Assembly (NCBI RefSeq): GCF_000265385.1
Contig: NC_018013.1
Coordinates: forward strand, 2,259,001-2,323,000
From: Aequorivita sublithincola DSM 14238
Lineage (GTDB): Bacteria; Bacteroidota; Bacteroidia; Flavobacteriales; Flavobacteriaceae
Length of the DNA stretch: 64,000 nt
Direction: 5' to 3'
Shown: one piece after another, positions 1 to 64,000 of the stretch
Position numbering within the stretch: the stretch's first letter is position 1
How the letters are laid out: each line of letters starts with the position of its first letter
Position numbers and translations under genes: made by a program
Notes under the pieces: generated by a model
Told to the model about the DNA's origin: nothing
The model's database searches: none
The model's input: only the letters and a program-made list of their open reading frames with translations

Positions 1-8
1 ACAAAACA

Positions 9-782
9 ATGGAGCTCAAATTAAAAAAACCAATCTGCTTTTTCGATCTTGAAACCACAGGTGTTAATGTAGCAAAAGACAGAATTGTTGAAATTGCTAT
101 TCAAAAAGTATTTCCAAACGGAAATGAAGAAAGCCACACTTGGCGCGTAAACCCAGAAATGTCCATTCCCGCAGAATCTTCCGCAATTCACGGAATTACT
201 GATGAAATGGTTGCCGATGAACCTACGTTTAAAGAACTAGCCGCAAAAGTATATGCTTTGATTAAAGATAGCGATCTTGGTGGATTCAACTCCAACCGTT
301 TTGATATTCCGCTGCTAGCCGAAGAACTGCTTCGTGCTGAAATTGATTTCGATTTAAAAAAATCACTTTCGGTAGATGTGCAGACTATATTCCACAAAAT
401 GGAAAAACGAACTTTAGAAGCAGCATATAAATTTTACTGTGATAAAGATTTAAAAGACGCACATAGTGCAGCAGCAGATACAAATGCTACTTATGAAGTT
501 TTAAAAGCACAACTAGATAGATATAGTGAACTGGAGAACGACATGAGTTTTTTAGCAGATTTCAGCTCTCATAAAGATCATGCCGACTTTGCTGGATTTG
601 TCAGTTATAACGAAGATGGTGTTGAGGTTTTCTCCTTCGGAAAATATAAGGGACAATTAGTTACAGATATTTTAGACAAAGATTCTGGGTATTTAGGCTG
701 GTTGTTAAATGCAGATTTTCCGCTTTATACCAAAAAAGTCCTAACTCGTATTAGGCTTCAAAAGTTGAACACAAAACAATAA
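9..782 (+). CDS. DnaQ-like 3'-5' exonuclease with C-terminal DUF3820-like domain
   Basis: 257-residue protein of the DEDDh exonuclease superfamily, the fold of the DNA polymerase III epsilon proofreading subunit. Motif I is FFDLETTG (D13, E15), motif II is NSNRFD (D99) and motif III is HSAAAD (H152, D157), so all catalytic residues are present. Residues about 209-240 (SFGKYKG, then YLGWLLNADFP) look like the DUF3820 module often found behind such exonucleases in Bacteroidota. It probably trims DNA or RNA 3' ends in the cytoplasm; the substrate cannot be read from sequence. Only 8 bases precede the ATG, so its promoter lies outside the window. It is followed within 10 bp by an FAH-family gene, suggesting one transcript through cinA. 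Confidence 0.9.
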   Translation: MELKLKKPICFFDLETTGVNVAKDRIVEIAIQKVFPNGNEESHTWRVNPEMSIPAESSAIHGITDEMVADEPTFKELAAKVYALIKDSDLGGFNSNRFDIPLLAEELLRAEIDFDLKKSLSVDVQTIFHKMEKRTLEAAYKFYCDKDLKDAHSAAADTNATYEVLKAQLDRYSELENDMSFLADFSSHKDHADFAGFVSYNEDGVEVFSFGKYKGQLVTDILDKDSGYLGWLLNADFPLYTKKVLTRIRLQKLNTKQ

Positions 783-789
783 AATACAG

Positions 790-1401
790 ATGAAAATAAT
801 TTGTATAGGTCGAAATTATACAGACCACATTAGCGAGCTTAAAAGCGCAACCCCAACAGAACCAGTTATCTTCTTAAAACCCGATACGGCAATATTATTA
901 AAGAAACAACCTTTCTTTATACCAGAGTTTTCAAACGACGTGCATCACGAAGTGGAACTTTTGGTTCGCATTACTAAAATTGGAAAACACATAGACCAAA
1001 AATTTGCACACAAATATTATGATGAAATTGGTCTAGGAATAGATTTCACAGCAAGAGATCTTCAAACAGAATTGAAAGCAAAAGGCTTGCCTTGGGAAAA
1101 AGCAAAGGGCTTTGATGGAGCTGCAGTTGTGGGAAATTTCATCAAAAAAGAAGAAATTGTTGACTTAAATAACATTATTTTTAGCTTAAAACGTAACGGA
1201 AAAACAGTGCAAGAGAGCAATTCTATGCTGATGATATGGAAAATCGATGCTTTAGTCGAATATATTTCAAAATATTTCACATTGAAAATTGGCGATATTA
1301 TCTTTACCGGAACTCCAGCAGGTGTAGGCAAAGTTGAAACCAACGATGTGTTGACTGGATATATTGGTGAAACAGAAATGTTTTCCATAAAAGTGAAATA
1401 A
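790..1401 (+). CDS. Fumarylacetoacetate hydrolase (FAH) family protein
   Basis: 203-residue FAH-fold enzyme. The metal-binding acids are visible as HHEVEL (E54, E56) and GIDFTARD (D85), and the C-terminal FTGTPAGVG signature is intact. The length matches the short single-domain FAH proteins (acylpyruvase or oxaloacetate decarboxylase type) rather than the longer eukaryotic FAH, so a cytosolic Mg-dependent C-C bond hydrolase or decarboxylase of a 2-oxo-acid is likely. The exact substrate is not determinable. It starts 8 bp after the exonuclease stop and ends 1 bp before the Hpt gene, so co-transcription is likely. Confidence 0.88.
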   Translation: MKIICIGRNYTDHISELKSATPTEPVIFLKPDTAILLKKQPFFIPEFSNDVHHEVELLVRITKIGKHIDQKFAHKYYDEIGLGIDFTARDLQTELKAKGLPWEKAKGFDGAAVVGNFIKKEEIVDLNNIIFSLKRNGKTVQESNSMLMIWKIDALVEYISKYFTLKIGDIIFTGTPAGVGKVETNDVLTGYIGETEMFSIKVK

Positions 1402-1402
1402 C

Positions 1403-1744
1403 ATGGCTATTTATTATTCTTTGGAAAATCTAAGAGAAATTGCAGAAGGCGATGAAGATTTTCTTAAGGAATTGGCAAACGCTTTTTTGGAGGAAATCCC
1501 TATAGATTTGGGCTCCATAACAGAAGCCATTCATAACGACAATCGTGAACTGGCTTATCAATTTGCGCATAAAATGAAACCCAATATAGAAATGTTTGGT
1601 ATAGACGGGCTAAAGGAAATTACTATTATTGAGGAGTGGTCTAAAACATCTAAAAATAAAGCCACAGTTCTTCCAAATCTTGAAAATGTTCTCGTAACTT
1701 TGAACCACGTGTTTGATGAATTAAGAGAAGACTTCCAATTATAG
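1403..1744 (+). CDS. Hpt (histidine phosphotransfer) domain protein
   Basis: 113-residue free-standing Hpt domain. The phosphorylatable histidine lies in AHKMKPN (H56, with K59 three residues on), the canonical HxxK pattern of the four-helix Hpt bundle. Such proteins shuttle phosphoryl groups between hybrid kinases and response regulators. No partner kinase is adjacent; the nearest candidate in the window is the multi-PAS kinase at 55-58 kb, but that link is speculation. The stop codon shares one base with the downstream GTG start (TAGTG), so translation of the two genes is probably coupled. Confidence 0.85.
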   Translation: MAIYYSLENLREIAEGDEDFLKELANAFLEEIPIDLGSITEAIHNDNRELAYQFAHKMKPNIEMFGIDGLKEITIIEEWSKTSKNKATVLPNLENVLVTLNHVFDELREDFQL

Positions 1745-2991
1745 TGCTCGCAGAAATTATAACCATAGGCGATGAGATTCTCATAGGCCAAATTATTGAT
1801 ACCAATTCAGCCTTTATTTCAAAAGAGCTAAACAAAATAGGGGTAAAGATTTATCAAATTACCTCCATTCAAGATGATAGAGATCATATCCTACAAGCTT
1901 TTAAAGATGCCAAAAAACATGCCGATTTAGTTATAGTTACAGGTGGTTTGGGTCCAACCAAAGACGATATTACAAAACAAACTTTCTGCGATTTTTTTGA
2001 AGATACTTTAATTGAAGACCAAAGCGTAGTTGAAAACGTAACCCAGCTTTTCAAAAAATATCAATTAAATAAACCCTTGCCTGCCAATTTTCTGCAAGCG
2101 ATGGTTCCTTCAAAAGCAACTATTTTGACGAATCAGTACGGTACCGCTCCTGGTATGTGGATGGAAAAAGACGAAACCGTTTTTGTTTCCTTACCTGGTG
2201 TGCCTTATGAAATGAAGCATTTAGTGCTAGAAGAAGTTTTGCCGAGTGTTATAAAGCGTTTCAACAGACCTTATATATACCACAAAACACTTTTAACCTA
2301 CGGTTTAGGCGAAAGTGCGGTTGCCGAAAGAATTGCTGATTGGGAAAACAGTTTGCCAAAAACCATTAAACTAGCGTATCTACCCTCGTTGGGGAAAGTT
2401 CGTTTACGATTATCTTCTAGCGGAGAGGACGAAGTATTTTTAAAAGAAAGCATTGATTCCCGAATGGAAGTTTTAAGTGAAATGCTTTCAGATATTGCTA
2501 TAGGTTTCGAAGATGAAACCAGTATAGTCGGCAGAATTGCGCATATTTTAAATGAAAAGAAACAAACTTTAAGTCTTGCCGAAAGTTGTACAGGCGGCGC
2601 AATTGCAGAGCGGATTACCGCTGAAGCTGGCGCTTCTTCCTTTTTTATGGGAAGCATTGTTCCATACAAAACTGAACTTAAAACTCAGATTTTAGGTGTG
2701 CCTTCATCTTTAATAGAAGAATACTCTGTGGTAAGTATTGAAGTAGCCGAAAGTATGGCGGTAAATTCTTGCAAGCTTTTCAATACAGATTATGCTATTG
2801 CAACCACAGGAATTGCGGGCCCAACAAAAGGCGATGGAAAAGATGAGGTCGGTACGGTATGCATCGCTATTGCTTCACCAAGAGGAATTGTTTCGGAAAA
2901 ATTCAACTTTGGTAATGACCGTTACCGTGTTATAGAAAAGACTATAAATAAGGCTTTTGAAATGATCTTAAAAGAAATTTCAAAAAACTGA
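1744..2991 (+). CDS. cinA: CinA family protein (competence/damage-inducible protein; NMN amidohydrolase type)
   Basis: 415-residue two-domain CinA. The N-terminal MoCF/COG1058 domain (about 1-170) shows GDEILIGQ and VTGGLGPTKDD. The C-terminal PncC-type domain (about 255-415) shows SLAESCTGG, with the conserved Ser and Cys, and TTGIAGPTKGDG. The family includes nicotinamide mononucleotide deamidases and ADP-ribose pyrophosphatases that salvage pyridine nucleotides. The start is a GTG that overlaps the Hpt stop by one base; no better ATG exists before the conserved N-terminus. The gene is followed by a TAnnTTTG promoter for the ribosomal-protein cluster, so it probably ends its operon. Confidence 0.93.
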   Translation: MLAEIITIGDEILIGQIIDTNSAFISKELNKIGVKIYQITSIQDDRDHILQAFKDAKKHADLVIVTGGLGPTKDDITKQTFCDFFEDTLIEDQSVVENVTQLFKKYQLNKPLPANFLQAMVPSKATILTNQYGTAPGMWMEKDETVFVSLPGVPYEMKHLVLEEVLPSVIKRFNRPYIYHKTLLTYGLGESAVAERIADWENSLPKTIKLAYLPSLGKVRLRLSSSGEDEVFLKESIDSRMEVLSEMLSDIAIGFEDETSIVGRIAHILNEKKQTLSLAESCTGGAIAERITAEAGASSFFMGSIVPYKTELKTQILGVPSSLIEEYSVVSIEVAESMAVNSCKLFNTDYAIATTGIAGPTKGDGKDEVGTVCIAIASPRGIVSEKFNFGNDRYRVIEKTINKAFEMILKEISKN

Positions 2992-3000
2992 TTTTCTTTT

Positions 3001-3032
3001 GTTGTACATACCAAAAGAATTACTTAAATTTG
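3001..3032 (+). promoter_or_regulatory. Bacteroidota-type promoter of rpmB-rpmG
   Basis: TAAATTTG at 3025-3032 matches the Bacteroidota -7 consensus TAnnTTTG, and GTTG at 3001-3004 lies 20 bp upstream as a -33 element. Transcription should begin about 5-7 bases after the -7 box, giving a leader of about 30 bases before the rpmB ATG at 3070. Confidence 0.7.
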
Positions 3033-3069
3033 CACCCTGTTTTAAAATAACTAATTAAAGTTAAAGGAA

Positions 3070-3309
3070 ATGTCAAGAGTTTGTGAACTTACAGGAAAGA
3101 AAGCGATGGTTGGAAACAACGTCTCGCACGCGATGAACAAAACCAAACGTAAGTTTGATGTAAATTTGCTAAAGAAGCGTTTTTATATTCCAGAAGAAGA
3201 CAAGTGGGTAACCCTTCGTGTTTCAGCTTCTGCGATAAAAGACATCAATAAAAAAGGTATTTCTGCGGTTATGAAAGAAGCTCGCGAAAAAGGCTTTTTA
3301 ACTAAATAA
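3070..3309 (+). CDS. rpmB: 50S ribosomal protein L28
   Basis: 79-residue bL28. The N-terminus MSRVCELTGKK and the segment VSHAMNKTKRKFDVNL are diagnostic of the family, and the C-terminus is basic as expected. It assembles into the large ribosomal subunit near the E site. It heads a compact cluster with rpmG and a DUF4295 gene, the usual Bacteroidota arrangement, and has its own promoter at 3001-3032. Of the four cysteines that would make a zinc-binding L28 only one remains, so this is a zinc-independent type. Confidence 0.97.
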   Translation: MSRVCELTGKKAMVGNNVSHAMNKTKRKFDVNLLKKRFYIPEEDKWVTLRVSASAIKDINKKGISAVMKEAREKGFLTK

Positions 3310-3336
3310 TTGCAATAATCAATAAAGTCTATTATA

Positions 3337-3519
3337 ATGGCTAAAAAAGGAAATAGAGTACAAGTAATTTTGGAGTGCACTGAGCACAAGGAGTCTGGAC
3401 AAGCTGGAACTTCTCGTTACATCACTACCAAAAATAAAAAAAACACACCGGACAGAATGGAGTTGAAGAAATTCAACCCAATTCTTAAGAAAATGACGGT
3501 TCATAAAGAGATTAAATAA
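3337..3519 (+). CDS. rpmG: 50S ribosomal protein L33
   Basis: 60-residue bL33 with the family pattern [18 protein letters not shown], then [21 protein letters not shown]. It has a single cysteine instead of the paired CxxC motifs, so it is the zinc-free form. It lies 27 bp behind rpmB and 8 bp ahead of the DUF4295 gene. Confidence 0.97.
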
Positions 3520-3527
3520 TATAGGTC

Positions 3528-3680
3528 ATGGCAAAGAAATCAATCGCATCGTTACAATCAGGTTCAAAGCGTTTAACCAAAGCAATAAAAATGGTTAAAT
3601 CGCCAAAAACAGGAGCATACACATTCTCTGAGTCTATTATGGCTCCAGAAATGGTAAACGACTGGTTAAACAAAAAATAA
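3528..3680 (+). CDS. DUF4295 family small basic protein
   Basis: A 50-residue reading frame with ATG at 3528 and TAA at 3678, beginning MAKKSIASLQSGSKRLTKA and ending MVNDWLNKK. It is strongly basic. Short proteins of this family (DUF4295) sit directly behind L28 and L33 in Bacteroidota and are probably ribosome-associated, although no function is established to my knowledge. The spacing of 8 bp after rpmG and the terminator immediately downstream show that it closes the operon. Confidence 0.9.
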   Translation: MAKKSIASLQSGSKRLTKAIKMVKSPKTGAYTFSESIMAPEMVNDWLNKK

Positions 3681-3698
3681 CCAGCTTAAAATATTAGG

Positions 3699-3730
3699 AA
3701 AAAGCCACTTTTTTACGAAGGTGGCTTTTC
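3699..3730 (+). terminator. Rho-independent terminator after the L28-L33-DUF4295 operon
   Basis: AAAAAGCCAC and GTGGCTTTT form a GC-anchored stem around a short loop (TTTTTTACGAAG), and the 3' arm runs into a T-rich tract. It begins 19 bp after the DUF4295 stop codon. Confidence 0.85.
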
Positions 3731-3755
3731 GTATTTTTACTCTTTCATTTTATAA

Positions 3756-3784
3756 CTTTGACAAAGTTTCAAACTTTGTCAAAG
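3756..3784. repeat. Perfect 29-nt palindrome
   Basis: The arms CTTTGACAAAGTTT (3756-3769) and AAACTTTGTCAAAG (3771-3784) are exact reverse complements around one central C. Each arm also contains the smaller palindrome CTTTGNCAAAG. It lies after the ribosomal operon terminator and is probably one member of a dispersed intergenic repeat family rather than an operator of ftsY. Confidence 0.75.
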
Positions 3785-3841
3785 CTGATAAAAGTTAAAT
3801 AAACGAGTAAGTAATATAAAAGCTGCTAGACCCCTTCCGTC

Positions 3842-3897
3842 TTTCAAATTGCTTTTAGGGCAATTTGAAATCCACCTTCCCCTGAAATAGGGGAAGG
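3842..3897. repeat. Double-hairpin intergenic element
   Basis: Two adjacent perfect stems: TTTCAAATTGC (3842-3852) with GCAATTTGAAA (3860-3870), and CCTTCCCCT (3875-3883) with AGGGGAAGG (3889-3897) around the loop GAAAT. The composition is unlike the surrounding A+T-rich spacer, which is typical of a mobile or dispersed repeat. Confidence 0.65.
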
Positions 3898-3923
3898 AGC
3901 TGTGAAAAGATGATTAATTTTAC

Positions 3924-3972
3924 TGATTACTGATTACTGATTACTGATTACCGAACACTGAATATTGAAAGA
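3924..3972 (+). repeat. Heptad tandem array upstream of ftsY
   Basis: Four exact copies of TGATTAC (3924-3951) are followed in the same 7-bp register by CGAACAC, TGAATAT and TGAAAGA, ending at the first base of the ftsY ATG. The array replaces the usual leader of ftsY. Confidence 0.8.
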
Positions 3973-4925
3973 TGAGTTTTTTTAAAAATATATTTTCCAA
4001 AGAAAAAAAGGAAACCCTCGATAAAGGGCTCGAAAAGACAAAAACAACTTTTTTCGACAAACTGAGTAAAGCAGTTGCCGGAAAAAGCAAAGTTGATGAC
4101 GATGTATTGGATAATTTGGAAGAAATTCTCGTTTCCAGTGATGTTGGCGTAAATACAACACTCAAAATAATTGATAGAATTGAAGCCAGAGTTTCCAAAG
4201 ATAAATTTTTGGGAACAGATGAATTAAATAAAATACTTCGTGAAGAAATTGCTGGCCTATTGAGCGAAATTGATTCTGGAAACGCCACTGAGTTTGAAAT
4301 TCCAGAAAACAAAAAGCCCTATGTAATTATGGTTGTTGGCGTGAATGGCGTTGGTAAAACCACAACAATCGGAAAGCTTGCATATCAATTTAAAAAAGCT
4401 GGAAAGAAAGTTGTTTTGGGAGCTGCGGATACTTTTCGCGCTGCGGCAATAGATCAGTTACAAATTTGGGCGGACCGAACTGATGTTATTCTTGTAAAAC
4501 AAAGTATGGGTAGCGATCCAGCAAGCGTTGCTTTTGACACACTGCAAAGCGCCGTTAACCAAAATGCGGATGTAGTTATTATTGACACCGCTGGACGACT
4601 TCACAATAAAGTTAATTTAATGAACGAGCTCACAAAAGTGAAGCGAGTAATGCAAAAAGTAATTCCAGATGCACCGCACGATGTGCTTTTGGTTTTGGAC
4701 GGCTCTACAGGTCAAAATGCTTTTGAACAAGCAAAACAATTCACAGCTGCAACCGAAGTAACTTCCCTAGCCGTTACAAAACTAGACGGAACAGCGAAAG
4801 GTGGCGTTGTTATAGGTATCAGTGACCAATTTAAAATTCCTGTAAAGTATATTGGAGTAGGTGAAGGTATGGAAGATCTTCAAGTGTTCAACAAATTTGA
4901 GTTTGTAGATTCCTTCTTCAAATAA
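3972..4925 (+). CDS. ftsY: Signal recognition particle receptor FtsY
   Basis: 317-residue SRP GTPase that docks the Ffh-ribosome complex at the inner membrane for co-translational insertion. The N domain (about 1-110) is followed by the G domain with P-loop GVNGVGKTT (123-131), DTFRAAAIDQL (from 153), DTAGR (205-209) and TKLDG (269-273). The long acidic A domain of enteric FtsY is absent, as usual in Bacteroidota. The start ATG gives a short amphipathic N-terminus (MSFFKNIF) suited to membrane association. It has about 290 bp of repeat-rich spacer upstream and is convergent with the S9 peptidase gene. Confidence 0.97.
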   Translation: MSFFKNIFSKEKKETLDKGLEKTKTTFFDKLSKAVAGKSKVDDDVLDNLEEILVSSDVGVNTTLKIIDRIEARVSKDKFLGTDELNKILREEIAGLLSEIDSGNATEFEIPENKKPYVIMVVGVNGVGKTTTIGKLAYQFKKAGKKVVLGAADTFRAAAIDQLQIWADRTDVILVKQSMGSDPASVAFDTLQSAVNQNADVVIIDTAGRLHNKVNLMNELTKVKRVMQKVIPDAPHDVLLVLDGSTGQNAFEQAKQFTAATEVTSLAVTKLDGTAKGGVVIGISDQFKIPVKYIGVGEGMEDLQVFNKFEFVDSFFK

Positions 4926-4942
4926 AGCCTACTATGAAAATA

Positions 4943-4990
4943 AGCCACGAATTCAAGAATATTTTAATTAATATTCGTGAATTCGTGGCT
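4943..4990. terminator. Long inverted repeat between convergent genes, probable bidirectional terminator
   Basis: Two 21-bp arms (4943-4963 and 4970-4990, starting AGCCACGAATTC and ending GAATTCGTGGCT) pair with a single mismatch around the six-base loop TTAATT. It lies between ftsY (+) and the S9 peptidase (-). No long T-run follows directly, but a T-rich tract starts about 20 bp later on the + strand. It could also be a dispersed repeat. Confidence 0.6.
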
Positions 4991-5039
4991 AAGATTAGAC
5001 TGTTACGTCTTTATTTTTTCTCTTTTTTCTCTCTTCTAA

Positions 5040-6938
5040 CTAAAGCGTTTCCTTCAACCAACTAAAGAACTCACGTTGCCAAACAAGTGCGTTTTGAGGT
5101 TGCAACACCCAATGGTTTTCTTCGGGAAGATAAAGTAGTTTACTTTTTATTCCCTTTAATTGCGCAGCCTGAAACGCACCTAAACCTTGTTCAATTGGTA
5201 CGCGGTAATCTTTTCCACCTTGAACAATCATTATTGGAGTATCCCATTTGTCAACATAAGTTATTGGGTTAAATTCGTTAAAAGATTTCTGTGCTTTCGC
5301 ATTGTCTTTTTCCCAATAAGCACCGCCCATATCATGGTTTACGAAGAATAATTCCTCAGTAGTCCCATACATTGCACGCGTGTCAAAAACGCCATCGTGA
5401 GCAATAAATGTTTTGAAACGACCGTCATGATTTCCAGCTAACCAAAACACAGAATAACCACCAAAACTTGCGCCAATAGCGCCAAGACGATTTTTATCTA
5501 CATATGGTTCTTTGGAAACATCGTCAATAGCATCAAGATAATCTTGCATTGCGCCACCGCCCCAATCGCCGCTTATTTCAGCATTCCATTCCACACCGTG
5601 GCCTGGCATTCCTCTTCGGTTTGGTGCAACAATAATGTACCCTTCGGAAGCCATTAATTGGAAATTCCAACGCGTAGAATAAAACTGCGACAAAGCAGAT
5701 TGTGGTCCGCCCTGAGCATAAAGCAAGGTTGGATATTTTTTATTTTTGTCGAAGTTTGGCGGAAGGATTACCCAAACTAACATTTGCTTGCCATCCTTGG
5801 TTGTCACCATTCTTTTTTCAACAGTTGGTAAATCAAGTTTCCCGTAGAATTTAGTATTTACTTGTGTAAGTTGCTTAAAAGTTTTGTTTTTTAAATCGAA
5901 AGTAAAAATTTCCGAAGCATGGTTCATATCTGTTCTAGTAACAATCAACTGACCATTATTTTCGGCAACAATTCCGGTTACATCAAATTGTCCTTTTGAA
6001 ATTTGCTCCACAACCGCCATTTTTCGAGTTTTCCCAGGGTAATCAACTTTAAAAAGCTGCACGGTTCCATCAACCGGAGCCGTGAAATAAATATCCTTAT
6101 TGTTGCTCGCCCAAAGAAATCCGTTTACAGTTCCGTCCCATTGTGAAGTAAGATTTTGTTTCACACCATCCTGAAGCACGATAATATCGTTTTTATCAGC
6201 TTCATAACCTGGAGTTTTCATCTGTAAATATGCCAAAGCTCCAGCTTTTGAAAACGCTGGCTGCGTATCATAACCTTTGTTTTCTTCGGTAATATTTTCA
6301 GTTTTTTTGTCTGAAAGATTATATTTATAAATATCTGTATTGGTACTTATAACATAATCCGTTCCAGCAGATTTTTTACTTACGTAATAAATATTTTCAC
6401 CTTTTGGTCCCCAAACATAATCTTCATCACCGCCAAAAGGAGCTTGCGGTGTATAGTATGGTTGGCCAGGAGTTATATCTGTTTCCGCACCCGTTTTTGT
6501 GTCTTTGTAAAAAACGTGGTTGTAGCTTCCGTCGTTATAAGTGTCCCAATGTCTGTAATCTAAAGAGGTAAAAACGTAGGCATCGCTCTTTGGTAAATCC
6601 TTGTAAATATCTTTACCTGTTATGTCTTTTACGTGAACAGGTTTATTCATCAACAGAAACTGTCCATTTGGTGAAATATTTTTATCGGCAACTTTGACCT
6701 CTTCTTTAGTAACTTCTGCAAAATTGCCGCCAGAAACTTTCATTGCGAAATATTTTGAATCGAAGCTATTCTCTTCCATATTTGGAGTGGAGACCTTATA
6801 GAATAGAACTTCGCCGTTATCGGAAATACCCATTGGGCTTACTTTTTTAACCTGCCACAAAAGTTCAGGTGTCATTGTTTTTTGTGCGAACAAAAAGCCA
6901 GCGCATAGAAACGCTAGCAGGAATGTTATTTTTTTCAT
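5040..6938 (-). CDS. S9 family peptidase (prolyl oligopeptidase / dipeptidyl-peptidase type), secreted
   Basis: 632-residue serine peptidase. An N-terminal signal peptide (MKKITFLLAFLCAGFLFAQ) precedes a beta-propeller region (about 20-390), here with WD40-like PD40 strands, and a C-terminal alpha/beta-hydrolase domain. The catalytic triad is visible: nucleophile in GASFGGYS (about S491), acid in GGKDYRVP (about D577) and histidine in ENHW (about H609). Such enzymes cut short peptides in the periplasm and support growth on protein. The gene is monocistronic and convergent with ftsY. The peptide specificity (DPP-IV-like, acylaminoacyl or oligopeptidase) cannot be settled by eye. Confidence 0.93.
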   Translation of the reverse strand: MKKITFLLAFLCAGFLFAQKTMTPELLWQVKKVSPMGISDNGEVLFYKVSTPNMEENSFDSKYFAMKVSGGNFAEVTKEEVKVADKNISPNGQFLLMNKPVHVKDITGKDIYKDLPKSDAYVFTSLDYRHWDTYNDGSYNHVFYKDTKTGAETDITPGQPYYTPQAPFGGDEDYVWGPKGENIYYVSKKSAGTDYVISTNTDIYKYNLSDKKTENITEENKGYDTQPAFSKAGALAYLQMKTPGYEADKNDIIVLQDGVKQNLTSQWDGTVNGFLWASNNKDIYFTAPVDGTVQLFKVDYPGKTRKMAVVEQISKGQFDVTGIVAENNGQLIVTRTDMNHASEIFTFDLKNKTFKQLTQVNTKFYGKLDLPTVEKRMVTTKDGKQMLVWVILPPNFDKNKKYPTLLYAQGGPQSALSQFYSTRWNFQLMASEGYIIVAPNRRGMPGHGVEWNAEISGDWGGGAMQDYLDAIDDVSKEPYVDKNRLGAIGASFGGYSVFWLAGNHDGRFKTFIAHDGVFDTRAMYGTTEELFFVNHDMGGAYWEKDNAKAQKSFNEFNPITYVDKWDTPIMIVQGGKDYRVPIEQGLGAFQAAQLKGIKSKLLYLPEENHWVLQPQNALVWQREFFSWLKETL

Positions 6939-7074
6939 CTTTAAGTAATTATTGAATTTTTAAGAAGTGTAAAGTTAGTTAAAAAAAATTGCAGTAATCA
7001 ATAGCAGCTGGTAGTTATCAGCTTGGAATACATAAATATTTCTTAATGAAAATATTACCAATTGAAACGAAATC

Positions 7075-7082
7075 TATATTTG
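7075..7082 (+). promoter_or_regulatory. Candidate -7 promoter element
   Basis: TATATTTG matches TAnnTTTG 23 bp before the ATG at 7105. No clear -33 TTTG is seen at the usual spacing. Confidence 0.45.
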
Positions 7083-7104
7083 CTCAACTTAAAAACTCCT
7101 TGTT

Positions 7105-7704
7105 ATGAAAACTGCTTTTAAACTTTTGGTACTTTCCTTTTTTTTGATGGCTTTTCAATGTGATGATGAAGATGAATTAATTTATAATAATTTTAAAATA
7201 AGTGTAACTCCGCAAGCTACGTTTTCCTTACAGGATACAATTTGGATAGAAGGTAAAATATCATCAAAGATTTATAATGCAGATACAAATGATTCAATTC
7301 CATATATTAATCCACCAATTCAAGAAGTGTTTTATGTAATGAAATTAATTGATTCAAATCTCAATGCAAATAGTGAAGGAGCATTGGAACAATTTGGAAT
7401 AATAAATAATCTGGGCGAATCATTCCCATGGCGATGTGATAAGTCTGATTTAAGGATTGAAAGCGTTCTTAATTCTCAAGGTGATTCATATAGTTTTAAA
7501 ATTGGTTTTGTCCCATTGCAGAAAGCGGATTATGTTTTCAGTTTTACAGAGGGAAAATTGACGAATCCCGAAAGAAATGAAAATATAGCTCAAGATTATC
7601 TTTTGAGTTCGAGACCAGATGCAATAGGTTTCGAGAGATGTGGTGAATACAGTTACAGAATATTAAATGAAACAGATAGAGAATTCTATTTCTCTGTACG
7701 ATGA
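7105..7704 (+). CDS. Putative lipoprotein of unknown function
   Basis: 199 residues. The N-terminus MKTAFKLLVLSFFLMAFQC has a basic n-region, a hydrophobic core and a cysteine at position 19 followed by DDEDE, an acidic tract like that of Bacteroidota surface-exposed lipoproteins. The lipobox (MAFQC) is imperfect. The rest is predicted beta-rich, with phrases such as IWIEGKISSKI and FPWRCDKSDL, and I recognise no domain. It stands alone between the S9 peptidase and a convergent serine hydrolase. Confidence 0.7.
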   Translation: MKTAFKLLVLSFFLMAFQCDDEDELIYNNFKISVTPQATFSLQDTIWIEGKISSKIYNADTNDSIPYINPPIQEVFYVMKLIDSNLNANSEGALEQFGIINNLGESFPWRCDKSDLRIESVLNSQGDSYSFKIGFVPLQKADYVFSFTEGKLTNPERNENIAQDYLLSSRPDAIGFERCGEYSYRILNETDREFYFSVR

Positions 7705-7720
7705 TTTAAAACTAGGTATT

Positions 7721-8800
7721 TCAATAATTAAATAACGCTGCTAACTTACCCCAAAGTTCATCGTCAAACCCCGAGGGACCAGGAAGTGGGTTTCCCGCAT
7801 TACCGCCCATACGAATCACAATTAAATCCTGACTAGGGACGATGTATAATTTTTGATCGTCTTTTCCCAAAGCAGCAAAGAGATCATCGGGTGCATTTGG
7901 GATTAATTTCCCTTGAAGTTCAAGTGTTGTTTGCGGGAGTCTATAACTTTCCTTGCCATTTAGCCACCACAAGTAACCATAAGCTTTGTTTAGATTTTGT
8001 GAAGTACTTGTCATTGATTGAAAATAGTTTTCATCCAACAATTGATAACCATCCCAATTTCCGTGATTTAGGTTTAATATTCCAAAACGAGCCATAGAAC
8101 GAGCATTGCTAAAAAATACACGGTTGTAATTAAATTGCAACCAAGTGCCCGACATTCCGATAGGATTTTTTAGTTTTTCACTAAAATAATTGTCAAATCC
8201 TTCAGGAATTGCAACATCCATAACGGGCTGTAACAGAGTGTAAAAAGCGTTGTGATAAAACCAAAAACTTCCTGGTTCATTTAAATACTGCAAACATTCA
8301 GGCTTAATGCAAGATGTGTCTGCAACGTTATAATCTCCACCAGAAGTCATAGTAAGTTGATGGCGGATTGTTATTGCCGCCTCCTGCTCAGATGTCATTA
8401 CTGTCCAACCTAGTCCCAAATACTCAGTGGTTGAATCATCAAGACTCAGGTAGCCATCTTGTAGTGCCATTCCAGTCGTAAAAGCTGTCAGCGTTTTTCC
8501 TGCCGAGTTCCACTCGTGTGGGGTTGCTGAAGTAAAATCGTTATAATAATACTCTACAACAATGCGCCCATTCTTAAGAATTATAAAGGCATCTGTATTT
8601 TTTTCGTCTAAAAATGCTTTAAGCTCGGGTAGAAATGCAGTATTCCAGTTTAAAGATTCTGGACTAACCGATTCCCAAACTTCAGAATTGGTCGGTGGAA
8701 AATAGGGCTTAATTGAAACGGTTTCTGTATTGTCGTCAGTTTGGGAACAACCTGAGAAGAAAGCGAATAACAAAATAATCATCAAAATGGAAGGTTTCAT
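7721..8800 (-). CDS. Serine hydrolase of the beta-lactamase/penicillin-binding fold, lipoprotein
   Basis: 359 residues. A lipoprotein signal ends at FFSGC (C18). The class C beta-lactamase-like domain (Pfam Beta-lactamase) has the SxxK motif as SAGK (S99, K102) and a YxN motif in FYHN. The family includes esterases, D-aminopeptidases and carboxypeptidases, and a true beta-lactamase is unlikely here. It is anchored to a membrane and faces the periplasm or the cell surface. The start at 8800 lies 84 bp from the RimO start on the opposite strand, so the two genes share a divergent promoter region. Confidence 0.85.
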   Translation of the reverse strand: MKPSILMIILLFAFFSGCSQTDDNTETVSIKPYFPPTNSEVWESVSPESLNWNTAFLPELKAFLDEKNTDAFIILKNGRIVVEYYYNDFTSATPHEWNSAGKTLTAFTTGMALQDGYLSLDDSTTEYLGLGWTVMTSEQEAAITIRHQLTMTSGGDYNVADTSCIKPECLQYLNEPGSFWFYHNAFYTLLQPVMDVAIPEGFDNYFSEKLKNPIGMSGTWLQFNYNRVFFSNARSMARFGILNLNHGNWDGYQLLDENYFQSMTSTSQNLNKAYGYLWWLNGKESYRLPQTTLELQGKLIPNAPDDLFAALGKDDQKLYIVPSQDLIVIRMGGNAGNPLPGPSGFDDELWGKLAALFNY

Positions 8801-8830
8801 AACTTGTGGTTTTAGCTTTGACCATTCTTT

Positions 8831-8861
8831 ATTGTTATGGTTTAAAATGGTTGTATCTTTG
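8831..8861 (+). promoter_or_regulatory. Promoter of rimO
   Basis: TATCTTTG at 8854-8861 is a perfect -7 element and ATTG at 8831-8834 lies 19 bp upstream as a -33 element. The rimO ATG at 8884 follows 22 bp later, which also argues against the longer upstream reading frame as the true start. Confidence 0.75.
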
Positions 8862-8883
8862 CACCCCGATAATAAAAATTTAT

Positions 8884-10185
8884 ATGCGTACCAAAACTTT
8901 AAAGAAGAACAAAATTAACGTAGTAACCCTAGGCTGCTCCAAAAACGTTTATGACAGCGAAATATTGATGGGCCAGCTTCGCGCCAGCAATAAAGAAGTT
9001 GTACACGAAGAGGAGGGCAATATCGTAGTGATAAACACTTGCGGTTTTATTGCCAATGCGAAGGAAGAAAGCATCAATACAATTCTTGAGTACGTTCAGA
9101 AGAAAGAAGAAGGCTTGGTGGATAAAGTTTTTGTTACGGGTTGTCTTTCCGAAAGATACAAGCCAGACTTGCAAAAGGAAATCCCGAATGTGGATGAATA
9201 TTTTGGAACGACCGAACTTCCTGGACTTTTGAAAGCTTTGGGAGCAGATTATAAGCACGAATTGATAGGTGAACGCGTAACAACTACCCCTAAAAATTAC
9301 GCGTACTTTAAAATAGCTGAAGGTTGTGACCGTCCGTGTTCATTCTGCGCAATTCCAATTATGCGTGGAAAACACAAAAGCACTCCAATGGAAGATTTGA
9401 TTATTGAAGCCGAAAAGCTTGCTGCAAAAGGTGTGAAAGAATTGATTTTAATAGCACAAGATTTAACATATTACGGACTTGATTTATACAAGAAACGAAA
9501 CCTTGCAGAACTACTTCAAAAATTAGTAAAAGTTGAAGGCATTGAATGGATTCGTTTGCATTACGCTTTCCCAACGGGTTTTCCGATGGATGTATTGGAC
9601 GTTATGCGCAACGAGCCTAAAATTTGTAATTATATAGATATTCCATTGCAACATATTTCTGACCCAATTTTGAAGTCAATGCGCCGCGGAACTACAAAAG
9701 CAAAGACTACCAAATTGCTGGAAGAATTTAGAGCAGCTGTTCCTGACATGACCATCAGGACTACATTAATCGTTGGTTATCCCGGCGAAACTGAAGAAGA
9801 TTTCCAAACCCTAAAACAATGGGTAAAAGATATGCGTTTTGAGCGCTTAGGTTGTTTTACCTATAGTCATGAAGAAAATACGCACGCTTATAATCTTGAA
9901 GACGATGTGCCAGAAAAAATAAAAATGAATCGCGCTAACGAGATTATGGAAATCCAATCTCAAATTTCGTGGGAGCTGAACCAACAGAAAATAGGTAAAG
10001 AATTCCGTGTAGTAATTGACAGAAAGGAAGGTAGCTATTTTATTGGAAGAACTGAATTTGATAGCCCTGACGTTGATAACGAAGTGCTTATAAATGCTGA
10101 AGATAGTTATATGCGTACTGGCGAATTTTTCAATGTGAAAATCACTGCAGCAGAGGATTTTGATTTATATGCTGAAGTGATTTAA
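8884..10185 (+). CDS. rimO: Ribosomal protein S12 methylthiotransferase RimO
   Basis: 433-residue radical-SAM enzyme that adds a methylthio group to the conserved aspartate of ribosomal protein S12. The N-terminal UPF0004 domain carries the auxiliary-cluster cysteines (C18 in LGCSKN, C53 in NTCGF, C87 in TGCLSE). The radical-SAM CxxxCxxC motif is CDRPCSFC (C148, C152, C155), and a TRAM domain follows at the C-terminus. SCFT-type loops and IPLQHISD are typical of RimO rather than MiaB. The frame stays open 26 codons upstream, but I chose the ATG at 8884 because the TATCTTTG promoter falls inside that extension. Confidence 0.95.
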   Translation: MRTKTLKKNKINVVTLGCSKNVYDSEILMGQLRASNKEVVHEEEGNIVVINTCGFIANAKEESINTILEYVQKKEEGLVDKVFVTGCLSERYKPDLQKEIPNVDEYFGTTELPGLLKALGADYKHELIGERVTTTPKNYAYFKIAEGCDRPCSFCAIPIMRGKHKSTPMEDLIIEAEKLAAKGVKELILIAQDLTYYGLDLYKKRNLAELLQKLVKVEGIEWIRLHYAFPTGFPMDVLDVMRNEPKICNYIDIPLQHISDPILKSMRRGTTKAKTTKLLEEFRAAVPDMTIRTTLIVGYPGETEEDFQTLKQWVKDMRFERLGCFTYSHEENTHAYNLEDDVPEKIKMNRANEIMEIQSQISWELNQQKIGKEFRVVIDRKEGSYFIGRTEFDSPDVDNEVLINAEDSYMRTGEFFNVKITAAEDFDLYAEVI

Positions 10186-10200
10186 TCGTCTTACTGAACC

Positions 10201-10224
10201 CTTCGGCAAGCTCAGGATGAACTA
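10201..10224. repeat. Dispersed-type repeat containing CCTTCGGCAAGCTCAGG
   Basis: A GC-rich 17-mer in an A+T-rich spacer behind rimO. Motifs of the form CTGAGC-TTGCCGAAGG recur as intergenic repeats in many bacterial genomes, but only one copy is in this window. A second such phrase, CACGCAAAGCGGCCAAG, follows at about 10270. Confidence 0.4.
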
Positions 10225-10310
10225 AAGTTGGAGGATTGGTTTTTATGTAGCAGTAGTAATTTAAAGTTTCACGCAAAGCGGCCAAGTCGCAAATATTGCT
10301 ATCTTCTTAA

Positions 10311-10688
10311 TTAAATACCTTTAAGCCACTCCTGATATTTTTCTCCCAAAATTGGAACCGGCTTTTCTCCTCCGTTTATTGCACCCATCAATCCAATTAC
10401 CCATAAAACGATTAAGAAAATACTACCTAATATTGATACTATCCAACCTAAAATTGGGATTACATTTATGATGGATAATGCTAAACCTGTAATGCCCAAA
10501 CCCAGTGATTGGCGTATGTGATACGCGGCAAAGGAATTCTTTTTCTCGTTGTTCATCACAAAAGCAATTATGAGTCCAACGATTGTTATATAGGCGATAA
10601 TCCCTATTGTTTTTCCATCTTCAACTGTATTTATAGATGTTCTTGACGTTGTGTTTGGTGGTAATTGAGAGTTAGTTTCGTTTTCCAT
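10311..10688 (-). CDS. DUF4870 domain membrane protein
   Basis: 125 residues from the ATG at 10688; a longer in-frame extension exists but is lysine- and asparagine-rich and unlike the family. A hydrophilic N-terminus (MENETNSQ) is followed by a transmembrane helix (IGIIAYITIVGLIIAFVMN), the DUF4870 signature FAAYHIRQSLGL, and two more hydrophobic segments up to about residue 105. The family is made of small inner-membrane proteins of unknown function. The last residues (ILGEKYQEWLKGI) are conserved-looking. Transcribed away from rimO with no clear partner. Confidence 0.8.
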   Translation of the reverse strand: MENETNSQLPPNTTSRTSINTVEDGKTIGIIAYITIVGLIIAFVMNNEKKNSFAAYHIRQSLGLGITGLALSIINVIPILGWIVSILGSIFLIVLWVIGLMGAINGGEKPVPILGEKYQEWLKGI

Positions 10689-10764
10689 GATTTTTTGGTA
10701 TTTATTAAAGTGAATTTTAAACTTCTTATTATTACAATAGTTACTAGGATTTACTAAAGACAGT

Positions 10765-11211
10765 CTACTTTGATTGAAAATATACTTCTTTCGTTTTACC
10801 AGTGTCATTATCTAAATATTTCAGCACTAGATTGCCTTTGGCATCAAAATGAGCCGCGCCATTTATAGTTGAAGAAGTATAGCGGTATAAACCTTCTTTT
10901 GGTGTAGGAGTTAATTTGGCATAAACACTGGATGAGCCGCTTTCTGAAAGCTCAAGGCCGTTTTTATTAGATTTTATTTGAAGAGCAGCATTATTAAAAT
11001 ACAAGTGTGCTGGAATTCTTTCAATCTTATTTTTGCTATTAGAGTTATGCCAAAAATCTGGAACAGCGATGCTTTTTTCTGCTACTTTAGCGTGCGTGTG
11101 ATCTGGCGTTGACACTCCTTTTTCTTCTACTTTGGAAGTTTTTTGTGCATAAGACGGCATCGTAATTAGTATGCAGAATAGCATTCCTGTTAGTAAAATT
11201 GCTTTTTTCAT
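10765..11211 (-). CDS. Secreted protein of unknown function
   Basis: 148 residues with a clear SPI signal peptide (basic MKK, hydrophobic core, cleavage after SYA-Q at about residue 22). The mature part begins with a Lys/Glu/His-rich linker (THAKVAEKS) and then has beta-strand-like segments such as AHLYFNNAALQIKS and GAAHFDAKGNLVLKYLD. The last 30 residues resemble an edge of a beta-barrel or a YD/MORN-like hairpin, but I recognise no family. It is in the same orientation as the lipoprotein block that follows upstream. Confidence 0.65.
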   Translation of the reverse strand: MKKAILLTGMLFCILITMPSYAQKTSKVEEKGVSTPDHTHAKVAEKSIAVPDFWHNSNSKNKIERIPAHLYFNNAALQIKSNKNGLELSESGSSSVYAKLTPTPKEGLYRYTSSTINGAAHFDAKGNLVLKYLDNDTGKTKEVYFQSK

Positions 11212-11325
11212 GATTATTTATTTTTATGATTAATACTTTTTTATAATTTGTGGTTTATATGCTTTCGCCGTTAGCAAGTTTTTTTCGATGGATTTAAATT
11301 GGCATTTCTTTAAATATTACCGGAT

Positions 11326-11817
11326 TCAATCAATACGCATAAAATCAAAAACCAAAGGCTCAAAACCGCGCTTTGCTCTATCACGACCACTTCTATCGCC
11401 ATTAGGGATTTCCTCCAACTCCAATGTTGTATCATTAATTTGCATAATTCTATATTTTGTAATTGGAGGAAATGGGCTATCTTGGAAGCGTGGACTTTTG
11501 GCTAAATCAACATATAACAGATTTCCTTCCACATGATAGCGCCCAATAAGATATTCATTTATAATACAACTTTCATCATACCATCGCAATTTCATTTTAC
11601 CATCTGATGAAAAATGCAAACGATCTGATTCTCTTGTACATATATTTTGATAATCCACCAGTTCTGGGTTTGAATGTTTGTTTAAAAAGCCTGTTTTTTC
11701 AAAAGCCCAACTTCCCCAAAGAATTCCTGGAAGTGGCTGTTGTAGGGTTACGCAACCGAAAGTTATATAACAAACCAACACTAATAAAATTACACTTTTT
11801 AGTTTTGAGCGTTTCAT
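11326..11817 (-). CDS. Lipocalin-like lipoprotein of unknown function
   Basis: 163 residues. The signal MKRSKLKSVILLVLVCYITFGC ends in the lipobox ITFGC (C22). The mature protein reads as a small beta-barrel of the lipocalin-like type: LWGSWAFEK near the start, LHFSSDGKMKLRWYDES, GRYHVEGNLLYVDL and YRIMQINDTTLELEEI. That order of strands (GxW, then 'dG', then 'ddtLel') is typical of lipocalin-like domains in Bacteroidota. Function unknown. Confidence 0.65.
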   Translation of the reverse strand: MKRSKLKSVILLVLVCYITFGCVTLQQPLPGILWGSWAFEKTGFLNKHSNPELVDYQNICTRESDRLHFSSDGKMKLRWYDESCIINEYLIGRYHVEGNLLYVDLAKSPRFQDSPFPPITKYRIMQINDTTLELEEIPNGDRSGRDRAKRGFEPLVFDFMRID

Positions 11818-11904
11818 ACTAAACGATTTTTATTTAAATGCTATCCATCCTGCGTTTGGTGATAATTGTATTTTTCCAATATCCATCCAAAAATCTTCCG
11901 CCAA

Positions 11905-12435
11905 TTACTTCTTCTTGATATTAAACTTCCCTTCAATTACTGCTTTTTTATGATTTTTTGAATATAAGGTTCCTGAGAAAGTACCTTCAGAATGTGTATC
12001 TCCAATGGATGTGATGGTGATCGTAGTTTTGCCTTCCTTCCCGTCTGCGCTTTTATATTGGGTGCGATACACCTCGGTGAGCGGACCGTCTTTTTTTACA
12101 TTTTGTAAAGTTATATTAGCATATGGCACATCATAAGATTTCTCTTCTACAGGATTCTCCAAAAAGTTTAATCTCAGCAAAAGAAGTAAACTGTAATCGG
12201 TTAAACTGGCGGTTGGGAGATTCGGGGAAAATGCTTTTCCCGATATTGTTTTGGCATCTAGTTCGATGTCCCTTCCATCATCTAAGTGAATAATAGCATA
12301 AGATCCATTCCCCGTTTCCGTTTTGGATGTTGACGTATCATCAGTACCATTTTCAGTTTTTGAATTGTTTTTGCACCCTGTTATAATAATTGTGAAGATT
12401 CCTAAAAGCAGTATCAACCGTTTTGTTTTAAACAT
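11905..12435 (-). CDS. Lipoprotein of unknown function
   Basis: 176 residues with lipobox IIITGC (C21) followed by KNNSKTENGTDD, a polar linker. The mature domain contains YAIIHLDDGRDIELD, YANITLQNVKKDG and GTFSGTLYSKNHKKAVIEGKFNIKKK. The closing phrase 'GTFSGTLYSK...I.GKFNIKKK' also appears in altered form in the protein encoded at 14745-15380 (HGSGTIVISPEK), so the two may be distant relatives that bind or coat something at the surface. No enzyme motif is visible. Confidence 0.7.
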   Translation of the reverse strand: MFKTKRLILLLGIFTIIITGCKNNSKTENGTDDTSTSKTETGNGSYAIIHLDDGRDIELDAKTISGKAFSPNLPTASLTDYSLLLLLRLNFLENPVEEKSYDVPYANITLQNVKKDGPLTEVYRTQYKSADGKEGKTTITITSIGDTHSEGTFSGTLYSKNHKKAVIEGKFNIKKK

Positions 12436-12533
12436 AATATTGTGTTTTAAAATTAGTTTAATTAAATCCTGTGAAATTTTAATTCGATAGCTCCAAAATT
12501 TAAAACTTTAAAACTTTAAAAATTCCATTGAAT

Positions 12534-13133
12534 TTACATCCGTTCAATCACGCGTTTTGCCAAGATTTTGGTTTTCTCAATCTTCTCTTGTTTATCCATC
12601 ATATTCTTATTACCGTACATGATTGATAGCGATACATAAAAAATATACCCATCTTCAGCTACGCGCAATTGCCCGCCACCAAGGTCGCTCCAGCTCGCTT
12701 TATCGCCCACGTCAGAAACCTCTTCGGGATTCCATTTTTTATAAATTCCGTTGTTTTGGCCTTCCCAAATCGCATCGATTTGCGAATTAGTGTGTTGACC
12801 ATCTCTAGCAAAATTGAGACTTGCGGAAAAAAGAGTCATTATCCCTTTGTTTATGCTCCAGTCATATGAGCAAATTGTACCATGACTACTCTTTTGTTCT
12901 AGCTCATTTTCTTCAGAAAGTCCAAACACTTCCATAATGTCTTCTTTGTTCATTAGCTCACAGATATCATCTCGTTTGCTGGAACCGGCAAAATTTTCGT
13001 CATCTTCCAAATTGTCTATTTGGTCTTTTAGATTTTTTTCACTTTTTTTATCATTACACGAAACCCCTATAATGAATAAGGAAAAAAACATTAAAAGCGC
13101 TACTGTTTTTTGAAATTTGAATTTGTTTTTCAT
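12534..13133 (-). CDS. Lipoprotein of unknown function, paralogue of the protein at 23378-24115
   Basis: 199 residues. The signal ends at IGVSC (C27). The mature part contains CELMNKEDIMEVFGL, a buried core CSYDWS, the phrase VGDKASWSDLGGGQLRV and a C-terminal helix ending AKRVIERM. The lipoprotein at 23378-24115 has the same order of elements (LTKEEILSGY, YTYSW, GIGDAAVWSYIDSSLIVL, AKKLAQIILDK), so they belong to one unrecognised family. Both lie within the secreted-protein region around the LytTR system. Confidence 0.7.
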   Translation of the reverse strand: MKNKFKFQKTVALLMFFSLFIIGVSCNDKKSEKNLKDQIDNLEDDENFAGSSKRDDICELMNKEDIMEVFGLSEENELEQKSSHGTICSYDWSINKGIMTLFSASLNFARDGQHTNSQIDAIWEGQNNGIYKKWNPEEVSDVGDKASWSDLGGGQLRVAEDGYIFYVSLSIMYGNKNMMDKQEKIEKTKILAKRVIERM

Positions 13134-13284
13134 TGTTGTTGATTTTTAAAAATTGAAAAAATGGTTTTAATGAACTGAGCTATATTCTTCTTTTTAAATG
13201 TTTCACAGAAATTTAAAAGTTTCATCTAATAAACATTTTAATAGCTCAAACTGTTTAATCCTTAAATTTCGAGCAAAACTATCT

Positions 13285-14628
13285 TTATGGTATATCTATA
13301 TCAGCCAACTCTTTTCCACCATAATCTGAAAATAGTTTTGGAGTTTTGTCTAATGTTAAATTAGCCTGTTCCAAATGAGATCTTTTTACATTTTGAAGAC
13401 TCATTCCATATTCAAAACAATTACTAAACACCACATCGTGGATGTTTAGGAATTTTGAATCTCCAAGAAAAATTGCGCCGTTTGGCTTTTCAGTGGTTCT
13501 GCCAGCATTTTTAAAAATTACATGGCCAATTTCATTTAAAGGACTACTTGAATCTATATTTAACTGTTGCCAAAAGCCAGCAACATCGTGTTCGCCACGA
13601 ATGATTATTGGCTCTGCTGCTGTGCCTACCATTACTAAAGAAGCCTTATTGGATAGATGCATCCAGTTTTGGGCTGATATAATAATTTCCACTCCAGGTT
13701 CTACGGTAAGTACACCGTCTTGATATCTAAAGTTATTTTGAAGAAAATAGGGCACATCCAATTTTGACCAAGTGGCATCGCCTTTTAGATTCTCGCGATC
13801 TATGTAGACATAATCGTTTTTGTTTCCAGAAAAACTGTTGCTGCCGTTAAACATATTTAAGCGCGTAATATTTGTTTTCACGGGTATGTTATTTTTAGTG
13901 AAGGTGCTATTCTTCATATTTATGTTATTCACATCTTTCGCTACATCGTCCCTAACGAACATTCCAGTAAATTTGCTATTTGAAACCGTACAGTTTTCCA
14001 TTTTTATACTGCTGGCTTCACCATAGATTGCTAAAGCTGATTTAGAATTACCACCTCCTGCATAATCTATCGTTACATAATTCATTACATTATTTGAGTT
14101 CGGGCTCTCGGTATAAATACCGCGCCAAAACCCTGGCGTTTTTTCTTTCCCGGTTAGAAGAATTGGTTTTGCGGCGGTACCTATCATACTAAAGGAAGAT
14201 TTATCTTTAAATTCCATACCTGCATTTTGTTCAAAAGCAATCACTACGCCTGGCTCGATGGTCAGTTTGCCATCGATTCTAGTAAAACAAGTAATTATAT
14301 AATCTATTGGAGCTTCGGGATTATCTTTTAAAACCGTATTTGGATTGTCTTTAAAATAGTTACAGTCCAATGTTAATGGCGCTGTATTTCCTTTCGGTGA
14401 ATTCGGACTTGTGGCGTCGCCATCTTCTTCTGTGATGGAGGCGCTACTATCTTTTTGTAAATCTGAATTTGCGTCTCCAGCATCATCTGTATTTGAAGCA
14501 TCTACTTGCTCTAAATTTGAGTCATCATTTGATGCTTCACCATCTTTTCCATTGCGACAGCTGGTAAAGGCAATGCCCACCAAAAGTACCAACAATAACA
14601 TTTTAAATTTAAATTGAATCGCTTTCAT
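13285..14628 (-). CDS. Lipoprotein with right-handed parallel beta-helix repeats
   Basis: 447 residues. The signal MKAIQFKFKMLLLVLLVG ends in lipobox AFTSC, followed by a long acidic Ser/Asp/Asn-rich linker (about 25-78). Two similar units follow, each starting with a 'DGxLTxEPGVxI' strand (about 120 and 305) and continuing with SMIGTAAKPILLTG or VMVGTAAEPIIIRG, then 'ADFWxxI'-like turns and NNVMNYVTIDYAGG. This is the pattern of parallel beta-helix surface proteins of Bacteroidota. It probably binds polysaccharide or another surface ligand; no catalytic residues are evident. Confidence 0.75.
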   Translation of the reverse strand: MKAIQFKFKMLLLVLLVGIAFTSCRNGKDGEASNDDSNLEQVDASNTDDAGDANSDLQKDSSASITEEDGDATSPNSPKGNTAPLTLDCNYFKDNPNTVLKDNPEAPIDYIITCFTRIDGKLTIEPGVVIAFEQNAGMEFKDKSSFSMIGTAAKPILLTGKEKTPGFWRGIYTESPNSNNVMNYVTIDYAGGGNSKSALAIYGEASSIKMENCTVSNSKFTGMFVRDDVAKDVNNINMKNSTFTKNNIPVKTNITRLNMFNGSNSFSGNKNDYVYIDRENLKGDATWSKLDVPYFLQNNFRYQDGVLTVEPGVEIIISAQNWMHLSNKASLVMVGTAAEPIIIRGEHDVAGFWQQLNIDSSSPLNEIGHVIFKNAGRTTEKPNGAIFLGDSKFLNIHDVVFSNCFEYGMSLQNVKRSHLEQANLTLDKTPKLFSDYGGKELADIDIP

Positions 14629-14744
14629 ATTTATAATTTTGAGTAATTAAGATTATGATGTAACATATTGTTCTTTTTTAGGTGAGGTTGATAATAAATA
14701 GATTAATAGTGAAATTTTTAACCAGCATTACGCATTTAATAGAA

Positions 14745-15380
14745 CTATTTTTTTTTATAAACCCCCATAGCTTTCTCAGGACTTATTACAATAGTACCTG
14801 AACCGTGGTAAATGTCTTCTTTGTTACCATTCTTTTGGAATTCACCTTCAAAATTGAGTGTAAAGCACGCAGCTCCGCTCATTGGCATGGGCAAGACATA
14901 CTTTAGGTCTGAAAAAGTCATGGTTCCAGAAATACCATTATATTCATCACCTTGATCTTTAGGGCGTATGGATAAAGTGGAAGCACTTTTATCTCCACGT
15001 TTAACGTTGGTAAAAGGCTTTAAGTTTTCATCTACTCTAATTATGCCAAAAATACCAGCTTTGCCACGGTTGTATTTCTTTCCAATAAACATCATAATAG
15101 TACGGTTTCGTCCTCCTTGTTCATCGGTTAAAGATTTTTGGTCGTTATATATGGCACCTCCTTCTTTACTGGGTACAGTCTCCGAAAATTCAATAGTTTC
15201 AGATCCCTTTACCAACGTTATATCAAAGCTATGGGTTGCATCTGTTGTTTTCTCTTTTTTATCAGCTACTACCTTTTCTTTTTCAGCATCAGTTGATTCG
15301 TTCTTTTTATTATTGCAACTTGTAAAGGCAACATTAATAAGTAGCAGAATCAGCAGTATTTTCCCTGTTTGTTTTATCAT
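14745..15380 (-). CDS. Lipoprotein of unknown function
   Basis: 211 residues from the ATG at 15380; the frame opens 12 codons earlier, but MIKQTGKILLILLLINVAFTSC is a proper lipoprotein signal from this ATG. A Lys/Glu-rich linker leads to a globular part with FDITLVKGSETIEFSE, GGRNRTIMMFIGKKYN, a low-complexity-free middle, and a terminal beta hairpin (GSGTIVISPEKAMGVYKKK). The AFTSC lipobox and flanks match those of two neighbours (13285-14628 and 15805-16884), suggesting copy-and-divergence of the export signal. Function unknown. Confidence 0.72.
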   Translation of the reverse strand: MIKQTGKILLILLLINVAFTSCNNKKNESTDAEKEKVVADKKEKTTDATHSFDITLVKGSETIEFSETVPSKEGGAIYNDQKSLTDEQGGRNRTIMMFIGKKYNRGKAGIFGIIRVDENLKPFTNVKRGDKSASTLSIRPKDQGDEYNGISGTMTFSDLKYVLPMPMSGAACFTLNFEGEFQKNGNKEDIYHGSGTIVISPEKAMGVYKKK

Positions 15381-15507
15381 TTTCAAGGTTTTGAATATGT
15401 GTTGAAATATTTCCATTTTTTATTGGTTTTTACAGTTTGTCATATTTTTAAATCTGAAATAATTATCATTACCAATTACAACCTAAGTCATTCTAACTTA
15501 TCCTAAA

Positions 15508-15559
15508 ATAAAAACCTCTGTGCAATTGAGTGATAATTTTCACGTCATCACACAGAGGT
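15508..15559 (-). terminator. Terminator downstream of the LamG lipoprotein locus
   Basis: ACCTCTGTG (15514-15522) pairs with CACAGAGGT (15551-15559), with an inner GTGAT/ATCAC stem. Read on the minus strand the stem is followed by TTTTATTTT. It lies about 95 bp past the stop of the out-of-frame T9SS tail, which fits that tail being the original gene end. Confidence 0.75.
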
Positions 15560-15652
15560 GCTTTTTGCTATTATTTCAATTTAAAATACCCTATTTTTCT
15601 TCAAAAATTATTTGGCAATTGCTGTTATTTGTTGAAATCGTTGCCTAAAAAT

Positions 15653-15826
15653 TTATTCTTTTACGAGCTTTTGATAATAGGTTTCCTTTGAAGAACTTAA
15701 TTTTAAAATGTATAGTCCCGAATTTGAGTTAGAAATATTGAATTCCTTATTTGATTCTTCAAAAACTTCACTAAAAATTAATTTTCCATCAATATTGTAA
15801 CATTCTATATGCTGCAACCTAAGTCC
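15653..15826 (-). pseudogene. Out-of-frame T9SS type A sorting domain remnant
   Basis: On the minus strand, in a different frame from the LamG gene that stops at 15805, an open stretch reads LQHIECYNIDGKLIFSE, then NISNSNSGLYILKLSSS, then ETYYQKLVKE and a TAA at 15653. That is the second half of a type IX secretion C-terminal sorting domain (xxIxxYNxxGKxxF...GxYxLxL...xxKLVKE). The first half with the usual YPNP motif is missing, so a deletion with frameshift has cut the sorting signal from the LamG protein. The terminator at 15508-15559 follows. Confidence 0.85.
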
Positions 15827-16884
15827 TCATTTGTTAATCGTGTAACTTCGCTCTCGCTGAGAATTCTGTTATAAATACGAATATCGTCTAATATTCCATT
15901 ATAATATTCTGTAACTCCTGGTGTATCATATCCAATCATTAAGGATAATTGATTGGATACTACAGGCTCTATTCCAGCAATATCATTAATCAAAACACCA
16001 TCTACGTATGTTTTTACAGTTCCTGAATCATAGGTTAGCGTTAGATTGTACCATTGATCTAAATCAAATGAAAAATTTCCAACTACATCATTATTAAAAT
16101 ATATATCGCCATCGTCATTGTAGAACAATGAAAATTGTCTTGAGTCCAAAGAAGTCGAATTTCCAGATTTTGCTAATAAACTTGCCCAACCCTTTCCCGT
16201 GTAGTAATATTCAGTTGTATTAAACCAAACAGACATACTCATCTGTGAATTTAAGTTTTCAAGGCTTTGCGAATTCTCGACTTCCATATAATCGTTGATA
16301 CCATCAAACAAATAGGCTTTGTCGGAATTACCATATCTGTCTTCAGTTAGGGTTGCTCCAAATATTGTTGCATTGTTATTGTTGTTACTTTCATCATTTG
16401 CATTTCCGCAGAATGAATAGAATGCAACTAAGCCATCATTTATTTGACTGACGGGACTAGGATTTTGCACCCATTTTTGTATATATCCAGCACCTGGTGC
16501 CGCATCTACAGATATTCTGAGTGTATCGTCAACCCCAAATGTTAGAGAGGATGGATAATAACTTCCATTACTCCCCAGTTCTTCATATCTGTAATTTGTT
16601 TCATCTTGTGCAACGATGTCTTTCCATTTTACATCACCTATTTGAAGCTCAACGCTATTACCAGGTGCTTTATATGTTATTACGCCTGAGTTTCCTGAAA
16701 CATTAATTTTCATTCCGTTGTTCGCAGGTTGATTTCCACCAACTCTGGTCCATGATCCTTGAATCTGGTCAAGATTGAGATTCGAATTAATACTTTGCTC
16801 ATCATCTTTACTACAACTGGTAAATGCGATGCCCACTAAAAGTGCGAATAAAAGGGTTTTGAATTTAATTTGAATTGTTTTCAT
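15805..16884 (-). CDS. LamG-domain lipoprotein, probably truncated at its C-terminus
   Basis: 359 residues. The signal ends in lipobox AFTSC (C24), then SKDDEQ. Residues about 38-145 form an unknown beta-rich domain (GSWTRVGG, VELQIGDVKWKDIV). From about 150 to 350 there is a concanavalin-like LamG domain, opening with DGLVAFYSFCGNANDESN, continuing AYLFDGINDYMEVEN and closing with LDDIRIYNRILSESEV. The reading frame stops at GCSI, just where a T9SS sorting domain continues out of frame. It is preceded by a LytTR-type box and promoter (16983-17054), so it is a predicted member of that regulon. It probably binds glycans at the cell surface. Confidence 0.8.
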   Translation of the reverse strand: MKTIQIKFKTLLFALLVGIAFTSCSKDDEQSINSNLNLDQIQGSWTRVGGNQPANNGMKINVSGNSGVITYKAPGNSVELQIGDVKWKDIVAQDETNYRYEELGSNGSYYPSSLTFGVDDTLRISVDAAPGAGYIQKWVQNPSPVSQINDGLVAFYSFCGNANDESNNNNNATIFGATLTEDRYGNSDKAYLFDGINDYMEVENSQSLENLNSQMSMSVWFNTTEYYYTGKGWASLLAKSGNSTSLDSRQFSLFYNDDGDIYFNNDVVGNFSFDLDQWYNLTLTYDSGTVKTYVDGVLINDIAGIEPVVSNQLSLMIGYDTPGVTEYYNGILDDIRIYNRILSESEVTRLTNEDLGCSI

Positions 16885-16982
16885 TTTTTTAAAGTTTTTT
16901 GAGTTATACGTTTTTAAAATTTATATATAACTGAGGAGTTAAATATGAGTTTTGAATTAGTATGTTAGTGACCTAATCGTAT

Positions 16983-17054
16983 CAAAAATAAACGGTATAT
17001 AATGCTGTGGCAAGACGCAATTAGTATTTGGTGGGGATGGTTTAGAATTTGGTA
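16983..17054 (-). promoter_or_regulatory. LytTR-type box plus promoter of the LamG lipoprotein gene
   Basis: Half-sites TTAGTATTTGGTG (from 17021) and TTAGAATTTGGTA (from 17042) are direct repeats 21 bp apart. Downstream on the minus strand come a -33 CTTG (17011-17014) and a -7 TATTTTTG (16983-16990), 20 bp apart. The box edge is 31 bp from the -7 box, the same as at the other sites. Confidence 0.75.
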
Positions 17055-17119
17055 TTTTTTTTAAATTCGAATAAAGTTTAGCCCGCACTATATTGTTTAA
17101 AGTTTAGAATAACGAATAT

Positions 17120-17983
17120 TTACAATTTTCCCAAAATATCGTTGATTTCGTAATCACTTAGATCGAAGTACTTAGGATCTGATGATTTTTTGAAAGTGGT
17201 AATATCCGTTATCATACTAGGTTTATCACTTTTCTTATTGAAGTAAATACTGCGAACCATCATTCCTCTTGGAAAGTTTTCATCCATTTTGGAGGGAGTG
17301 TTGGAAGCAGTTTCAGTAGCGAAATCTCTAATCTGTCCGCCAAAAAGATGGTTGCCGCTTAGGTCAATACTAATGTCTTGAGTGACCCACGCATACATTT
17401 TCGTGTCTTCTTTTGGGTTGAGATATATATATTTTCTGCAGTTGTAACCATTGATTTCTTTTTGTTCGTTGGTTCGTTCCCATTGTCCGTTATCGTCGTC
17501 AATATCACCTTGACTTTCTGCTATTTTTTCAGCCATCTTTTGAAAATTAATCATTGGCATTTTCATGGCGGTTTTTTCGTTTTCATTCACCATATATGTG
17601 GCGGCACCTTTATAATCGAAGAGCATTCGGGTTTCGTCTTTATCGCCTTCATTCATAATCATACATTCTCCGGTTTCGCCAAAAACCATCTTTGTAGTGT
17701 TAGTGTCATCCAATTTGCCATTTTTTTTGAAAGATTGCATTTGCATCACCAGCGTTGCTTTCACCGGATTTTCTGGAACGGGGTAACGAGTGTCGTTTTC
17801 ATAAGTAATATCTTCAAGTGCCTTCTTGCCCTTTTCTCTTTCGGGTTCGGCATATTTTTCTTCCATGTCTTTCCTAATTTTATTCTTTATTTTTCGATGA
17901 ATAAAGCCTCGTTGGGCTTCTACCGGAGGAGCGATAAAAAGGAAAATTAGGGTGAATAACGAAATGATATACGTCTTTTTCAT
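17120..17983 (-). CDS. DUF4412 domain secreted protein
   Basis: 287 residues with an SPI signal peptide (MKKTYIISLFTLIFLF, cleavage near VEAQ, residue 24). A charged helix (RKDMEEKYAEPEREKGKK) precedes the DUF4412 domain, with YKGAATYMVNENEKTAMKMP, KEINGYNCRKYIY and MYAWVTQDISIDLSG. The YNCRKY...AWVTxxI pattern is shared by GLPGLI/DUF4412-type proteins of Bacteroidota that are predicted to be periplasmic or outer-membrane associated. Function unknown. A LytTR-type box lies directly upstream (18018-18089), so it is likely co-regulated with the sensor operon next to it. Confidence 0.8.
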   Translation of the reverse strand: MKKTYIISLFTLIFLFIAPPVEAQRGFIHRKIKNKIRKDMEEKYAEPEREKGKKALEDITYENDTRYPVPENPVKATLVMQMQSFKKNGKLDDTNTTKMVFGETGECMIMNEGDKDETRMLFDYKGAATYMVNENEKTAMKMPMINFQKMAEKIAESQGDIDDDNGQWERTNEQKEINGYNCRKYIYLNPKEDTKMYAWVTQDISIDLSGNHLFGGQIRDFATETASNTPSKMDENFPRGMMVRSIYFNKKSDKPSMITDITTFKKSSDPKYFDLSDYEINDILGKL

Positions 17984-18017
17984 GATTATTAAGATTTAAG
18001 GTTTTTACGTGTAATAA

Positions 18018-18089
18018 CAAACCTACACTACATAGGCATACGCGTCAACCACCAATTAGTATTTGGCAGCTATGATTTAGAATTGGGTA
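18018..18089 (-). promoter_or_regulatory. LytTR-type box plus promoter of the DUF4412 gene
   Basis: Half-sites TTAGTATTTGGCA (from 18056) and TTAGAATTGGGTA (from 18077) are 21 bp apart. On the minus strand -33 GTTG (18046-18049) and -7 TAGGTTTG (18018-18025) follow with 20-bp spacing. The box-to-(-7) distance, 31 bp, equals that of the LamG gene. Confidence 0.8.
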
Positions 18090-18207
18090 GTGAAACTGAA
18101 AAGAGGCTATAAGAAAGCTATATCAGAAAATAGCTATGCAAGTGTGAAGCAAGAAACGGTTATGAAACAATAAACCGCTTTTTTATATTGGTTACACTTA
18201 TAAATAT

Positions 18208-18966
18208 TTATTTAAACCGAAGCATGGTTTCCAAAATTTCATTGATTTGTTTAGATTTCTGCCTGGAAACTGGAACTTCAGTATCATCTTGCATAATTAA
18301 ACTGCCACCGTGGTGTTTTAAAATTCCTTGTACAAATTGTGGATTTATCAAGTGGGATTGGTGTACTCTTAAAAAACCGTGATCTTGTAATAGTTCTTCA
18401 ATTTCCTTTAATGTTCTACTGATCAAAATCTTGTTTTTATCTTTACAAAAAATATTGGTGTAATTACTATCAGACTGGCAACGAACAATATTCTCTATTT
18501 CCACAATTTTATAACCTACTCCTGTTGGTAATGCTATTTGCGAACATTCCTTGCCTGAATCTTTCAAGTAACCCTGAAATAATTGCCACTGTTTACCACT
18601 GGTTTTTTTGCGTCTTTTTTCCCAGTTTGAAAGTGCTTTTACAATTTCCTTTTCATTTATAGGTTTCAGTAAATAGTTGATAGCACTATAGCGAAATGCC
18701 TTTATAGCATATTGGTCATAAGCTGTAGTGAATATAACATCAAAATCTATTGGAAGTAGGTTATCCAGCAATGTAAACCCATTCATATTTGGCATTTCAA
18801 TATCTAGGAATAATAAATCTGGCGGGTTTTTTTTAATAAATTCCAATCCGTGCAATGGGTTGGTGAAAATGCCAGTAATGGTATAGTCCGCATGTGTTTT
18901 TTCAATTAAACTTTCTAACACGTTTGTGCAGTGCATTTCGTCGTCAATTATTATCACTTTTGTCAT
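18208..18966 (-). CDS. LytTR-family response regulator
   Basis: 252 residues. The receiver domain (1-120) has acidic pocket D8/D9, phosphoacceptor D55 in FLDIEMPN and a conserved Lys in LLKPINEKE. The LytTR DNA-binding domain (about 145-250) shows GYKIVEIENIVRCQSDSNYT, then KILISRTLKEIEELL and FLRVHQSHLINP. LytTR proteins bind pairs of direct repeats spaced about two helical turns apart. Five such pairs are found around this gene, which are its probable targets. The gene is 3 bp behind the sensor kinase gene, in one operon. Confidence 0.93.
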   Translation of the reverse strand: MTKVIIIDDEMHCTNVLESLIEKTHADYTITGIFTNPLHGLEFIKKNPPDLLFLDIEMPNMNGFTLLDNLLPIDFDVIFTTAYDQYAIKAFRYSAINYLLKPINEKEIVKALSNWEKRRKKTSGKQWQLFQGYLKDSGKECSQIALPTGVGYKIVEIENIVRCQSDSNYTNIFCKDKNKILISRTLKEIEELLQDHGFLRVHQSHLINPQFVQGILKHHGGSLIMQDDTEVPVSRQKSKQINEILETMLRFK

Positions 18967-18969
18967 AAC

Positions 18970-20997
18970 TTAATATTGATAGGTTAGTGTGATTCTGGTT
19001 CCTAAAGCGTTTTCGTCTTCCTCAAGATCCGTTGTTTTTAGATGTATGGAATGATCGTTTAGATGGTTATAAAGTGTCAATCGGTCTTGAACAATGGTGG
19101 AACCCATAGAATTATGTAGTTTTTTCTTTTTGGAACTTTCCTTTCTTCCTATTCCGTTATCTTCAATTATGATCTTTAAATCTTCTGAAGTTTCAAAAAT
19201 AATGGTCAAGTTCTTTTTAAATTTTAAACTAGGATGCAATCCGTGCCAGATGGCGTTTTCTACTATAGGTTGCAATAGCAATGGTGGAATGTTGAATTGA
19301 GAAAGTTCCTCCCTAGAAGAAAAGTATATGTTGTATTCAAATTCCTTTCCCATTCTATTTTTTTCTAATGAGAGATATAATTCTAAAATCTCTAACTCTT
19401 CTTCAACCGTAATTTTTTTAAGATTGCTGTTTTGCAAAATTCCTCGAAGCAAACTGGAAAAATCATCCAGATAAGCAATTGCATCATCCTTTCTAAAGGT
19501 CATCATTAAGTGTTTTATTGCACTCAGACTGTTAAAAATGAAATGAGGGTTCATCTGGGAGCGCAGAGCGATCATCTCAGTTTCTCTAATTTTTTGGTTG
19601 AAATCGTTTTTTATTTTCTGCTCTTTCTCCATTTCTATTTCGGAATAGAGTTGAATAAGTTCATCTGTCTTTTCGTTTATCTTCTCATCAAGTTCACGAT
19701 TCATTGTTTCCTGTAAGGTTTGGTTCTCTCGTAATTGGACAATTAGTCTGTAAGAAGTGTCTTCTTTTTCTTTTTGGAGTAGAAAAACATTATGACCCAA
19801 TGCAAGCGAAAAACAATATACCTCTATTAATAAACCAATCTGAAAAATAATGTTTGGGGCTTCCGTAAAAGCTACTATGCTTTCAGAATCATAATGAAAA
19901 GCAGAAGAACCAACATAGGATGCCAATGCAGCTGCTATAAAAAAGAATGATTGACCTAATATGAAAAAGATTAACAACGGATGTTTCACTTTAAGAAGTA
20001 TCCAAACAAATAAAGCCAAATTCAAGGGAAGAATAATTATTCTAACTATTGAAAATAGTAGTCCATTTAAATATTTATCGTGAAAATAATAGGTGGAAAA
20101 AATATAGGCGATGGCATATAAAAAACAAACATATCCAAAGTATTTGAGCACTCGTGCTAATGACTTATTATACTTTTTTATTGTGAGCAAATGATTAATG
20201 AAAAAGATATAAAACCCTATAAAAGCAAATTGAATCGGCTCATTTAAATTATAAGCGAGTTTTGGAAAATACTGAAAAACATTTCCTATTGGTCCTGCGG
20301 TTCTTCCAAGAATTATCAAGCCATATAAAAGTTGAAAAAATAAATATCCTAAATAATACAAGTAAAGTTTAGCAGACATTCGCAACCAGAATACTACGGT
20401 AAAAAGTATTATGGTTAATAAGGATATGGTATAAAAATAGATAAATGCAATCGTGTTCGTTTGGTTTTTATTGCCACTTCGTGAATACTTTATATAACCT
20501 TTTCCGCTGTATAATGTAGGGTAGCTATTTACTCGAGGTTGGTGATACGTTTTTAATTTTACGTAAATCTGTGATTTTTGAAAAGGTGCTAATGTTAGTT
20601 CTGTGAAAAAATCTGTTGCTTTATCAGTGTCTTTGGACAATGGCACGAAAATTCCATCTTTCCATTTTTTGAAAGCATTTCCATTTTGCTGAAAGATTGT
20701 AGTAACGTGATTTTTACTATACAGATAGTTGTGAAGTGTATCATCGCTACGGTTTTCAATTTGAAACTTTAACCATATAGCGGTTTTTGAAGTAGCGTTA
20801 TAATTTAAATTATATTGTTTCCATCCAGTCTTTGTTTGAATCTCTTCAAAAGTTGTTTTTGGGTCGGTTCGGAGTACTTCAACTTCCTCATTATTTAATA
20901 AAGACAACTTATATGATATAGAATCAGCAACAATCTGACCGTGTAAATGTGTCAAACTGGCTAAAAAACAAAACGTTATTAAGAAGTAGATTCTCAT
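18970..20997 (-). CDS. LytS-type sensor histidine kinase with 7TMR-DISM sensor
   Basis: 675 residues. A signal peptide or first helix (about 1-20) is followed by an extracytoplasmic 7TMR-DISMED2 domain (about 30-165, KTAIWLKFQIENRSDD), seven transmembrane helices (about 185-400), a coiled coil (about 405-470), and a His_kinase domain with the LytS-type motif SQMNPHFIFNSLSAIKH (H485). The ATP-binding part has PLLLQPIVENAIWHG and EDNGIGR. The sensor domain type is often associated with carbohydrate-like ligands. It pairs with the LytTR regulator downstream and has a LytTR-type box upstream (21006-21076), implying autoregulation. Confidence 0.92.
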   Translation of the reverse strand: MRIYFLITFCFLASLTHLHGQIVADSISYKLSLLNNEEVEVLRTDPKTTFEEIQTKTGWKQYNLNYNATSKTAIWLKFQIENRSDDTLHNYLYSKNHVTTIFQQNGNAFKKWKDGIFVPLSKDTDKATDFFTELTLAPFQKSQIYVKLKTYHQPRVNSYPTLYSGKGYIKYSRSGNKNQTNTIAFIYFYTISLLTIILFTVVFWLRMSAKLYLYYLGYLFFQLLYGLIILGRTAGPIGNVFQYFPKLAYNLNEPIQFAFIGFYIFFINHLLTIKKYNKSLARVLKYFGYVCFLYAIAYIFSTYYFHDKYLNGLLFSIVRIIILPLNLALFVWILLKVKHPLLIFFILGQSFFFIAAALASYVGSSAFHYDSESIVAFTEAPNIIFQIGLLIEVYCFSLALGHNVFLLQKEKEDTSYRLIVQLRENQTLQETMNRELDEKINEKTDELIQLYSEIEMEKEQKIKNDFNQKIRETEMIALRSQMNPHFIFNSLSAIKHLMMTFRKDDAIAYLDDFSSLLRGILQNSNLKKITVEEELEILELYLSLEKNRMGKEFEYNIYFSSREELSQFNIPPLLLQPIVENAIWHGLHPSLKFKKNLTIIFETSEDLKIIIEDNGIGRKESSKKKKLHNSMGSTIVQDRLTLYNHLNDHSIHLKTTDLEEDENALGTRITLTYQY

Positions 20998-21005
20998 CAG
21001 TTTAG

Positions 21006-21076
21006 CTAAAATACTATACTATCTGCTTTACACCTGACAATTTTAGCATTTGGTCACTTTTACTTAGTATTCGGTA
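21006..21076 (-). promoter_or_regulatory. LytTR-type box upstream of the sensor kinase gene
   Basis: Half-sites TTAGCATTTGGTC (from 21043) and TTAGTATTCGGTA (from 21064) are 21 bp apart, oriented as at the LamG and DUF4412 genes. A weak -7 (TATTTTAG, 21006-21013) lies 30 bp away. No -33 is recognisable, as might be expected if the regulator is needed for activity. Confidence 0.65.
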
Positions 21077-21090
21077 GTTTTATGGGTCCT

Positions 21091-21162
21091 TACTGAATTC
21101 TAATCCATAGTAGCCAAATTCTAAGTACATATTTCAGGTTATAGATCTTCCCTATAAGTTTG
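21091..21162 (+). promoter_or_regulatory. LytTR-type box plus promoter of the T9SS protein gene
   Basis: Read on the minus strand, half-sites TTAGAATTTGGCT and TTAGAATTCAGTA lie 21 bp apart (21091-21124), so the box has the same geometry relative to this + strand gene as the others have to theirs. A -7 box TAAGTTTG (21155-21162) starts exactly 31 bp past the box. The leader to the ATG at 21294 is about 125 bases. Confidence 0.8.
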
Positions 21163-21293
21163 TCTTCGATATTCATATTGTAATTTTTTCAAAGATTTTA
21201 AAAATGCAATAATGACTTACCGAGGAATTTTTTTCAATTCACTTTTATAACTCCTCAATTAAATAAGTGAACTAAAAATAATTAAAACACAAA

Positions 21294-23003
21294 ATGATGA
21301 AAAATGTAATTACCTTTTTAATGTGCACACTTTGTATCCTTACGGGGATGGCACAAGCAGACCTTAACGGGAACGGGATGATAATTCCCGAAAGAACACC
21401 AGAGCTCCAAGCCCTGTACCTACAATCCAAACAACTGGAAATTAAAGGCACTGCGGCAGAAATAAACGCAAACCGCCTTGCCATAAAAGCCGCTTGGGAG
21501 CAAGTAGATCCCGCAGTGGCCGCGCTGTACAAACCCATTGAAACAACAGGCGTTGGCCCCACAATGGTGGAACGCGAAATAAACCCCGACCAAGCGCAGC
21601 CCATTTCTCGGGCGCCAGAAGATTGGAGCACAGACCTTCTGTTGCGCGAGGGTTATATAGACGGATTGGACATGGACGTTGCCGGCAATGGCGATATCTA
21701 TATTGCCGCCTATGAAAATTATGTGGGAAGTGGATTTGATGATTCAGTCACCTATATATACCGTTCAACCGATGGTGGTAATTCTTTCGTGTTATGGAAA
21801 GAGAATCTGGTAATCTCCTCCGAACTCTCGAAGATTCAACTAATTTCAATGGATGGTAATGGTGTTGATTATCTATTGCTTTATGAGTTATTCGATAACG
21901 GACAATTCACTGTTGCTAGATGGAAAATGTCTAGCGGTGATTTTGACTTTGATCCTGTTGCAAGTTCCATAACCGATTTCAGCGTGGATCGCAATTATAC
22001 ATTAGATACCAGCGCACAAAGGGTTTTTGCGACCTATCAAAAATCAGATCAGATAACGTATTCCGCACGTAGTACTGCGGGTAGCTATGGTTTTGATTGG
22101 GTAGATGAATTTAGGTTTGGAATTGTTGGAGAGCAAATAGACTTTGCTTATGGCTTAAATGGTGGATGTTACACCACATTTATTGGCTTCAATTCCAAAA
22201 ATCTTAAAGCTATGGAGAATTCTAGCTTTAATGATCCCGCATCCTGGAGCTCAGCAGTGAATCTAACAGACAGTAGCATAACAGAAGTAATAAACCCCAC
22301 TATACGAGCGGCTAGATTAGAAATGTCTAACGATAAGGTCATTATTTGGGCTTCACAAAGACCAACTGGATCATCCGAAGGTTACGATGGATTGGGAATG
22401 AAGCGCGTCAATGGTGCTAACTATATCAATTTTAGCGGTTTTCCTGCAGGAGGTTCACAATGGAGCATTGCACAAACCGATAGTTGGGTGCGCAAAGTTA
22501 ATGGTTCAGAGGAGATTCGCTTATCCTATGTTCGCGATAATATACCAAATAATGAGAATGATGTAAATCGATCTCTAACCTTTAATGGGACAGACTTCGA
22601 TCCCTTCGAACCAGTAGCAGATACCTCCGTCAACGTTTTTGAGGGCTTTTCCTCCGCTATTGCGGAAACCAGTGATGGTTTACCTTGTATGGCTTTTGCA
22701 GGTACTTCTGGATCTGATGGCTATAACCTTTACTTTGATGCCAAATCCACTTTGGGTATAGAAGAAAATAGTCTGGATGGATTCACTTTTTATCCTAACC
22801 CAGCCCAGGATATTATAAATATTTCAGCAAAAAGTACTGTTGAAAAGATTGGAATTTACTCTTTGTTGGGACAAGAAGTGATGCAACTTTCTCCAGAACA
22901 GAAAAGTCCATCCCTCAACGTTTCGTCGCTTGCGTCTGGCGTATATGTGATGAAGGTTGAGGTAGATGGCCAAATTGGAACCTATAAAATTATTAAGAAG
23001 TAA
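21294..23003 (+). CDS. T9SS-secreted protein with BNR/sialidase-like propeller
   Basis: 569 residues. A signal peptide (cleavage near GMAQ-A, residue 20) precedes a helical N-terminal region (about 25-110), then a beta-propeller-like part with an Asp-box-type phrase (YRSTDGGNSFVLW, about 161), and a type IX secretion sorting domain at the end (FYPNPAQDIINIS, then SLASGVYVMKVEV and YKIIKK). It should be exported through the outer membrane by T9SS. The first about 130 codons are clearly richer in G+C than the rest, which hints at a mosaic origin. A LytTR-type promoter precedes it. Substrate unknown; sialidase catalytic residues are not identifiable. Confidence 0.82.
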   Translation: MMKNVITFLMCTLCILTGMAQADLNGNGMIIPERTPELQALYLQSKQLEIKGTAAEINANRLAIKAAWEQVDPAVAALYKPIETTGVGPTMVEREINPDQAQPISRAPEDWSTDLLLREGYIDGLDMDVAGNGDIYIAAYENYVGSGFDDSVTYIYRSTDGGNSFVLWKENLVISSELSKIQLISMDGNGVDYLLLYELFDNGQFTVARWKMSSGDFDFDPVASSITDFSVDRNYTLDTSAQRVFATYQKSDQITYSARSTAGSYGFDWVDEFRFGIVGEQIDFAYGLNGGCYTTFIGFNSKNLKAMENSSFNDPASWSSAVNLTDSSITEVINPTIRAARLEMSNDKVIIWASQRPTGSSEGYDGLGMKRVNGANYINFSGFPAGGSQWSIAQTDSWVRKVNGSEEIRLSYVRDNIPNNENDVNRSLTFNGTDFDPFEPVADTSVNVFEGFSSAIAETSDGLPCMAFAGTSGSDGYNLYFDAKSTLGIEENSLDGFTFYPNPAQDIINISAKSTVEKIGIYSLLGQEVMQLSPEQKSPSLNVSSLASGVYVMKVEVDGQIGTYKIIKK

Positions 23004-23032
23004 AAAAGCGATTGTTTGATTAGTAAAGAAAT

Positions 23033-23062
23033 GGAGCTGCTTAACTGCGGCTCTTTTCTTTT
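23033..23062 (+). terminator. Terminator of the T9SS protein gene
   Basis: GAGCTGC and GCGGCTC pair (one U-G) around TTAACT and are followed by TTTTCTTTTTT. It ends just before the next LytTR-type box. Confidence 0.8.
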
Positions 23063-23063
23063 T

Positions 23064-23135
23064 TACTGAATTCTAATCCATAACCTCCAAATGCTAAGTA
23101 GGGGTTTCGGATTAGCTTTCTTCCTTATAAGTTTG
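23064..23135 (+). promoter_or_regulatory. Fifth LytTR-type box plus promoter
   Basis: Read on the minus strand, half-sites TTAGCATTTGGAG and TTAGAATTCAGTA lie 21 bp apart (23064-23097). A -7 box TAAGTTTG (23128-23135) starts 31 bp past the box, as at the preceding gene. About three quarters of the positions match the copy at 21091-21162, including the -7 box. It is positioned to drive the lipoprotein gene at 23378, with a remnant of a T9SS tail inside the leader. Confidence 0.75.
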
Positions 23136-23171
23136 CCCTAGAATTTGAAATGCTATCACACTAAAAAAAAT

Positions 23172-23257
23172 AAAGTCCATCCTTCAACTTTTCATCACTA
23201 GTATTAGGAGAAAATGTGGTGGAAGTTGAAGCGGATGGCCAAATAGATCCTTTGAAA
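23172..23257 (+). pseudogene. Remnant of a T9SS sorting-domain tail, duplicate of the preceding gene's end
   Basis: The stretch reads KSPSFNFSSLVLGENVVEV, then EADGQIDPLK and TAA, and aligns with the last 30 residues of the protein ending at 23003 (KSPSLNVSSLASGVYVMKV, EVDGQIGTYK). No start codon or upstream coding sequence remains. With the duplicated LytTR promoter just before it, this looks like a tandem second copy that lost almost its entire body. Confidence 0.85.
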
Positions 23258-23377
23258 TAAATTCATTTAAAAGACTTCTTATTATTTTGAATCTCCAAAC
23301 GGACTTGTTATTTAATAAAGTTGATTAGTGAAGGAAAGTATCTCCAAAAGCATAAAAAGATTATTAAAACCGAAAAA

Positions 23378-24115
23378 ATGCATCAATCAAAAAAACTGTT
23401 CCTATTTAATTTCTTGTTTATATGTGTTACAATCGCGGCAATTACAGGTTGTAATGAGAATAAGAAAGGCTCAAACAATCTGAACTCTACTGAGTCTATT
23501 GTATCATCTGACAATACAGCCTGCTTTGAAAAATACAAAACAGATTTAATGAGCATGCTCACAAAAGAAGAGATTCTATCAGGCTATAAAGGCGATATGG
23601 CAGGCGCCGAACTAAAGTCAGATTTAAGGGAAAAATATAGCAGTTTTTCTTCTTATACTTATTCTTGGCTAGGCGATCCAGATCGTGCGGAACGGATTAT
23701 GGCCAGCGGAAGAGATTTCGGGCCTATGAATTATAGAATTGGCGTAGGATATTTGGATTTTTACAAAGAAGGGACCAAATTCATAATTAAGAACTTTACA
23801 AGTACCTATAATCTTACAGATGCGAAAAAAGCCGCAGCTAAGGAAGCAATAAATAAAGAGCTTGAAAAGCAAGGTGTTGATACTAAAACAAAAAAAACAT
23901 CCAAAGCAATCACAAATTCCATAATTCCAGATCTTAAATTTACACCTGTAGAAGGTATTGGTGACGCTGCTGTTTGGAGTTATATAGACAGTAGCTTGAT
24001 TGTTCTAAAAGGAAGAACGAAATTCAGAGTAATAGTAGATGTTAGCGATAACCATGAAGAAGATGTGGCCTTGGCCAAAAAATTAGCTCAGATAATTTTG
24101 GATAAATGTGAATAA
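23378..24115 (+). CDS. Lipoprotein of unknown function, paralogue of the protein at 12534-13133
   Basis: 245 residues from the ATG at 23378; an upstream in-frame start adds a lysine-rich stretch that would spoil the signal. The signal MHQSKKLFLFNFLFICVTIAAITGC ends in lipobox AITGC (C25). The mature domain carries CFEKYKTDLMSMLTKEEIL, a charged central helix (KKAAAKEAINKELEK), the phrase GIGDAAVWSYIDSSLIVL and the end VALAKKLAQIILDKC. The same elements occur in the paralogue. The gene sits behind a LytTR-type promoter (23064-23135), so regulation by the neighbouring two-component system is plausible. Confidence 0.75.
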   Translation: MHQSKKLFLFNFLFICVTIAAITGCNENKKGSNNLNSTESIVSSDNTACFEKYKTDLMSMLTKEEILSGYKGDMAGAELKSDLREKYSSFSSYTYSWLGDPDRAERIMASGRDFGPMNYRIGVGYLDFYKEGTKFIIKNFTSTYNLTDAKKAAAKEAINKELEKQGVDTKTKKTSKAITNSIIPDLKFTPVEGIGDAAVWSYIDSSLIVLKGRTKFRVIVDVSDNHEEDVALAKKLAQIILDKCE

Positions 24116-24165
24116 ACTATTCATATAAAGAAAAACCCGTGATATCTAAATCACAACATTTAACT

Positions 24166-24190
24166 ATGTCGGAAATCGACATTTTATTTT
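24166..24190 (+). terminator. Terminator after the lipoprotein gene
   Basis: ATGTCG (24166-24171) and CGACAT (24177-24182) form a stem with loop GAAAT, followed by TTTATTTT. Confidence 0.7.
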
Positions 24191-24240
24191 AAGAGCAATG
24201 AGAGAAGTAATAATTCGCTCACTGATTAACTAAGTTTAAG

Positions 24241-24280
24241 AACCTTTCTGAAGAATTTATTTTTCAAGAAGGTTTTTTTA
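24241..24280 (+). terminator. Second tandem terminator
   Basis: AACCTTTCTGAA pairs imperfectly with TTCAAGAAGGTT and runs into seven T residues (24273-24279). It backs up the hairpin at 24166-24190. Confidence 0.6.
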
Positions 24281-24349
24281 TTGCTAAGAGTAGCTTTCCA
24301 ATTTTATTGAGAGAAATTTCATATCCACTCATCTTATTTCCCGATTGAG

Positions 24350-24357
24350 TATCTTTG
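24350..24357 (+). promoter_or_regulatory. -7 promoter element (TATCTTTG)
   Basis: Perfect TATCTTTG 16 bp before the ATG at 24374. A -33 element is not obvious, so the leader must be very short. Confidence 0.55.
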
Positions 24358-24373
24358 GAATAAAACTGTATCT

Positions 24374-24679
24374 ATGAAAAATTCGCAGAGATTCAGATTT
24401 CCAAAAACCGTTCTGTTCGGTATAACTGCGCTGTACATCGTATTAATGCTCGCTACTTATTTTCTATATTATAAAGAACCTGTAATAATCTGCGCCCAAA
24501 GAATGTTGGTAGGCCAGTCTATAGCCTTGGTTTTTCAAGTAGTGTTGAATTACGTTAACTATCATTCCAAACAAAAAATCGTTATTCTTGCCACGCTGTT
24601 CGTTAGTACCATGCTTCTTATGGGAGCGCTTTCTGCCTTTTTCAATCTGGGATTAATGTGCGAATTCTATGGATTTTAA
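24374..24679 (+). CDS. Small integral membrane protein of unknown function
   Basis: 101 residues with three hydrophobic helices: TVLFGITALYIVLMLATYFLY (about 12-33), a region near SIALVFQVVLNYV (about 49-62) and IVILATLFVSTMLLMGALSAF (about 69-89). The N-terminus is basic, so it is probably cytoplasmic. The segment after the first helix (YKEPVIICAQRM) carries a cysteine that may be conserved. It is 64 bp ahead of the lipoprotein gene at 24744 and may be co-transcribed. I recognise no family. Confidence 0.65.
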   Translation: MKNSQRFRFPKTVLFGITALYIVLMLATYFLYYKEPVIICAQRMLVGQSIALVFQVVLNYVNYHSKQKIVILATLFVSTMLLMGALSAFFNLGLMCEFYGF

Positions 24680-24743
24680 AAATGAATGAAAACGCTACTT
24701 TTAAAGAACATACCTTCCCGAACTTAGTATAAATATTTAGCCG

Positions 24744-26000
24744 ATGACTTTTTTAAAATTAATCTTTACAATTTTTCTTAGTGTAGTAATACTTGTTTCC
24801 TGCAAAACTGAAACAAAAAAGAAAGCTATAACTTCTGAAATTGAAACAACGGCAGAAACTGTCACTTTATTAGAAAATCCAACTTCTGGCAATAGTGCTC
24901 TACCAAGACTTTTTGGAACGGAGAATCAACTTTTTATGTCTTGGGTTGAAACGAAAGATTCAATTTCGGTATTGTATTTTTCAACATTTGAAGAAGGCAA
25001 ATGGACAAAGCCTTACGAAGTAAATTCTGGAAGTGATTGGTTTATCAATTGGGCAGATTTCCCCGCCATTGCAGAAAATAATGGAAATATTATAATCACT
25101 TACCTACAAAAATCCGCCAACGGGAAATATACCTATGATGCTAAAATCAATCTTTTTTCTGCTGAAACACAGACTTGGAAAAAGAATATTCTTTTGCACA
25201 ACGATGGAACAGCTAGTGAACACGGCTTTGTTTCAATCGTGCCGCAAGGAAAATCTTCTTTTTATGCAATCTGGCTCGATGGTAGAAACACAAAAGCTGA
25301 AGCAGGCGGCCATGGCAATCACGGGGCAGGAGCAATGTCGCTTCGTGGACGTTTGGTGCATGCAGATGGCACAATGCAGCCTGATCTAGAACTGGATAAC
25401 CGTGTTTGTGATTGCTGCCAAACAGCGATGACTTCCATAGAAAACGCACCATTGCTTGTGTACAGAAACCGAACAGGTTCCGAGGTAAGGGATATTTCTC
25501 GCATCGGACTTTTCGATGATTCATTTTCAGAATCGCAACCAATTTTTAATGATAACTGGGAAATTCCAGGTTGTCCAGTTAATGGTCCTTCCATTGCTTC
25601 CTATAAAAATAATGCGGTGGTTGCTTGGTTTACCGCTGTAAACGATAACCCTAAAGTGCAGCTTGCGTTTTCAAAAGATAAAGGCAAAACGTTTGCAGCT
25701 CCAATTCAAGTAAATACCTACAAAACTCTCGGCAGAGTAGATGTTGTAATGATTTCCGAAAATACCGCTATTGTAAGTTGGATGGAAAATTTAGGGGAAG
25801 ATACCCTAATACAGGTAATGCGCATTTCCGCAGATGGCACCGAAGGGTTTCCTGTTACTATTTCAAAAACGAGTTTTGAACGTGCCAGTGGTTTTCCGCA
25901 GTTGGAGATTGCGGGTAATACACTTTATGCCGCTTGGACAATGGTTGACGGCAAGAAAAAATCTATTGAAACTGCGTCCATTTCAATTCCAAATTTATGA
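24744..26000 (+). CDS. Sialidase-like (BNR/Asp-box) lipoprotein
   Basis: 418 residues. The signal MTFLKLIFTIFLSVVILVSC gives a lipoprotein with C20. The rest is a six-bladed propeller-like fold with repeated short strands (LFMSWVETKDSISVLYFS, FYAIWLDGRNTK, VVAWFTAVNDNPKVQLAFSKDKGKTF) of which the last is an Asp-box (SxDxGxTF). A VCDCC cluster near residue 222 is unusual and could bind metal or form disulfides. Similar 'exo-alpha-sialidase' annotations in Flavobacteria rest on fold only, and real sialidase activity is not supported by visible residues. Located at the outer or inner membrane, facing the periplasm or medium. Confidence 0.75.
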   Translation: MTFLKLIFTIFLSVVILVSCKTETKKKAITSEIETTAETVTLLENPTSGNSALPRLFGTENQLFMSWVETKDSISVLYFSTFEEGKWTKPYEVNSGSDWFINWADFPAIAENNGNIIITYLQKSANGKYTYDAKINLFSAETQTWKKNILLHNDGTASEHGFVSIVPQGKSSFYAIWLDGRNTKAEAGGHGNHGAGAMSLRGRLVHADGTMQPDLELDNRVCDCCQTAMTSIENAPLLVYRNRTGSEVRDISRIGLFDDSFSESQPIFNDNWEIPGCPVNGPSIASYKNNAVVAWFTAVNDNPKVQLAFSKDKGKTFAAPIQVNTYKTLGRVDVVMISENTAIVSWMENLGEDTLIQVMRISADGTEGFPVTISKTSFERASGFPQLEIAGNTLYAAWTMVDGKKKSIETASISIPNL

Positions 26001-26026
26001 GGGGAATAGCACTTCTAGCAAATCCG

Positions 26027-26034
26027 TATCTTTG
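26027..26034 (+). promoter_or_regulatory. -7 promoter element (TATCTTTG) next to a TTG start
   Basis: Perfect TATCTTTG that lies between the end of the sialidase-like gene and the glycosyltransferase start at 26047, leaving only about 12 bp from box to start codon. Confidence 0.6.
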
Positions 26035-26046
26035 AAAAAACTAAAA

Positions 26047-27267
26047 TTGAAGAAACTTCTCATTATTGGCCACACTTTTCCTGAACCCAGCACCACTGCT
26101 GCGGGAAGCAGAATGATGCAGTTGCTAAAACTGTTTAAGGAAGAAAATTACCAAATCACTTTAGCAAGTACTGCTGCAATTTCTGAACGAACAGTCAATC
26201 TGAAAAATCAGAACATTTCAGTAAAAAATATTCTGTTGAATGACGCTTCATTTGATGAATTTGTAAAAGAACTAAATCCTGAAATCGTAATTTTTGACCG
26301 TTATATTACGGAAGAACAATTCGGGTGGCGCGTTTCTGAACATTGTCCGGATGCTCTCAAAATTCTCGATACGGAGGATTTGCATTTCTTAAGAAAGGCT
26401 AGGGAAGAAGCTATTAAAGATAACAAACCAGTTTCCGAAGCAAACCTTTTTTCAGAAATTACAAAGCGAGAACTTGCTAGTATTTTACGTTGCGACCTTT
26501 CGCTTATCATTTCAGAATACGAAATGGAACTACTTCAAAACACGTTCAAGATTTCTTCTGAAATACTTTATTATTTACCGTTTTTGATTGAAACTATTTC
26601 CGAAGAAAAAACTATCTCTTCTTTTATAGAACGTCAAAATTTTCTCGCTATCGGTAATCTTTTACACGCCCCCAATGTAGATTCTGTTTTGCAGTTGAAA
26701 CAACTTTGGCCTAAAATAAAAAAACAATTGCAGAATGCAGAACTTCACATTTACGGTGCTTATGCGCCACAACAAATTCTTCAACTTAATAATAAAAAGG
26801 AAGGTTTCATCATAAAAGGTTGGGCGGAGAGTATTGAAAGTTTAATGAAAACTTATCGGCTTCAACTTGCGCCACTTCGCTTTGGCGCAGGATTGAAAGG
26901 TAAATTTTTAGATGCGATGCGTTTTGGTTTGCCTTCCGTAACTACTGAAATTGGGGCAGAAGGAATGCATGACGAATTTCGATTTGGAGGTGCGATTACT
27001 AATTCAAACGCAGCTTTCATTAATATTTCGGTTAAACTATATTTGGATGAAAATCTTTGGGAAGAAGCGCAGAATAGTGGTTTCGAAATTATTCGAAAAC
27101 GTTTTCAAAAAGAACTGTTTTCTGAAGATTTCAAAAATCGTATCCGTTTTCTTGAAGCAAATCTTGAAAACCACCGTGAAAATAACTTTTTCGGACAAAT
27201 TCTTCAGCACCATACGTTGCAAAGCACAAAATATATGAGCAAGTGGATTGAAGTAAAGAGCAAGTGA
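26047..27267 (+). CDS. Glycosyltransferase, GT4-like
   Basis: 406 residues if translation starts at the TTG at 26047 (KKLLIIGHTFPEPS). The frame stays open further upstream, but that extension overlaps the preceding gene by 167 bp and lacks family features. The GT-B fold is seen as an N-terminal Rossmann half (GHTFPEPSTTAAGSRMMQLL) and a C-terminal half with FLAIGNLLHAPNVDSV, LHIYGAY, IKGWAESI and LAPLRFGAGLKGKFLDAM, followed by GLPSVTTEIGAEGM. The donor and acceptor are unknown. It could act in cell-surface glycan assembly. The box TATCTTTG at 26027 supports the TTG start. Confidence 0.85.
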   Translation: MKKLLIIGHTFPEPSTTAAGSRMMQLLKLFKEENYQITLASTAAISERTVNLKNQNISVKNILLNDASFDEFVKELNPEIVIFDRYITEEQFGWRVSEHCPDALKILDTEDLHFLRKAREEAIKDNKPVSEANLFSEITKRELASILRCDLSLIISEYEMELLQNTFKISSEILYYLPFLIETISEEKTISSFIERQNFLAIGNLLHAPNVDSVLQLKQLWPKIKKQLQNAELHIYGAYAPQQILQLNNKKEGFIIKGWAESIESLMKTYRLQLAPLRFGAGLKGKFLDAMRFGLPSVTTEIGAEGMHDEFRFGGAITNSNAAFINISVKLYLDENLWEEAQNSGFEIIRKRFQKELFSEDFKNRIRFLEANLENHRENNFFGQILQHHTLQSTKYMSKWIEVKSK

Positions 27268-27321
27268 TTATTTTGTTTTTCAAAAAAATAATGAAATAAT
27301 GTTTTTGTTTCATTAAAAATC

Positions 27322-27329
27322 TATTTTTG
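27322..27329 (+). promoter_or_regulatory. -7 promoter element (TATTTTTG)
   Basis: TATTTTTG 47 bp before the ATG at 27377 matches TAnnTTTG. The region between is A+T-rich. Confidence 0.5.
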
Positions 27330-27376
27330 AAACCAAACATTTTCAGATTTATTTTAAACAAATAACATTTTAAATT

Positions 27377-28570
27377 ATGAAATTTTCTTACTTAAGTTTT
27401 CTCTTCCTTTTTTGTTTTGCAGTGGGCACAGCACAAGTTAATTATGAAGCGGCGTATTACATCAACAATACTGGTGAAAGAGTCAGTGGATTTATAAAAA
27501 ATAAAGGCTGGAAAAACAATCCTACCAGTATAGAATTCAAAACAACGACCGATGTTGAAGGGGAAGAACTAATGATGAATTCCGTTTCTGAGTTTGGAAT
27601 TAAAAATAAGTTCAAATATGTTCGCGCCAAAGTAGCGATTGATAGATCTTCAGACGACAGCAATTTTCTTACCATAACCAAAACCCCAAAATTTGAGGAG
27701 GAAGATCTATTTTTAAAAGTCCTTATGGAAGGTGATGCCAACCTGTATGAATATACAGATAACAATCTTCAAAGATTTTTTTACAAAACGGAAACCGTTC
27801 CTCTTGAACAACTTATTTATAAGCGTTTTAGAGCATCTGCGGCTGTTATAGCAAAGAACGACCAGTACAAACAACAGTTATTAAATAATCTGAGATGTGA
27901 AGATATAAACCTTAGTATGGTTAATAATCTTGAATATGACCAATCTAAATTGGTTCGTATTTTTAAAACCTATAACAAATGCAGAAACGCCATTATAGCA
28001 GATTATGAATTAACCGAGGCCAAAGGAGATTTCAATTTTAACATACGTCCCGGTATTCGTAGCGCTTCCTTTTCTTTTAAAAATGCAATTGCCAAGAAAA
28101 AAAACGCAACATTTGATAATGAAATTGGTTTCACAATTGGTTTGGAATTAGAATATGTTATGCCTTTTGAGCGCAACAAATGGGCTGTTATTTTAGAACC
28201 CACCTATCAATATTATAATCCCGCCCCAGAGATTACTGAAGATAAACAGGGAGTGGAATTAAAGTATTCATCAGTCGAATTCCCCTTCGGTTTAAGATAT
28301 TATATGTTTCTAAATGACAAATCGAAATTTTTCGTAAACGCCTCCTTCGTTTTGGATTTTGTTTTAGACTCAAAACTAGTTTTTGAAATGGGTGATGATC
28401 TAGATATAACATCTGGCAGCAGCATAGCACTGGGTTTTGGCTATAAATACAACAATAAGTACAGCGCAGAAATACGTTACCAAACTGAAAGAACACTTTT
28501 GCAGGATTATAACGCCTATACGTCTAAATATAGCTCGTTCGGTTTATTGCTTGGCTATACGTTATTTTAA
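27377..28570 (+). CDS. Outer-membrane beta-barrel protein of unknown function
   Basis: 397 residues with an SPI signal (cleavage after VGTAQ, about residue 20). The first half contains NYEAAYYINNTGERVSGFI and NSVSEFGIKNKFKYVRA, typical of a Bacteroidota family whose members are often mislabelled tRNA-modification GTPase. The second half is a set of amphipathic strands ending in an aromatic residue: GFTIGLELEYVMPF, WAVILEPTYQYYNP, KYSSVEFPFGLRYYMF, FFVNASFVLDFV, IALGFGYKYNNKYSAEIRYQ and SSFGLLLGYTLF. The terminal F is the usual outer-membrane insertion signal. Role unknown. Alone in its transcription unit. Confidence 0.8.
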   Translation: MKFSYLSFLFLFCFAVGTAQVNYEAAYYINNTGERVSGFIKNKGWKNNPTSIEFKTTTDVEGEELMMNSVSEFGIKNKFKYVRAKVAIDRSSDDSNFLTITKTPKFEEEDLFLKVLMEGDANLYEYTDNNLQRFFYKTETVPLEQLIYKRFRASAAVIAKNDQYKQQLLNNLRCEDINLSMVNNLEYDQSKLVRIFKTYNKCRNAIIADYELTEAKGDFNFNIRPGIRSASFSFKNAIAKKKNATFDNEIGFTIGLELEYVMPFERNKWAVILEPTYQYYNPAPEITEDKQGVELKYSSVEFPFGLRYYMFLNDKSKFFVNASFVLDFVLDSKLVFEMGDDLDITSGSSIALGFGYKYNNKYSAEIRYQTERTLLQDYNAYTSKYSSFGLLLGYTLF

Positions 28571-28790
28571 AAAATGAAATAGCGAAAACATCATAGTTTT
28601 TGGCGCCCTTATTTCTTACTACAATTAGGTTTAGTGCAGCTTCATCTACAAAACTTACCGAATATGAGTTTTCATATTTCTGGTTTTCTTTCAGTATATA
28701 ATTAAATATCTCAGCCGCAGAAGTGGTTTTAAACGCTAATAAAAGAAACGCAAGCAAGAGGTTTTTCTTGAGAATTAATTTTAGGGGAAA
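28524..28790 (-). pseudogene. Possible secreted-protein fragment without a standard start
   Basis: The spacer 28571-28917 holds no other gene. On the minus strand an open frame reads LILKKNLLLAFLLLAFKTTSAA, a convincing signal peptide, then EIFNYILKENQKYENSYSV and SFVDEAALNLIVVRNKGAK, before running antisense into the barrel gene. No ATG precedes the signal sequence in frame, and only TTG or ATT codons are available. Either a rare start is used or this is the decayed end of a former gene. Confidence 0.3.
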
Positions 28791-28917
28791 ATAATAAAAC
28801 TATTTAAGGAACACCAAATTCAATTTGTGTCTTGGAAGAATAACTTAACACAACCTTCACTACTTTTAAATTTAAGCCAATTATCTTTAAAATAGTAATA
28901 ATCAAAAAAAGTATAAA

Positions 28918-29211
28918 ATGAAAAAGTTAGGATTATTGGCTACTCTAAAAGCCAAAAGTGGAAAAGAAACTGAGGTTGAAGAATTTATTAAGGGTGCTGT
29001 AGAATTGGCCCGTAAAGAAGATAAAACGCTCACCTGGTACAGTTTTAAAATAGATAATAACACCTTTGGAATTTTTGATACCTTTGAAAATGAAGAAGGT
29101 CGCGCCGCACACCTTAACGGTGATATTGCCAAAGCATTGATGGAAAATGCAGAAAAATTGCTTTCCGAAGATCCAAAAATTCAAATGATTGATATCCTTT
29201 CCTCTAAATAG
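28918..29211 (+). CDS. Antibiotic biosynthesis monooxygenase (ABM) domain protein
   Basis: 97 residues forming one ferredoxin-like ABM domain: LLATLKAKSGKETEVEEFIK, LTWYSFKIDNNTFGIFDTFENEEGR, AAHLNGDIAKALMENAEKLL. The pattern 'W..f.......f.ifd.Fe.eegr..Hl.g' is the family hallmark. Members degrade quinones or oxidise small aromatics, or act as small stress proteins. The substrate is unknown. Monocistronic, with a strong terminator at 29312-29340. Confidence 0.88.
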   Translation: MKKLGLLATLKAKSGKETEVEEFIKGAVELARKEDKTLTWYSFKIDNNTFGIFDTFENEEGRAAHLNGDIAKALMENAEKLLSEDPKIQMIDILSSK

Positions 29212-29311
29212 AAGACACTATATTGTGGTTGCAGTAGCTAAGTTTATAACAATCATAAAGTAACCACTGCATGTTCAGAACCCGTTTAATATTTCTAAAT
29301 ATTACCATTGT

Positions 29312-29340
29312 AAAAAAGACTCCAAATTGGAGTCTTTTTT
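29312..29340. terminator. Perfect palindromic terminator
   Basis: AAAAAAGACTCCAA and TTGGAGTCTTTTTT are exact reverse complements (29312-29325 and 29327-29340, one central A or T), with A-run and T-run flanks. It closes the ABM gene and could act in both directions. Confidence 0.9.
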
Positions 29341-29402
29341 TCTGGGCTATTCCAACTGTAAAATACCTAAAATGTTTTTATCTTTAAACTTTCTCCTTTA
29401 AA

Positions 29403-30131
29403 ATGAAACAATCTCTTTTAACATTTATAAAAAAGTTTCAAGATTTTCTGCAACAAACTTTCAGAAAGAACAATCCAAAACTTCCTTATGTAATTACGAT
29501 TTTAGTAGCCCTAATAATTGTAGTAGCTGGACTAAACATCTTTATTGAGCTTACTGAGACTTTAAAAGAAGAAATCCTTGCCAACTACGATCAACAAATT
29601 TCAAACTATATTATTTCATTTCGCAACCCGTCACTCACGCGGTATTTTATTTTTATGACTAATGTGGGAGATATTTATGGTTATTTAGTTGTACTAGTTT
29701 TGGCCCTGTGTATTTCGTGGTTCTTTTTTAAAAACTGGCGTTATGTAGCCCAAACGGTACTGGTTTTGATGCTGGCGTCAATTTCCAACGTTATGCTTAA
29801 ACGATTTATTGATCGAGCAAGACCTGGAATTGAACATTTGGTTTCCGTGGAAACACTGAGTTATCCCAGCGGCCACGCAATGAGCGCTATGGCTTTTTAC
29901 GGTTTTTTGATTTATATTTTTTATAGGTTTAAAATGAACAACTGGCTTAAATATGGTATAATCCTACTTCTGGTTTTTATCATTTTGAGCATTGGCATAA
30001 GCCGAATTTATCTAGGGGTACACTTTCCTTCAGACATTGCCGGTGGCTATATTGCAGGACTAATTTGGGTCTTTTTCTGTATTTTGATTTTTAACTTGGT
30101 TGAGGTTTTTCGGCGAGATCCAAAAACATAA
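29403..30131 (+). CDS. PAP2-family phosphatase
   Basis: 242 residues. The three phosphatase motifs are KRFIDRARPG, SYPSGHAMS and SRIYLGVHFPSD, with the conserved Lys/Arg, Ser-Gly-His and Arg-x5-His residues. Hydrophobic helices lie before, between and after them, so this is an integral inner-membrane enzyme. The family dephosphorylates lipid phosphates such as undecaprenyl diphosphate (BacA-independent recycling) or phosphatidic acid, and the substrate here is open. Start ATG preceded by a TATCTTTAA-like -7 sequence. Confidence 0.92.
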   Translation: MKQSLLTFIKKFQDFLQQTFRKNNPKLPYVITILVALIIVVAGLNIFIELTETLKEEILANYDQQISNYIISFRNPSLTRYFIFMTNVGDIYGYLVVLVLALCISWFFFKNWRYVAQTVLVLMLASISNVMLKRFIDRARPGIEHLVSVETLSYPSGHAMSAMAFYGFLIYIFYRFKMNNWLKYGIILLLVFIILSIGISRIYLGVHFPSDIAGGYIAGLIWVFFCILIFNLVEVFRRDPKT

Positions 30132-30206
30132 TTAGTTCTGTATTCATAAACATCTAAACTCATAAACTTTTAATCCAATCCGCTCAATTCTAAAAAACAC
30201 AACAGC

Positions 30207-30214
30207 TATCTTTG
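30207..30214 (+). promoter_or_regulatory. -7 promoter element (TATCTTTG) next to a TTG start
   Basis: Perfect TATCTTTG 17 bp before the TTG start of the MATE gene at 30232. The spacing is similar to that at the glycosyltransferase gene. Confidence 0.6.
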
Positions 30215-30231
30215 CGCAAAATTTTTTATAG

Positions 30232-31608
30232 TTGGCTCTTTCAGACTACACCCGCGAATTTAAATACAACACCAAACTGGCAACCCCAGTAATTTTGGGA
30301 ATGCTCGGGCACCAAGTAGTTGCATTGGTGGATAATATTATGGTGGGCCAATTGGGAAGTGCAGAGCTCGCCGCCGTTTCGCTTGGAAACAGTTTTATGT
30401 TCGTGGCAATGAGCATTGGTGTTGGCTTTTCTACAGCTATTACACCTTTGGTTGCAGAAGCCGATGGCGAAGGAAATCGCGCAAAAGGAAAATCATCTTT
30501 TAAACACGGTTTGTTTTTGTGTATTATTCTCGGCTTGGCGCTTTTTGGGATTGTAATGGCCGCCAAACCCTTAATGTACGTGATGAGCCAACCACCAGAA
30601 GTGGTTGATCTGGCAATGCCTTATCTCACTTTGGTTGCTGCCTCATTAGTGCCGCTAATTATTTTTCAGGGATTTAAGCAATTTAGCGATGGTCTATCTA
30701 TGACGCGTTTCCCAATGTATGCAACTATTATTGCCAATTTGGTAAATGTGTTACTCAACTATATGTTCATCTTTGGAAAATTTGGCGCACCAGAAATGGG
30801 CGTTGTTGGTGCTGCGATTGGGACATTAGTTTCACGGGTTGTTATGGTTGGTTATTTATGGTATTTATTAAGCCGAAAAGAGAAGTCGCGTTTTTTTGTA
30901 ACGAACATTAAAATATTCACTCTCAGCAAAAAAATGCTAAAAAAACTGTTGAACCTCGGTTTTCCTTCGGCTATGCAGATGTTTTTTGAAGTGGGAATTT
31001 TCACTTCCGCAGTTTGGCTTTCTGGAATTCTTGGGAAGAATCCGCAGGCGGCAAACCAAATTGCCTTAAACTTAGCGTCGATGACCTTTATGGTAGCAAT
31101 GGGTTTTAGCGTGGCAGCAATGATTCGCGTTGGTAACCAAAAAGGCTTGAAGAACTTTCGAGAACTGCGTCGTGTCGCCATTTCTATCTTTTTATTGACC
31201 TCTCTATTATCGCTGGTTTTTGCCATTGGTTTTATTCTCTTCAATGGACAATTGCCTAAAATATTCCTCGATTATGACAGTACTAAGGATTTTGCAGATA
31301 ACTTTGAAGTTGTCACAATCGCCGCCCAACTTTTAATTATCGCTGCTATTTTTCAATTTACTGATGCCCTTCAAGTGGTTGCTTTAGGCGCACTACGCGG
31401 AATGCAAGACGTTAAAATACCTACGGTACTTACATTTATAGCCTATTGGATTATTGGTTTCCCAATTTCGTATTATTTGAGTATGCATACCTCGCTGGAA
31501 AGTATGGGGATTTGGATAGGTCTTTTGGCAGGACTAACGGCAAGCGGCGTCATGTTATTCATCAGATTTAATTATCTTTCCAAGAAATTAATTAGGTTGG
31601 GCTCTTGA
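30232..31608 (+). CDS. MATE family efflux transporter
   Basis: 458 residues beginning at TTG (ALSDYTREFKYN). Twelve hydrophobic helices form two six-helix halves: the first half has MLGHQVVALVDNIMVGQLGSAELAAVSLG and the second AMQMFFEVGIFTSAVWLSGILG and LQVVALGALRGMQDVKIPT. This is the NorM-like MATE arrangement that exports drugs or metabolites with Na+ or H+ at the inner membrane. The TTG start is chosen because a TATCTTTG promoter lies just upstream and no ATG precedes the first helix. Substrate unknown. Confidence 0.93.
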   Translation: MALSDYTREFKYNTKLATPVILGMLGHQVVALVDNIMVGQLGSAELAAVSLGNSFMFVAMSIGVGFSTAITPLVAEADGEGNRAKGKSSFKHGLFLCIILGLALFGIVMAAKPLMYVMSQPPEVVDLAMPYLTLVAASLVPLIIFQGFKQFSDGLSMTRFPMYATIIANLVNVLLNYMFIFGKFGAPEMGVVGAAIGTLVSRVVMVGYLWYLLSRKEKSRFFVTNIKIFTLSKKMLKKLLNLGFPSAMQMFFEVGIFTSAVWLSGILGKNPQAANQIALNLASMTFMVAMGFSVAAMIRVGNQKGLKNFRELRRVAISIFLLTSLLSLVFAIGFILFNGQLPKIFLDYDSTKDFADNFEVVTIAAQLLIIAAIFQFTDALQVVALGALRGMQDVKIPTVLTFIAYWIIGFPISYYLSMHTSLESMGIWIGLLAGLTASGVMLFIRFNYLSKKLIRLGS

Positions 31609-31632
31609 TGAAAGATGCTTGAAGACAGACTT

Positions 31633-31653
31633 ATAACTTTTAACTCATAACTC
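31633..31653 (+). repeat. Short heptad array before the 76-residue gene
   Basis: ATAACTT, TTAACTC and ATAACTC follow each other in one 7-bp register, ending 7 bp before the ATG at 31661. Confidence 0.5.
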
Positions 31654-31660
31654 AAAAAAA

Positions 31661-31891
31661 ATGGATTTCCCAAAATATTTACTAGGAGACAACAGCGATT
31701 ATCCCACGGCGATTTTCGTGATACATACTGAATTTCCACGATTCATCATCAATCTTGAAAATGATGAAGTGGAATGGTTAGAAGACTTTGATGCCGAAGA
31801 CCAAAAGGAATTAGAAGCCGAAGCCGAAAACTTAATCCAACAAGCAACTGACTTTTACGATCGCGAGATTGCAATGTATGATAAGGATTAG
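31661..31891 (+). CDS. Small acidic conserved-looking protein
   Basis: 76 residues, strongly acidic, beginning MDFPKYLLGDNSDYPTAIFV. Near the middle is FIINLENDEVEWLEDFDAED and the C-terminus is a helix rich in Glu and Asp. The well-ordered N-terminus and the ATG with a purine-rich leader support a real gene. I know no function for this type. It lies between the MATE pump and the M14 peptidase on the same strand. Confidence 0.7.
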   Translation: MDFPKYLLGDNSDYPTAIFVIHTEFPRFIINLENDEVEWLEDFDAEDQKELEAEAENLIQQATDFYDREIAMYDKD

Positions 31892-31963
31892 AGACTTGTA
31901 TATTTCTTTATCATTCCAAAATTACTTGTTAAGCTCTATTTCGCAATTTTAAATTTCTTCAAA

Positions 31964-34435
31964 ATGAAGCGTTATTTTTCAATTTTATTTCTAGTTTTTC
32001 CTGTTCTTGTTTTTGCTCAATTGAAGGCTCCATCGGAGTTTTTGGGATATGAAATTGGAACTCAGTTTTCCCGCCATGCAGATGTTGTTTCATATTTTGA
32101 ACACGTTTCAGCCAATAGCAAAATGGTGAAATATTTCGATTATGGAAAAACCAACGAACGTAGAAGATTAACCTACGCAGTAATTTCTTCCGAAGAAAAT
32201 ATTGCAAACCTTGAACAAATACGAACTGATAATTTAAAGAATATCGGCGTTTTAGACGGTTCATCATCTCCCGAAAAAGCAATTGTTTGGCTAAGCTACA
32301 ACGTTCACGGTAACGAAGCAAGCAGCAGTGAAGCCGCAATGAACACGGTTTATAAATTGATTACAGAACATTCAGACTGGTTAGAAAACACAGTAATAAT
32401 TATGGATCCGGGCGTTAATCCTGACGGTCGAGATCGTTATGTAAACTGGTACAACCAAGTAAAAGCTTCACCATATAATTCATCTCGTAATGCTACAGAA
32501 CACAATGAACCGTGGCCAGGCGGAAGACCAAACCATTATCTCTTCGATTTAAACCGCGATTGGGTATGGGCGAGCCAAGTTGAAACCCAACAACGACTGA
32601 AAATTTATAATCAGTGGATGCCTCAAATTCATGTAGATTTTCACGAGCAATATATAAACAATCCTTATTATTTTGCGCCAGGAGCGGAACCTTACCACGA
32701 AATTATTAGCGATTGGCAACGCGAATTCCAAAACAAAATTGGAAAAAACAATGCTAAATATTTCGACAAAAACGGTTGGCTTTTCTTCACTCGTGAAAGT
32801 TTTGATTTGTTGTACCCAAGTTATGGTGATACCTATCCGCTCTTTATGGGCGCAATCGGAATGACTTATGAACAAGCTGGCCACGGAATGGCAGGTTTGG
32901 GAATTATAAATGATGAAGAAATTGAACTAACCCTTGTGGATCGCGTGGCGCATCACACCACTGCGGGACTTTCCACAATTGAGGTCGCTTCTCAACAAGC
33001 CGCATCTCTTAATTCTGAATTCAAAAAATTCTTTAAAAATGATAATTTAAAGTATAAAAGTTTTGTACTAAAAGGCAATCCTGACAACCTAAATTCCTTG
33101 ACGGCAATGCTGGACCGCCACGAAATAAAGTACGGTTACGCAACTGGCGGCACTGTAACTGGTTTCAATTATGCTGATAATAAAAAAGGTTCTTTCAACG
33201 CAAATGGCGCTTTGGTTGTGAGCACAAATCAGCCAAAAGGTAAAATGGTACAGGTGCTTTTTGAACCGAATGCAGCGCTCTCAACGCCACTAACTTATGA
33301 TATCACGGCATGGAGCCTTCCGTACGCTTTCGGACTGGAAGGAGTGGCGAGTGCAACTTTGGTTCCTGCGAATAACAGTGCACCGAGCAAAACAATTAAT
33401 AATATTTCTTCTCCAACTTCGGCGGGATATATTGCGAAATGGAACAGTCTTCAAGATGCGGAATTTCTTTCAGCTTTGTTGAAAACAAATATTAAAGTAC
33501 GCTTTTCAGAAAACGAACTTGGTTTTGGTGGCAACACTTTTGGACGCGGAAGTTTGATTATTACGCGAAGTGATAATAAAACGAATCCAGAATTTGACAA
33601 AACCGTGACAGAATTAGCAAACCAAATGAATCGTCAGTTGTACGCATCACCAACCAGTTTTGCAGATAAACTGACCGATTTTGGATCGCAATACGTTCAT
33701 CTTATTAAAAATAAGAAAGTAGCTATGCTTCAAGGCGAAGGAACTTCTTCTCTAAGCTACGGCGCGCTTTGGCATTTTTTTGAAACGCAGTTAAAATACC
33801 CAATTACATCAATAAATACGGATGATATTGGTAAAATTCAGTGGAGCGACTACGATGTTTTGATTCTTCCTGACGGTTATTACAAATCCATTTTAAAAGA
33901 AGATGCTTTTAAAACCCTGGAACCTTGGATAAATAAAGGAGGAAGAGTAATTGCAATAGGCAATGCAGTAAGTGCTTTTGAAGGAAAGGAAGGTTTCGAT
34001 TTAAAAGAGAATGGCGACGAAAAAGCTGAAAAGGAGAACGATACTTTAGGCAATATGATTCCTTACGCCCAACGCGAACTGGAAAGTACCAAAGATTTTA
34101 TTACGGGCAGTATTTATAAAGTGAAGTTGGATAATACCCATCCGCTGGCATTTGGATATGGCGATACGTATTACAGTTTAAAACTTGGCAATGATTCCTA
34201 TAAATTTTTAAGTGATGGCTATAACGTTGGCTATATAGAAGAACCCGAAAGTGTATCAGGATTTTCTGGGGAAAAGGCCAAAGCTTCATTAAAAAACTCC
34301 ATCGTTTTTGCCGAAGCGAAAAAGGGTAGAGGTAGTGTAATTTATATGGTGGATGATGTTTCCTTTCGCTCCTTTTGGCAGAATGGGAAACTGTTTTTGG
34401 CGAATGCTATTTTCTTTGGAGGTACTGGGAATTAG
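31964..34435 (+). CDS. M14 family zinc carboxypeptidase, secreted
   Basis: 823 residues. A signal peptide (MKRYFSILFLVFPVLVFAQ) precedes an M14 peptidase domain (about 40-360) with zinc ligands in HGNE (H115, E118) and H223 in HVDFHEQ, plus NPDGRDRY. The middle and C-terminal regions (about 380-820) are beta-rich and include a class I glutamine-amidotransferase-like patch (VLILPDGYY, GGRVIAIGNA). Long M14 proteins of this type are periplasmic or exported and remove C-terminal residues during peptide scavenging. The end at 34435 is followed by a long imperfect hairpin (34456-34534) shared with the convergent gene. Confidence 0.9.
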   Translation: MKRYFSILFLVFPVLVFAQLKAPSEFLGYEIGTQFSRHADVVSYFEHVSANSKMVKYFDYGKTNERRRLTYAVISSEENIANLEQIRTDNLKNIGVLDGSSSPEKAIVWLSYNVHGNEASSSEAAMNTVYKLITEHSDWLENTVIIMDPGVNPDGRDRYVNWYNQVKASPYNSSRNATEHNEPWPGGRPNHYLFDLNRDWVWASQVETQQRLKIYNQWMPQIHVDFHEQYINNPYYFAPGAEPYHEIISDWQREFQNKIGKNNAKYFDKNGWLFFTRESFDLLYPSYGDTYPLFMGAIGMTYEQAGHGMAGLGIINDEEIELTLVDRVAHHTTAGLSTIEVASQQAASLNSEFKKFFKNDNLKYKSFVLKGNPDNLNSLTAMLDRHEIKYGYATGGTVTGFNYADNKKGSFNANGALVVSTNQPKGKMVQVLFEPNAALSTPLTYDITAWSLPYAFGLEGVASATLVPANNSAPSKTINNISSPTSAGYIAKWNSLQDAEFLSALLKTNIKVRFSENELGFGGNTFGRGSLIITRSDNKTNPEFDKTVTELANQMNRQLYASPTSFADKLTDFGSQYVHLIKNKKVAMLQGEGTSSLSYGALWHFFETQLKYPITSINTDDIGKIQWSDYDVLILPDGYYKSILKEDAFKTLEPWINKGGRVIAIGNAVSAFEGKEGFDLKENGDEKAEKENDTLGNMIPYAQRELESTKDFITGSIYKVKLDNTHPLAFGYGDTYYSLKLGNDSYKFLSDGYNVGYIEEPESVSGFSGEKAKASLKNSIVFAEAKKGRGSVIYMVDDVSFRSFWQNGKLFLANAIFFGGTGN

Positions 34436-34455
34436 TATTTGCTTAGAAGATTATT

Positions 34456-34534
34456 TTAACCACAGAGAACACGGAGTTTTTTCACAGAGTTCACAAAGAA
34501 AACTTAGTGCACTCTGTGCCTCCTTTGTGGTTAA
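34456..34534. repeat. Intergenic inverted repeat with ACCACAGAG motifs
   Basis: TTAACCACAGAG on the left pairs with CTTTGTGGTTAA on the right across about 80 bases, with inner CAGAG repeats (CACAGAG, CACTCTGTG). It is between two convergent genes and could terminate both. The phrase resembles dispersed 'ACCACAGAG-ACACAGAG' repeats found in other bacterial genomes. A relative (CTCTGTG... GCGTAA... TTACGC) lies at 60769-60826. Confidence 0.5.
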
Positions 34535-34558
34535 GAAAAAAATTTTTCAACGAAGCCT

Positions 34559-35305
34559 TCAATTAACAAAAGTAACCGAAACATCCTCCGTTTTAATCTC
34601 TGAAAGCAACTCAAGTTTTCCGGCTTCATATAACTCGTCAACAGTTTGTAGATCTACAGATTCCCAAGGTTCAACTTTGTAATTTTGGTAATCTACAAAG
34701 CGAATACCATTAATGTTTCTGGGATTATAAGCTTTTCGAAAACGAATTCCGCCTTTGCCGGTATAAAATTTATAGGCGAAGTAATCTACAGTAAAACTTT
34801 CCTGTTCTATCCAATACATATAAATATCTTCGTGATCCAATCCGCCGCCTTCTTGGGCGAAGGTTACTTCTATTTCGTAGTATTTTTTACCATTAATCTC
34901 CGCTTCGCCAACCAATTCTTTTTTAACCGCAGCTTCATTTAAACCATAAGGCAACTGCACAAAATAATGCACAGAGTTCAATGAATTGGAATATTTACTG
35001 GCCATGGAATCTGGTAGAACAAGTCTTGTTTCGTTTGCAAAACGTTCAAAACCAAGATTCGTGAGTATATCTCGCGTTTCACCTAATGAATCGGTAATGG
35101 TGCGAGTTAGTTCAAAATTTCCTTTGTGTCTGTGGCTGCTGAATTTAGTATCACGAAAAGTGAATTTTATAGTTGCAGCATCATACCTTCCACCACCAGC
35201 GGTTTCGATAGTTTTATCAACAATTTGCTGGGCGGTGAGCTGTTTTTTTTCTTCTTCACAAGAAAGAAGGACGAATAGAAAACCAATTATAGGAAGTAGG
35301 CGCAT
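34559..35305 (-). CDS. DUF6503-like lipoprotein
   Basis: 248 residues from the ATG at 35305; the six-residue upstream extension (MKKYPP) is not needed for the signal. Lipobox LLSC (C15) is followed by EEEKKQ. The mature protein has TAQQIVDKTIETAGGGRYDAATIKF, RDTKFSSHRHKG, YEIEVTFAQEGG and DIYMYWIEQESF. This is the DUF6503 pattern, often misnamed deoxyribose-phosphate aldolase in Bacteroidota. No aldolase residues are seen. It is probably a membrane-anchored beta-barrel-like protein of unknown role. Confidence 0.75.
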   Translation of the reverse strand: MRLLPIIGFLFVLLSCEEEKKQLTAQQIVDKTIETAGGGRYDAATIKFTFRDTKFSSHRHKGNFELTRTITDSLGETRDILTNLGFERFANETRLVLPDSMASKYSNSLNSVHYFVQLPYGLNEAAVKKELVGEAEINGKKYYEIEVTFAQEGGGLDHEDIYMYWIEQESFTVDYFAYKFYTGKGGIRFRKAYNPRNINGIRFVDYQNYKVEPWESVDLQTVDELYEAGKLELLSEIKTEDVSVTFVN

Positions 35306-35574
35306 AGGAGGGTATTTCTTCAAAGATACGAATGATGTTTGTAAATAGATTGTGGATTATTTAAATTTCAACTAATATGGCTCTCCAATCAAACTGACTT
35401 TTTTATCAAACTCATAGTTGCAGCATTCACTGAACTTTTTGTCCCTTGCGTTTAATAAGTCTGTCATTCCAGTTTTAAGCTAGATTTTAAAAAGTTAACA
35501 ATGTTTTATTTCTTTTGAAGCATTTTTTTTAAAGAATAGTTACCTTCGAATGTCTAAAATTTAAACAACTCATT

Positions 35575-37527
35575 ATGAAACTTTCCGGAGGATTGTTCCT
35601 GCTGTTCTTTTTCATCTTCCTAACAGCAAAATCTCAGTACGATCCCTCAAAAATCTTTGTCACAGATTTGTACCAATACAAAGGCGATAATATTAGGAGC
35701 GCAAGTGGAAAACCCAGTTCCGGCTATTGGCAAAACGAAGCAGATTATACGGTAAAGGCCTCTTTCAACGTTGAAAATATGCTTCTAAAGGGCGACGTCA
35801 CTATAGATTATTCAAACAACAGTCCCGACCAACTCGATGCGCTTTGGCTACAAATGGATCAAAACACTGAAAAGACTGAATCACGGGGAAATAAACTGCA
35901 AAACCCAAATAGTAAGCCCGATTCTTCCAAAGGCTTTGATATTAGCAAAATAAGACTTTTAAAAGATGGTAAATGGAATGAAGTTCCTTTCATTGTAGAT
36001 GGAACAAGAATGCAGATACGTTTGAAGAACAGTGTACAACCTAAGGAGAAAATACAATTGGCGATTGATTATTCGTACACACTTCAACCCGAAAGTGGCG
36101 GATGGCGCTCGGGTTATATGGATTCTGAGGACGGCAAGATATTCGAATTCTCCTATTGGTATCCGCGAATGTGTGTTTATGATGATTATTACGGATGGAA
36201 CACGCTCCCTTTTATAGGTAGCGGCGAAATGTATCTAGATTATGGCACCATTGATTACCAAATAACCGTTCCTGCAGACCAAGTGGTTGTGGGTGCCGGT
36301 GACTTAATAAATGAAAAGAACATTTTAAATAGCAAAACTTTACAGCGACTTGAACAAGCAAGAAATTCTGATAAAACGGTTTTTATAAGAACTAAAGACG
36401 AATTAAATAAGCCAGTCACAAAATCCGTAAATGGTACGGTTACGTGGCATTTCAGAATGGAAAATACGCGCGATGTTGCTTGGGCAATGTCCAGCGGTTA
36501 TGTTTGGGACGCTGCCAAAATCAATCTTCCCGATGGTAAAACAGCTTTGGCACAATCTGTTTATCCAGTAACTTCTACTAAAAATAAAAGAGCTTGGGCC
36601 AGATCTACCGAAATGCTAAAGTTCTCTGTAGAGAATTTTTCCACGAAATGGTTTAAATACCCTTATCCGGTTGCTACTTGTGTAGCAGGTTCTGTGGGCG
36701 GGATGGAGTTCCCAAGTTTGGCTTTCAATTATTGGGATGTGGAGCCTTACGATATGTTTTTATTGGCTTCCCACGAAATTGGGCACACTTGGTACCCAAT
36801 GATTGTAGGATCTGATGAACGTCGTCATCCCTTTATGGATGAAGGTTTTAATACGTTTATTGATATATATGCACATGATGATTTTAACGGAGGCGAATTT
36901 GCTCCAAAGCGCGATGGCGAATACGCACCAGGCGGAGGAAACCCTGCCCATGAAATCGTGAAAGTTATTGAAGACACCAAAAACGGTCCCACTTTGATGA
37001 CGCCAACGGACGACCAAGATCATAAATATGTACATCCATTGGCCTATTTTAAATCTGCTTTTGGATTAGTGCTTTTACGCGAAGTAATTTTAGGTCATGA
37101 TAAATTTGATTATTCTTTTAGACAATACACAAAAGAGTGGGCCTACAAACACCCAAAGCCTGAAGACTTTTTCAGAAGTATAGACAATAGCTCGGGAGAA
37201 GATCTTACTTGGTTTTGGAACGGTTGGTTTTATCATAATTGGCAGTTAGACCAAGCCGTTACTAAAATGGAATATACAGAAGGCAAGGAAGCTAATGGCG
37301 CCACGATTACCGTAACCAATAATCAGCAAATGGTAATGCCTATTTTAGTTTCTGTTGAAGAAAGCAACGGGAAAAAACATACGTTTACCGTTCCTGTGGA
37401 AATCTGGAAGTTTGGGAAAGATGCTTCATTTCATGTGAATACCACTTCAAAAATAACGCACATTGTTTTAGACGCTGAAAATCAATTACCGGATATGGAT
37501 AGGAGTAATAATGAGTGGAAGGGGTAA
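35575..37527 (+). CDS. M1 family metallopeptidase (aminopeptidase type), secreted
   Basis: 650 residues. A signal peptide (cleavage near SQY, residue 22) precedes a beta-sandwich domain (about 50-310), then the catalytic domain. The M1 exopeptidase patch is GGMEFPS (about 377), the zinc site is HEIGH (H400, E401, H404), and E423 in FMDEGFN gives the third ligand 19 residues on. The C-terminal part (about 540-650) is a small beta domain. Enzymes of this kind release N-terminal residues in the periplasm or at the surface. Convergent with the FAD monooxygenase gene, with only about 60 bp between. Confidence 0.93.
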   Translation: MKLSGGLFLLFFFIFLTAKSQYDPSKIFVTDLYQYKGDNIRSASGKPSSGYWQNEADYTVKASFNVENMLLKGDVTIDYSNNSPDQLDALWLQMDQNTEKTESRGNKLQNPNSKPDSSKGFDISKIRLLKDGKWNEVPFIVDGTRMQIRLKNSVQPKEKIQLAIDYSYTLQPESGGWRSGYMDSEDGKIFEFSYWYPRMCVYDDYYGWNTLPFIGSGEMYLDYGTIDYQITVPADQVVVGAGDLINEKNILNSKTLQRLEQARNSDKTVFIRTKDELNKPVTKSVNGTVTWHFRMENTRDVAWAMSSGYVWDAAKINLPDGKTALAQSVYPVTSTKNKRAWARSTEMLKFSVENFSTKWFKYPYPVATCVAGSVGGMEFPSLAFNYWDVEPYDMFLLASHEIGHTWYPMIVGSDERRHPFMDEGFNTFIDIYAHDDFNGGEFAPKRDGEYAPGGGNPAHEIVKVIEDTKNGPTLMTPTDDQDHKYVHPLAYFKSAFGLVLLREVILGHDKFDYSFRQYTKEWAYKHPKPEDFFRSIDNSSGEDLTWFWNGWFYHNWQLDQAVTKMEYTEGKEANGATITVTNNQQMVMPILVSVEESNGKKHTFTVPVEIWKFGKDASFHVNTTSKITHIVLDAENQLPDMDRSNNEWKG

Positions 37528-37586
37528 TTTTAATTCTATAGAATAAAGGTGCTTTCTTTCAATTTATTTGAGAGTGAGTTTTGCGA

Positions 37587-39044
37587 TTATAGTTCTTTTC
37601 TCTTTACGGATCTTCCTCTAGGTGCGTCACTCTTATGAAGTACAATTTCAGAATGAAGAAACTGCGCAGCGGCGGCGGAATCTTTCACTTTTGAAGCACT
37701 TCGCTTTAACATTTCTACTTCAAATTCAGTTAAAATATTTTTTCTTATTCCAGTTTCTCTCCAGTTGGATAAAGGTCTGCACTCTTTTGAAATTTTACGT
37801 GCCAATGCCAAAGCATCTAACAGCGCTTGATTTGCTCCTTGTCCTTTAAATGGACTCATTGGGTGAGCCGCGTCTCCAATTAGAGTTATCGAACCAGCTA
37901 TCTCCAATATTTTCGGTTCAAGTAATTCGCGATCATAAACTGGATAACCAGAAACCTGAGCTTCTTGTGTTGCAGCTAAAATTTGGGGAATAGGAGTGTG
38001 CCACTGTGTTCTTTGGCAGGCTTCTTCTTTTAAAGCTTTAGGACCTTTAGCGCTCAAAGCTTTCGCTTCTTCTTCCGGCATTGGAAAACTAAGTTGCCAC
38101 ATAACTGAGTCTGATGAATAAGGCATTACATAAATCCGTTCATTGCCATTCGCGGTTTGAAATACAGTGGCAGAGTCTAACAACGGACTGTCAAGACCTT
38201 CGAGAGACTTCAACGAACAGATACCCAAGATTACAATACAATCTAAGTAACGTAAGGGAGTATTTTCTTCATTAATAATCAAGCTTCGCACAGAACTTCG
38301 GATGCCATCGGCTCCAACCACAAGGTCTGCTTTGGCAGTCTTAATCTTTCCGTTTACTTGAAAACTCAGCATAACGCAATTATCTTCACATTCCTTCAAA
38401 GCTACTAATTGGTGGCCCCATTGCACTGCATTTTGTCCTCCGAGTTGTTCAAGTAGCGCTAAACGCAGAGCCTGTCGGGCAATATGTACATTTGTGCGTT
38501 TTGAAAAGGTTTTTGCATCGTTCTCTATCCACTTTCTCATTCCCCATTCGCCAATAACTTTCCCTTCTGTAGTATGAACCACATGCCTTGTTGAGATAAC
38601 TCCTTCTTCTAATGAAAAAAGACCCAATCCCTCAATCGCTTTACTAGCTTGTTGCAAAGTAAGGCCATAACCTTGAGATCGTTCATCGAAACTGTTGTCG
38701 CGTTCATAAAGAATAAAGGGAATTCCACGGTGCAAACAGGCTACAGCCAGAGCAACGCCGCCAATTCCACCTCCAATAATTGCAATATGCGGGTAGTTTT
38801 CTGAATCTGCTATAGGAGAACTGGCAGCCAAAACCAAGCCAGATCCAGAACAGTTTGTGCAGGGGTCTAAATGACCTTTGGGACGAACAGGAGCTTTGCT
38901 TTCGCAATTTGTTTTTTCAAATTGTTCAACTTCCTTTTGGTAGCGGAGTTTCACTTTTTTGCGAAGTCTTCGGCGCTTTTTGCCGCTGCCTTGGCATTCC
39001 TTACAGATAGTCCAGCTATTGGCTTCATTTTCTGTGTTTTTCAC
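37587..39044 (-). CDS. FAD-dependent monooxygenase with N-terminal zinc-finger-like domain
   Basis: 485 residues. The first 70 residues hold two CxxCxGxG units (C14, C17 in CKECQGSG; C62, C65 in CTNCSGSG) separated by a basic helix (RRRLRKKVKLR), the DnaJ-type zinc-binding pattern. From about 87 onward comes a PHBH-type FAD monooxygenase: IAIIGGGIGG (FAD Rossmann), VGADGIRSSVR (DG motif) and GDAAHPMSPFKGQGANQ. Such enzymes hydroxylate aromatic substrates with NAD(P)H. The role of the finger is unknown; it might bind nucleic acid or a partner. Substrate unknown. Confidence 0.85.
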   Translation of the reverse strand: MKNTENEANSWTICKECQGSGKKRRRLRKKVKLRYQKEVEQFEKTNCESKAPVRPKGHLDPCTNCSGSGLVLAASSPIADSENYPHIAIIGGGIGGVALAVACLHRGIPFILYERDNSFDERSQGYGLTLQQASKAIEGLGLFSLEEGVISTRHVVHTTEGKVIGEWGMRKWIENDAKTFSKRTNVHIARQALRLALLEQLGGQNAVQWGHQLVALKECEDNCVMLSFQVNGKIKTAKADLVVGADGIRSSVRSLIINEENTPLRYLDCIVILGICSLKSLEGLDSPLLDSATVFQTANGNERIYVMPYSSDSVMWQLSFPMPEEEAKALSAKGPKALKEEACQRTQWHTPIPQILAATQEAQVSGYPVYDRELLEPKILEIAGSITLIGDAAHPMSPFKGQGANQALLDALALARKISKECRPLSNWRETGIRKNILTEFEVEMLKRSASKVKDSAAAAQFLHSEIVLHKSDAPRGRSVKRKEL

Positions 39045-39226
39045 TTCTTTATTTATTACTTATTGAACGATGGATAAGGAATATATTTAGTTTCATTTAC
39101 TTCAATTTCAATGGCGTCGTTAAGAATATGCAAACCGATTCACAATTAAGCTCATTAATATATAACCGATGCTCGCGGCTATTTTTCCATTACCATTTAG
39201 TATTATTCAGCATAATCTTTGAAAAT

Positions 39227-40153
39227 TTAGTTTATGAATTTCCAAATTGCCCCATTTTTAGTGGTATGCTTTTCCAAACATCCTTTTGAAACTAATTCAT
39301 TTAAGGCATTTTCACTTTCTTTTCTTGGAGTTCCTGATAGTTCGGAATACTCTCTTGCAGTGAGTGTAGGGTATATTGAAAAGAGGTTTTCCCAATTTTT
39401 ACTGTATTCACTTTTAGTGGCATTTGGATTTGAATTTAGTATAGCCATTTCATAAAAAGCGTAAGGTCTGGTGCCATAAACAATTTCCTTATTCCCGGCA
39501 TTATTTACAACGAAAATAGTTGGAAATCCTCTTACGCCAAGTTCTTTTCCTAATTTTAAATCTTCTTCAAATAAGGCTTTTGCTTTACCTTCAAATTCGG
39601 TTTTCAATTGTTCTACATTAAGTCCAACAGTTTTGGCGGCGGTAGCTAAATGTTCCCATTTGGCGATGTTTTTTTTGTGTAAAAGAACCATTTCTTTTAT
39701 TTCACGAAGAAATAGCAATGCTTTTTTATTATCTTGCATTTGTGCTGCCTTGAATGCTATAGATGGTGGATAAGAAGAGTCTAAAGGATCTTCCAACCAT
39801 AGATCTCCGTCAATAGGCATATCGTAATGAACACTAACTTCGTCCCAATGTGAGGCTACATCTGCAGGTTTGCTAATGCCACCGCTGTTGTAACTCCAAT
39901 TTGGTAATAAGCCACCCATTCTATATTCTATCTCTATGGCATTGCCATATTCCAATTTAAGCTTACGCAATTGTGGCTCAATACCCCAACACGACGAGCA
40001 AATAGGGTCTGTATAGTAAATTAGCTTTACAGATTTCTTAGTTGATTGTACAATGTTTATAGATGTAGTTTCCTTATTTCCGTCAGTTGTTTCACACATT
40101 CCGGTTTCTATGTCGCATAGAAGAGGATTGGTTTTAGGTGTTTCGTTTTTCAT
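39227..40153 (-). CDS. DsbA/SpxH-like thioredoxin-fold protein with C-terminal winged-helix-like region
   Basis: 308 residues. The thioredoxin-fold part has the active-site pair in CSSCWG (C52, C55) and a cis-proline in RGFPTIFVV, with a helical insertion between, as in DsbA, FrnE and SpxH/YjbH. Two extra cysteines (C13, C20) precede the domain. The last about 45 residues (TLTAREYSELSGTPRKESENAL, LVSKGCLEKHTTKNGAIWKF) look like a winged helix. No export signal is visible, so it is cytoplasmic. The likeliest role is a ClpXP adapter or redox sensor; this is an inference. Confidence 0.8.
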   Translation of the reverse strand: MKNETPKTNPLLCDIETGMCETTDGNKETTSINIVQSTKKSVKLIYYTDPICSSCWGIEPQLRKLKLEYGNAIEIEYRMGGLLPNWSYNSGGISKPADVASHWDEVSVHYDMPIDGDLWLEDPLDSSYPPSIAFKAAQMQDNKKALLFLREIKEMVLLHKKNIAKWEHLATAAKTVGLNVEQLKTEFEGKAKALFEEDLKLGKELGVRGFPTIFVVNNAGNKEIVYGTRPYAFYEMAILNSNPNATKSEYSKNWENLFSIYPTLTAREYSELSGTPRKESENALNELVSKGCLEKHTTKNGAIWKFIN

Positions 40154-40176
40154 ATTTTCGTAATAATAACTTTCAA

Positions 40177-41139
40177 TTAGCGACTTGCAGCTTTCATTTC
40201 CGCATTCAAAATCTGCGCCACCGCCTGTTTGTATTTTATAGGATTCGAAGCTTTTTTGATGGCTTTATATGCTTTCTGAGGATTTGATGTTGACTGTGAA
40301 AAGAACTCCCAAAAACCAAGCATCTTCATTTTTATGGGCGTTGGTCCCGAAAGATATTCGTCGTATTGCTTATAAATAGTATCGTGAAATTCTGAGAAGA
40401 TCTCCCATCTGTTTTCGGGATATTCAGTAGTATTATTTTTAATCATACTCGGCAGAAAAGGATCCGCAATTAAACCACGACCAATCATAAAATGATCTAT
40501 CGTTGGAAAGCGTTCTTCAATAGTTTTAAAAGCAGTTACGCTGGTAATATCGCCATTATAGTACAATTTGTGTTTTGTGCCAATGATACATTTTTCAAAA
40601 GCATCTAAATCCACAGGACCTTTGTAGAGTTGCTTGCCTATACGGGCGTGAATAGCGATGTTTTTAAGCGGATAGTTGTCTAAAATAGTAAAGGCTTCCA
40701 GAATTTCTTCAGCATGCTCGTAGCCCATTCGCATTTTCATTGAAACCAAAATATCAGTTTCTTTGTGGGCTCTGTGTAAAACGTCGTCAATTTTTGAAGG
40801 ATTACAAATCAAACCAGAACCCATTCCAGATTTAGCAACCATCGGGTAGGGGCAGCCGAGATTCCAATTCAATTCTTTATAGCCTAAACTCTGAACGTAC
40901 TTGGCAACGAAGACAAATTCGTCGGCATCGTTGGTAATTATCTGCGGAATGACTTCTAAAGTGGTGTTGTTTTCAGGTAAAATATCTAGCTGATAGGATT
41001 GCTTAATGTTCAGTTTTCCGTTAAGCCTAATATAGGGCGAATAGAACGTGTCTATCCCTCCAAAATAATGATTAAAGGCGTTGCGAAACCTGAAATCTGT
41101 AAAACCCTGCAAAGGGGATGAAAGTAGGGTGGAAGCCAT
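40177..41139 (-). CDS. tRNA-dihydrouridine synthase
   Basis: 320 residues. The Dus active-site cysteine lies in NLGCPYPMV (C96), with the FMN-binding phrases MRMGYE, IHARIGKQLYKG, YNGDI and MIGRGLIADP further on. The small substrate-recognition helical domain closes the protein. It reduces a D-loop or neighbouring uridine in tRNA; which position (DusA, B or C type) is not certain, though the length and 'HARIGKQLYKG' fit the DusC-like group. The start gives MASTLLSSPLQGFTDF, the normal Dus opening. Confidence 0.93.
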   Translation of the reverse strand: MASTLLSSPLQGFTDFRFRNAFNHYFGGIDTFYSPYIRLNGKLNIKQSYQLDILPENNTTLEVIPQIITNDADEFVFVAKYVQSLGYKELNWNLGCPYPMVAKSGMGSGLICNPSKIDDVLHRAHKETDILVSMKMRMGYEHAEEILEAFTILDNYPLKNIAIHARIGKQLYKGPVDLDAFEKCIIGTKHKLYYNGDITSVTAFKTIEERFPTIDHFMIGRGLIADPFLPSMIKNNTTEYPENRWEIFSEFHDTIYKQYDEYLSGPTPIKMKMLGFWEFFSQSTSNPQKAYKAIKKASNPIKYKQAVAQILNAEMKAASR

Positions 41140-41243
41140 CTTGTAGTTTAGTGGAGCAAAGATAGAACAATTGAGCTTTGGTTTTTTATAAGTGAAATGT
41201 AGCTGACCTGATCTTTTGAGGCCGTCGAGATAAAAGGAAATCT

Positions 41244-41657
41244 CTATTCATCAAATATCATAAAAGGTTTTAGTAACCGAGATAACTTTTCAGAGATGGA
41301 ATTAGTCCGGTTGGCGTTTAGGTATTTCCTAATATCATCTAGTTGTATGGAGGTAGTAATAGTTAGAAATTGGGAAAGATAGGTTGAAAATATTGGCGTT
41401 TCCATATCTCTATTAAACACTTCATAAATATTGCTATGTCTTGTATCTCTCTTTATTTTATCTTCATACAACTGTTCAAGAACTCTTTTTTCACCTTCCA
41501 AAACTTGAAAAAAGTTATCGAAGGAATGCAGTAATATGCCACTTATTCCAGTTGCATTATTAGCTTTTTCAGTAACTTTAAAAATATCTTTTATATCGTC
41601 ATTTGTAGTATTTTCCGATGCTTTGCTTACATAACATATAGTGTATAAACGTTTCAT
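41244..41657 (-). CDS. BLUF-domain blue-light photoreceptor
   Basis: 137 residues consisting of a BLUF domain and a short tail. The flavin-interacting residues are in place: Y9 (ICYVS), N33 (KANNATGISG) and Q51 (FFQVLEG), the same spacing as Y8/N32/Q50 of the cyanobacterial short BLUF protein. FAD excitation rewires hydrogen bonds around that Tyr-Gln pair and passes the signal to a partner. There is no effector domain, so it works through another protein. A 20-bp inverted repeat (41676-41695) sits between its start and the upstream spacer. It lies about 10 kb from the pterin and oxidative-stress genes. Confidence 0.9.
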   Translation of the reverse strand: MKRLYTICYVSKASENTTNDDIKDIFKVTEKANNATGISGILLHSFDNFFQVLEGEKRVLEQLYEDKIKRDTRHSNIYEVFNRDMETPIFSTYLSQFLTITTSIQLDDIRKYLNANRTNSISEKLSRLLKPFMIFDE

Positions 41658-41675
41658 AAGTTATTTTTTAGGTTG

Positions 41676-41695
41676 GTTGTATAGCAAAATACAAC
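41676..41695. promoter_or_regulatory. Inverted repeat upstream of the BLUF gene, candidate operator
   Basis: GTTGTAT (41676-41682) and ATACAAC (41689-41695) are perfect inverted arms with a six-base spacer. The repeat starts 19 bp from the BLUF start codon, where a repressor or activator would overlap the promoter. Confidence 0.5.
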
Positions 41696-41740
41696 TTTTT
41701 TGGGGACTTGTCTTATATGTTTTGAAACGAAAAGAATATT

Positions 41741-41803
41741 TAGTTTCTAGTTTCAGGTTTCAGTTTTCTTGGTTCTTGGTTCTTTGTTCTTTGTTCTTGG
41801 TTC
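41741..41803. repeat. Nine-unit heptad array
   Basis: Nine consecutive 7-bp units, each ending in TTC: TAGTTTC, TAGTTTC, AGGTTTC, AGTTTTC, TTGGTTC, TTGGTTC, TTTGTTC, TTTGTTC and TTGGTTC. The first four bases drift along the array while the period is exact. It lies between the BLUF gene and the ABC exporter. Confidence 0.85.
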
Positions 41804-41881
41804 CATTTCCAAAATTGCATAAGCAATAAACATTCAAATACTTTTAATCAACTCTAACCATTTTTACCCTCCTTTAATGTC

Positions 41882-41889
41882 TATTTTTG
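41882..41889 (+). promoter_or_regulatory. -7 promoter element (TATTTTTG)
   Basis: TATTTTTG 24 bp before the exporter ATG at 41914. A -33 element is not clear. Confidence 0.55.
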
Positions 41890-41913
41890 CACCTTCTATT
41901 ATTTAAAAGAAAT

Positions 41914-43686
41914 ATGCAGCATTTTAAAGAAACAACTAAAAATAAAGATACATCACAGCCAAAAGTTACGATGCTTCAGGCGTTCAAAACGATAATTTGG
42001 CCTAGGCGAAAGTTGGTTTTTATAGGATTGTTCCTGATTGTTATTAAAAGTTTGTCCGCTTTGGTTTTACCTTGGCAGAGCAAAGTATTGTTGGATGATG
42101 TTGTTCCCAATAAAGATATGTCGCAATTATATACTTTAATCGCCATAGTAATTGGTGCCATCACAATTCAGGCAGTAACCTCATTTTTACTTACCCGAAT
42201 ACTAAGTGTACAAGCGCAATATTTAATTAGTGAATTGCGGTCTCAAGTTCAGAAAAAAGTGCTTTCATTACCGATCAGTTTTTTTGATAACACCAAATCC
42301 GGCGCTTTGGTTTCAAGAATAATGAACGATGTGGAAGGCGTTCGAAACCTCATCGGTACAGGTTTGGTACAACTGGTTGGTGGAACATTTACGGCTGTAG
42401 TTTCATTAATTATTTTAATAAAACTAAATGCTTGGATGACGCTTTTTGTATTTGTGCCGCTCTCCATATTTGGGGTTGTAGCCTTAAAAGCTTTTAAATT
42501 TATTCGTCCTATTTTTAGAAACCGTGGTAAAATTAGTGCCGAAGTTACCGGAAGGTTAACTGAAACACTTGCGGGAGTTCGTGTTATAAAAGCATTTAAT
42601 GCCGAAGAACAAGAAAATGTAGTTTTTGAAAAAGGAGTGGATCAATTATACCAAAACGTAAAAAAGAGTTTAACGGCAACCGCTTTAATGACGAGCTCTT
42701 CCACGTTTTTAATTGGAGTAGCCACCACGGGAATTTTAGGGATGGGTGGTTATTATATGATGATTGGTGATATGACCACCGGAGATTTTTTATTCTTCAC
42801 CCTAATCCTTGGGTTTATGATTGCGCCCATTATTCAGATGAGCAATATAGGAAGTCAGTTAACGGAAGCATTGGCGGGTTTGGATAGAACGGAAGAACTG
42901 ATGAATATGACTGCCGAAGAGGATAACCAAAACAGAACTATTAAACTAAATACCCTAAAAGGTGATATTGAATTTAATGATGTTTCATTTTCTTATGAAG
43001 AAGGAAAACAGATCTTGCATAATATTAGTTTTAAAGCGCCCGCGGGTTCTGTAACTGCTTTGGTGGGAAGTTCAGGTTCTGGAAAATCTACCATTGCTGG
43101 ACTTTCAGCTACATTTTTAACGCCGCAATATGGAAAAGTTACTGTTGATAATCAAGATTTATCGAAAGTTAAATTAAGTAGCTACCGCCAATATTTAGGC
43201 GTGGTTTTGCAGGATGAATTTTTATTTGAAGGCACTATTCGTGAAAACATCATGTTCCCAAGACCAAATGCCACGGAAGCCGAATTACAAAACGCGGTAA
43301 AGGCAGCCTATGTAAACGAATTTACAGACCGATTTGATAATGGTTTGGATACCTTAATTGGCGAAAGAGGCGTAAAACTTTCTGGCGGACAAAGGCAGCG
43401 ATTAGCAATGGCTCGTGCTATTTTAGCAAACCCAAAAATCATTATTTTAGACGAAGCCACTTCAAGTTTAGATACCCAAAGTGAGGCATTGATCCAGAAA
43501 AGTTTGGCGGAATTGGTTAAAGACAGAACCACTATCGTTATTGCGCACCGTTTAAGTACCATTAGAAAGGCAGACCAAATTTTAGTTATTGAAGCTGGGC
43601 ATATAGTTGAACGCGGAACCCACGACCAATTGATTGCTAAGGAAGGTAGGTATTTTGAGTTGTATACTTACCAGGCGAAGATTTAG
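41914..43686 (+). CDS. ABC transporter, fused permease and ATPase (exporter type)
   Basis: 590 residues from the ATG at 41914; a slightly longer frame starts nine codons earlier. Six transmembrane helices span about 30-320 (ABC_membrane). The nucleotide-binding domain has Walker A GSSGSGKS (385-392), signature LSGGQ (489-493), Walker B IILDEA (510-515) and a switch histidine in VIAHRLS. This is the MsbA/LmrA-like half-transporter type, working as a homodimer in the inner membrane for lipids or drugs. It is followed by REP-type repeats and a transposase gene. Confidence 0.94.
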   Translation: MQHFKETTKNKDTSQPKVTMLQAFKTIIWPRRKLVFIGLFLIVIKSLSALVLPWQSKVLLDDVVPNKDMSQLYTLIAIVIGAITIQAVTSFLLTRILSVQAQYLISELRSQVQKKVLSLPISFFDNTKSGALVSRIMNDVEGVRNLIGTGLVQLVGGTFTAVVSLIILIKLNAWMTLFVFVPLSIFGVVALKAFKFIRPIFRNRGKISAEVTGRLTETLAGVRVIKAFNAEEQENVVFEKGVDQLYQNVKKSLTATALMTSSSTFLIGVATTGILGMGGYYMMIGDMTTGDFLFFTLILGFMIAPIIQMSNIGSQLTEALAGLDRTEELMNMTAEEDNQNRTIKLNTLKGDIEFNDVSFSYEEGKQILHNISFKAPAGSVTALVGSSGSGKSTIAGLSATFLTPQYGKVTVDNQDLSKVKLSSYRQYLGVVLQDEFLFEGTIRENIMFPRPNATEAELQNAVKAAYVNEFTDRFDNGLDTLIGERGVKLSGGQRQRLAMARAILANPKIIILDEATSSLDTQSEALIQKSLAELVKDRTTIVIAHRLSTIRKADQILVIEAGHIVERGTHDQLIAKEGRYFELYTYQAKI

Positions 43687-43695
43687 GTACGAGGA

Positions 43696-43770
43696 CACGG
43701 GCGGGACGCCCGCGCCAGTGAAGTAATAAAAAATATCAACAAGATCGCTAGCGCGAGCGTCCCGCTCGTG
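43696..43770. repeat. REP pair (BIME-like) upstream of the RAYT gene
   Basis: Copy 1 (43696-43718, + orientation) reads CACGGGCGGGACGC then CCGCGCCAG and folds into a GCGGG/CCCGC hairpin. Copy 2 (43748-43770) is the same element inverted, with CGAGCG/CGCTCG as its stem. The two face each other across about 30 bp. The consensus, shared with copies elsewhere in the window, is CACGRGCGRGACGC followed by YCGCGCYAG. Confidence 0.85.
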
Positions 43771-43915
43771 CCGAAACAACCGCAAACCAAATCAATCTAA
43801 ACAGAAGAAAAGGAACAGCATTGCAATTCCAAATTTTTAGAGAATAGTATTTAAACCGTAACCATCAGTCCATCAAAGAATTAATTTTCGGTATATTTAT
43901 TCTTTGTCAGAATTT

Positions 43916-44473
43916 ATGAGCAGGAAATATAAATTTCACAATGGGTCAGCGGCTTATTTTATTTCATTTGCGGTAGTTAATTGGATTGATGTATTTACTC
44001 GTCCAGCCTATTTTAAAGTAATTACAGATAGCTTAGACTATTGTCGAAATAATAAAGGAATGGCGCTGTTTGCATATTGCATTATGCCAAGCCATATTCA
44101 TCTTCTGTTTCGAGATGACAACGAAAATCCTTCAGGATTGTTAAGGGACTTTAAAGGTTTTACTTCCAAAAAAATGATTGCTGCTATTATGGAACATCCT
44201 CAAGAGAGCAGAAGGGAATGGATGCTTTGGATGTTTAAAAGAGCAGGAACAAAGAACAGCAATGTAAAGGAATATCAATTTTGGCAGCAAAATAATCATC
44301 CTATTGAATTGTGGAGCACACCAGTTATAAAGGAAAAATTTAATTATATCCATAATAATCCGGTAGTTGCTGGCTTAGTAATGGAACCGTGGGACTGGAA
44401 GCATAGTAGCGCACGTAATTATGCAGAGCTTGATGCTGTAATACCTATTGATGATATCGGATTTCTTGGATGA
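43916..44473 (+). mobile_element. REP-associated tyrosine transposase (RAYT, IS200-like Y1)
   Basis: 185-residue gene with a HUH motif in MPSHIHLLF (H60, H62) and the nucleophile tyrosine in KFNYIHNNPVVAGLV (about Y144). RAYTs cut and rejoin single-stranded REP hairpins. The ATG at 43916 is preferred over a TTG 12 bp upstream. It is flanked by inverted REP pairs at 43696-43770 and 44513-44607, the classic REPtron layout, and the catalytic residues look intact, so it may be active. It is about one gene length short of a normal IS, with no IS200 ends of its own visible. Confidence 0.88.
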
Positions 44474-44512
44474 TTATTGTTTTGGCAGATTAATCGCTTT
44501 ATTTTTTGAACG

Positions 44513-44607
44513 CTAGCGCGAGCGTCTCGCTCGTGACGTCACAGTTTAGAAATTAATGGTTTGGAGAATTAGCATTGTGGAGGACACGGGCGGGACGCCC
44601 GCGCCAG
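44513..44607. repeat. REP pair (BIME-like) downstream of the RAYT gene
   Basis: An inverted copy (44513-44535, ending in CGCTCGTG) is followed by a direct copy (44585-44607, CACGGGCGGGACGC then CCGCGCCAG). The order (inverted, then direct) mirrors the upstream pair, so the gene is symmetrically bracketed. Confidence 0.85.
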
Positions 44608-44626
44608 CGGGGGGTTATGATTTTTT

Positions 44627-45019
44627 TCAGAACGGTAAACCATTAGCCCCATCAGGAATGGGCTCATTTTTACAGAGGTTAACCTTATATTGATCTTTAT
44701 CTTGTGCAATTACGTAACGCATCACAAATTCATCAGTACTTTTCGAATAAAAGCTAAAAGCATTGGATTCTGGATAACAGAACATACACACTGATCCTCT
44801 GGAACAAAGACCTTTAGGATAATCCTTCCTTAACTTTTCAATTTCCAGTTTTAATTCTTCGATGAATTCATTCTTGTTATTATAGGAATACACTCCCTCA
44901 GGATTCAACGGTTCTAAATAACTTGTATCGTAATGTATAAAAGCATTAATCACGGCGTTTTCTAAATCCGCAATTTGCATTACCCGTGGTTGGTCTATTT
45001 TTATTTTTGATTTTATCAT
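44627..45019 (-). CDS. Protein of unknown function with a CxxC cluster
   Basis: 130 residues beginning MIKSKIKIDQPRVMQIADLE. A cluster of three cysteines occurs in GLCSRGSVCMFCYPES and another Cys in VNLCKNE, which could bind a metal. The middle has a Glu-rich helix (FIEELKLEIEKLRKDYPKG). I recognise no family. It is the last gene before the RAYT repeats and is on the same strand as the prim-pol cluster upstream of it, from which it is separated by 213 bp. Confidence 0.6.
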   Translation of the reverse strand: MIKSKIKIDQPRVMQIADLENAVINAFIHYDTSYLEPLNPEGVYSYNNKNEFIEELKLEIEKLRKDYPKGLCSRGSVCMFCYPESNAFSFYSKSTDEFVMRYVIAQDKDQYKVNLCKNEPIPDGANGLPF

Positions 45020-45232
45020 TTTTTTGGTGGATAGATTTTACAAACTATTTTAATAGGTGTGTTATATCTTCATAAGTTTTTAAAGTTTTACAAATTGCAG
45101 ATAATCGTCCACAATAAACGAATTAGCAGGATTGTTGCAAGAACCTTTAAATTTAAAACTTTTCATTTATAAAATTTCTTTTAGCTAATCAATAACTCCG
45201 CTATTGCGTATAATACTTTTTATTGGTATTAG

Positions 45233-46498
45233 TTATGATGAGCTTTTAGTTGTTATTATTGACTTTACAATTTTTGATAATATTACCACATCAGAATGAG
45301 CATTATGATATTGTTTGATTTTATGGTGGAATATATATTCGTAAAGCTCAGTCATTTTAGGAAATTTAGGATTTGGATTAGAATTAGTTTTTAATTGATT
45401 AAATCCCCATTTCATTGTGCAAAATTTCTTTATTCCTTCAAAATTGAAATCTATATTATATTTTGCGAATTCATTTTCAAGAATTTTTAAATCAAAATCA
45501 ATATTATGAGCAACAATTGTAGAACAATATTTTAAATCATATGCAATAATTTGGAATGCTTCTTCTGGACTAATTCCTAATTCCTGAATAACCTTGGGGC
45601 TTAATCTATTTACTTCAAAAGCTTTTGAGGTTATATCAAAATTGCTATTAATTAATTCAGTTTTTTTCCTATGTATTATTCCATCGAAGTCCATAATTGC
45701 CCAAGAAATTTGCACTATATTGGGAAAAGAAACTCCTTTAATAAGTCCATCTGTTTCAGTATCAAAAATAAAAAGCAATTCCCGATTTAATTCTGCTAAG
45801 TCTACACTAATAAGGTTACTTGGCTGCTCTAGTCCTATAAGTTTTGTGTATTCTGGTGGATCAATATAGGTTTCTGGTTTTTTTACAATCATTTTACTCC
45901 TATTCAAGAATAAATCAATAATCTTTTCAAACCTTTGAATATCTATATAATTGGGTTTAGTTTTTGGCAAGTTGGTGTTTAAAAATTTGTATTTCTGTCC
46001 TGATTTATGAATTGAGTTAGGCAAGACAACATTGGTATTCCATAATAATTCCATTTTTTCAAATAGCCCAAAATTTTCTTCATTGGCTGGATAGGTAGTA
46101 CACATTCTATCGATTTCAATCTCTTCTAAGATATCTGAATAAAAATGTATATGAAATCCATCCTGACTGCCTGATTTCACTACCCATTCATAATATTTAG
46201 GTAGTCCAAGTAATAACAAAATGTCATTTACAAATTCTTCGTTAGAACATCCATCAATATCTAAAACGTGTAAATTATCAAAACCTGCAATTAATCCAAG
46301 ACCTGTAGCATAAGTCCAGTTATAATTATCCAACTCTTTTTGACTCTGCCTTTCGGTTAAAAGATGTTCCCAGGGATGGTTGGCGGCCTTTAAAAGATTT
46401 GGGCTGTAAAAGTTATTTTCTGTTAATTGGTTAGATATACAAGTAATATTTAAACCGAGATTATAAAAATGTTTGGCAAATAATTGTGTTCTATTCAT
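45233..46498 (-). CDS. Prim-pol (archaeo-eukaryotic primase fold) fused to a DEDDh 3'-5' exonuclease
   Basis: 421 residues in two domains. Residues about 55-200 match the bifunctional DNA primase/polymerase N-terminal family: motif I VLDIDG (D80, D82), motif II SGSQDGFHIHF (H116, H118), motif III MELLW (E150) followed by VVLPNSIHKSGQKY, all in the expected order. Residues about 240-415 form a DnaQ-like exonuclease: FIFDTETDG (D246, E248), VAHNIDFDLKIL (D336) and YHNAHSD (H398, D403). No helicase or zinc-finger is present. The start overlaps the upstream gene by 8 bp (ATGAATAG), so the two are translationally coupled. Activity is inferred from motifs only. Confidence 0.85.
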   Translation of the reverse strand: MNRTQLFAKHFYNLGLNITCISNQLTENNFYSPNLLKAANHPWEHLLTERQSQKELDNYNWTYATGLGLIAGFDNLHVLDIDGCSNEEFVNDILLLLGLPKYYEWVVKSGSQDGFHIHFYSDILEEIEIDRMCTTYPANEENFGLFEKMELLWNTNVVLPNSIHKSGQKYKFLNTNLPKTKPNYIDIQRFEKIIDLFLNRSKMIVKKPETYIDPPEYTKLIGLEQPSNLISVDLAELNRELLFIFDTETDGLIKGVSFPNIVQISWAIMDFDGIIHRKKTELINSNFDITSKAFEVNRLSPKVIQELGISPEEAFQIIAYDLKYCSTIVAHNIDFDLKILENEFAKYNIDFNFEGIKKFCTMKWGFNQLKTNSNPNPKFPKMTELYEYIFHHKIKQYHNAHSDVVILSKIVKSIITTKSSS

Positions 46499-46814
46499 AT
46501 TTATAATTTTTGGATAATATGTATTCTACACTTTTTAATGCATCATCTAGGTGATCACTAAGATTAAATACTATTCCATATTCATTATAATTAAAATTTA
46601 AGTTCGAATTCTTTAAAATAATCGTAAACTCTTCTTTTTCAATTGTTAATATTTCATAATATTCATCAGCTACACCTATGTTACAATTAGTATCATAAAA
46701 ATATTCTAAAAAAGATAAAAAAGAATTAGAGCTTTCTGATTTTATATTACCTATCCACGCCAAATAATTTGTAATTGTTAAGGGATAATTTTTTTTATAT
46801 TTTAAATAATTCAT
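46491..46814 (-). CDS. Unknown small protein coupled to the prim-pol/exonuclease gene
   Basis: 107 residues, acidic and A+T-rich in codon use. It begins MNYLKYKKNYPLTITNYLAW and contains FNLSDHLDDALKSVEYILSK near the end. No known motif is visible. Its stop codon lies inside the first codons of the prim-pol gene, so both are made from one message in a fixed ratio. It may be a partner of that enzyme, such as a regulatory or DNA-binding subunit. Confidence 0.6.
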   Translation of the reverse strand: MNYLKYKKNYPLTITNYLAWIGNIKSESSNSFLSFLEYFYDTNCNIGVADEYYEILTIEKEEFTIILKNSNLNFNYNEYGIVFNLSDHLDDALKSVEYILSKNYKYE

Positions 46815-46949
46815 TTTGTTTTATTAACCTTTTATTTACTTCCTATGTTTAGTATAAAAAACGCAACTTTTGACAATCTAAGTACTTTAGGTACATCCAA
46901 GAAGTAAACCTATTTTATTTGAACTTCACTTAGTGATTTTTTTTAATTT

Positions 46950-47711
46950 TTATAATTTGGCTTTTATTTTTGTTGGTAAATTATCTAAAATTTCTTTATC
47001 GTATTTAGTATTGATTCCATTTTTATAATTCTCAACAAAATATGTGAAATATTCTTCTCTTGATTCATTCATTGCTTTTGCTATTTCAATTCCATTTGGA
47101 TATTTTTTAATGTTTGGCGAAACAGGTGTTGCTATAAAATAATCAATATCATCAAGTGATTCATAAATGTCAAAATTTAGCAATCCTGTTTTAGTTATAG
47201 AATGTTTTTCATTTTCATCAATTCGATACAATTCAATATTCAATTTTGTAAAGTGATTTTTCCAGAATTCTACTATTTTTTCTGCAGCTTCTTTATTCTT
47301 TTCGATAAATTTGGTATTCAGTTTTAATCCAACGCTTCCCCATTTTTTAACTAAAGTATTTTCCCCTGTTTTTGAGATGCCTTCTGCTTGAGCTAATTCC
47401 AAAGCTTGACAATATAATTGATTAAAATTTTCTTTAATATTAATTTTCTCTTTATATGGGATAACATATCCTTTTCCTCTTTCGCTTACAGAATTTGAGA
47501 ATGTCATTGTATATGTACAGAAACGCGAGATTGATTTTCTTCCATAGGTGATGGGTAAATTAATCAGTTTAGCAGATTCCATATCTAATTTGGTTTCTCT
47601 CCATAGTTTTCTTTTTTCTGCAATTTCTATGGAAGATTTCAACTGGATACAATTATTTCTATTTTCCCAGAATAATGAGCCAATCATAATTGTTGCTCCT
47701 TGTATTTGCAT
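46950..47711 (-). CDS. Unknown protein at the head of the prim-pol cluster
   Basis: 253 residues starting MQIQGATIMIGSLFWENRN. Conserved-looking phrases are LPITYGRKSISRFCTYTMTFS, KGYVIPYKEKI and LAQAEGISKTGENTLVKKWGSVGLKL, with an acidic, lysine-rich C-terminal half. The GSLFW...YGR arrangement recalls a gamma-glutamylcyclotransferase-like fold, but this is a weak resemblance and I make no functional claim. It is 135 bp ahead of the 107-residue gene and on the same strand. The codon use is as A+T-rich as in the rest of the islet. Confidence 0.55.
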   Translation of the reverse strand: MQIQGATIMIGSLFWENRNNCIQLKSSIEIAEKRKLWRETKLDMESAKLINLPITYGRKSISRFCTYTMTFSNSVSERGKGYVIPYKEKINIKENFNQLYCQALELAQAEGISKTGENTLVKKWGSVGLKLNTKFIEKNKEAAEKIVEFWKNHFTKLNIELYRIDENEKHSITKTGLLNFDIYESLDDIDYFIATPVSPNIKKYPNGIEIAKAMNESREEYFTYFVENYKNGINTKYDKEILDNLPTKIKAKL

Positions 47712-47947
47712 AATTTCTTTATTTTTTGAGATTGCCTATAAAATTGTAAGATAAGCGTAATTTTAAATCTTTATTGTTGTCATACGGCAAATTTGTGCAA
47801 ATGTATACTCAAATGTAAATCAAACTAAAACTTTCACACTATGGAAAACCGTAATGAAGCAAGCGAAAAAGTTGGAAACCAAATATAGAAATTAATTATC
47901 AACCCCAATTCCAAGCACCATATTTCAAAGAATCCTACCTTTACAAA

Positions 47948-49825
47948 ATGCAATCCAAAATCCTATTCATAACGCCACCGTTCACCCAGCTAAACACCGC
48001 TTATCCGGCACCGGCTTATTTAAAAGGTTTTTTGGAAGAGCACGACATTGCGGTACATACTTGCGATTTAAGTATAGAACTCTTTACCGAAATTTTTACG
48101 GGCGATTTTCTTCGCGCTATGTTCAAGGAAGCACAAGCCTTAAAGCATTTTGATTATCCGGAAGTTCGCAGAATGAAGGCTAAGTACATTCAATGCGTAG
48201 ATGTTGTTATTTCTTTTCTTCAAAAGCAGGATCTTGCAACGGCGCATAAAATTCTGGCACCTAATTTTTTACCGATGGGCCATCGACTGTCTAAAGTAAA
48301 TACTACTATTAAATGGGACGCTGGCGAAATTGGCATTATCGATAAAGCAAAACATTATGGAACGCTTTTTATCGAAGAGATAGGCGATTTTATTCAGGCC
48401 AATGTAGATGAGTTTTTTGCCTTTACGAAGTATGCCGAGCAGATTGCCACTTCAGCCAGTAGCTTTAATGAGATAGATGAATTTTTAAGTTTTCAGCCAA
48501 CGCTCATTGAAGAGAAAATGCTGGATATTCTAATGGAAAAAGTTAAAACGGAGCAACCGCTTATAGTTTGCTTTACCATTCCTTTTCCCGGAAATTTGTT
48601 TGCAGCCTTGCGTTGTGCGCAATTTACGAAACAGTTTTTTCCAACTATTAAAATTGCTTTTGGCGGCGGCTATTGCAATACCGAACTGCGTTCACTTACA
48701 GATCCGCGGATTTTTGAGTTTGTGGATTTTATTTCCTTGGACGATGGGGAAGGGCCTTTGCTAAAAATGGTTCAGTATCTGGAAGGGACCATTTCCATAA
48801 ATGATTTGGAACGGACGTATGTGCTGGAAAACGATGCCGTTGTTTATAAGAATAAATTTCCGAACACCATTTACCATCATAGAAACTTGCCGGCGCCCGA
48901 TTATTCTGGGTTGCCTTTTGATAAATATGTGTCTTTTTTGGATGTTGTAAACCCGATGCACCGAATGTGGACGGATGCACGATGGAATAAAATGACAATC
49001 TCTCACGGCTGTTATTGGAAACAATGTTCGTTTTGCGATGTGAGCTTGGATTATATAGGGAATTACCAAAACACCACCGCTGAAGATTTAGTCAATAAAA
49101 TTGAAAAGATAGTTAAAGACACGGGCATTACAGGTTTTCATTTTGTGGATGAAGCAGCACCGCCAAAAATGTTGCGGGCTTTAGCAAATGCATTGATAGA
49201 ACGGAATGTAAAAATTACGTGGTGGACGAATATTCGTTTCGAAAAAACTTTCAGCTTTGAGCTATGCGAATTAATGGCAAAGTCTGGTTGCATCGCCGTA
49301 ACGGGCGGCTTGGAAGTTGCTTCCGATAGATTACTTGCCAAAATGAAAAAAGGTGTTGACATTGCGCAAGTAACACGCGTTACCCATAATTTTTTTGAAA
49401 ACAATATTATGGTTCACGCGTATCTTATGTATGGATTTCCCACCCAAACGGAGCAAGAAACCATTGATTCGCTAGATGTGGTAAGGCAATTGTTTGAACG
49501 CAATTGTATTCAGAGCGCTTATTGGCACCAGTTTACCACTACGGTTCATAGTCCCATTGGCAAGAATCCTCAGGATTTTGGAATAACTATTACGGGACCT
49601 ATTTTTGAAGGTTTTGCCCAAAACGATTTATATCACGAAGATCCCCAAGGCGCCGACCACCCCAAATATACCAAGGGATTAAACTTGGCATTGCACAATT
49701 ATTTAAACAAAACGGGTTTCGATAAAAAAATGCAGCATTGGTTTGAGTTTCCGGTTCCTGGTACTAGTCAGCCTAATGGGATGATTGAGGGATTTTTAGT
49801 GGAGGAAATAGGTATTAGGCAGTAG
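47948..49825 (+). CDS. B12-binding-domain radical-SAM protein
   Basis: 625 residues. The N-terminal part has a cobalamin-binding-like Rossmann fold (ITPPFTQLNTAYPAPAYLKGFL, later IKIAFGGGYCNTELR). The radical-SAM domain (about 340-560) has the cluster motif GCYWKQCSFC, here Cx4Cx2C rather than the more usual Cx3Cx2C, then HFVDEAAPP and GLEVASDRLL. The C-terminal tail closes with FEFPVPGTSQPNG. The family includes methylases and ring-forming enzymes; the substrate is unknown. It starts an isolated + strand unit after the A+T-rich islet, and a REP copy lies just behind it. Confidence 0.85.
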   Translation: MQSKILFITPPFTQLNTAYPAPAYLKGFLEEHDIAVHTCDLSIELFTEIFTGDFLRAMFKEAQALKHFDYPEVRRMKAKYIQCVDVVISFLQKQDLATAHKILAPNFLPMGHRLSKVNTTIKWDAGEIGIIDKAKHYGTLFIEEIGDFIQANVDEFFAFTKYAEQIATSASSFNEIDEFLSFQPTLIEEKMLDILMEKVKTEQPLIVCFTIPFPGNLFAALRCAQFTKQFFPTIKIAFGGGYCNTELRSLTDPRIFEFVDFISLDDGEGPLLKMVQYLEGTISINDLERTYVLENDAVVYKNKFPNTIYHHRNLPAPDYSGLPFDKYVSFLDVVNPMHRMWTDARWNKMTISHGCYWKQCSFCDVSLDYIGNYQNTTAEDLVNKIEKIVKDTGITGFHFVDEAAPPKMLRALANALIERNVKITWWTNIRFEKTFSFELCELMAKSGCIAVTGGLEVASDRLLAKMKKGVDIAQVTRVTHNFFENNIMVHAYLMYGFPTQTEQETIDSLDVVRQLFERNCIQSAYWHQFTTTVHSPIGKNPQDFGITITGPIFEGFAQNDLYHEDPQGADHPKYTKGLNLALHNYLNKTGFDKKMQHWFEFPVPGTSQPNGMIEGFLVEEIGIRQ

Positions 49826-49876
49826 GCATTAAAATTTATGCTGTGAACTTAATATTAGAAGAATGGCTGTGAAGAA

Positions 49877-49899
49877 CACGAGCGAGACGCTCGCGCCAG
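49877..49899 (+). repeat. REP copy
   Basis: CACGAGCGAGACGC followed by TCGCGCCAG, a single direct copy of the element that brackets the RAYT gene about 5.4 kb away. Confidence 0.8.
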
Positions 49900-49941
49900 C
49901 AGGGTAGTTTTAAAATTTAAGTTCGGTTTCGATTTAACTTG

Positions 49942-50358
49942 TTATTCCAATAAATAATATATAAAACTATATATAAATAATAGCGTCCATAAAACAGTCC
50001 GTATCCAATTTTTATTTACTAAGGAAGCCAATAGTTTTTCAGTGACAATACCTTTCGCAATCGAAGTATGTATGGGCACAAATTGTAAGAAAGTTACCAG
50101 CCAAACAAATATAATAATTATCAGACTTACCACTGTATAAACACTTGGCGTCAGGATGGTTTGATACAGAACAATACCAATTTGCCCGAGCATTAACGGT
50201 ATCACGATAACACTAAAACGGGCAGTGTATATTTTATGCCAAGCAATTAGATTTTCGGTAGGATAATATCGAAAACTAGGATACACAATGCATTGGATGA
50301 TCCAAATTAAAACCACTAATCCAAAATCGAGTAAAAGTCGAATTACTTCAATGGACAT
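49942..50358 (-). CDS. Four-helix integral membrane protein of unknown function
   Basis: 138 residues with hydrophobic helices at about 5-27 (VIRLLLDFGLVVLIWIIQCIV), 46-67, 72-95 (VYTVVSLIIIIFVWLVTFLQFV) and 115-138. A polar loop, YPSFRYYPTENLIAWHKIYTAR, is the best candidate for conservation. Its start overlaps the glutathione peroxidase stop by one base, so they form an operon. Function unknown; the company it keeps suggests a role in an oxidative-stress response. Confidence 0.7.
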   Translation of the reverse strand: MSIEVIRLLLDFGLVVLIWIIQCIVYPSFRYYPTENLIAWHKIYTARFSVIVIPLMLGQIGIVLYQTILTPSVYTVVSLIIIIFVWLVTFLQFVPIHTSIAKGIVTEKLLASLVNKNWIRTVLWTLLFIYSFIYYLLE

Positions 50359-50882
50359 TATAAGTGCTTCGTAATTTTTGAACTCATTGGTTTGGTGATC
50401 GAAAAGTAATAATCAATGAGATTTCCTTTTTCGTCCACCAAATATTTTTGAAAATTCCATTTTACACTGGAACTCTTCTTCCCGTTAAGTTTTTTTGAGG
50501 TAAGCCATTCGTATAACGGATGTTGATTGCTGCCTTTTACCGCTATTTTCTCTGTAAGTAAAAATGTTACCCCAAAATTTAATTCGCAAAATTCTTGAAT
50601 TTGCGAAGCATTTCCAGGTTCTTGTTTTCCAAATTGATTACACGGAGAACCAATAACAACGAGTTTATCAGCGTATGTATCGCTCAGGGATTGTAGCTCT
50701 TTATATTGATTTGTGAAGCCACACTCCGAAGCCACATTTACAAAAAGTATTTTCTTGCCTCTAAAAGTTTTAAGGGAAATAGGTTTGCCATCCAACCCAT
50801 TTATAGCTATATCATAAATAGAATATTTTTTTTTGTTCGCAGCAACTGTAGTTGGTGTTTTTGCTTTATCGAGTGTATTCAT
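50358..50882 (-). CDS. Glutathione peroxidase family protein
   Basis: 174 residues. The tetrad is present: the peroxidatic cysteine in ASECGFTNQY (C54), the glutamine in PCNQFGKQEPG (Q83) and the KWNF motif (W142, N143). With Cys instead of selenocysteine, the enzyme probably uses thioredoxin as reductant, as most bacterial homologues do. There is no signal peptide, so it acts in the cytoplasm and reduces peroxides. It is first in an operon with the four-helix membrane gene. Neighbouring folate and pterin genes suggest a photo-oxidative stress setting. Confidence 0.92.
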   Translation of the reverse strand: MNTLDKAKTPTTVAANKKKYSIYDIAINGLDGKPISLKTFRGKKILFVNVASECGFTNQYKELQSLSDTYADKLVVIGSPCNQFGKQEPGNASQIQEFCELNFGVTFLLTEKIAVKGSNQHPLYEWLTSKKLNGKKSSSVKWNFQKYLVDEKGNLIDYYFSITKPMSSKITKHL

Positions 50883-51158
50883 ATTTAGATTTTTGCTTGT
50901 CCGTTATAAATCCTATTTCAAATGTAGAGTTATTTTAATTATAGTTGCGCCTTTGACGTTTTGAACCAAGATCGACCGCCAAAAGCGGACCCCAAGAACC
51001 ACGACAAAAAAAAGTCTTGGCTCGTGCAATGAACTATGTGAATGATTCCCGAATAAATTTGGGGTAAGCAGTGGATCAAAAAGTCAAAACACTCATTTTG
51101 GAATAATTACGGATATGCAATTATTATTGAAATCTTATGTCAAAACTTAGTTTCATAA

Positions 51159-51857
51159 TTATTTTAAATAATTCTGCAATTCAGCAATTTTATTTGGTGT
51201 ATTAAATACCCCGCCATAAAAAGAAGTTACCGTGGCAGAAGTATCATCTTTTATTCCACGGGAAGAAACACATAAATGTTTTGCATCTATAATTACCGCA
51301 ACATCTTTTGTGTCTAATATTTCAGTAAGTTCCGCAGCAATCTGGTTTGTTAAACGCTCCTGTACTTGGGGTCTTTTGGCGAAATATTGAACAATTCTAT
51401 TCAGCTTAGAAAGCCCAATCACTTTGCCGGAAGATATATAGGCAATATGAGCCTTTCCTATAATTGGAACAAAGTGATGCTCACAATTAGAATAAAATGT
51501 GATGTTCTTCTCAACCAGCATTTGGTTGTATTGATATTTATTATCAAACAAGGCAGCCTTAGGTTTGTTAGCTGGATTTAAACCTGAAAAAATTTCATCT
51601 ATATACATTTTGGCAACTCGATTAGGCGTGCCTTTTAAGGAGTCGTCGGTAAGATCTAAGCCCATAACATCCATTATTTCTGCGAAAAGACCTGCTATTT
51701 TATATTTCTTTTCTTCATCAGACACTTTAAATGCATCGGCTCTCATAGGCGTTTCAAGTCCGGAATAAAAATGTTCATCGCCAATTTCTTCGTCTGAAAA
51801 TCCGTTAAGTCTATTTTCTTTAGTGAGGGTATTCAACATAGTTTCTTGGTGTTTCAT
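51159..51857 (-). CDS. folE: GTP cyclohydrolase I
   Basis: 232 residues (226 if the ATG at 51839 is used). The conserved core reads TPNRVAKMYIDEIFSGL, then FYSNCEHHFVPIIGKAHIAYI and LSKLNRIVQYFAKRPQVQERLT, and HLCVSSRGI near the end, which holds the Cys and His that bind the active-site zinc. It converts GTP to dihydroneopterin triphosphate for folate or tetrahydropterin. Its start lies inside the end of the 6-pyruvoyl-tetrahydropterin-type synthase gene, so the two are coupled. The N-terminal 40 residues are variable. Confidence 0.95.
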   Translation of the reverse strand: MKHQETMLNTLTKENRLNGFSDEEIGDEHFYSGLETPMRADAFKVSDEEKKYKIAGLFAEIMDVMGLDLTDDSLKGTPNRVAKMYIDEIFSGLNPANKPKAALFDNKYQYNQMLVEKNITFYSNCEHHFVPIIGKAHIAYISSGKVIGLSKLNRIVQYFAKRPQVQERLTNQIAAELTEILDTKDVAVIIDAKHLCVSSRGIKDDTSATVTSFYGGVFNTPNKIAELQNYLK

Positions 51858-52230
51858 AAAGTTTAATCTTTAATTCTAATTTGGCTTCGATCGCTGGTCG
51901 TAACAAGTTATAAATAGTTATGGCAATATTCTCGGCAGTGGGGTTTAGGTCTTTAAATTCAAGAGTATCCAGATTAAGGTTTTTGTGGTCGAACCTATCT
52001 AAAATTTCTTGCTTTATTAAGTCAGACAAAATCTTTGTGTCTATAACATAACCAGTCTCTGGATCACACGGCCCAATAACTTTCACTTCCAATTCATAAT
52101 TATGACCGTGATAATTGGGGTTGTTGCATTTTCCAAAAATGGCTTTGTTTTTTTCGTCACTCCAATTTTTATTTTGTAATCTATGTGCTGCGTTAAAGTG
52201 TTCACACCTTACAATGGCAATCTTATTCAT
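51820..52230 (-). CDS. 6-pyruvoyl-tetrahydropterin synthase / 6-carboxytetrahydropterin synthase family protein
   Basis: 136 residues. Zinc ligands are H16 (FNAAHRL), H41 and H43 (NYHGHNYEL), with a candidate catalytic cysteine at C35 (GKCNNPNY). It acts directly on the product of FolE, either toward tetrahydrobiopterin-like pterins or toward preQ0 (QueD). The folE neighbour and lack of queC/queE here favour the pterin route, but this is not certain. Its promoter region faces a shared 12-bp inverted-repeat operator (52286-52323) with the divergent FAD oxidoreductase. Confidence 0.9.
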   Translation of the reverse strand: MNKIAIVRCEHFNAAHRLQNKNWSDEKNKAIFGKCNNPNYHGHNYELEVKVIGPCDPETGYVIDTKILSDLIKQEILDRFDHKNLNLDTLEFKDLNPTAENIAITIYNLLRPAIEAKLELKIKLYETPRNYVEYPH

Positions 52231-52285
52231 TTATGCTGTGTATAGATTTTTGTTTATCGTATTTTGTAGTGTAAATGTATTCTAT

Positions 52286-52323
52286 TTTTTGTTTAACCTT
52301 TATAATATATTGTTAAACAAAAA
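52286..52323. promoter_or_regulatory. Inverted-repeat operator between divergent genes
   Basis: Perfect 12-bp arms TTTTTGTTTAAC (52286-52297) and GTTAAACAAAAA (52312-52323) flank a 14-bp A+T-rich spacer. The right arm overlaps the -33 element of the FAD oxidoreductase promoter. The distance to both start codons (55-60 bp) suits one regulator for both transcripts. Confidence 0.7.
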
Positions 52324-52341
52324 TTAAAACTACTAACTTTG
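52309..52341 (+). promoter_or_regulatory. Promoter of the FAD oxidoreductase gene
   Basis: TAACTTTG (52334-52341) with ATTG (52309-52312) 21 bp upstream. It overlaps the right arm of the inverted-repeat operator. Confidence 0.7.
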
Positions 52342-52370
52342 TACACAGCAGATATATTTATCGACTAGAA

Positions 52371-53624
52371 ATGAAAAATTCGAATTACAAAATACATATC
52401 ATCGGAGCGGGAGTTAGCGGATTGATTGCGGCTACTGTTCTTGAGCAAAATGGATTTTCTCCAATTATTATTGAGGCTACGGATGGAGTAGGTGGAAGAG
52501 TGAAAACAGATATAATAGAAGGGTATCAATTAGACCATGGTTTTCAGGTTTTATTAACTGCTTACCCGTATGCCCAAAAGTATCTTGATTTGGAGTCGTT
52601 GGATTTACAGAAATTTGTGCCAGGAGCAGCCATTTACAAAAATGGCAAACAAATCTTGATAGGCGACCCCTTAAGAGACGTATCATTGTTATTTTCTACA
52701 CTTTTCTCAGGCATTGGAACATTTTCAGACAAACTTAAAATACTTCAGCTGAATCATATGTTGAAGAAAAAAACGTTATCCAAAATCTTTTCTGATAAAG
52801 AGCAGTCTACGTTATCTTATTTAACGGATTTTGGTTTTTCAATTGAAATGATAAACGACTTTTTCAAACCTTTTTTCAGCGGTATTTTTCTTGAAAACAA
52901 ATTGGAAACTTCCAGCAGAATGTTCGAATTTGTGTACAAAATGTTTGGAGAAGGTTATGCCGCATTACCAAAAGACGGTATTGAAGCGATTCCGAAGCAA
53001 CTGGCTCAGAACCTAAAGCATACTACTTTTAAGTTCAACACTAAGGTGACAGCAGTAAAAGATGGCGAAATAACCCTTGCTGATAATACCAAATTAGAAA
53101 GTGACTTTACTATTTTGGCTACAGATGCCAATGATCTCATTGAAAATCTAAAAAACCAAGCATTGAAATGGAAGTCTTGTGATACATTATATTTTGAAAC
53201 TGAAAACAGAACCATTAGAAAACCGTTAATCGGTCTTATTCCAAAAGAGGGAACTTTAATAAATAATATTTTTTATCATACGAGTTTAGCTACAAGCAAA
53301 AAACCGAATAAAGAATTGCTATCGGTAACCGTAATAGAGAATCAAAAGGTAAACAATCAAGAACTTATAGATCGGGTGAGCGAAGAATTAAAAGAGCTTT
53401 GTGGGATTAGTACGTGTAGGTTTATTAAACATTATAAGATACCGATGGCATTACCAGAATTGGCGGACTTGCGCTACGAAATGTCACCTTCGGAAACTCG
53501 ATTAACGGGTGGACTTTTTTTAGCGGGAGACACACAATTAAATGGCTCTTTAAATGCCGCTATGCTTTCGGGAGAACGTGCAGCACTTGGAGTAATAGAA
53601 ACGATATCAAGTAACATTTCTTAG
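52371..53624 (+). CDS. FAD/NAD(P)-dependent oxidoreductase (amine oxidase / phytoene desaturase-like)
   Basis: 417 residues. The FAD Rossmann motif is HIIGAGVSGL (about 9-18), followed by GGRVKTD and a C-terminal GGLFLAGDTQLNGSLNAAMLSGERAA, which is the FAD-binding end motif of the amine oxidase fold. Such proteins occur as single genes in light-inducible clusters of some bacteria and desaturate carotenoids or oxidise amines; the substrate here is open. It has its own promoter (52309-52341) and is divergent from the pterin genes. Confidence 0.88.
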   Translation: MKNSNYKIHIIGAGVSGLIAATVLEQNGFSPIIIEATDGVGGRVKTDIIEGYQLDHGFQVLLTAYPYAQKYLDLESLDLQKFVPGAAIYKNGKQILIGDPLRDVSLLFSTLFSGIGTFSDKLKILQLNHMLKKKTLSKIFSDKEQSTLSYLTDFGFSIEMINDFFKPFFSGIFLENKLETSSRMFEFVYKMFGEGYAALPKDGIEAIPKQLAQNLKHTTFKFNTKVTAVKDGEITLADNTKLESDFTILATDANDLIENLKNQALKWKSCDTLYFETENRTIRKPLIGLIPKEGTLINNIFYHTSLATSKKPNKELLSVTVIENQKVNNQELIDRVSEELKELCGISTCRFIKHYKIPMALPELADLRYEMSPSETRLTGGLFLAGDTQLNGSLNAAMLSGERAALGVIETISSNIS

Positions 53625-53696
53625 AAAAACAGTTGAAGTGAATATAGGTAAACCAAGACTTTAAAGCTGTTCTCACAACATTAGCTGCAAGCTTGC

Positions 53697-53924
53697 CTAA
53701 ATTCCTGAGCTGGGTCTTCCTTTTAGTCGAACATCAATTCTTTTTTTCTTATCCGTCAAGCGCTTCATTACCTCCATTAGGTTGGCATCTTTTGTTTTTT
53801 TATAAATCTCGTTAATAGCGAGTATAAGTCGTTTTGCTTCTCGTGTAGCTTCTACTCTATCACTGGTAGTGAGATTGCTCATGCTAGCCTCTTCAAAAGC
53901 TGTTGCTTCTTTTAAAATATCCAT
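53697..53924 (-). CDS. Small helical protein of unknown function
   Basis: 75 residues, predicted all-helical and highly charged: MDILKEATAFEEASMSNLT, then REAKRLILAINEIYKKTKDA and LMEVMKRLTDKKKRIDVRLKG. It may be a small DNA- or protein-binding factor. The ATG is preceded by a reasonable purine-rich stretch. It is convergent with the FAD oxidoreductase gene, with about 70 bp between. Confidence 0.65.
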   Translation of the reverse strand: MDILKEATAFEEASMSNLTTSDRVEATREAKRLILAINEIYKKTKDANLMEVMKRLTDKKKRIDVRLKGRPSSGI

Positions 53925-54080
53925 AGATAATTTCGTTTAAACGCTGGTAAAACTATTAAAACAAAACAAATTTTACAACTACTAGAACCTAGTTATGAAT
54001 ATTTTAACAAAGCAGATAGCAATAAATAAGCCCACTATAAATTTTGAAAATTAAACCGCATTAAAATGGGTTGATATTTG

Positions 54081-54098
54081 GCGAGCGTCTCGCGCGTG
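54081..54098 (-). repeat. Degenerate REP copy
   Basis: GCGAGCGTCTCGCGCGTG is an inverted, slightly shortened copy of the REP element at 43696-43718. It marks REP spread about 10 kb from the RAYT gene. Confidence 0.6.
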
Positions 54099-54135
54099 CC
54101 GTTATGTTTAAAGATTAATTTTAAGTATAGCTCTT

Positions 54136-54627
54136 TTATTGTAATTCTATTTTAGCTATTAAGAGTTTGAATTTCTCATTTTTCTTGTTTGCTATCAAAA
54201 AGGTTACAACTTCTATATGGTCATCAGAAAAATTTGGTTGCTCAAGTTGTTTCCCTCTGAAAGAAGGGAACATATCTTTTAGGTTAATCTCTATTTCCTG
54301 CCAATCTCTAGAGGTATTAAAGGAAGCTATATATGAATAGTAATCTTCCGAATTAGATTTTAACCTGAATTGATAGGCTTTACCATCGCCTTGGATTTTT
54401 AGAAGGATCTTCGTATATCCATCTAATTGAATTCTTGGAAATCCATATTTTACAGAAGAGAACCCTCCATTATTAGCTAATAATATAACACCCTCAAAAA
54501 CACCAAAACCGTTGGCACTTATTGAAAAGGTTCCTGATGATTGACCGCCCATAACCACATCGTCTACAATTATCCAGTTTTGTAGGTCTGAATTTTTATT
54601 AAAATTGTAAATTATTCTTGATTCCAT
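54136..54627 (-). CDS. CIA30-family protein (complex I intermediate-associated protein 30 type)
   Basis: 163 residues with the fold seen in the beta-jelly-roll CIA30 domain: LQNWIIVDDVVMGGQSSGTF, LLANNGGFSSVKYGF, KGDGKAYQFRLKS-like (here ILLKIQGDGKAYQFRLKSN) and WQEIEINLKDMFPSFRG. The 'VDDxVMGGxSxG' and 'GDGKxYQFRLK' phrases are the family hallmarks. In bacteria it is found in stress or light-linked clusters, function unclear. It shares the minus strand with the response regulator and kinase that follow. Confidence 0.88.
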   Translation of the reverse strand: MESRIIYNFNKNSDLQNWIIVDDVVMGGQSSGTFSISANGFGVFEGVILLANNGGFSSVKYGFPRIQLDGYTKILLKIQGDGKAYQFRLKSNSEDYYSYIASFNTSRDWQEIEINLKDMFPSFRGKQLEQPNFSDDHIEVVTFLIANKKNEKFKLLIAKIELQ

Positions 54628-54673
54628 GAAAGAATAAGATAAGGGTAAAGATTATTATAGGACAACACCAGTT

Positions 54674-55066
54674 TTAGCATATTTTAAGAATGACTTCTTT
54701 TTTGAGTGGTTTCTCTAAGAAACCTTTTACGAGCGGATTTGTTCGTGCCCGATTTATGTCGCTAGGATCTACCGAGGACGATAATATATAAATAGTGTAA
54801 TGTTCTTTTATCGCAGGATTTAAAAGTTCAAAAGCTTCAAGAAAATCCCATCCTGATATTGTTGGCATGTTTATGTCCAAAAATACTATTGTTTTTCCAT
54901 CTGACTCATTAATGCTTGTTTCGGACTCTATAAACTTCAGGCCATCTTCGGGAATTTTAAAATCATTAACCTTTACTGAGTCAAAGGATTTTTTCAAAAT
55001 CATTTTTGTGAGGAAATTGTTTATCGCGTCGTCATCAATAATAATAAACCGCTTCATTATTTCCAT
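54674..55066 (-). CDS. Single-domain response regulator
   Basis: 130-residue receiver: acidic pocket in FIIIDDDAINN, phosphoacceptor D in VFLDINMPTISGW and Lys in FLEKPLKKE. No output domain, so it probably works as a phosphate sink or shuttle, or signals by protein contact. It begins 8 bp downstream of the multi-PAS kinase gene, so the two form one operon. The N-terminal MEIMKRF has two possible starts (ATG at 55066 or 55057). Confidence 0.9.
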   Translation of the reverse strand: MEIMKRFIIIDDDAINNFLTKMILKKSFDSVKVNDFKIPEDGLKFIESETSINESDGKTIVFLDINMPTISGWDFLEAFELLNPAIKEHYTIYILSSSVDPSDINRARTNPLVKGFLEKPLKKEVILKIC

Positions 55067-55073
55067 TTTAGAT

Positions 55074-58000
55074 TTAGTTTTTGAAGACGATTGTAAATTC
55101 GGTTCCTTTATTGAGTTCGCTCAATAATGTAATTTTTCCTCCCAGGGATTCTACTTGCGTTTTCACAATAAACAATCCCATTCCTTTTCCTTCCACGTGG
55201 GAATGGAAGCGATTGTATAACCCAAAAATTTTATTCTTTTTAAATTTCATGTCAAGCCCTAAACCATTGTCTTTAAAAGTAATGATTATTTTGTTATTCT
55301 CTTGCTTACTTTTTATTTCAATCTGGGTTGGCACGTTTGGTTTACCATATTTAATGCTATTGTCTATTAGATTATAAAAGATGCTGTAGACAAAGATTTT
55401 TAGCGAATGTATTTCGTTTACTTCTGTAAAATCGGTGCTAATGCTTACGCTGTGTTTTTCTATGAGATTGTTTAAACTAAGCTTGATATCCTTAACAATT
55501 CTTGAGAAATCAATCACTTCTTTTTTATCGTCAGATTCATTCTTTACCTGCAAGATGTTGTTAATGTCTTTAATTACAGCATCTAGCGAGGTTACTGAAG
55601 CAGAAAGCCCTTGTAACGATTCCTTCCGCTCTTGCTGGGTAAGCGTTTCGTGCTGTAAAATATCTGCGAAACCCATAATGTTGGCAGTTGGGGCTCGAAG
55701 ATTATGAGATATGATATAAGAAAATTGTTCAAGATCGCTATTGCGCTGAACCACATCTGAGATCATTTTAACACGTTCACTGTCTCCTTTTTTACGCTCC
55801 GTAATATCCTGAAAACTGCCATATATTTTAGCGCATTTTCCCTCAACAAATTCTGCTTCCCCAATTGTTCGAACCCATTTCAAGTTGCCCTTAAATGTGG
55901 TTATTTCAAGTTCTTCATCCCATGGAATTCCATTTTCAATGCACTGCTTTAAGCGTTCCGTTATAATTTTTTTGTTTACTTCACCATTAAAATGGCCAAT
56001 ACCGATTGAAAGATCTGGGATAAAATCTGGCGCTGCTTCGCGTATTTCTTTTGTTATATCTGACCAATAAACCGTTCCTTTAATAACATCTATCTCCCAA
56101 CTACCTATTCTGGCAAGCCTGTTTGATTTGTCTAAAAGGTTCTCTAAATGTTTCTTTTCTGTGATATCAAAAAGCATTCCCAGGGATCCCTTAAAATTCC
56201 CGAGCTCATCGAAAATAGGATTTGCCGATACTTGTGTTGTAATGCGATTACCCTTTTTAGAGATAAAAGAAAGTTCCATCTTTTCCGCAATCCCCATTTT
56301 TCTCCGGTCTAAATAAATCTGGGCATATTCCTGTCCGTCCGCATCCAAAAAATAGGAACTGGTTTTACCCATCATTTCCTCTTCAGAATAGCCAAGCATT
56401 TCGCCTATCTTTTTATTTACAAAAGTGGTTTTGCTGTTTTCGTCCAAAAGCCAAATGCCCTCTTCTGCTGTTTCTACAATCTGACGATATTGCTTTTCGC
56501 TTTTTTCAACTTTTTTCTTGGATACTACTTGTTCGGTTACGTCGTTTATAAAAAAGAAGACGCCCACTATCTTTCCTTTGTTATTTCTATAGGCCTGATA
56601 AACGTAGTTTATATATAACTCGGTTAGTGGAGCGTTGTCCTGAGTTTTTAATTTCACTAATGTTTCCGTGCCGCTATACGATTCACCGGTCTGGTATACA
56701 CGATCTAGCTGGCTTATAAAGCCTTGTTCTATAACTTCGGGAAGTGCTTCAGCTACAGATTTTCCTATTATATTTTTTTCACCAATTAAATGTAAATAAA
56801 GAGGATTCGCCATTTCAAAAACGTGGTCAGGACCTTTCAACATTCCAACTGCAGATGGTGCTTTTAAAAACATATCGTAGAACTGATCCCTTTCATTTTT
56901 CACTGCTTTCTCAAGATTTTTTTTCTCCGTTATATCTTTGGCTATACAATACAATAAACCTTGTTTCTCATCCCAATTAACGGACCATAACATCGGGATA
57001 ATTTTCCCGCTTTTGTGTACATATCTATTCTCAAATGTTGGATCCTTGATTTTTTTATAAATTGTTTCAGCAGCTTTGGAGGTAATTTCAACATCTTCCT
57101 CTAATACTAGGTTAATAAATTTGGTCCCGATTAGCTCACTCGGTTTATAACCCCAAATTTTTTCTGATGCGGCGCTAACATTTACAAACTCCCCATTAGT
57201 ATTAACAGTACAAATTACATCTAAGGAGAAATCTAGAATATTATTAAGTTCAGAAAGTGTTTTTCGCAATTCAGTCGAAGTGTCCTCAAGATTTTTTTCA
57301 GCTATTTTTCTATAGTTAATATCGTGATGGGAGATGACGACTTGGTTAGTATTACTTCCCAGATTTACGGCACTAAGCATAAACCATTGTTGGTTTTGTG
57401 GGGAATGACAAGAATATTCCATTTCAAAATTCAGTCTATTTTTTTTAAAAATAGATTGAATGCCGGCCAATGCCTTTTCTGCATCGCTATCGCCATCTTC
57501 AATTCCTTTTTTGCAGGCATCGAAGTAGTTGCTACCTCTTGGAATACCATCTAAAGTTAGATTGCTATTTTTATTCCCAAAATCATTCCATGCTTTGTTT
57601 ACCGTTAGAATTTCACCGCTTTCGTCTATAACGGCAATATGTGAATTTACGGAAGAAAGGATACACTTATTGAGGACTTCACTTTTGCGAAGTTGTTGGG
57701 CTGCATTGTTTTTTTCCACAGCATTTAATATAGCATACGGTAGACGAAACATGCGGTCTTTGAAGAAATAATCATCTGCTCCGGCTTTTATAATTTCTAT
57801 GGCATTTTCTTCACATAAAATAGAAGTAATTAAGATGAAAGGAATCTTTTCACCCTGCTGCGAAATAATTTTTAAAGCGTCCGAAGCATTAAAACAGGGG
57901 AGTTTGTACTCTGAAAGTATAATGTCTGGATTAAATACTTTGAGTGCTTTCACAAAGGCTATCTTATTGTCAACAACCAATTTCTCAAATTGGATATTTA

Positions 58001-58079
58001 CGTTTTTCAACGCTCTTTCTACTAATTCAGTATCAGCAGTTATCTCTTCGAGATGGAGTATTTTTAGTTTGGTTTGCAA
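55074..58079 (-). CDS. Multi-PAS histidine kinase with degenerate N-terminal receiver
   Basis: 1001 residues. The N-terminal receiver-like domain (1-120) has Glu instead of the phosphoacceptor Asp (E57 in IILSEYKLP) and Glu pairs in the acidic pocket (LEEITAD), so it cannot be phosphorylated normally. Four to five PAS/PAC domains follow (about 130-760), with repeated 'ITERKK' or 'DITEKKxLE' linkers. The kinase core has SHNLRAPTANIMGFADIL as H-box and an HATPase domain (LIDNSIKYGKPN, DNGLGLDM, GKGMGLFIVKTQVESLGGKI). No transmembrane helix is visible, so it is cytoplasmic. It pairs with the receiver gene downstream. Confidence 0.9.
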   Translation of the reverse strand: MQTKLKILHLEEITADTELVERALKNVNIQFEKLVVDNKIAFVKALKVFNPDIILSEYKLPCFNASDALKIISQQGEKIPFILITSILCEENAIEIIKAGADDYFFKDRMFRLPYAILNAVEKNNAAQQLRKSEVLNKCILSSVNSHIAVIDESGEILTVNKAWNDFGNKNSNLTLDGIPRGSNYFDACKKGIEDGDSDAEKALAGIQSIFKKNRLNFEMEYSCHSPQNQQWFMLSAVNLGSNTNQVVISHHDINYRKIAEKNLEDTSTELRKTLSELNNILDFSLDVICTVNTNGEFVNVSAASEKIWGYKPSELIGTKFINLVLEEDVEITSKAAETIYKKIKDPTFENRYVHKSGKIIPMLWSVNWDEKQGLLYCIAKDITEKKNLEKAVKNERDQFYDMFLKAPSAVGMLKGPDHVFEMANPLYLHLIGEKNIIGKSVAEALPEVIEQGFISQLDRVYQTGESYSGTETLVKLKTQDNAPLTELYINYVYQAYRNNKGKIVGVFFFINDVTEQVVSKKKVEKSEKQYRQIVETAEEGIWLLDENSKTTFVNKKIGEMLGYSEEEMMGKTSSYFLDADGQEYAQIYLDRRKMGIAEKMELSFISKKGNRITTQVSANPIFDELGNFKGSLGMLFDITEKKHLENLLDKSNRLARIGSWEIDVIKGTVYWSDITKEIREAAPDFIPDLSIGIGHFNGEVNKKIITERLKQCIENGIPWDEELEITTFKGNLKWVRTIGEAEFVEGKCAKIYGSFQDITERKKGDSERVKMISDVVQRNSDLEQFSYIISHNLRAPTANIMGFADILQHETLTQQERKESLQGLSASVTSLDAVIKDINNILQVKNESDDKKEVIDFSRIVKDIKLSLNNLIEKHSVSISTDFTEVNEIHSLKIFVYSIFYNLIDNSIKYGKPNVPTQIEIKSKQENNKIIITFKDNGLGLDMKFKKNKIFGLYNRFHSHVEGKGMGLFIVKTQVESLGGKITLLSELNKGTEFTIVFKN

Positions 58080-58941
58080 TCTATCAGAATTATTGTTTCT
58101 CTGTTTACGTAGGCTTTATTCTACCTAGAAAAATAAAACGCGATTTGTATGTGTCTTTATAAAATTATTAAAATCAGCGATCTAGAAACGAATGGCTATT
58201 ACTTATCTTCAAAAATGGGCTAATGTAAGAAAATAACCGTCTTTCCTACAAGTTAATGTTTTTTTATCACTTAAATTTGTTACGCTTTCCTGGATTGAAG
58301 ATGATTCATTTAAACTTAAAACAGAAGAATGGGTTTTTCTTTAAAATTGAGAAATTCCAAGTGTCTTTAAAATTTACATTAAACATAATCTTGTTTTTTC
58401 AGTACGCTAATAATCTTAGTTGAGCTGCAAAATTTTCAATAAATCCTTTTACTTATAGCAATCAAAGCTATTTCCTAAACGTTCGTTAATCCGCCTAAAT
58501 CTTAAATAGATAATAAATAGAATAGACTATATAGTCTAATCTATTTATTATTAACCTCACTAATTACTTCAAGTTAAAATGTTTGGTTAATATAAAGCAA
58601 ACTGCGAAAGATTAAAATGCAGATTTATTGTTTTTGGGCACACGCGGCAGAATGGGTTTAAAACATTTTTTAATGGGAAGCACTGCAGAACGTGTAATGG
58701 CTATCTGGATATTAAAGTTTTGATGGTTTCATAAAATATATAATTATACCAAGATTCATTCTTTAACGTGTATGGTTATTTTAGAACGAGTCAGACGGGT
58801 AATTATTAAAAAATAATTAGGGGATATCTCATAGATGGTTCATTAGAATCTAAGAAAATAGTTTCTTTCTCCTACAAATTAAATTAGTCTTAAGATAAAC
58901 TCTACTATCGTTATGAAATTTTATTTATTATGTTAATTTAA
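58080..58941. other. Gene-poor A+T-rich spacer of about 860 bp
   Basis: No gene could be supported here. The region holds the UspA remnant at 58619-58723 and otherwise short, unstructured A+T-rich DNA. It separates the multi-PAS kinase gene (-) from the muramidase-like gene (-). It looks like decayed sequence left by former genes. Confidence 0.6.
58619..58723 (+). pseudogene. Fragment of a universal stress protein (UspA) C-terminus
   Basis: An open stretch on the + strand reads ADLLFLGTRGRMG, LKHFLMGSTAERVM, AIWILKF and stop. It matches the ATP-binding loop of UspA (GxxGRxGxxxxxxGSxAExV). In the same frame a TAA lies two codons upstream of the ADLL segment and no start codon is available, so this is the last third of a gene whose beginning has gone. 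It is the only recognisable item in this spacer. Confidence 0.75.
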
Positions 58942-59958
58942 TCAAGCGCGAAGCAGCTTAAACTCCTTAAACCATCGTCCCACACTTTCATCATAATGAT
59001 GCGTTGCATAGCCAGAACCATTGTAGTAACTAGCCACTATCTTAAAGTCATCTGCAGTAGGATTCGTTTTGCTCACCACGCTGCGCACACTGGATCTTAT
59101 CGTTAAAAATCGCGCAATGGATGTAATTTGTTTTTCTAAAGAAGCTGTGTAAAGTTCCTTGGCAGATTGTGCGCCAATGGCGGCATAATTAAAGCCCATA
59201 ATTTGTCCAAGTCCAAAACTCATGGAGCGGTAGCGCAATTCAGCCAAATCTGTTTGGGGTTCCTGATTTGCGAATTTTGTTAAATAGTGTTGCTCAAATC
59301 TGGGACGAACCACTCCTTCAGATTCCTGCCGAATAATCGATAAAATCCATTCTGGTTGTATGATATACCCTTTTAAATTCTTCACATTTTGCGAAGCTTT
59401 TTCGGCAGCGGCACCATAACGTTCATTTATTTTTCTACAATCTAGCGAATTTCTAATGTGTAGCGCATTTAGCTGAAAAATGGCTTCATTAAAATCGCCA
59501 CAACTTACTTCCTTTTTGGCAATGGCGTCTTTGGCGGCTTCTAGCATTTTTTCTAGTGTATGCAAGGTTAAAAGCACATCGGGTATAACATTTATTTCTG
59601 AACGTGCGTTGCGCCAAGTACATGGATATGTTAATGTTTTTGTAGGAAAACTTGGTTTTGACAGGCCATTTTCAAATTCAAACTGCGCCAGCGCTCTGTT
59701 GGTTCCGCGACCAAAATCGCCATCAATAGAAAACGCACCAGCGGAAGATGTGGAATACCCCAAAAAGATTAGCAATCGTTGAAACGCGCGAATAGTGTTT
59801 TCACCAGCCGTGTGCCTATCTAAGGAAACATCGCCATCTTCAAAACGTTTAAGGTCGCTTTCCCAAAATGAGGTAGTGTTTGGTGGGTTAATAATTTGTT
59901 GAATTTGTGGGTCATGGATCAATGCTATCATCGCTTTATGATTTAGATGGTTAAACAA
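58942..59958 (-). CDS. N-acetylmuramidase-like protein with peptidoglycan-binding domain
   Basis: 338 residues. A peptidoglycan-binding domain (about 45-100) has SIDGDFGRGTNRALAQFE, and from about 195 to 335 comes an N-acetylmuramidase (DUF3380-like) domain with EGVVRPRFEQHYL, SFGLGQIMGFNY and a C-terminal SYYNGSG. Glu in the first phrase and Gln/Ile in the second are typical. There is no signal peptide and a plain N-terminus (MFNHLNHKAMIALIHDPQ), so export may be by lysis or another route. Such genes occur in prophages, but no phage genes are near. The start could instead be the second ATG (about 59931). Confidence 0.75.
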   Translation of the reverse strand: MFNHLNHKAMIALIHDPQIQQIINPPNTTSFWESDLKRFEDGDVSLDRHTAGENTIRAFQRLLIFLGYSTSSAGAFSIDGDFGRGTNRALAQFEFENGLSKPSFPTKTLTYPCTWRNARSEINVIPDVLLTLHTLEKMLEAAKDAIAKKEVSCGDFNEAIFQLNALHIRNSLDCRKINERYGAAAEKASQNVKNLKGYIIQPEWILSIIRQESEGVVRPRFEQHYLTKFANQEPQTDLAELRYRSMSFGLGQIMGFNYAAIGAQSAKELYTASLEKQITSIARFLTIRSSVRSVVSKTNPTADDFKIVASYYNGSGYATHHYDESVGRWFKEFKLLRA

Positions 59959-60097
59959 AAAGTGTCGTGAGGATAAATTGAGGGAATAATTTACGAAATT
60001 ATTTCTACAAACGGATACTGTCTAGGAAAATTAGGAAAACGTAATTTATTTATTTTTAAGGGTATAGCGTTCCAAAAACTTAAAAGCCCCTATTTTG

Positions 60098-60139
60098 CTC
60101 TTGGCTCTTGGCTCATCGCCAGTGTCTAATCCCTAATAA
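60098..60139. repeat. Heptad array running into the alkB stop codon
   Basis: CTCTTGG, CTCTTGG, CTCATCG, CCAGTGT, CTAATCC and CTAATAA are six consecutive 7-bp units, each starting with C. The last two overlap the end of the AlkB gene (stop at 60126-60128). Confidence 0.55.
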
Positions 60140-60746
60140 TAGTTCTAAAAGTCAAATTAATCCTCGAAGCACGTATCTTTTTAGTTGGCGGCAAACGATG
60201 TAACCAGTTGGTTTGCGTAGTATCTTTCATAATCAACAGGCTGCCGTGTTCTAAGTTTAGAGAAACCGTTTCCTTGGTTTCTTTATGCTTAAAAGCAAAC
60301 TTGCGTTCCGACCCAAAACTTAAGGAGGCTATGGCACCATTCTTCTTTAAATCCTTTTCGCCATCGCTATGCCAAGCCATTCCTTCTTCACCAGAGTGGT
60401 AGAGATTTAGTAAACAACTATTAAAAGTTTCGCCGCTTTCGGTTTCAATTTGTTTTTTAAGTTGAAGTAATTCCGGAGTCCAAAGAAGTGCATTCTTTGT
60501 AACTTTTGAATAGGTATAACTAAACTCACGATCGCCATACCAAGCAACTTTGCGTTTGGTAATTATTTTTTTCCCGAAGATGATGGCTTCGTCATTTTTC
60601 CAGTCTATTGTATTGAGAAGGGTTTCGTAATAATGATTGGCTTCTTCCGCAGAAAAAACTTTTCCGAGGTAATTTACTGTCCCGTCTTTTGGAAGAAGAT
60701 TCTTTTCAGAATTAAATTCAAGATTGAACAAGTCTATCTGCGACAT
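60126..60746 (-). CDS. AlkB-like 2-oxoglutarate/Fe(II)-dependent dioxygenase
   Basis: 206 residues. The double-stranded beta-helix iron site is visible: HxD in MAWHSDGEKDL and the distal His in NWLHRLPP, with the 2-oxoglutarate-binding arginines in RINLTFRT. YHSGEEGMAWHSD and FGSERKFAFKH are close to the DNA-repair type (ALKBH2/3-like) that demethylates 1-methyladenine and 3-methylcytosine. Cytoplasmic, a probable part of alkylation repair. It has a heptad array across its stop codon. Confidence 0.93.
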   Translation of the reverse strand: MSQIDLFNLEFNSEKNLLPKDGTVNYLGKVFSAEEANHYYETLLNTIDWKNDEAIIFGKKIITKRKVAWYGDREFSYTYSKVTKNALLWTPELLQLKKQIETESGETFNSCLLNLYHSGEEGMAWHSDGEKDLKKNGAIASLSFGSERKFAFKHKETKETVSLNLEHGSLLIMKDTTQTNWLHRLPPTKKIRASRINLTFRTIIRD

Positions 60747-60768
60747 TGGAGTTATAAATTTTAGTACT

Positions 60769-60826
60769 TCCCTCTGTGAAACTCTTTTTCTCTGCGTAAT
60801 AACTATAACACAGCGTTACGCAAAGG
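60769..60826. repeat. Repeat element upstream of the AlkB gene
   Basis: CTCTGTGAAACTC and TCTCTGCGTAA occur together with GCGTAA (60794-60799) and TTACGC (60816-60821) as an inverted pair. It recalls the ACCACAGAG element at 34456-34534 and lies between the start of alkB and the porin-like gene on the same strand. Confidence 0.45.
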
Positions 60827-60853
60827 TATCGAGGAGGAAAGCTTTCAAAAATA

Positions 60854-61981
60854 CTAAAACCCAATATAAAAATCGAGCCGAATGCGGTTACCGTTTTCTT
60901 TGGCAATTCCGTAGGACACTAATTGCTCCACTGTATAGAAGCGCAATCTTAAATTCATGTTTTCTGCTAAAGCATAGCCAGCCATTATTTCCAGCCCTTT
61001 AAAATTTGTAAGCCTACTGTCTGGCGAGCCTGAACTAGAATAATCCCAACGAGCCCAGTCTGCTTGCGTCAGATAATCCACGGCTGCAAAACGTTCTATA
61101 TGGCTATAAGTAAGTTGCACTTTCCAGTCGCCTTTTTTCTCCAATTTTCCGATACCTGCGTTGGCCACATAGGCTGTTTTTTGGTTCTGTAACGCCTTTG
61201 GAACGGAATCATTGCCATTGTAATCCTGCACGTTTTGATAATAGTCAAAACCGACAGTTACTTTTGTATTCTTAAGAATGTCAACTTTAGTTCCCAGATG
61301 AACTATGGAATAGTCAATATTAAAAGTATCGCCGCCATCAGGGATGTTTGGCATATTTTTGAAATAATAAAAAGCAGGAAAAAACTTCACGCGATTTTGC
61401 CAATGCGAAGAAACCAGCTGAATGCCTTCAAAATAACTGTCTTTTCCCAAAGAAGTACCGCTGGTATCAAAGATGAAATGTCCGGTATTTACTTTTAGAG
61501 ATTGTATAAATTCATTTTTAAAAGGAAACTTCCCCGAAAGGGAAACACCTTCAGGATTCACACTACCACTCCAAAAAAGCTCGTTTTGTTTTTCAAATGG
61601 AAAGGTGTTTTTTCCCACCCAAGCATTTAGCCAATTATAGTTGAAGCCAATATAAATTTTGTCAAAAGCAATGGGAACACTACTAAACTGATCGCCCAAA
61701 GTTAGATTTCCGCTTTGCTGATTATTGGCTTTCCCTGTCCGGACGCCTACCCCGAAAGAAACCCACTCCTTAAAATCATAAGTGGCGCCCAGCCGTGCTC
61801 GGTATCGCAAACGGGTTCGGTCATCACGAAACGAGCCGTCAGGCTTTTGGGAGTTCCAGTCCTGCTCCAATCTAAGTCTTACATCAGCAAAGAACTTGAG
61901 TTTTTTCGAAATACTGTCGTTTTGAGCCACAAGCAAACAAGGTAACAACAGCAAGAATAGGAGGTAGACGGTTTTTTTCAA
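60854..61981 (-). CDS. Porin-like outer-membrane beta-barrel protein
   Basis: 375 residues with an SPI signal (cleavage near LLVAQN, residue 21). Alternating beta strands make a barrel: FFADVRLRLEQDWN, TRLRYRARLGATYDFKEWVSFGVGVR, FDKIYIGFNYNWLNAWVGKN, VKFFPAFYYF and GLEIMAGYALAENMNLRLRFYT, ending in RIRLDFYIGF with a terminal aromatic residue. The 'RLRLExxW...DxxRxRYRAR' start is characteristic of the putative porin/alginate-export-like family. It is a likely passive channel for small solutes. Confidence 0.82.
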   Translation of the reverse strand: MKKTVYLLFLLLLPCLLVAQNDSISKKLKFFADVRLRLEQDWNSQKPDGSFRDDRTRLRYRARLGATYDFKEWVSFGVGVRTGKANNQQSGNLTLGDQFSSVPIAFDKIYIGFNYNWLNAWVGKNTFPFEKQNELFWSGSVNPEGVSLSGKFPFKNEFIQSLKVNTGHFIFDTSGTSLGKDSYFEGIQLVSSHWQNRVKFFPAFYYFKNMPNIPDGGDTFNIDYSIVHLGTKVDILKNTKVTVGFDYYQNVQDYNGNDSVPKALQNQKTAYVANAGIGKLEKKGDWKVQLTYSHIERFAAVDYLTQADWARWDYSSSGSPDSRLTNFKGLEIMAGYALAENMNLRLRFYTVEQLVSYGIAKENGNRIRLDFYIGF

Positions 61982-62247
61982 AATAATTATAATCGCTTGG
62001 TTAGTGTTTTCATTAAGATTTTACGCTTAAATGAAAGGTTTAAATTTATGATTTTGTTTTAAAAATAATCCCATCACAAAGATATTTTATTAAAGGAGGA
62101 AGGTGACCGAAAAGAATAAAAATGTATCTTAGTTGTTCATTTCGAAATGATTACTTGTTTGAGGAAAAAGAACAAAGAAAATAGAGAAAAGAAAATAGAA
62201 AGAAGGGAAAAGAGATATTGAATACAATAAATTCCTTCGATTTTAAT

Positions 62248-62314
62248 GAATCCCGAATTAACGAATCTCAAATTAACGAATCTCAAATTAACGAATCACG
62301 AATCACGAATTAAC
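62248..62314 (+). repeat. Tandem repeat array upstream of lemA
   Basis: Three 15-bp units (GAATCCCGAATTAAC, GAATCTCAAATTAAC twice) are followed by GAATCAC, GAATCAC and GAATTAAC. Each unit splits into a 7-bp part (GAATCNC) and an 8-bp part (RAATTAAC). The array ends 15 bp before the lemA ATG. The preceding 60 bp (from about 62157) is almost pure purine. Confidence 0.85.
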
Positions 62315-62329
62315 TATTAATAAAAATCT

Positions 62330-62890
62330 ATGTCAATATTACTTATAATTATAGCCATCGTCGCGTTACTCGCCTTTTTGCTCGTTATTGTCTTCAACCG
62401 TTTTGTGAAAAACAAAAATGTGGTAAAAGACGCTTGGAGCAATATAGATGTAGCGCTAAAACGCCGTTATGATTTAATTCCCAACCTTGTGGAAACCGTA
62501 AAAGGCTATGCCGCCCACGAAAAAACAACTTTAGAAAGCGTTATTAACGCCCGTAATGCCGCAATGGCAGTCCCTTCTGACGATATAAACGCACAAATAA
62601 AAGCTGAAAACCATTTGCAACAAACCTTGCGAAGCATATTCGCGTTGGGTGAAGCTTATCCAGATTTAAAGGCGAATGCTGGCTTTTTAGACCTTCAACA
62701 AAAACTAAACGAGATAGAAGAAAACCTTGAAAGAAGCCGACGTTACTACAACGGAACGGTTCGAGAAAACAATACCTATGGCGAAAGCATGCCAGGTGTA
62801 TTGTTCGCAGGAATGTTCGGCTATCAGCATTTCGACTTTTTTGAAGTTGATGCCGCTACTCGTGAGAATGTGAAGGTTAGTTTTGAATAG
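62330..62890 (+). CDS. lemA: LemA family protein
   Basis: 186 residues. One N-terminal transmembrane helix (ILLIIIAIVALLAFLLVIVFN) is followed by the cytoplasmic or periplasmic coiled-coil LemA domain: WSNIDVALKRRYDLIPNLVETVKGYA, LESVINARNAA and LQQKLNEIEENLERSRRYYNGTVRENN. The LemA-DUF2207 pair is common and its role is unknown; the DUF2207 gene follows at 63024. Heptad arrays lie on both sides of this gene. Confidence 0.92.
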   Translation: MSILLIIIAIVALLAFLLVIVFNRFVKNKNVVKDAWSNIDVALKRRYDLIPNLVETVKGYAAHEKTTLESVINARNAAMAVPSDDINAQIKAENHLQQTLRSIFALGEAYPDLKANAGFLDLQQKLNEIEENLERSRRYYNGTVRENNTYGESMPGVLFAGMFGYQHFDFFEVDAATRENVKVSFE

Positions 62891-62918
62891 TTGCCTGTTA
62901 TCAGTTATCAGTTGTTGG
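62891..62918 (+). repeat. Heptad array downstream of lemA
   Basis: TTGCCTG, TTATCAG, TTATCAG and TTGTTGG are four 7-bp units starting with TT and ending in G, right behind the lemA stop. Confidence 0.55.
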
Positions 62919-62962
62919 TTTTCCAATGTTAACCCTCAAACAATTATAACTAGTATTTTAAG

Positions 62963-63004
62963 ACTGACTACGGATAACGCCGAAGACAAAGACAACTGAC
63001 AACT
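62963..63004. repeat. Heptad array before the DUF2207 gene
   Basis: ACTGACT, ACGGATA, ACGCCGA, AGACAAA, GACAACT and GACAACT are six 7-bp units in one register, the last two identical. The array ends 19 bp before the ATG at 63024. Confidence 0.55.
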
Positions 63005-63023
63005 GTGTTACTTACATTTTATC

Positions 63024-64000
63024 ATGATTACAAAAAACATCATTAATTATAATCATTCTCTTCAGTTCAACAAAAAACTGTTCCTACTTCTTTTTGGGTT
63101 TTTGTTTTTTCTTGAGGGTTTTGCGCAGGGGTTTACGGTGAATAATGCCCAAGTAGATATTTATATCAGCAAAGATGGCTATTTTGATGTGGTTGAGGAT
63201 TATGATCTAAACTTTACGGAATACAAACACGGAATTTATAGAAATATTCAAGTCAATTATGACCTTCTTACCGACGAAGGAACTCAGGAAAAACGAAGAA
63301 TAAAAATAAGGAAAGTTGATGTTCCCGACCATAAATTTGAGTCTGACCCAGATTTTGTTCAAAAGCTTAGTGATAATCTTCAAATAAAGATTGGCGATAA
63401 AGATGTAACGATAATTGGCCCGCAGCATTACCAAATAAAATACAGGGTTTACAACGCTTTTCTTTTTGAAGATTCTTACATTAAGTTTTATTGGAACATT
63501 AAACCCCTTGACTGGTACGCGGTATTTCAGCATATTAATTTTTCAGTTCATCTTCCAGAAAATGTTAATACAAATTTGGACGACCTATTTGTATATGCTG
63601 GTGTTGCAGGAGATAAAACAGTAAGCAAAGATTTTGACTTAACTTATGACGACGGAACATTTACCGCAAAAAGTCACGATGATTTCTTCTCTATTCCAGG
63701 GCAAAGTGTAACGGTTTTAATAAATCTTCCGAAGAATGCTGTAAAAGAAATAAAACCCTTGTGGCCGTTTTGGATTAATTATGGTTGGACGCTCATTCTT
63801 GGACTCATGTTATTAATATTCTATTGGGTTTGGAATAAATACGGCAAAGACGATAGGGTAGTGGCAACAACAAGCTATTTTCCACCGAGCGGCATGGATC
63901 CAGCAATGGCGGGATTTTTAATAGATGACAGCGCTGATACGCCAGACTTAATCTCCTTAATTCCTTATTGGGGTTCCCGCGGAATACTTAAAATGGAGCA
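63024..64000 (+). CDS. DUF2207 domain membrane protein, truncated by the window end
   Basis: The frame opens at ATG 63024 and runs without stop to the last base of the window, giving about 325 codons. It has a signal-anchor-like start (MITKNIINYNHSLQFNKK, then LFLLLFGFLFFLEGFAQ), a DUF2207 domain (VDIYISKDGYFDVVEDYDL, KHGIYRNIQVNYD, YRVYNAFLFE), and a transmembrane helix near 250-275 (FWINYGWTLILGLMLLIFYW) followed by the cytoplasmic portion (TSYFPPSGMDPAMAGF). DUF2207 proteins are membrane proteins of unknown function that often follow LemA. The C-terminus is beyond the window. Confidence 0.88.
   Translation, partial: MITKNIINYNHSLQFNKKLFLLLFGFLFFLEGFAQGFTVNNAQVDIYISKDGYFDVVEDYDLNFTEYKHGIYRNIQVNYDLLTDEGTQEKRRIKIRKVDVPDHKFESDPDFVQKLSDNLQIKIGDKDVTIIGPQHYQIKYRVYNAFLFEDSYIKFYWNIKPLDWYAVFQHINFSVHLPENVNTNLDDLFVYAGVAGDKTVSKDFDLTYDDGTFTAKSHDDFFSIPGQSVTVLINLPKNAVKEIKPLWPFWINYGWTLILGLMLLIFYWVWNKYGKDDRVVATTSYFPPSGMDPAMAGFLIDDSADTPDLISLIPYWGSRGILKME

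Follow-up and report, generated by a model that had tools for sequence, protein, structure and literature searches.

A LytTR-type box in fixed promoter register marks predicted targets of a histidine kinase–LytTR pair in Aequorivita

Introduction

In Aequorivita sublithincola DSM 14238, a sensor kinase gene and a LytTR regulator gene lie among five copies of a paired repeat, which raises the question of whether these boxes are the operators of the regulator encoded in their midst and which genes they would serve. Several LytTR response regulators of one type are known, namely AgrA, VirR, YpdB and BtsR. We analysed a stretch of 64,000 nucleotides (GCF_000265385.1, NC_018013.1 positions 2,259,001–2,323,000; hereafter the window) and compared it with related genomes. 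With a probability of roughly 0.87, judged from sequence comparison, the boxes are operators of this LytTR protein which, once phosphorylated by the kinase, would activate its own operon and a set of surface targets.

Results

Five boxes of one geometry surround the gene pair

The genes concerned are the following.
15805–16884, minus strand: LamG (Laminin_G_3) lipoprotein, 359 aa (PF13385, E 1e-22), predicted target
17120–17983, minus strand: secreted 287-aa protein, weakly GLPGLI-like, predicted target
18208–18966, minus strand: LytTR response regulator, 252 aa (receiver PF00072, LytTR PF04397)
18970–20997, minus strand: sensor histidine kinase, 675 aa (7TMR-DISMED2, 7TMR-DISM_7TM, His_kinase)
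21294–23003, plus strand: secreted 569-aa protein with a T9SS type A sorting domain (domain search), predicted target
23378–24115, plus strand: 245-aa lipoprotein, no family over the cut-off, predicted target

Both domains of the regulator score above the cut-off (PF00072, E 2e-20, followed by PF04397, E 3.7e-19), bearing out the LytTR regulator that an earlier note on this DNA had placed among the boxes; a PDB profile search returned receiver-domain matches among the matches listed. The adjoining partner gene encodes a kinase of the His_kinase catalytic family (PF06580). The description of this sensor as LytS-like therefore holds for the kinase class but not for the sensor part, in which the domain search found 7TMR-DISMED2 and 7TMR-DISM_7TM and no 5TM LytS sensor domain (5TM-5TMR_LYT). 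Because a receiver domain and a histidine kinase are both present, the pair falls outside the LRS class, which combines a LytTR protein with a membrane inhibitor and has no kinase.

Scanning the window with TTAGNATTYGG-N10-TTAGNATTYGG, with up to three mismatches tolerated, gave exactly five places. Dinucleotide shuffles of the window (n=100) gave 0.03 matches on average and never reached five, ruling out a chance origin. The boxes and their −7 elements are listed with the strand of the gene direction, and with the pattern strand and mismatches in brackets.
17021–17052, minus strand: LytTR box 1, upstream of the LamG lipoprotein gene (plus, 0)
16983–16990, minus strand: −7 element TATTTTTG, at +31 of box 1
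18056–18087, minus strand: LytTR box 2, upstream of the secreted 287-aa protein gene (plus, 1)
18018–18025, minus strand: −7 element TAGGTTTG, at +31 of box 2
21043–21074, minus strand: LytTR box 3, upstream of the kinase–LytTR operon, predicted autoregulatory (plus, 0)
21006–21013, minus strand: degenerate −7 element TATTTTAG of the kinase promoter, at +30 of box 3
21093–21124, plus strand: LytTR box 4, upstream of the T9SS protein gene (minus, 1)
21155–21162, plus strand: −7 element TAAGTTTG, at +31 of box 4
23066–23097, plus strand: LytTR box 5, upstream of the lipoprotein gene (minus, 1)
23128–23135, plus strand: −7 element TAAGTTTG, at +31 of box 5

Each box consists of two 11-bp half-sites in direct repeat, 21 bp apart from start to start in all five and 32 bp long in total, with the half-site reading CCRAATWCTAA in the gene direction. 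Two repeats of 9–11 nt, spaced near two helical turns and placed at target promoters, are a feature of the LytTR response regulator class. Boxes 3 and 4 are divergent, 50 bp start to start. The five boxes of fixed geometry that the earlier note had described are thus all present, each oriented alike toward its downstream gene. Their core measures 32 bp and not 34 bp; the starts given as 17021, 18056 and 21043 stand, whereas the two on the minus pattern strand shift from 21091 and 23064 to 21093 and 23066; and the half-site TTAGNATTYGG, said to occur in every box, is exact in two and carries one mismatch in three.

The boxes keep a rigid register to a sigma-A promoter

Bacteroidota sigma-A promoters carry an upstream TTG near −33. 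Their −7 consensus, as given in the part of the source consulted, is TAnnTTTG (PMC9723704). This element starts at exactly +31 in four of the five window boxes, read in the gene direction, as had been claimed, and the weak −7 announced at 30 bp before the sensor kinase is found as TATTTTAG. We extended the count to 36 unique non-kinase boxes from regions picked by LytTR alone, at offsets 6 to 75: 31 of them have an exact TAnnTTTG starting at +31, one has it at +30, and no further offset in this range occurs; TT(G/T) stands at +8 in 34/36. At promoters other than that of the kinase, 7 bp separate the end of the near half-site from TT(G/T) and 30 bp separate it from the sigma-A −7 box, and these promoters show both sigma-A hallmarks (−7 TAnnTTTG and upstream TTG). 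The kinase promoters do not: among 15 unique promoters from 17 genomes none has an exact −7, but a weak one with a single mismatch is conserved in 15/15, at +30 in 10 and at +31 in five.

From sequence, geometry, co-inheritance and conservation we infer a path that leads from a signal through phosphorylation and binding to activation. The kinase, with its outer sensor domain and 7TMR-DISM membrane part, would phosphorylate the LytTR protein, which in this form would bind the half-site pair across about two helical turns. If, as in F. psychrophilum, the −7 box covers −12 to −5, the near half-site would end at about −43 and the TT(G/T) beyond it would fit the −33 element. That box and promoter keep a fixed register points to activation and to a direct RNA polymerase contact. 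The kinase–LytTR operon itself would also be activated, probably more weakly because its −7 is degenerate. Among the predicted outputs are T9SS cargo and secreted lipoproteins, joined by an outer-membrane beta-barrel encoded at a distant place in the genome.

The same protein could instead bind the boxes and repress, or both activate and repress; LytTR proteins are able to repress, as the consulted part of PMC4227749 reports for AgrA at bsaA. The boxes, however, lie upstream of the apparent −33/−7 promoter without overlapping it, and the degenerate kinase promoter together with the box position fits activation, comparable to the repeats just upstream of −35 in the passages of PMC6193735. We regard repression, alone or alongside activation, as unlikely. 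Secreted lipoproteins, T9SS proteins and outer-membrane proteins are very probably under positive control of this two-component system.

Predicted targets encode surface and secreted proteins

Two of the proposed target identities, the LamG lipoprotein (PF13385) and the T9SS protein with its sorting tail, were confirmed. The label DUF4412 for the product of 17120–17983 finds no support: a Pfam search up to E 0.1 came back empty for this 287-aa protein, and its GLPGLI match is below threshold. DUF4412 (PF14371) is present in a protein (L286) that accompanies a box in a different genus, yet BLASTP shows no relation between this protein and the 287-aa protein; for Psychroflexus there is a weak relation (E 3e-4). 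A homologue of the 287-aa protein lies behind a box in 8/17 genomes that have the LytTR orthologue. Among 17 congeners searched, own genome included, the gene occurs solely in LytTR-positive genomes (4/9 versus 0/8 LytTR-negative ones). The 245-aa lipoprotein gene is possibly co-transcribed with 24374–24679 and 24744–26000.

In the whole A. sublithincola genome, up to three mismatches gave 17 places, namely the five window boxes, one further promoter and 11 others, against five matches (3+2) for the reversed pattern. We set the 11 aside; by eye they mostly look like simple repeats of the TTGGAATTTGG or TTAGTATTCAG type. The sixth site lies 0.5 Mb away before an outer-membrane beta-barrel gene and has TAGGTTTG at +31, although the −7 formed no part of the search pattern. 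Homologues of the beta-barrel gene are without a box in all seven LytTR-negative genomes that have the gene, and the cluster also lacks one in three of the seven LytTR-positive genomes that have it; the target set varies.

The box is inherited with the regulator

Across 28 Aequorivita genomes, the box (up to two mismatches) occurs in 17/17 with the LytTR orthologue and in 0/11 without it (Fisher 4.7e-8, uncorrected for kinship). An rpoB tree requires a minimum of five changes of the regulator, and the box follows in 5/5 independent pairs, the changes being supported; the sign test gives p 0.0625, and five pairs cannot fall below 0.05. In 17/17 orthologous loci a kinase homologue adjoins the LytTR gene and a box precedes the kinase. 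This kinase box is passed on together with its regulator gene, so linkage accounts for part of the co-occurrence. If the count is restricted to boxes lying on a different contig or more than 100 kb away, 9/17 versus 0/11 genomes remain (p 0.0035), where two of the nine (G001, G007) depend on a two-mismatch match and seven are draft assemblies. The reversed pattern gave five matches in the 28 genomes at up to two mismatches, two of them in LytTR-negative genomes, versus 51 real ones; at three mismatches it gave 21 in 59 genomes.

Might the boxes be leftovers of promoter and gene duplication in a tandem cluster, devoid of binding function? By eye, boxes 4 and 5 share their flanks past the box, and several targets are paralogous lipoproteins. 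Against this, the half-sites are kept while much of the spacer varies, they are kept also in genera with other targets and a LytTR protein of 30–40% identity, and no box occurs where the regulator is missing. This strongly disfavours duplication, which we consider highly improbable.

Scarcely more probable is that the boxes are the binding sites of a different regulator, such as a paralogous LytTR protein, and that the neighbouring LytTR gene is incidental. Aequorivita genomes hold 3 to 8 LytTR homologues each (E≤1e-15, orthologue counted where present), and a similar box accompanies one paralogous pair, which makes cross-talk possible. However, the 11 genomes lacking the orthologue also contain paralogues, yet have no box at up to two mismatches, and family-wide matches adjoin kinase–LytTR pairs. 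The interpretation given in the earlier note is supported: searches of the own genome, the genus and the family did not reveal the random spread unlinked to TAnnTTTG that it had named as a refutation.

Relation to known LytTR systems

The following comparisons draw on excerpts of the cited papers. Like AgrA, YpdB and BtsR, the Aequorivita regulator is a LytTR response regulator whose target promoters, here predicted ones, carry two repeats spaced by about two turns; as with YpdB and BtsR, which have LytS-type partners, its sensor is a His_kinase (PMC4847170, PMC4227749, and PMC10653868 for BtsS). It differs from the AgrA, VirR, YpdB and BtsR types in half-site letters, promoter type, sensor family (7TMR-DISM) and predicted targets, which are surface lipoproteins and T9SS cargo.

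With the HdrRM/BrsRM and Bacteroides LRS-like operons (PMC6193735) it shares the LytTR DNA-binding domain and direct repeats upstream of the promoter. There, according to the excerpts, repeats of 9–11 bp, separated by 11–13 bp, precede the −35/−33 of the operon itself by about 10 bp, and 19 bp separate TATCTTTG, with which the Bacteroides example (predicted in silico) ends, from the upstream element. An LRS comprises a LytTR regulator and a membrane protein without kinase, in contrast to the kinase and receiver of Aequorivita. In the delineation given there, the Bacteroides repeats recur every 22 bp and have other letters (TCCGGTATTCA), with the −7 placed 34 bp past them; the corresponding figures in Aequorivita are 21 and 30. 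For the Bacteroides example the excerpts mention only the own operon as target, whereas Aequorivita has several predicted ones. Since LytTR direct repeats just upstream of a promoter had thus been described, the arrangement is less novel than first claimed. In the literature searched, itself seen in part, we found no defined regulon of a kinase–LytTR pair in Flavobacteria, and the main text of an Aequorivita temperature-stress paper (PMC10663628) contains neither 'LytT' nor 'LytR'. What is new here is a well-supported set of predicted LytTR operators whose rigid register reaches beyond the genus.

The pattern beyond the orthologous pair

We searched 397 family genomes for the exact pattern, ignoring LytTR. 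Fourteen matches fell outside the own genome, 12 of them within 10 kb of a kinase–LytTR pair. Of the other two, one (G478) lies inside a long opposite-strand ORF and is probably chance, and one (G725) precedes the gene of a 1539-aa lipoprotein. Three control patterns (reversed, 20-bp period, shifted −7) had no match in the family genomes, the 20-bp variant in none of the 397. The exact form occurs in 15/397 genomes and is absent from 382, among them an Aequorivita with the regulator (G017). Seven of eight same-family genomes outside the genus hold 5 to 13 LytTR homologues, the eighth none.

The looser search of a phylum sample (395 genomes, up to one mismatch) is mostly noise, with 13 matches outside the own genome versus five for the reversed control. 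Three adjoin a kinase–LytTR pair (G390, G086, G386); the other ten have no LytTR gene within their 3-kb loci, one (L195) having a kinase-like match only. When 14–20 kb were checked around two matches, nothing was found for G127, and G312 has a partial LytTR match of 28% 8 kb away and no kinase. In 75 distant LytTR loci (about 40% identity), the Aequorivita half-site occurs as a 21-bp pair only 12 times, spread over 10 loci, eight with a −7; as a weak test, the best pair spacing in the 350 bp upstream of the 75 operons is 21 in seven loci and 30 also in seven.

We hold it slightly better than an even chance that NCRAATNCTMA-N10-NCRAATNCTMA-N30-TAnnTTTG is a common operator code of kinase–LytTR systems in a large group within the Flavobacteriaceae, and in Bacteroidota more widely, locked to the sigma-A register, with half-site letters drifting with the regulator; the low count of exact forms, 15/397, and their absence even from G017 speak against it. 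If true, the regulons of many uncharacterised kinase–LytTR systems could be read straight from sequence. Such pairs are numerous in Flavobacteriaceae, and a rigid operator makes target finding for orphan sensors a pattern search. Their predicted output is surface lipoproteins, T9SS cargo and outer-membrane proteins, and the box helps to predict surface-protein genes under such regulators.

The paralogous Aequorivita kinase–LytTR pair has a LytTR protein 34–36% identical to the present one and different half-site letters. In the seven loci examined (L103–L107, L298 and L299; five picked by box, two not), a 21-bp repeat of the TCAAATTCTAA type lies before the kinase gene; a −7 with one mismatch stands at +31 of the repeat in 7/7, and a second, weaker box lies directly behind the LytTR gene in all seven.

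Five boxes of one geometry in the window

A search with TTAGNATTYGG-N10-TTAGNATTYGG (two 11-bp half-sites per box in direct repeat, CCRAATWCTAA in gene direction) found exactly five boxes in the window, against 0.03 expected from 100 shuffles. These are the five that the earlier note had singled out, although its box length of 34 bp was off by two, as was each of two of its coordinates.

Boxes found by the pattern search (strand of the TTAG form; the downstream gene lies on the opposite strand)
17021-17052, plus strand, box 1
18056-18087, plus strand, box 2
21043-21074, plus strand, box 3, before the kinase
21093-21124, minus strand, box 4
23066-23097, minus strand, box 5

As had been proposed, the half-sites lie 21 bp apart, start to start in gene direction, and the orientation toward the gene is identical in all five. 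The sigma-A -7 element, TAnnTTTG, starts at +31 (counted beyond the box) behind four of them, and the kinase promoter carries TATTTTAG at +30 in its place, so that both the common position and the weak exception had been read correctly.

Pfam confirmed the labels given to the LamG lipoprotein, the T9SS-tailed protein and the regulator (18208..18966; receiver and LytTR domains). The sensor (18970..20997), previously called LytS-like, is indeed a histidine kinase (PF06580), but its sensor parts are 7TMR-DISM, which rules out the LytS 5TM type. The DUF4412 label of the 287-aa protein is unsupported because this protein has no Pfam match; NCBIfam gave a sub-threshold match to GLPGLI. For the 245-aa lipoprotein, no family scored above its cut-off. 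Next to the LamG gene, 11905-15416 contains further lipoprotein-like genes. None of these has a clear box (the best PWM score there is 12.2, versus 33 or more for the five window boxes); they may be transcribed from box 1 or independently of it.

Promoter geometry

Seventeen regions picked by LytTR alone contain 55 boxes. Of the 51 unique ones, 15 precede kinases and 36 precede other genes. In the non-kinase set, an exact TAnnTTTG starts at +31 in 31 and at +30 in one, and none occurs elsewhere between offsets 6 and 75. A further two non-kinase boxes have a one-mismatch -7 at +31, and the two low-scoring ones at loci L080 and L081 have none. A TT(G/T) starts at +8 in 34/36. None of the 15 kinase promoters has an exact -7; a -7 with one mismatch lies at +30 in ten of them and at +31 in five. 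Given the mapping of the -7 to -12 to -5 in F. psychrophilum (PMC9723704), the box would span about -74 to -43, a short way upstream of the -33 element.

Measured start to start, the distance from the kinase box to its divergent partner is 49-53 bp in 16/17 genomes; the remaining genome has 61 bp. This spacing (21043-21124 and the 16 other Aequorivita) is kept while the far-side gene is exchanged between species, encoding a T9SS protein, a lipoprotein, a membrane protein or another product, which gives the impression of targets being plugged into one standing promoter.

Boxes and regulator across Aequorivita

The genome-wide scan suggested earlier (one contig, 3.52 Mb, up to three mismatches) gave 17 places, five of them in the window, and 5 with the reversed pattern. 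The best non-window place that is not repeat-like by eye, 2818428, is the one distant site that keeps a -7 at +31: half a megabase off, it has TAGGTTTG there although the search pattern contained no -7, and it precedes a gene for a 201-aa outer-membrane beta-barrel. The remaining eleven are probably chance.

LytTR orthologues form a clean class (73-87% identity, next best homologue 43%) found in 16 other genomes, making 17 carriers among the 28 genus genomes searched. In the related-genome scan that had also been suggested, the composite of box and -7, at up to two mismatches, occurred in all 17 of these and in 0/11 genomes without the orthologue, with 51 matches against 5 for the reversed pattern (two of the latter in genomes lacking the regulator). 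At three mismatches, four of the 11 gave a single match, located each time in front of the kinase of a paralogous pair; the reversed control at this threshold gave 21 matches in 59 genomes. On an rpoB tree of 27/28 genomes (the draft G006 had no rpoB match), regulator presence requires 6 changes, 5 on well-supported branches, and the box goes with the regulator in 5/5 independent pairs, for which the sign test floor is p 0.0625.

Since kinase box and regulator gene are linked, boxes on another contig or more than 100 kb off were counted separately. At up to two mismatches, they occur in 9/17 genomes with the regulator, 7 of these 9 being draft assemblies, versus 0/11 without (p 0.0035), or 8/17 when a weak site in G007 is removed (p 0.0078). 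Beta-barrel homologues were sought in 17 of the 28 genomes, where 30/32 matched genes had a scannable locus; a box stands at the cluster in 4/7 regulator-bearing genomes having the gene and 0/7 of the others having it. In this sample the gene for the 287-aa protein is found in 4/9 genomes with and 0/8 without the regulator, and the box is present in all four.

Targets were taken as the cluster of the first gene behind each of 66 boxes in 26 regions, some of these regions picked for containing a box; 63 of the boxes had such a gene.

First genes behind boxes
Kinase, 17 genomes
About 400-aa lipoprotein family, 13 genomes
287-aa secreted protein, 8 genomes
Beta-barrel, 6 genomes
100-aa membrane protein, 4 genomes
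T9SS protein, 3 genomes
LamG-type, 2 genomes
Six singles

In one case, in genome G008, the first ORF behind the box, 586 bp away, is probably not the real target.

Beyond the genus

The box code extends past Aequorivita. The most powerful test was blind to LytTR: a search of 397 same-family genomes for an exact match to AATNCTMA-N13-AATNCTMA-N30-TANNTTTG returned the own genome's five sites and 14 single matches in 14 other genomes, with none for the reversed pattern among the matches listed. A 20-bp-period pattern found nothing in the family genomes, nor did one in which the -7 was moved three bases closer, whose own reversed control had one match. An HK-LytTR pair (kinase plus LytTR regulator) lies within 10 kb of 12/14 outside matches, whereas even a 3.5-Mb genome with 13 LytTR genes would lead one to expect 7.4% (P about 2e-12, assuming independent matches; the twelve include three near-identical loci). 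The exact pattern has low sensitivity: 382/397 genomes, including G017, an Aequorivita with the regulator, lack a match. A looser phylum search (395 genomes, up to one mismatch) was noisy, since only 3/13 outside matches were so placed and the control gave 5.

Psychroflexus gondwanensis and an Algicola-labelled MAG have LytTR orthologues (70-75% identity), and in both of them boxes precede the kinase as well as a divergent gene. The former carries the divergent box pair, secreted-protein gene and kinase start twice (L111:2350-3809 and 6364-9415); one copy has just a 152-aa kinase-like ORF, and the listed kinase ORF of the other starts late. In the paralogous Aequorivita pair (34-36% identity), a 21-bp TCAAATTCTAA-type repeat immediately precedes the kinase. 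Of seven loci (L103-L107, L298, L299), five were fetched because of this box; the two that were not, from G002 and G004, carry it as well, and in both a -7 with one mismatch lies at +31. A weaker second box lies directly behind the LytTR gene in 7/7.

Across 75 loci at about 40% identity, 12 half-site pairs (10 loci) are spaced at 21 bp, and each of the other spacings between 11 and 35 has 0-5; requiring a -7 at +30 to +32 leaves 8 versus 3 for the other 24 spacings together. A separate test restricted to operon upstream regions gave a weak result. In other Flavobacteriaceae (L285, L288, L292, L294, L295, L296, L207) the half-site is often ACGAATTCTAA or ACGAATACTAA; there the box mostly precedes a gene for a secreted or lipoprotein-like product, with an HK-LytTR pair a few kb away.

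Proposed mechanism and known relatives

The kinase and regulator form an HK-LytTR two-component system in which phosphotransfer from the kinase would lead the regulator to bind the direct repeat. Bound at a constant distance upstream of the -33 element and close to it, the regulator would most likely activate sigma-A polymerase at surface-protein genes, and its own operon probably also, more weakly; signal, phosphotransfer, binding and sign of control are what we infer. LytTR sites of two 9-11-nt repeats, 11-13 nt apart and lacking a common consensus, are established (PMC4847170). PMC6193735 describes autoregulatory repeats just upstream of -35, an arrangement like that of our boxes, and a predicted example from Bacteroides thetaiotaomicron that ends in TATCTTTG. 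In the Flavobacteria and Bacteroidetes literature covered by our search, no comparable LytTR regulon was found. We therefore count the arrangement as a known kind and the proposed regulon, for which comparative support is strong, as new.

The kinase of genome G001 (L083:8008-9906) aligns to the window kinase only from its residue 137 on. A different outer sensor part alongside a conserved LytTR protein and conserved boxes suggests that the signal has changed.
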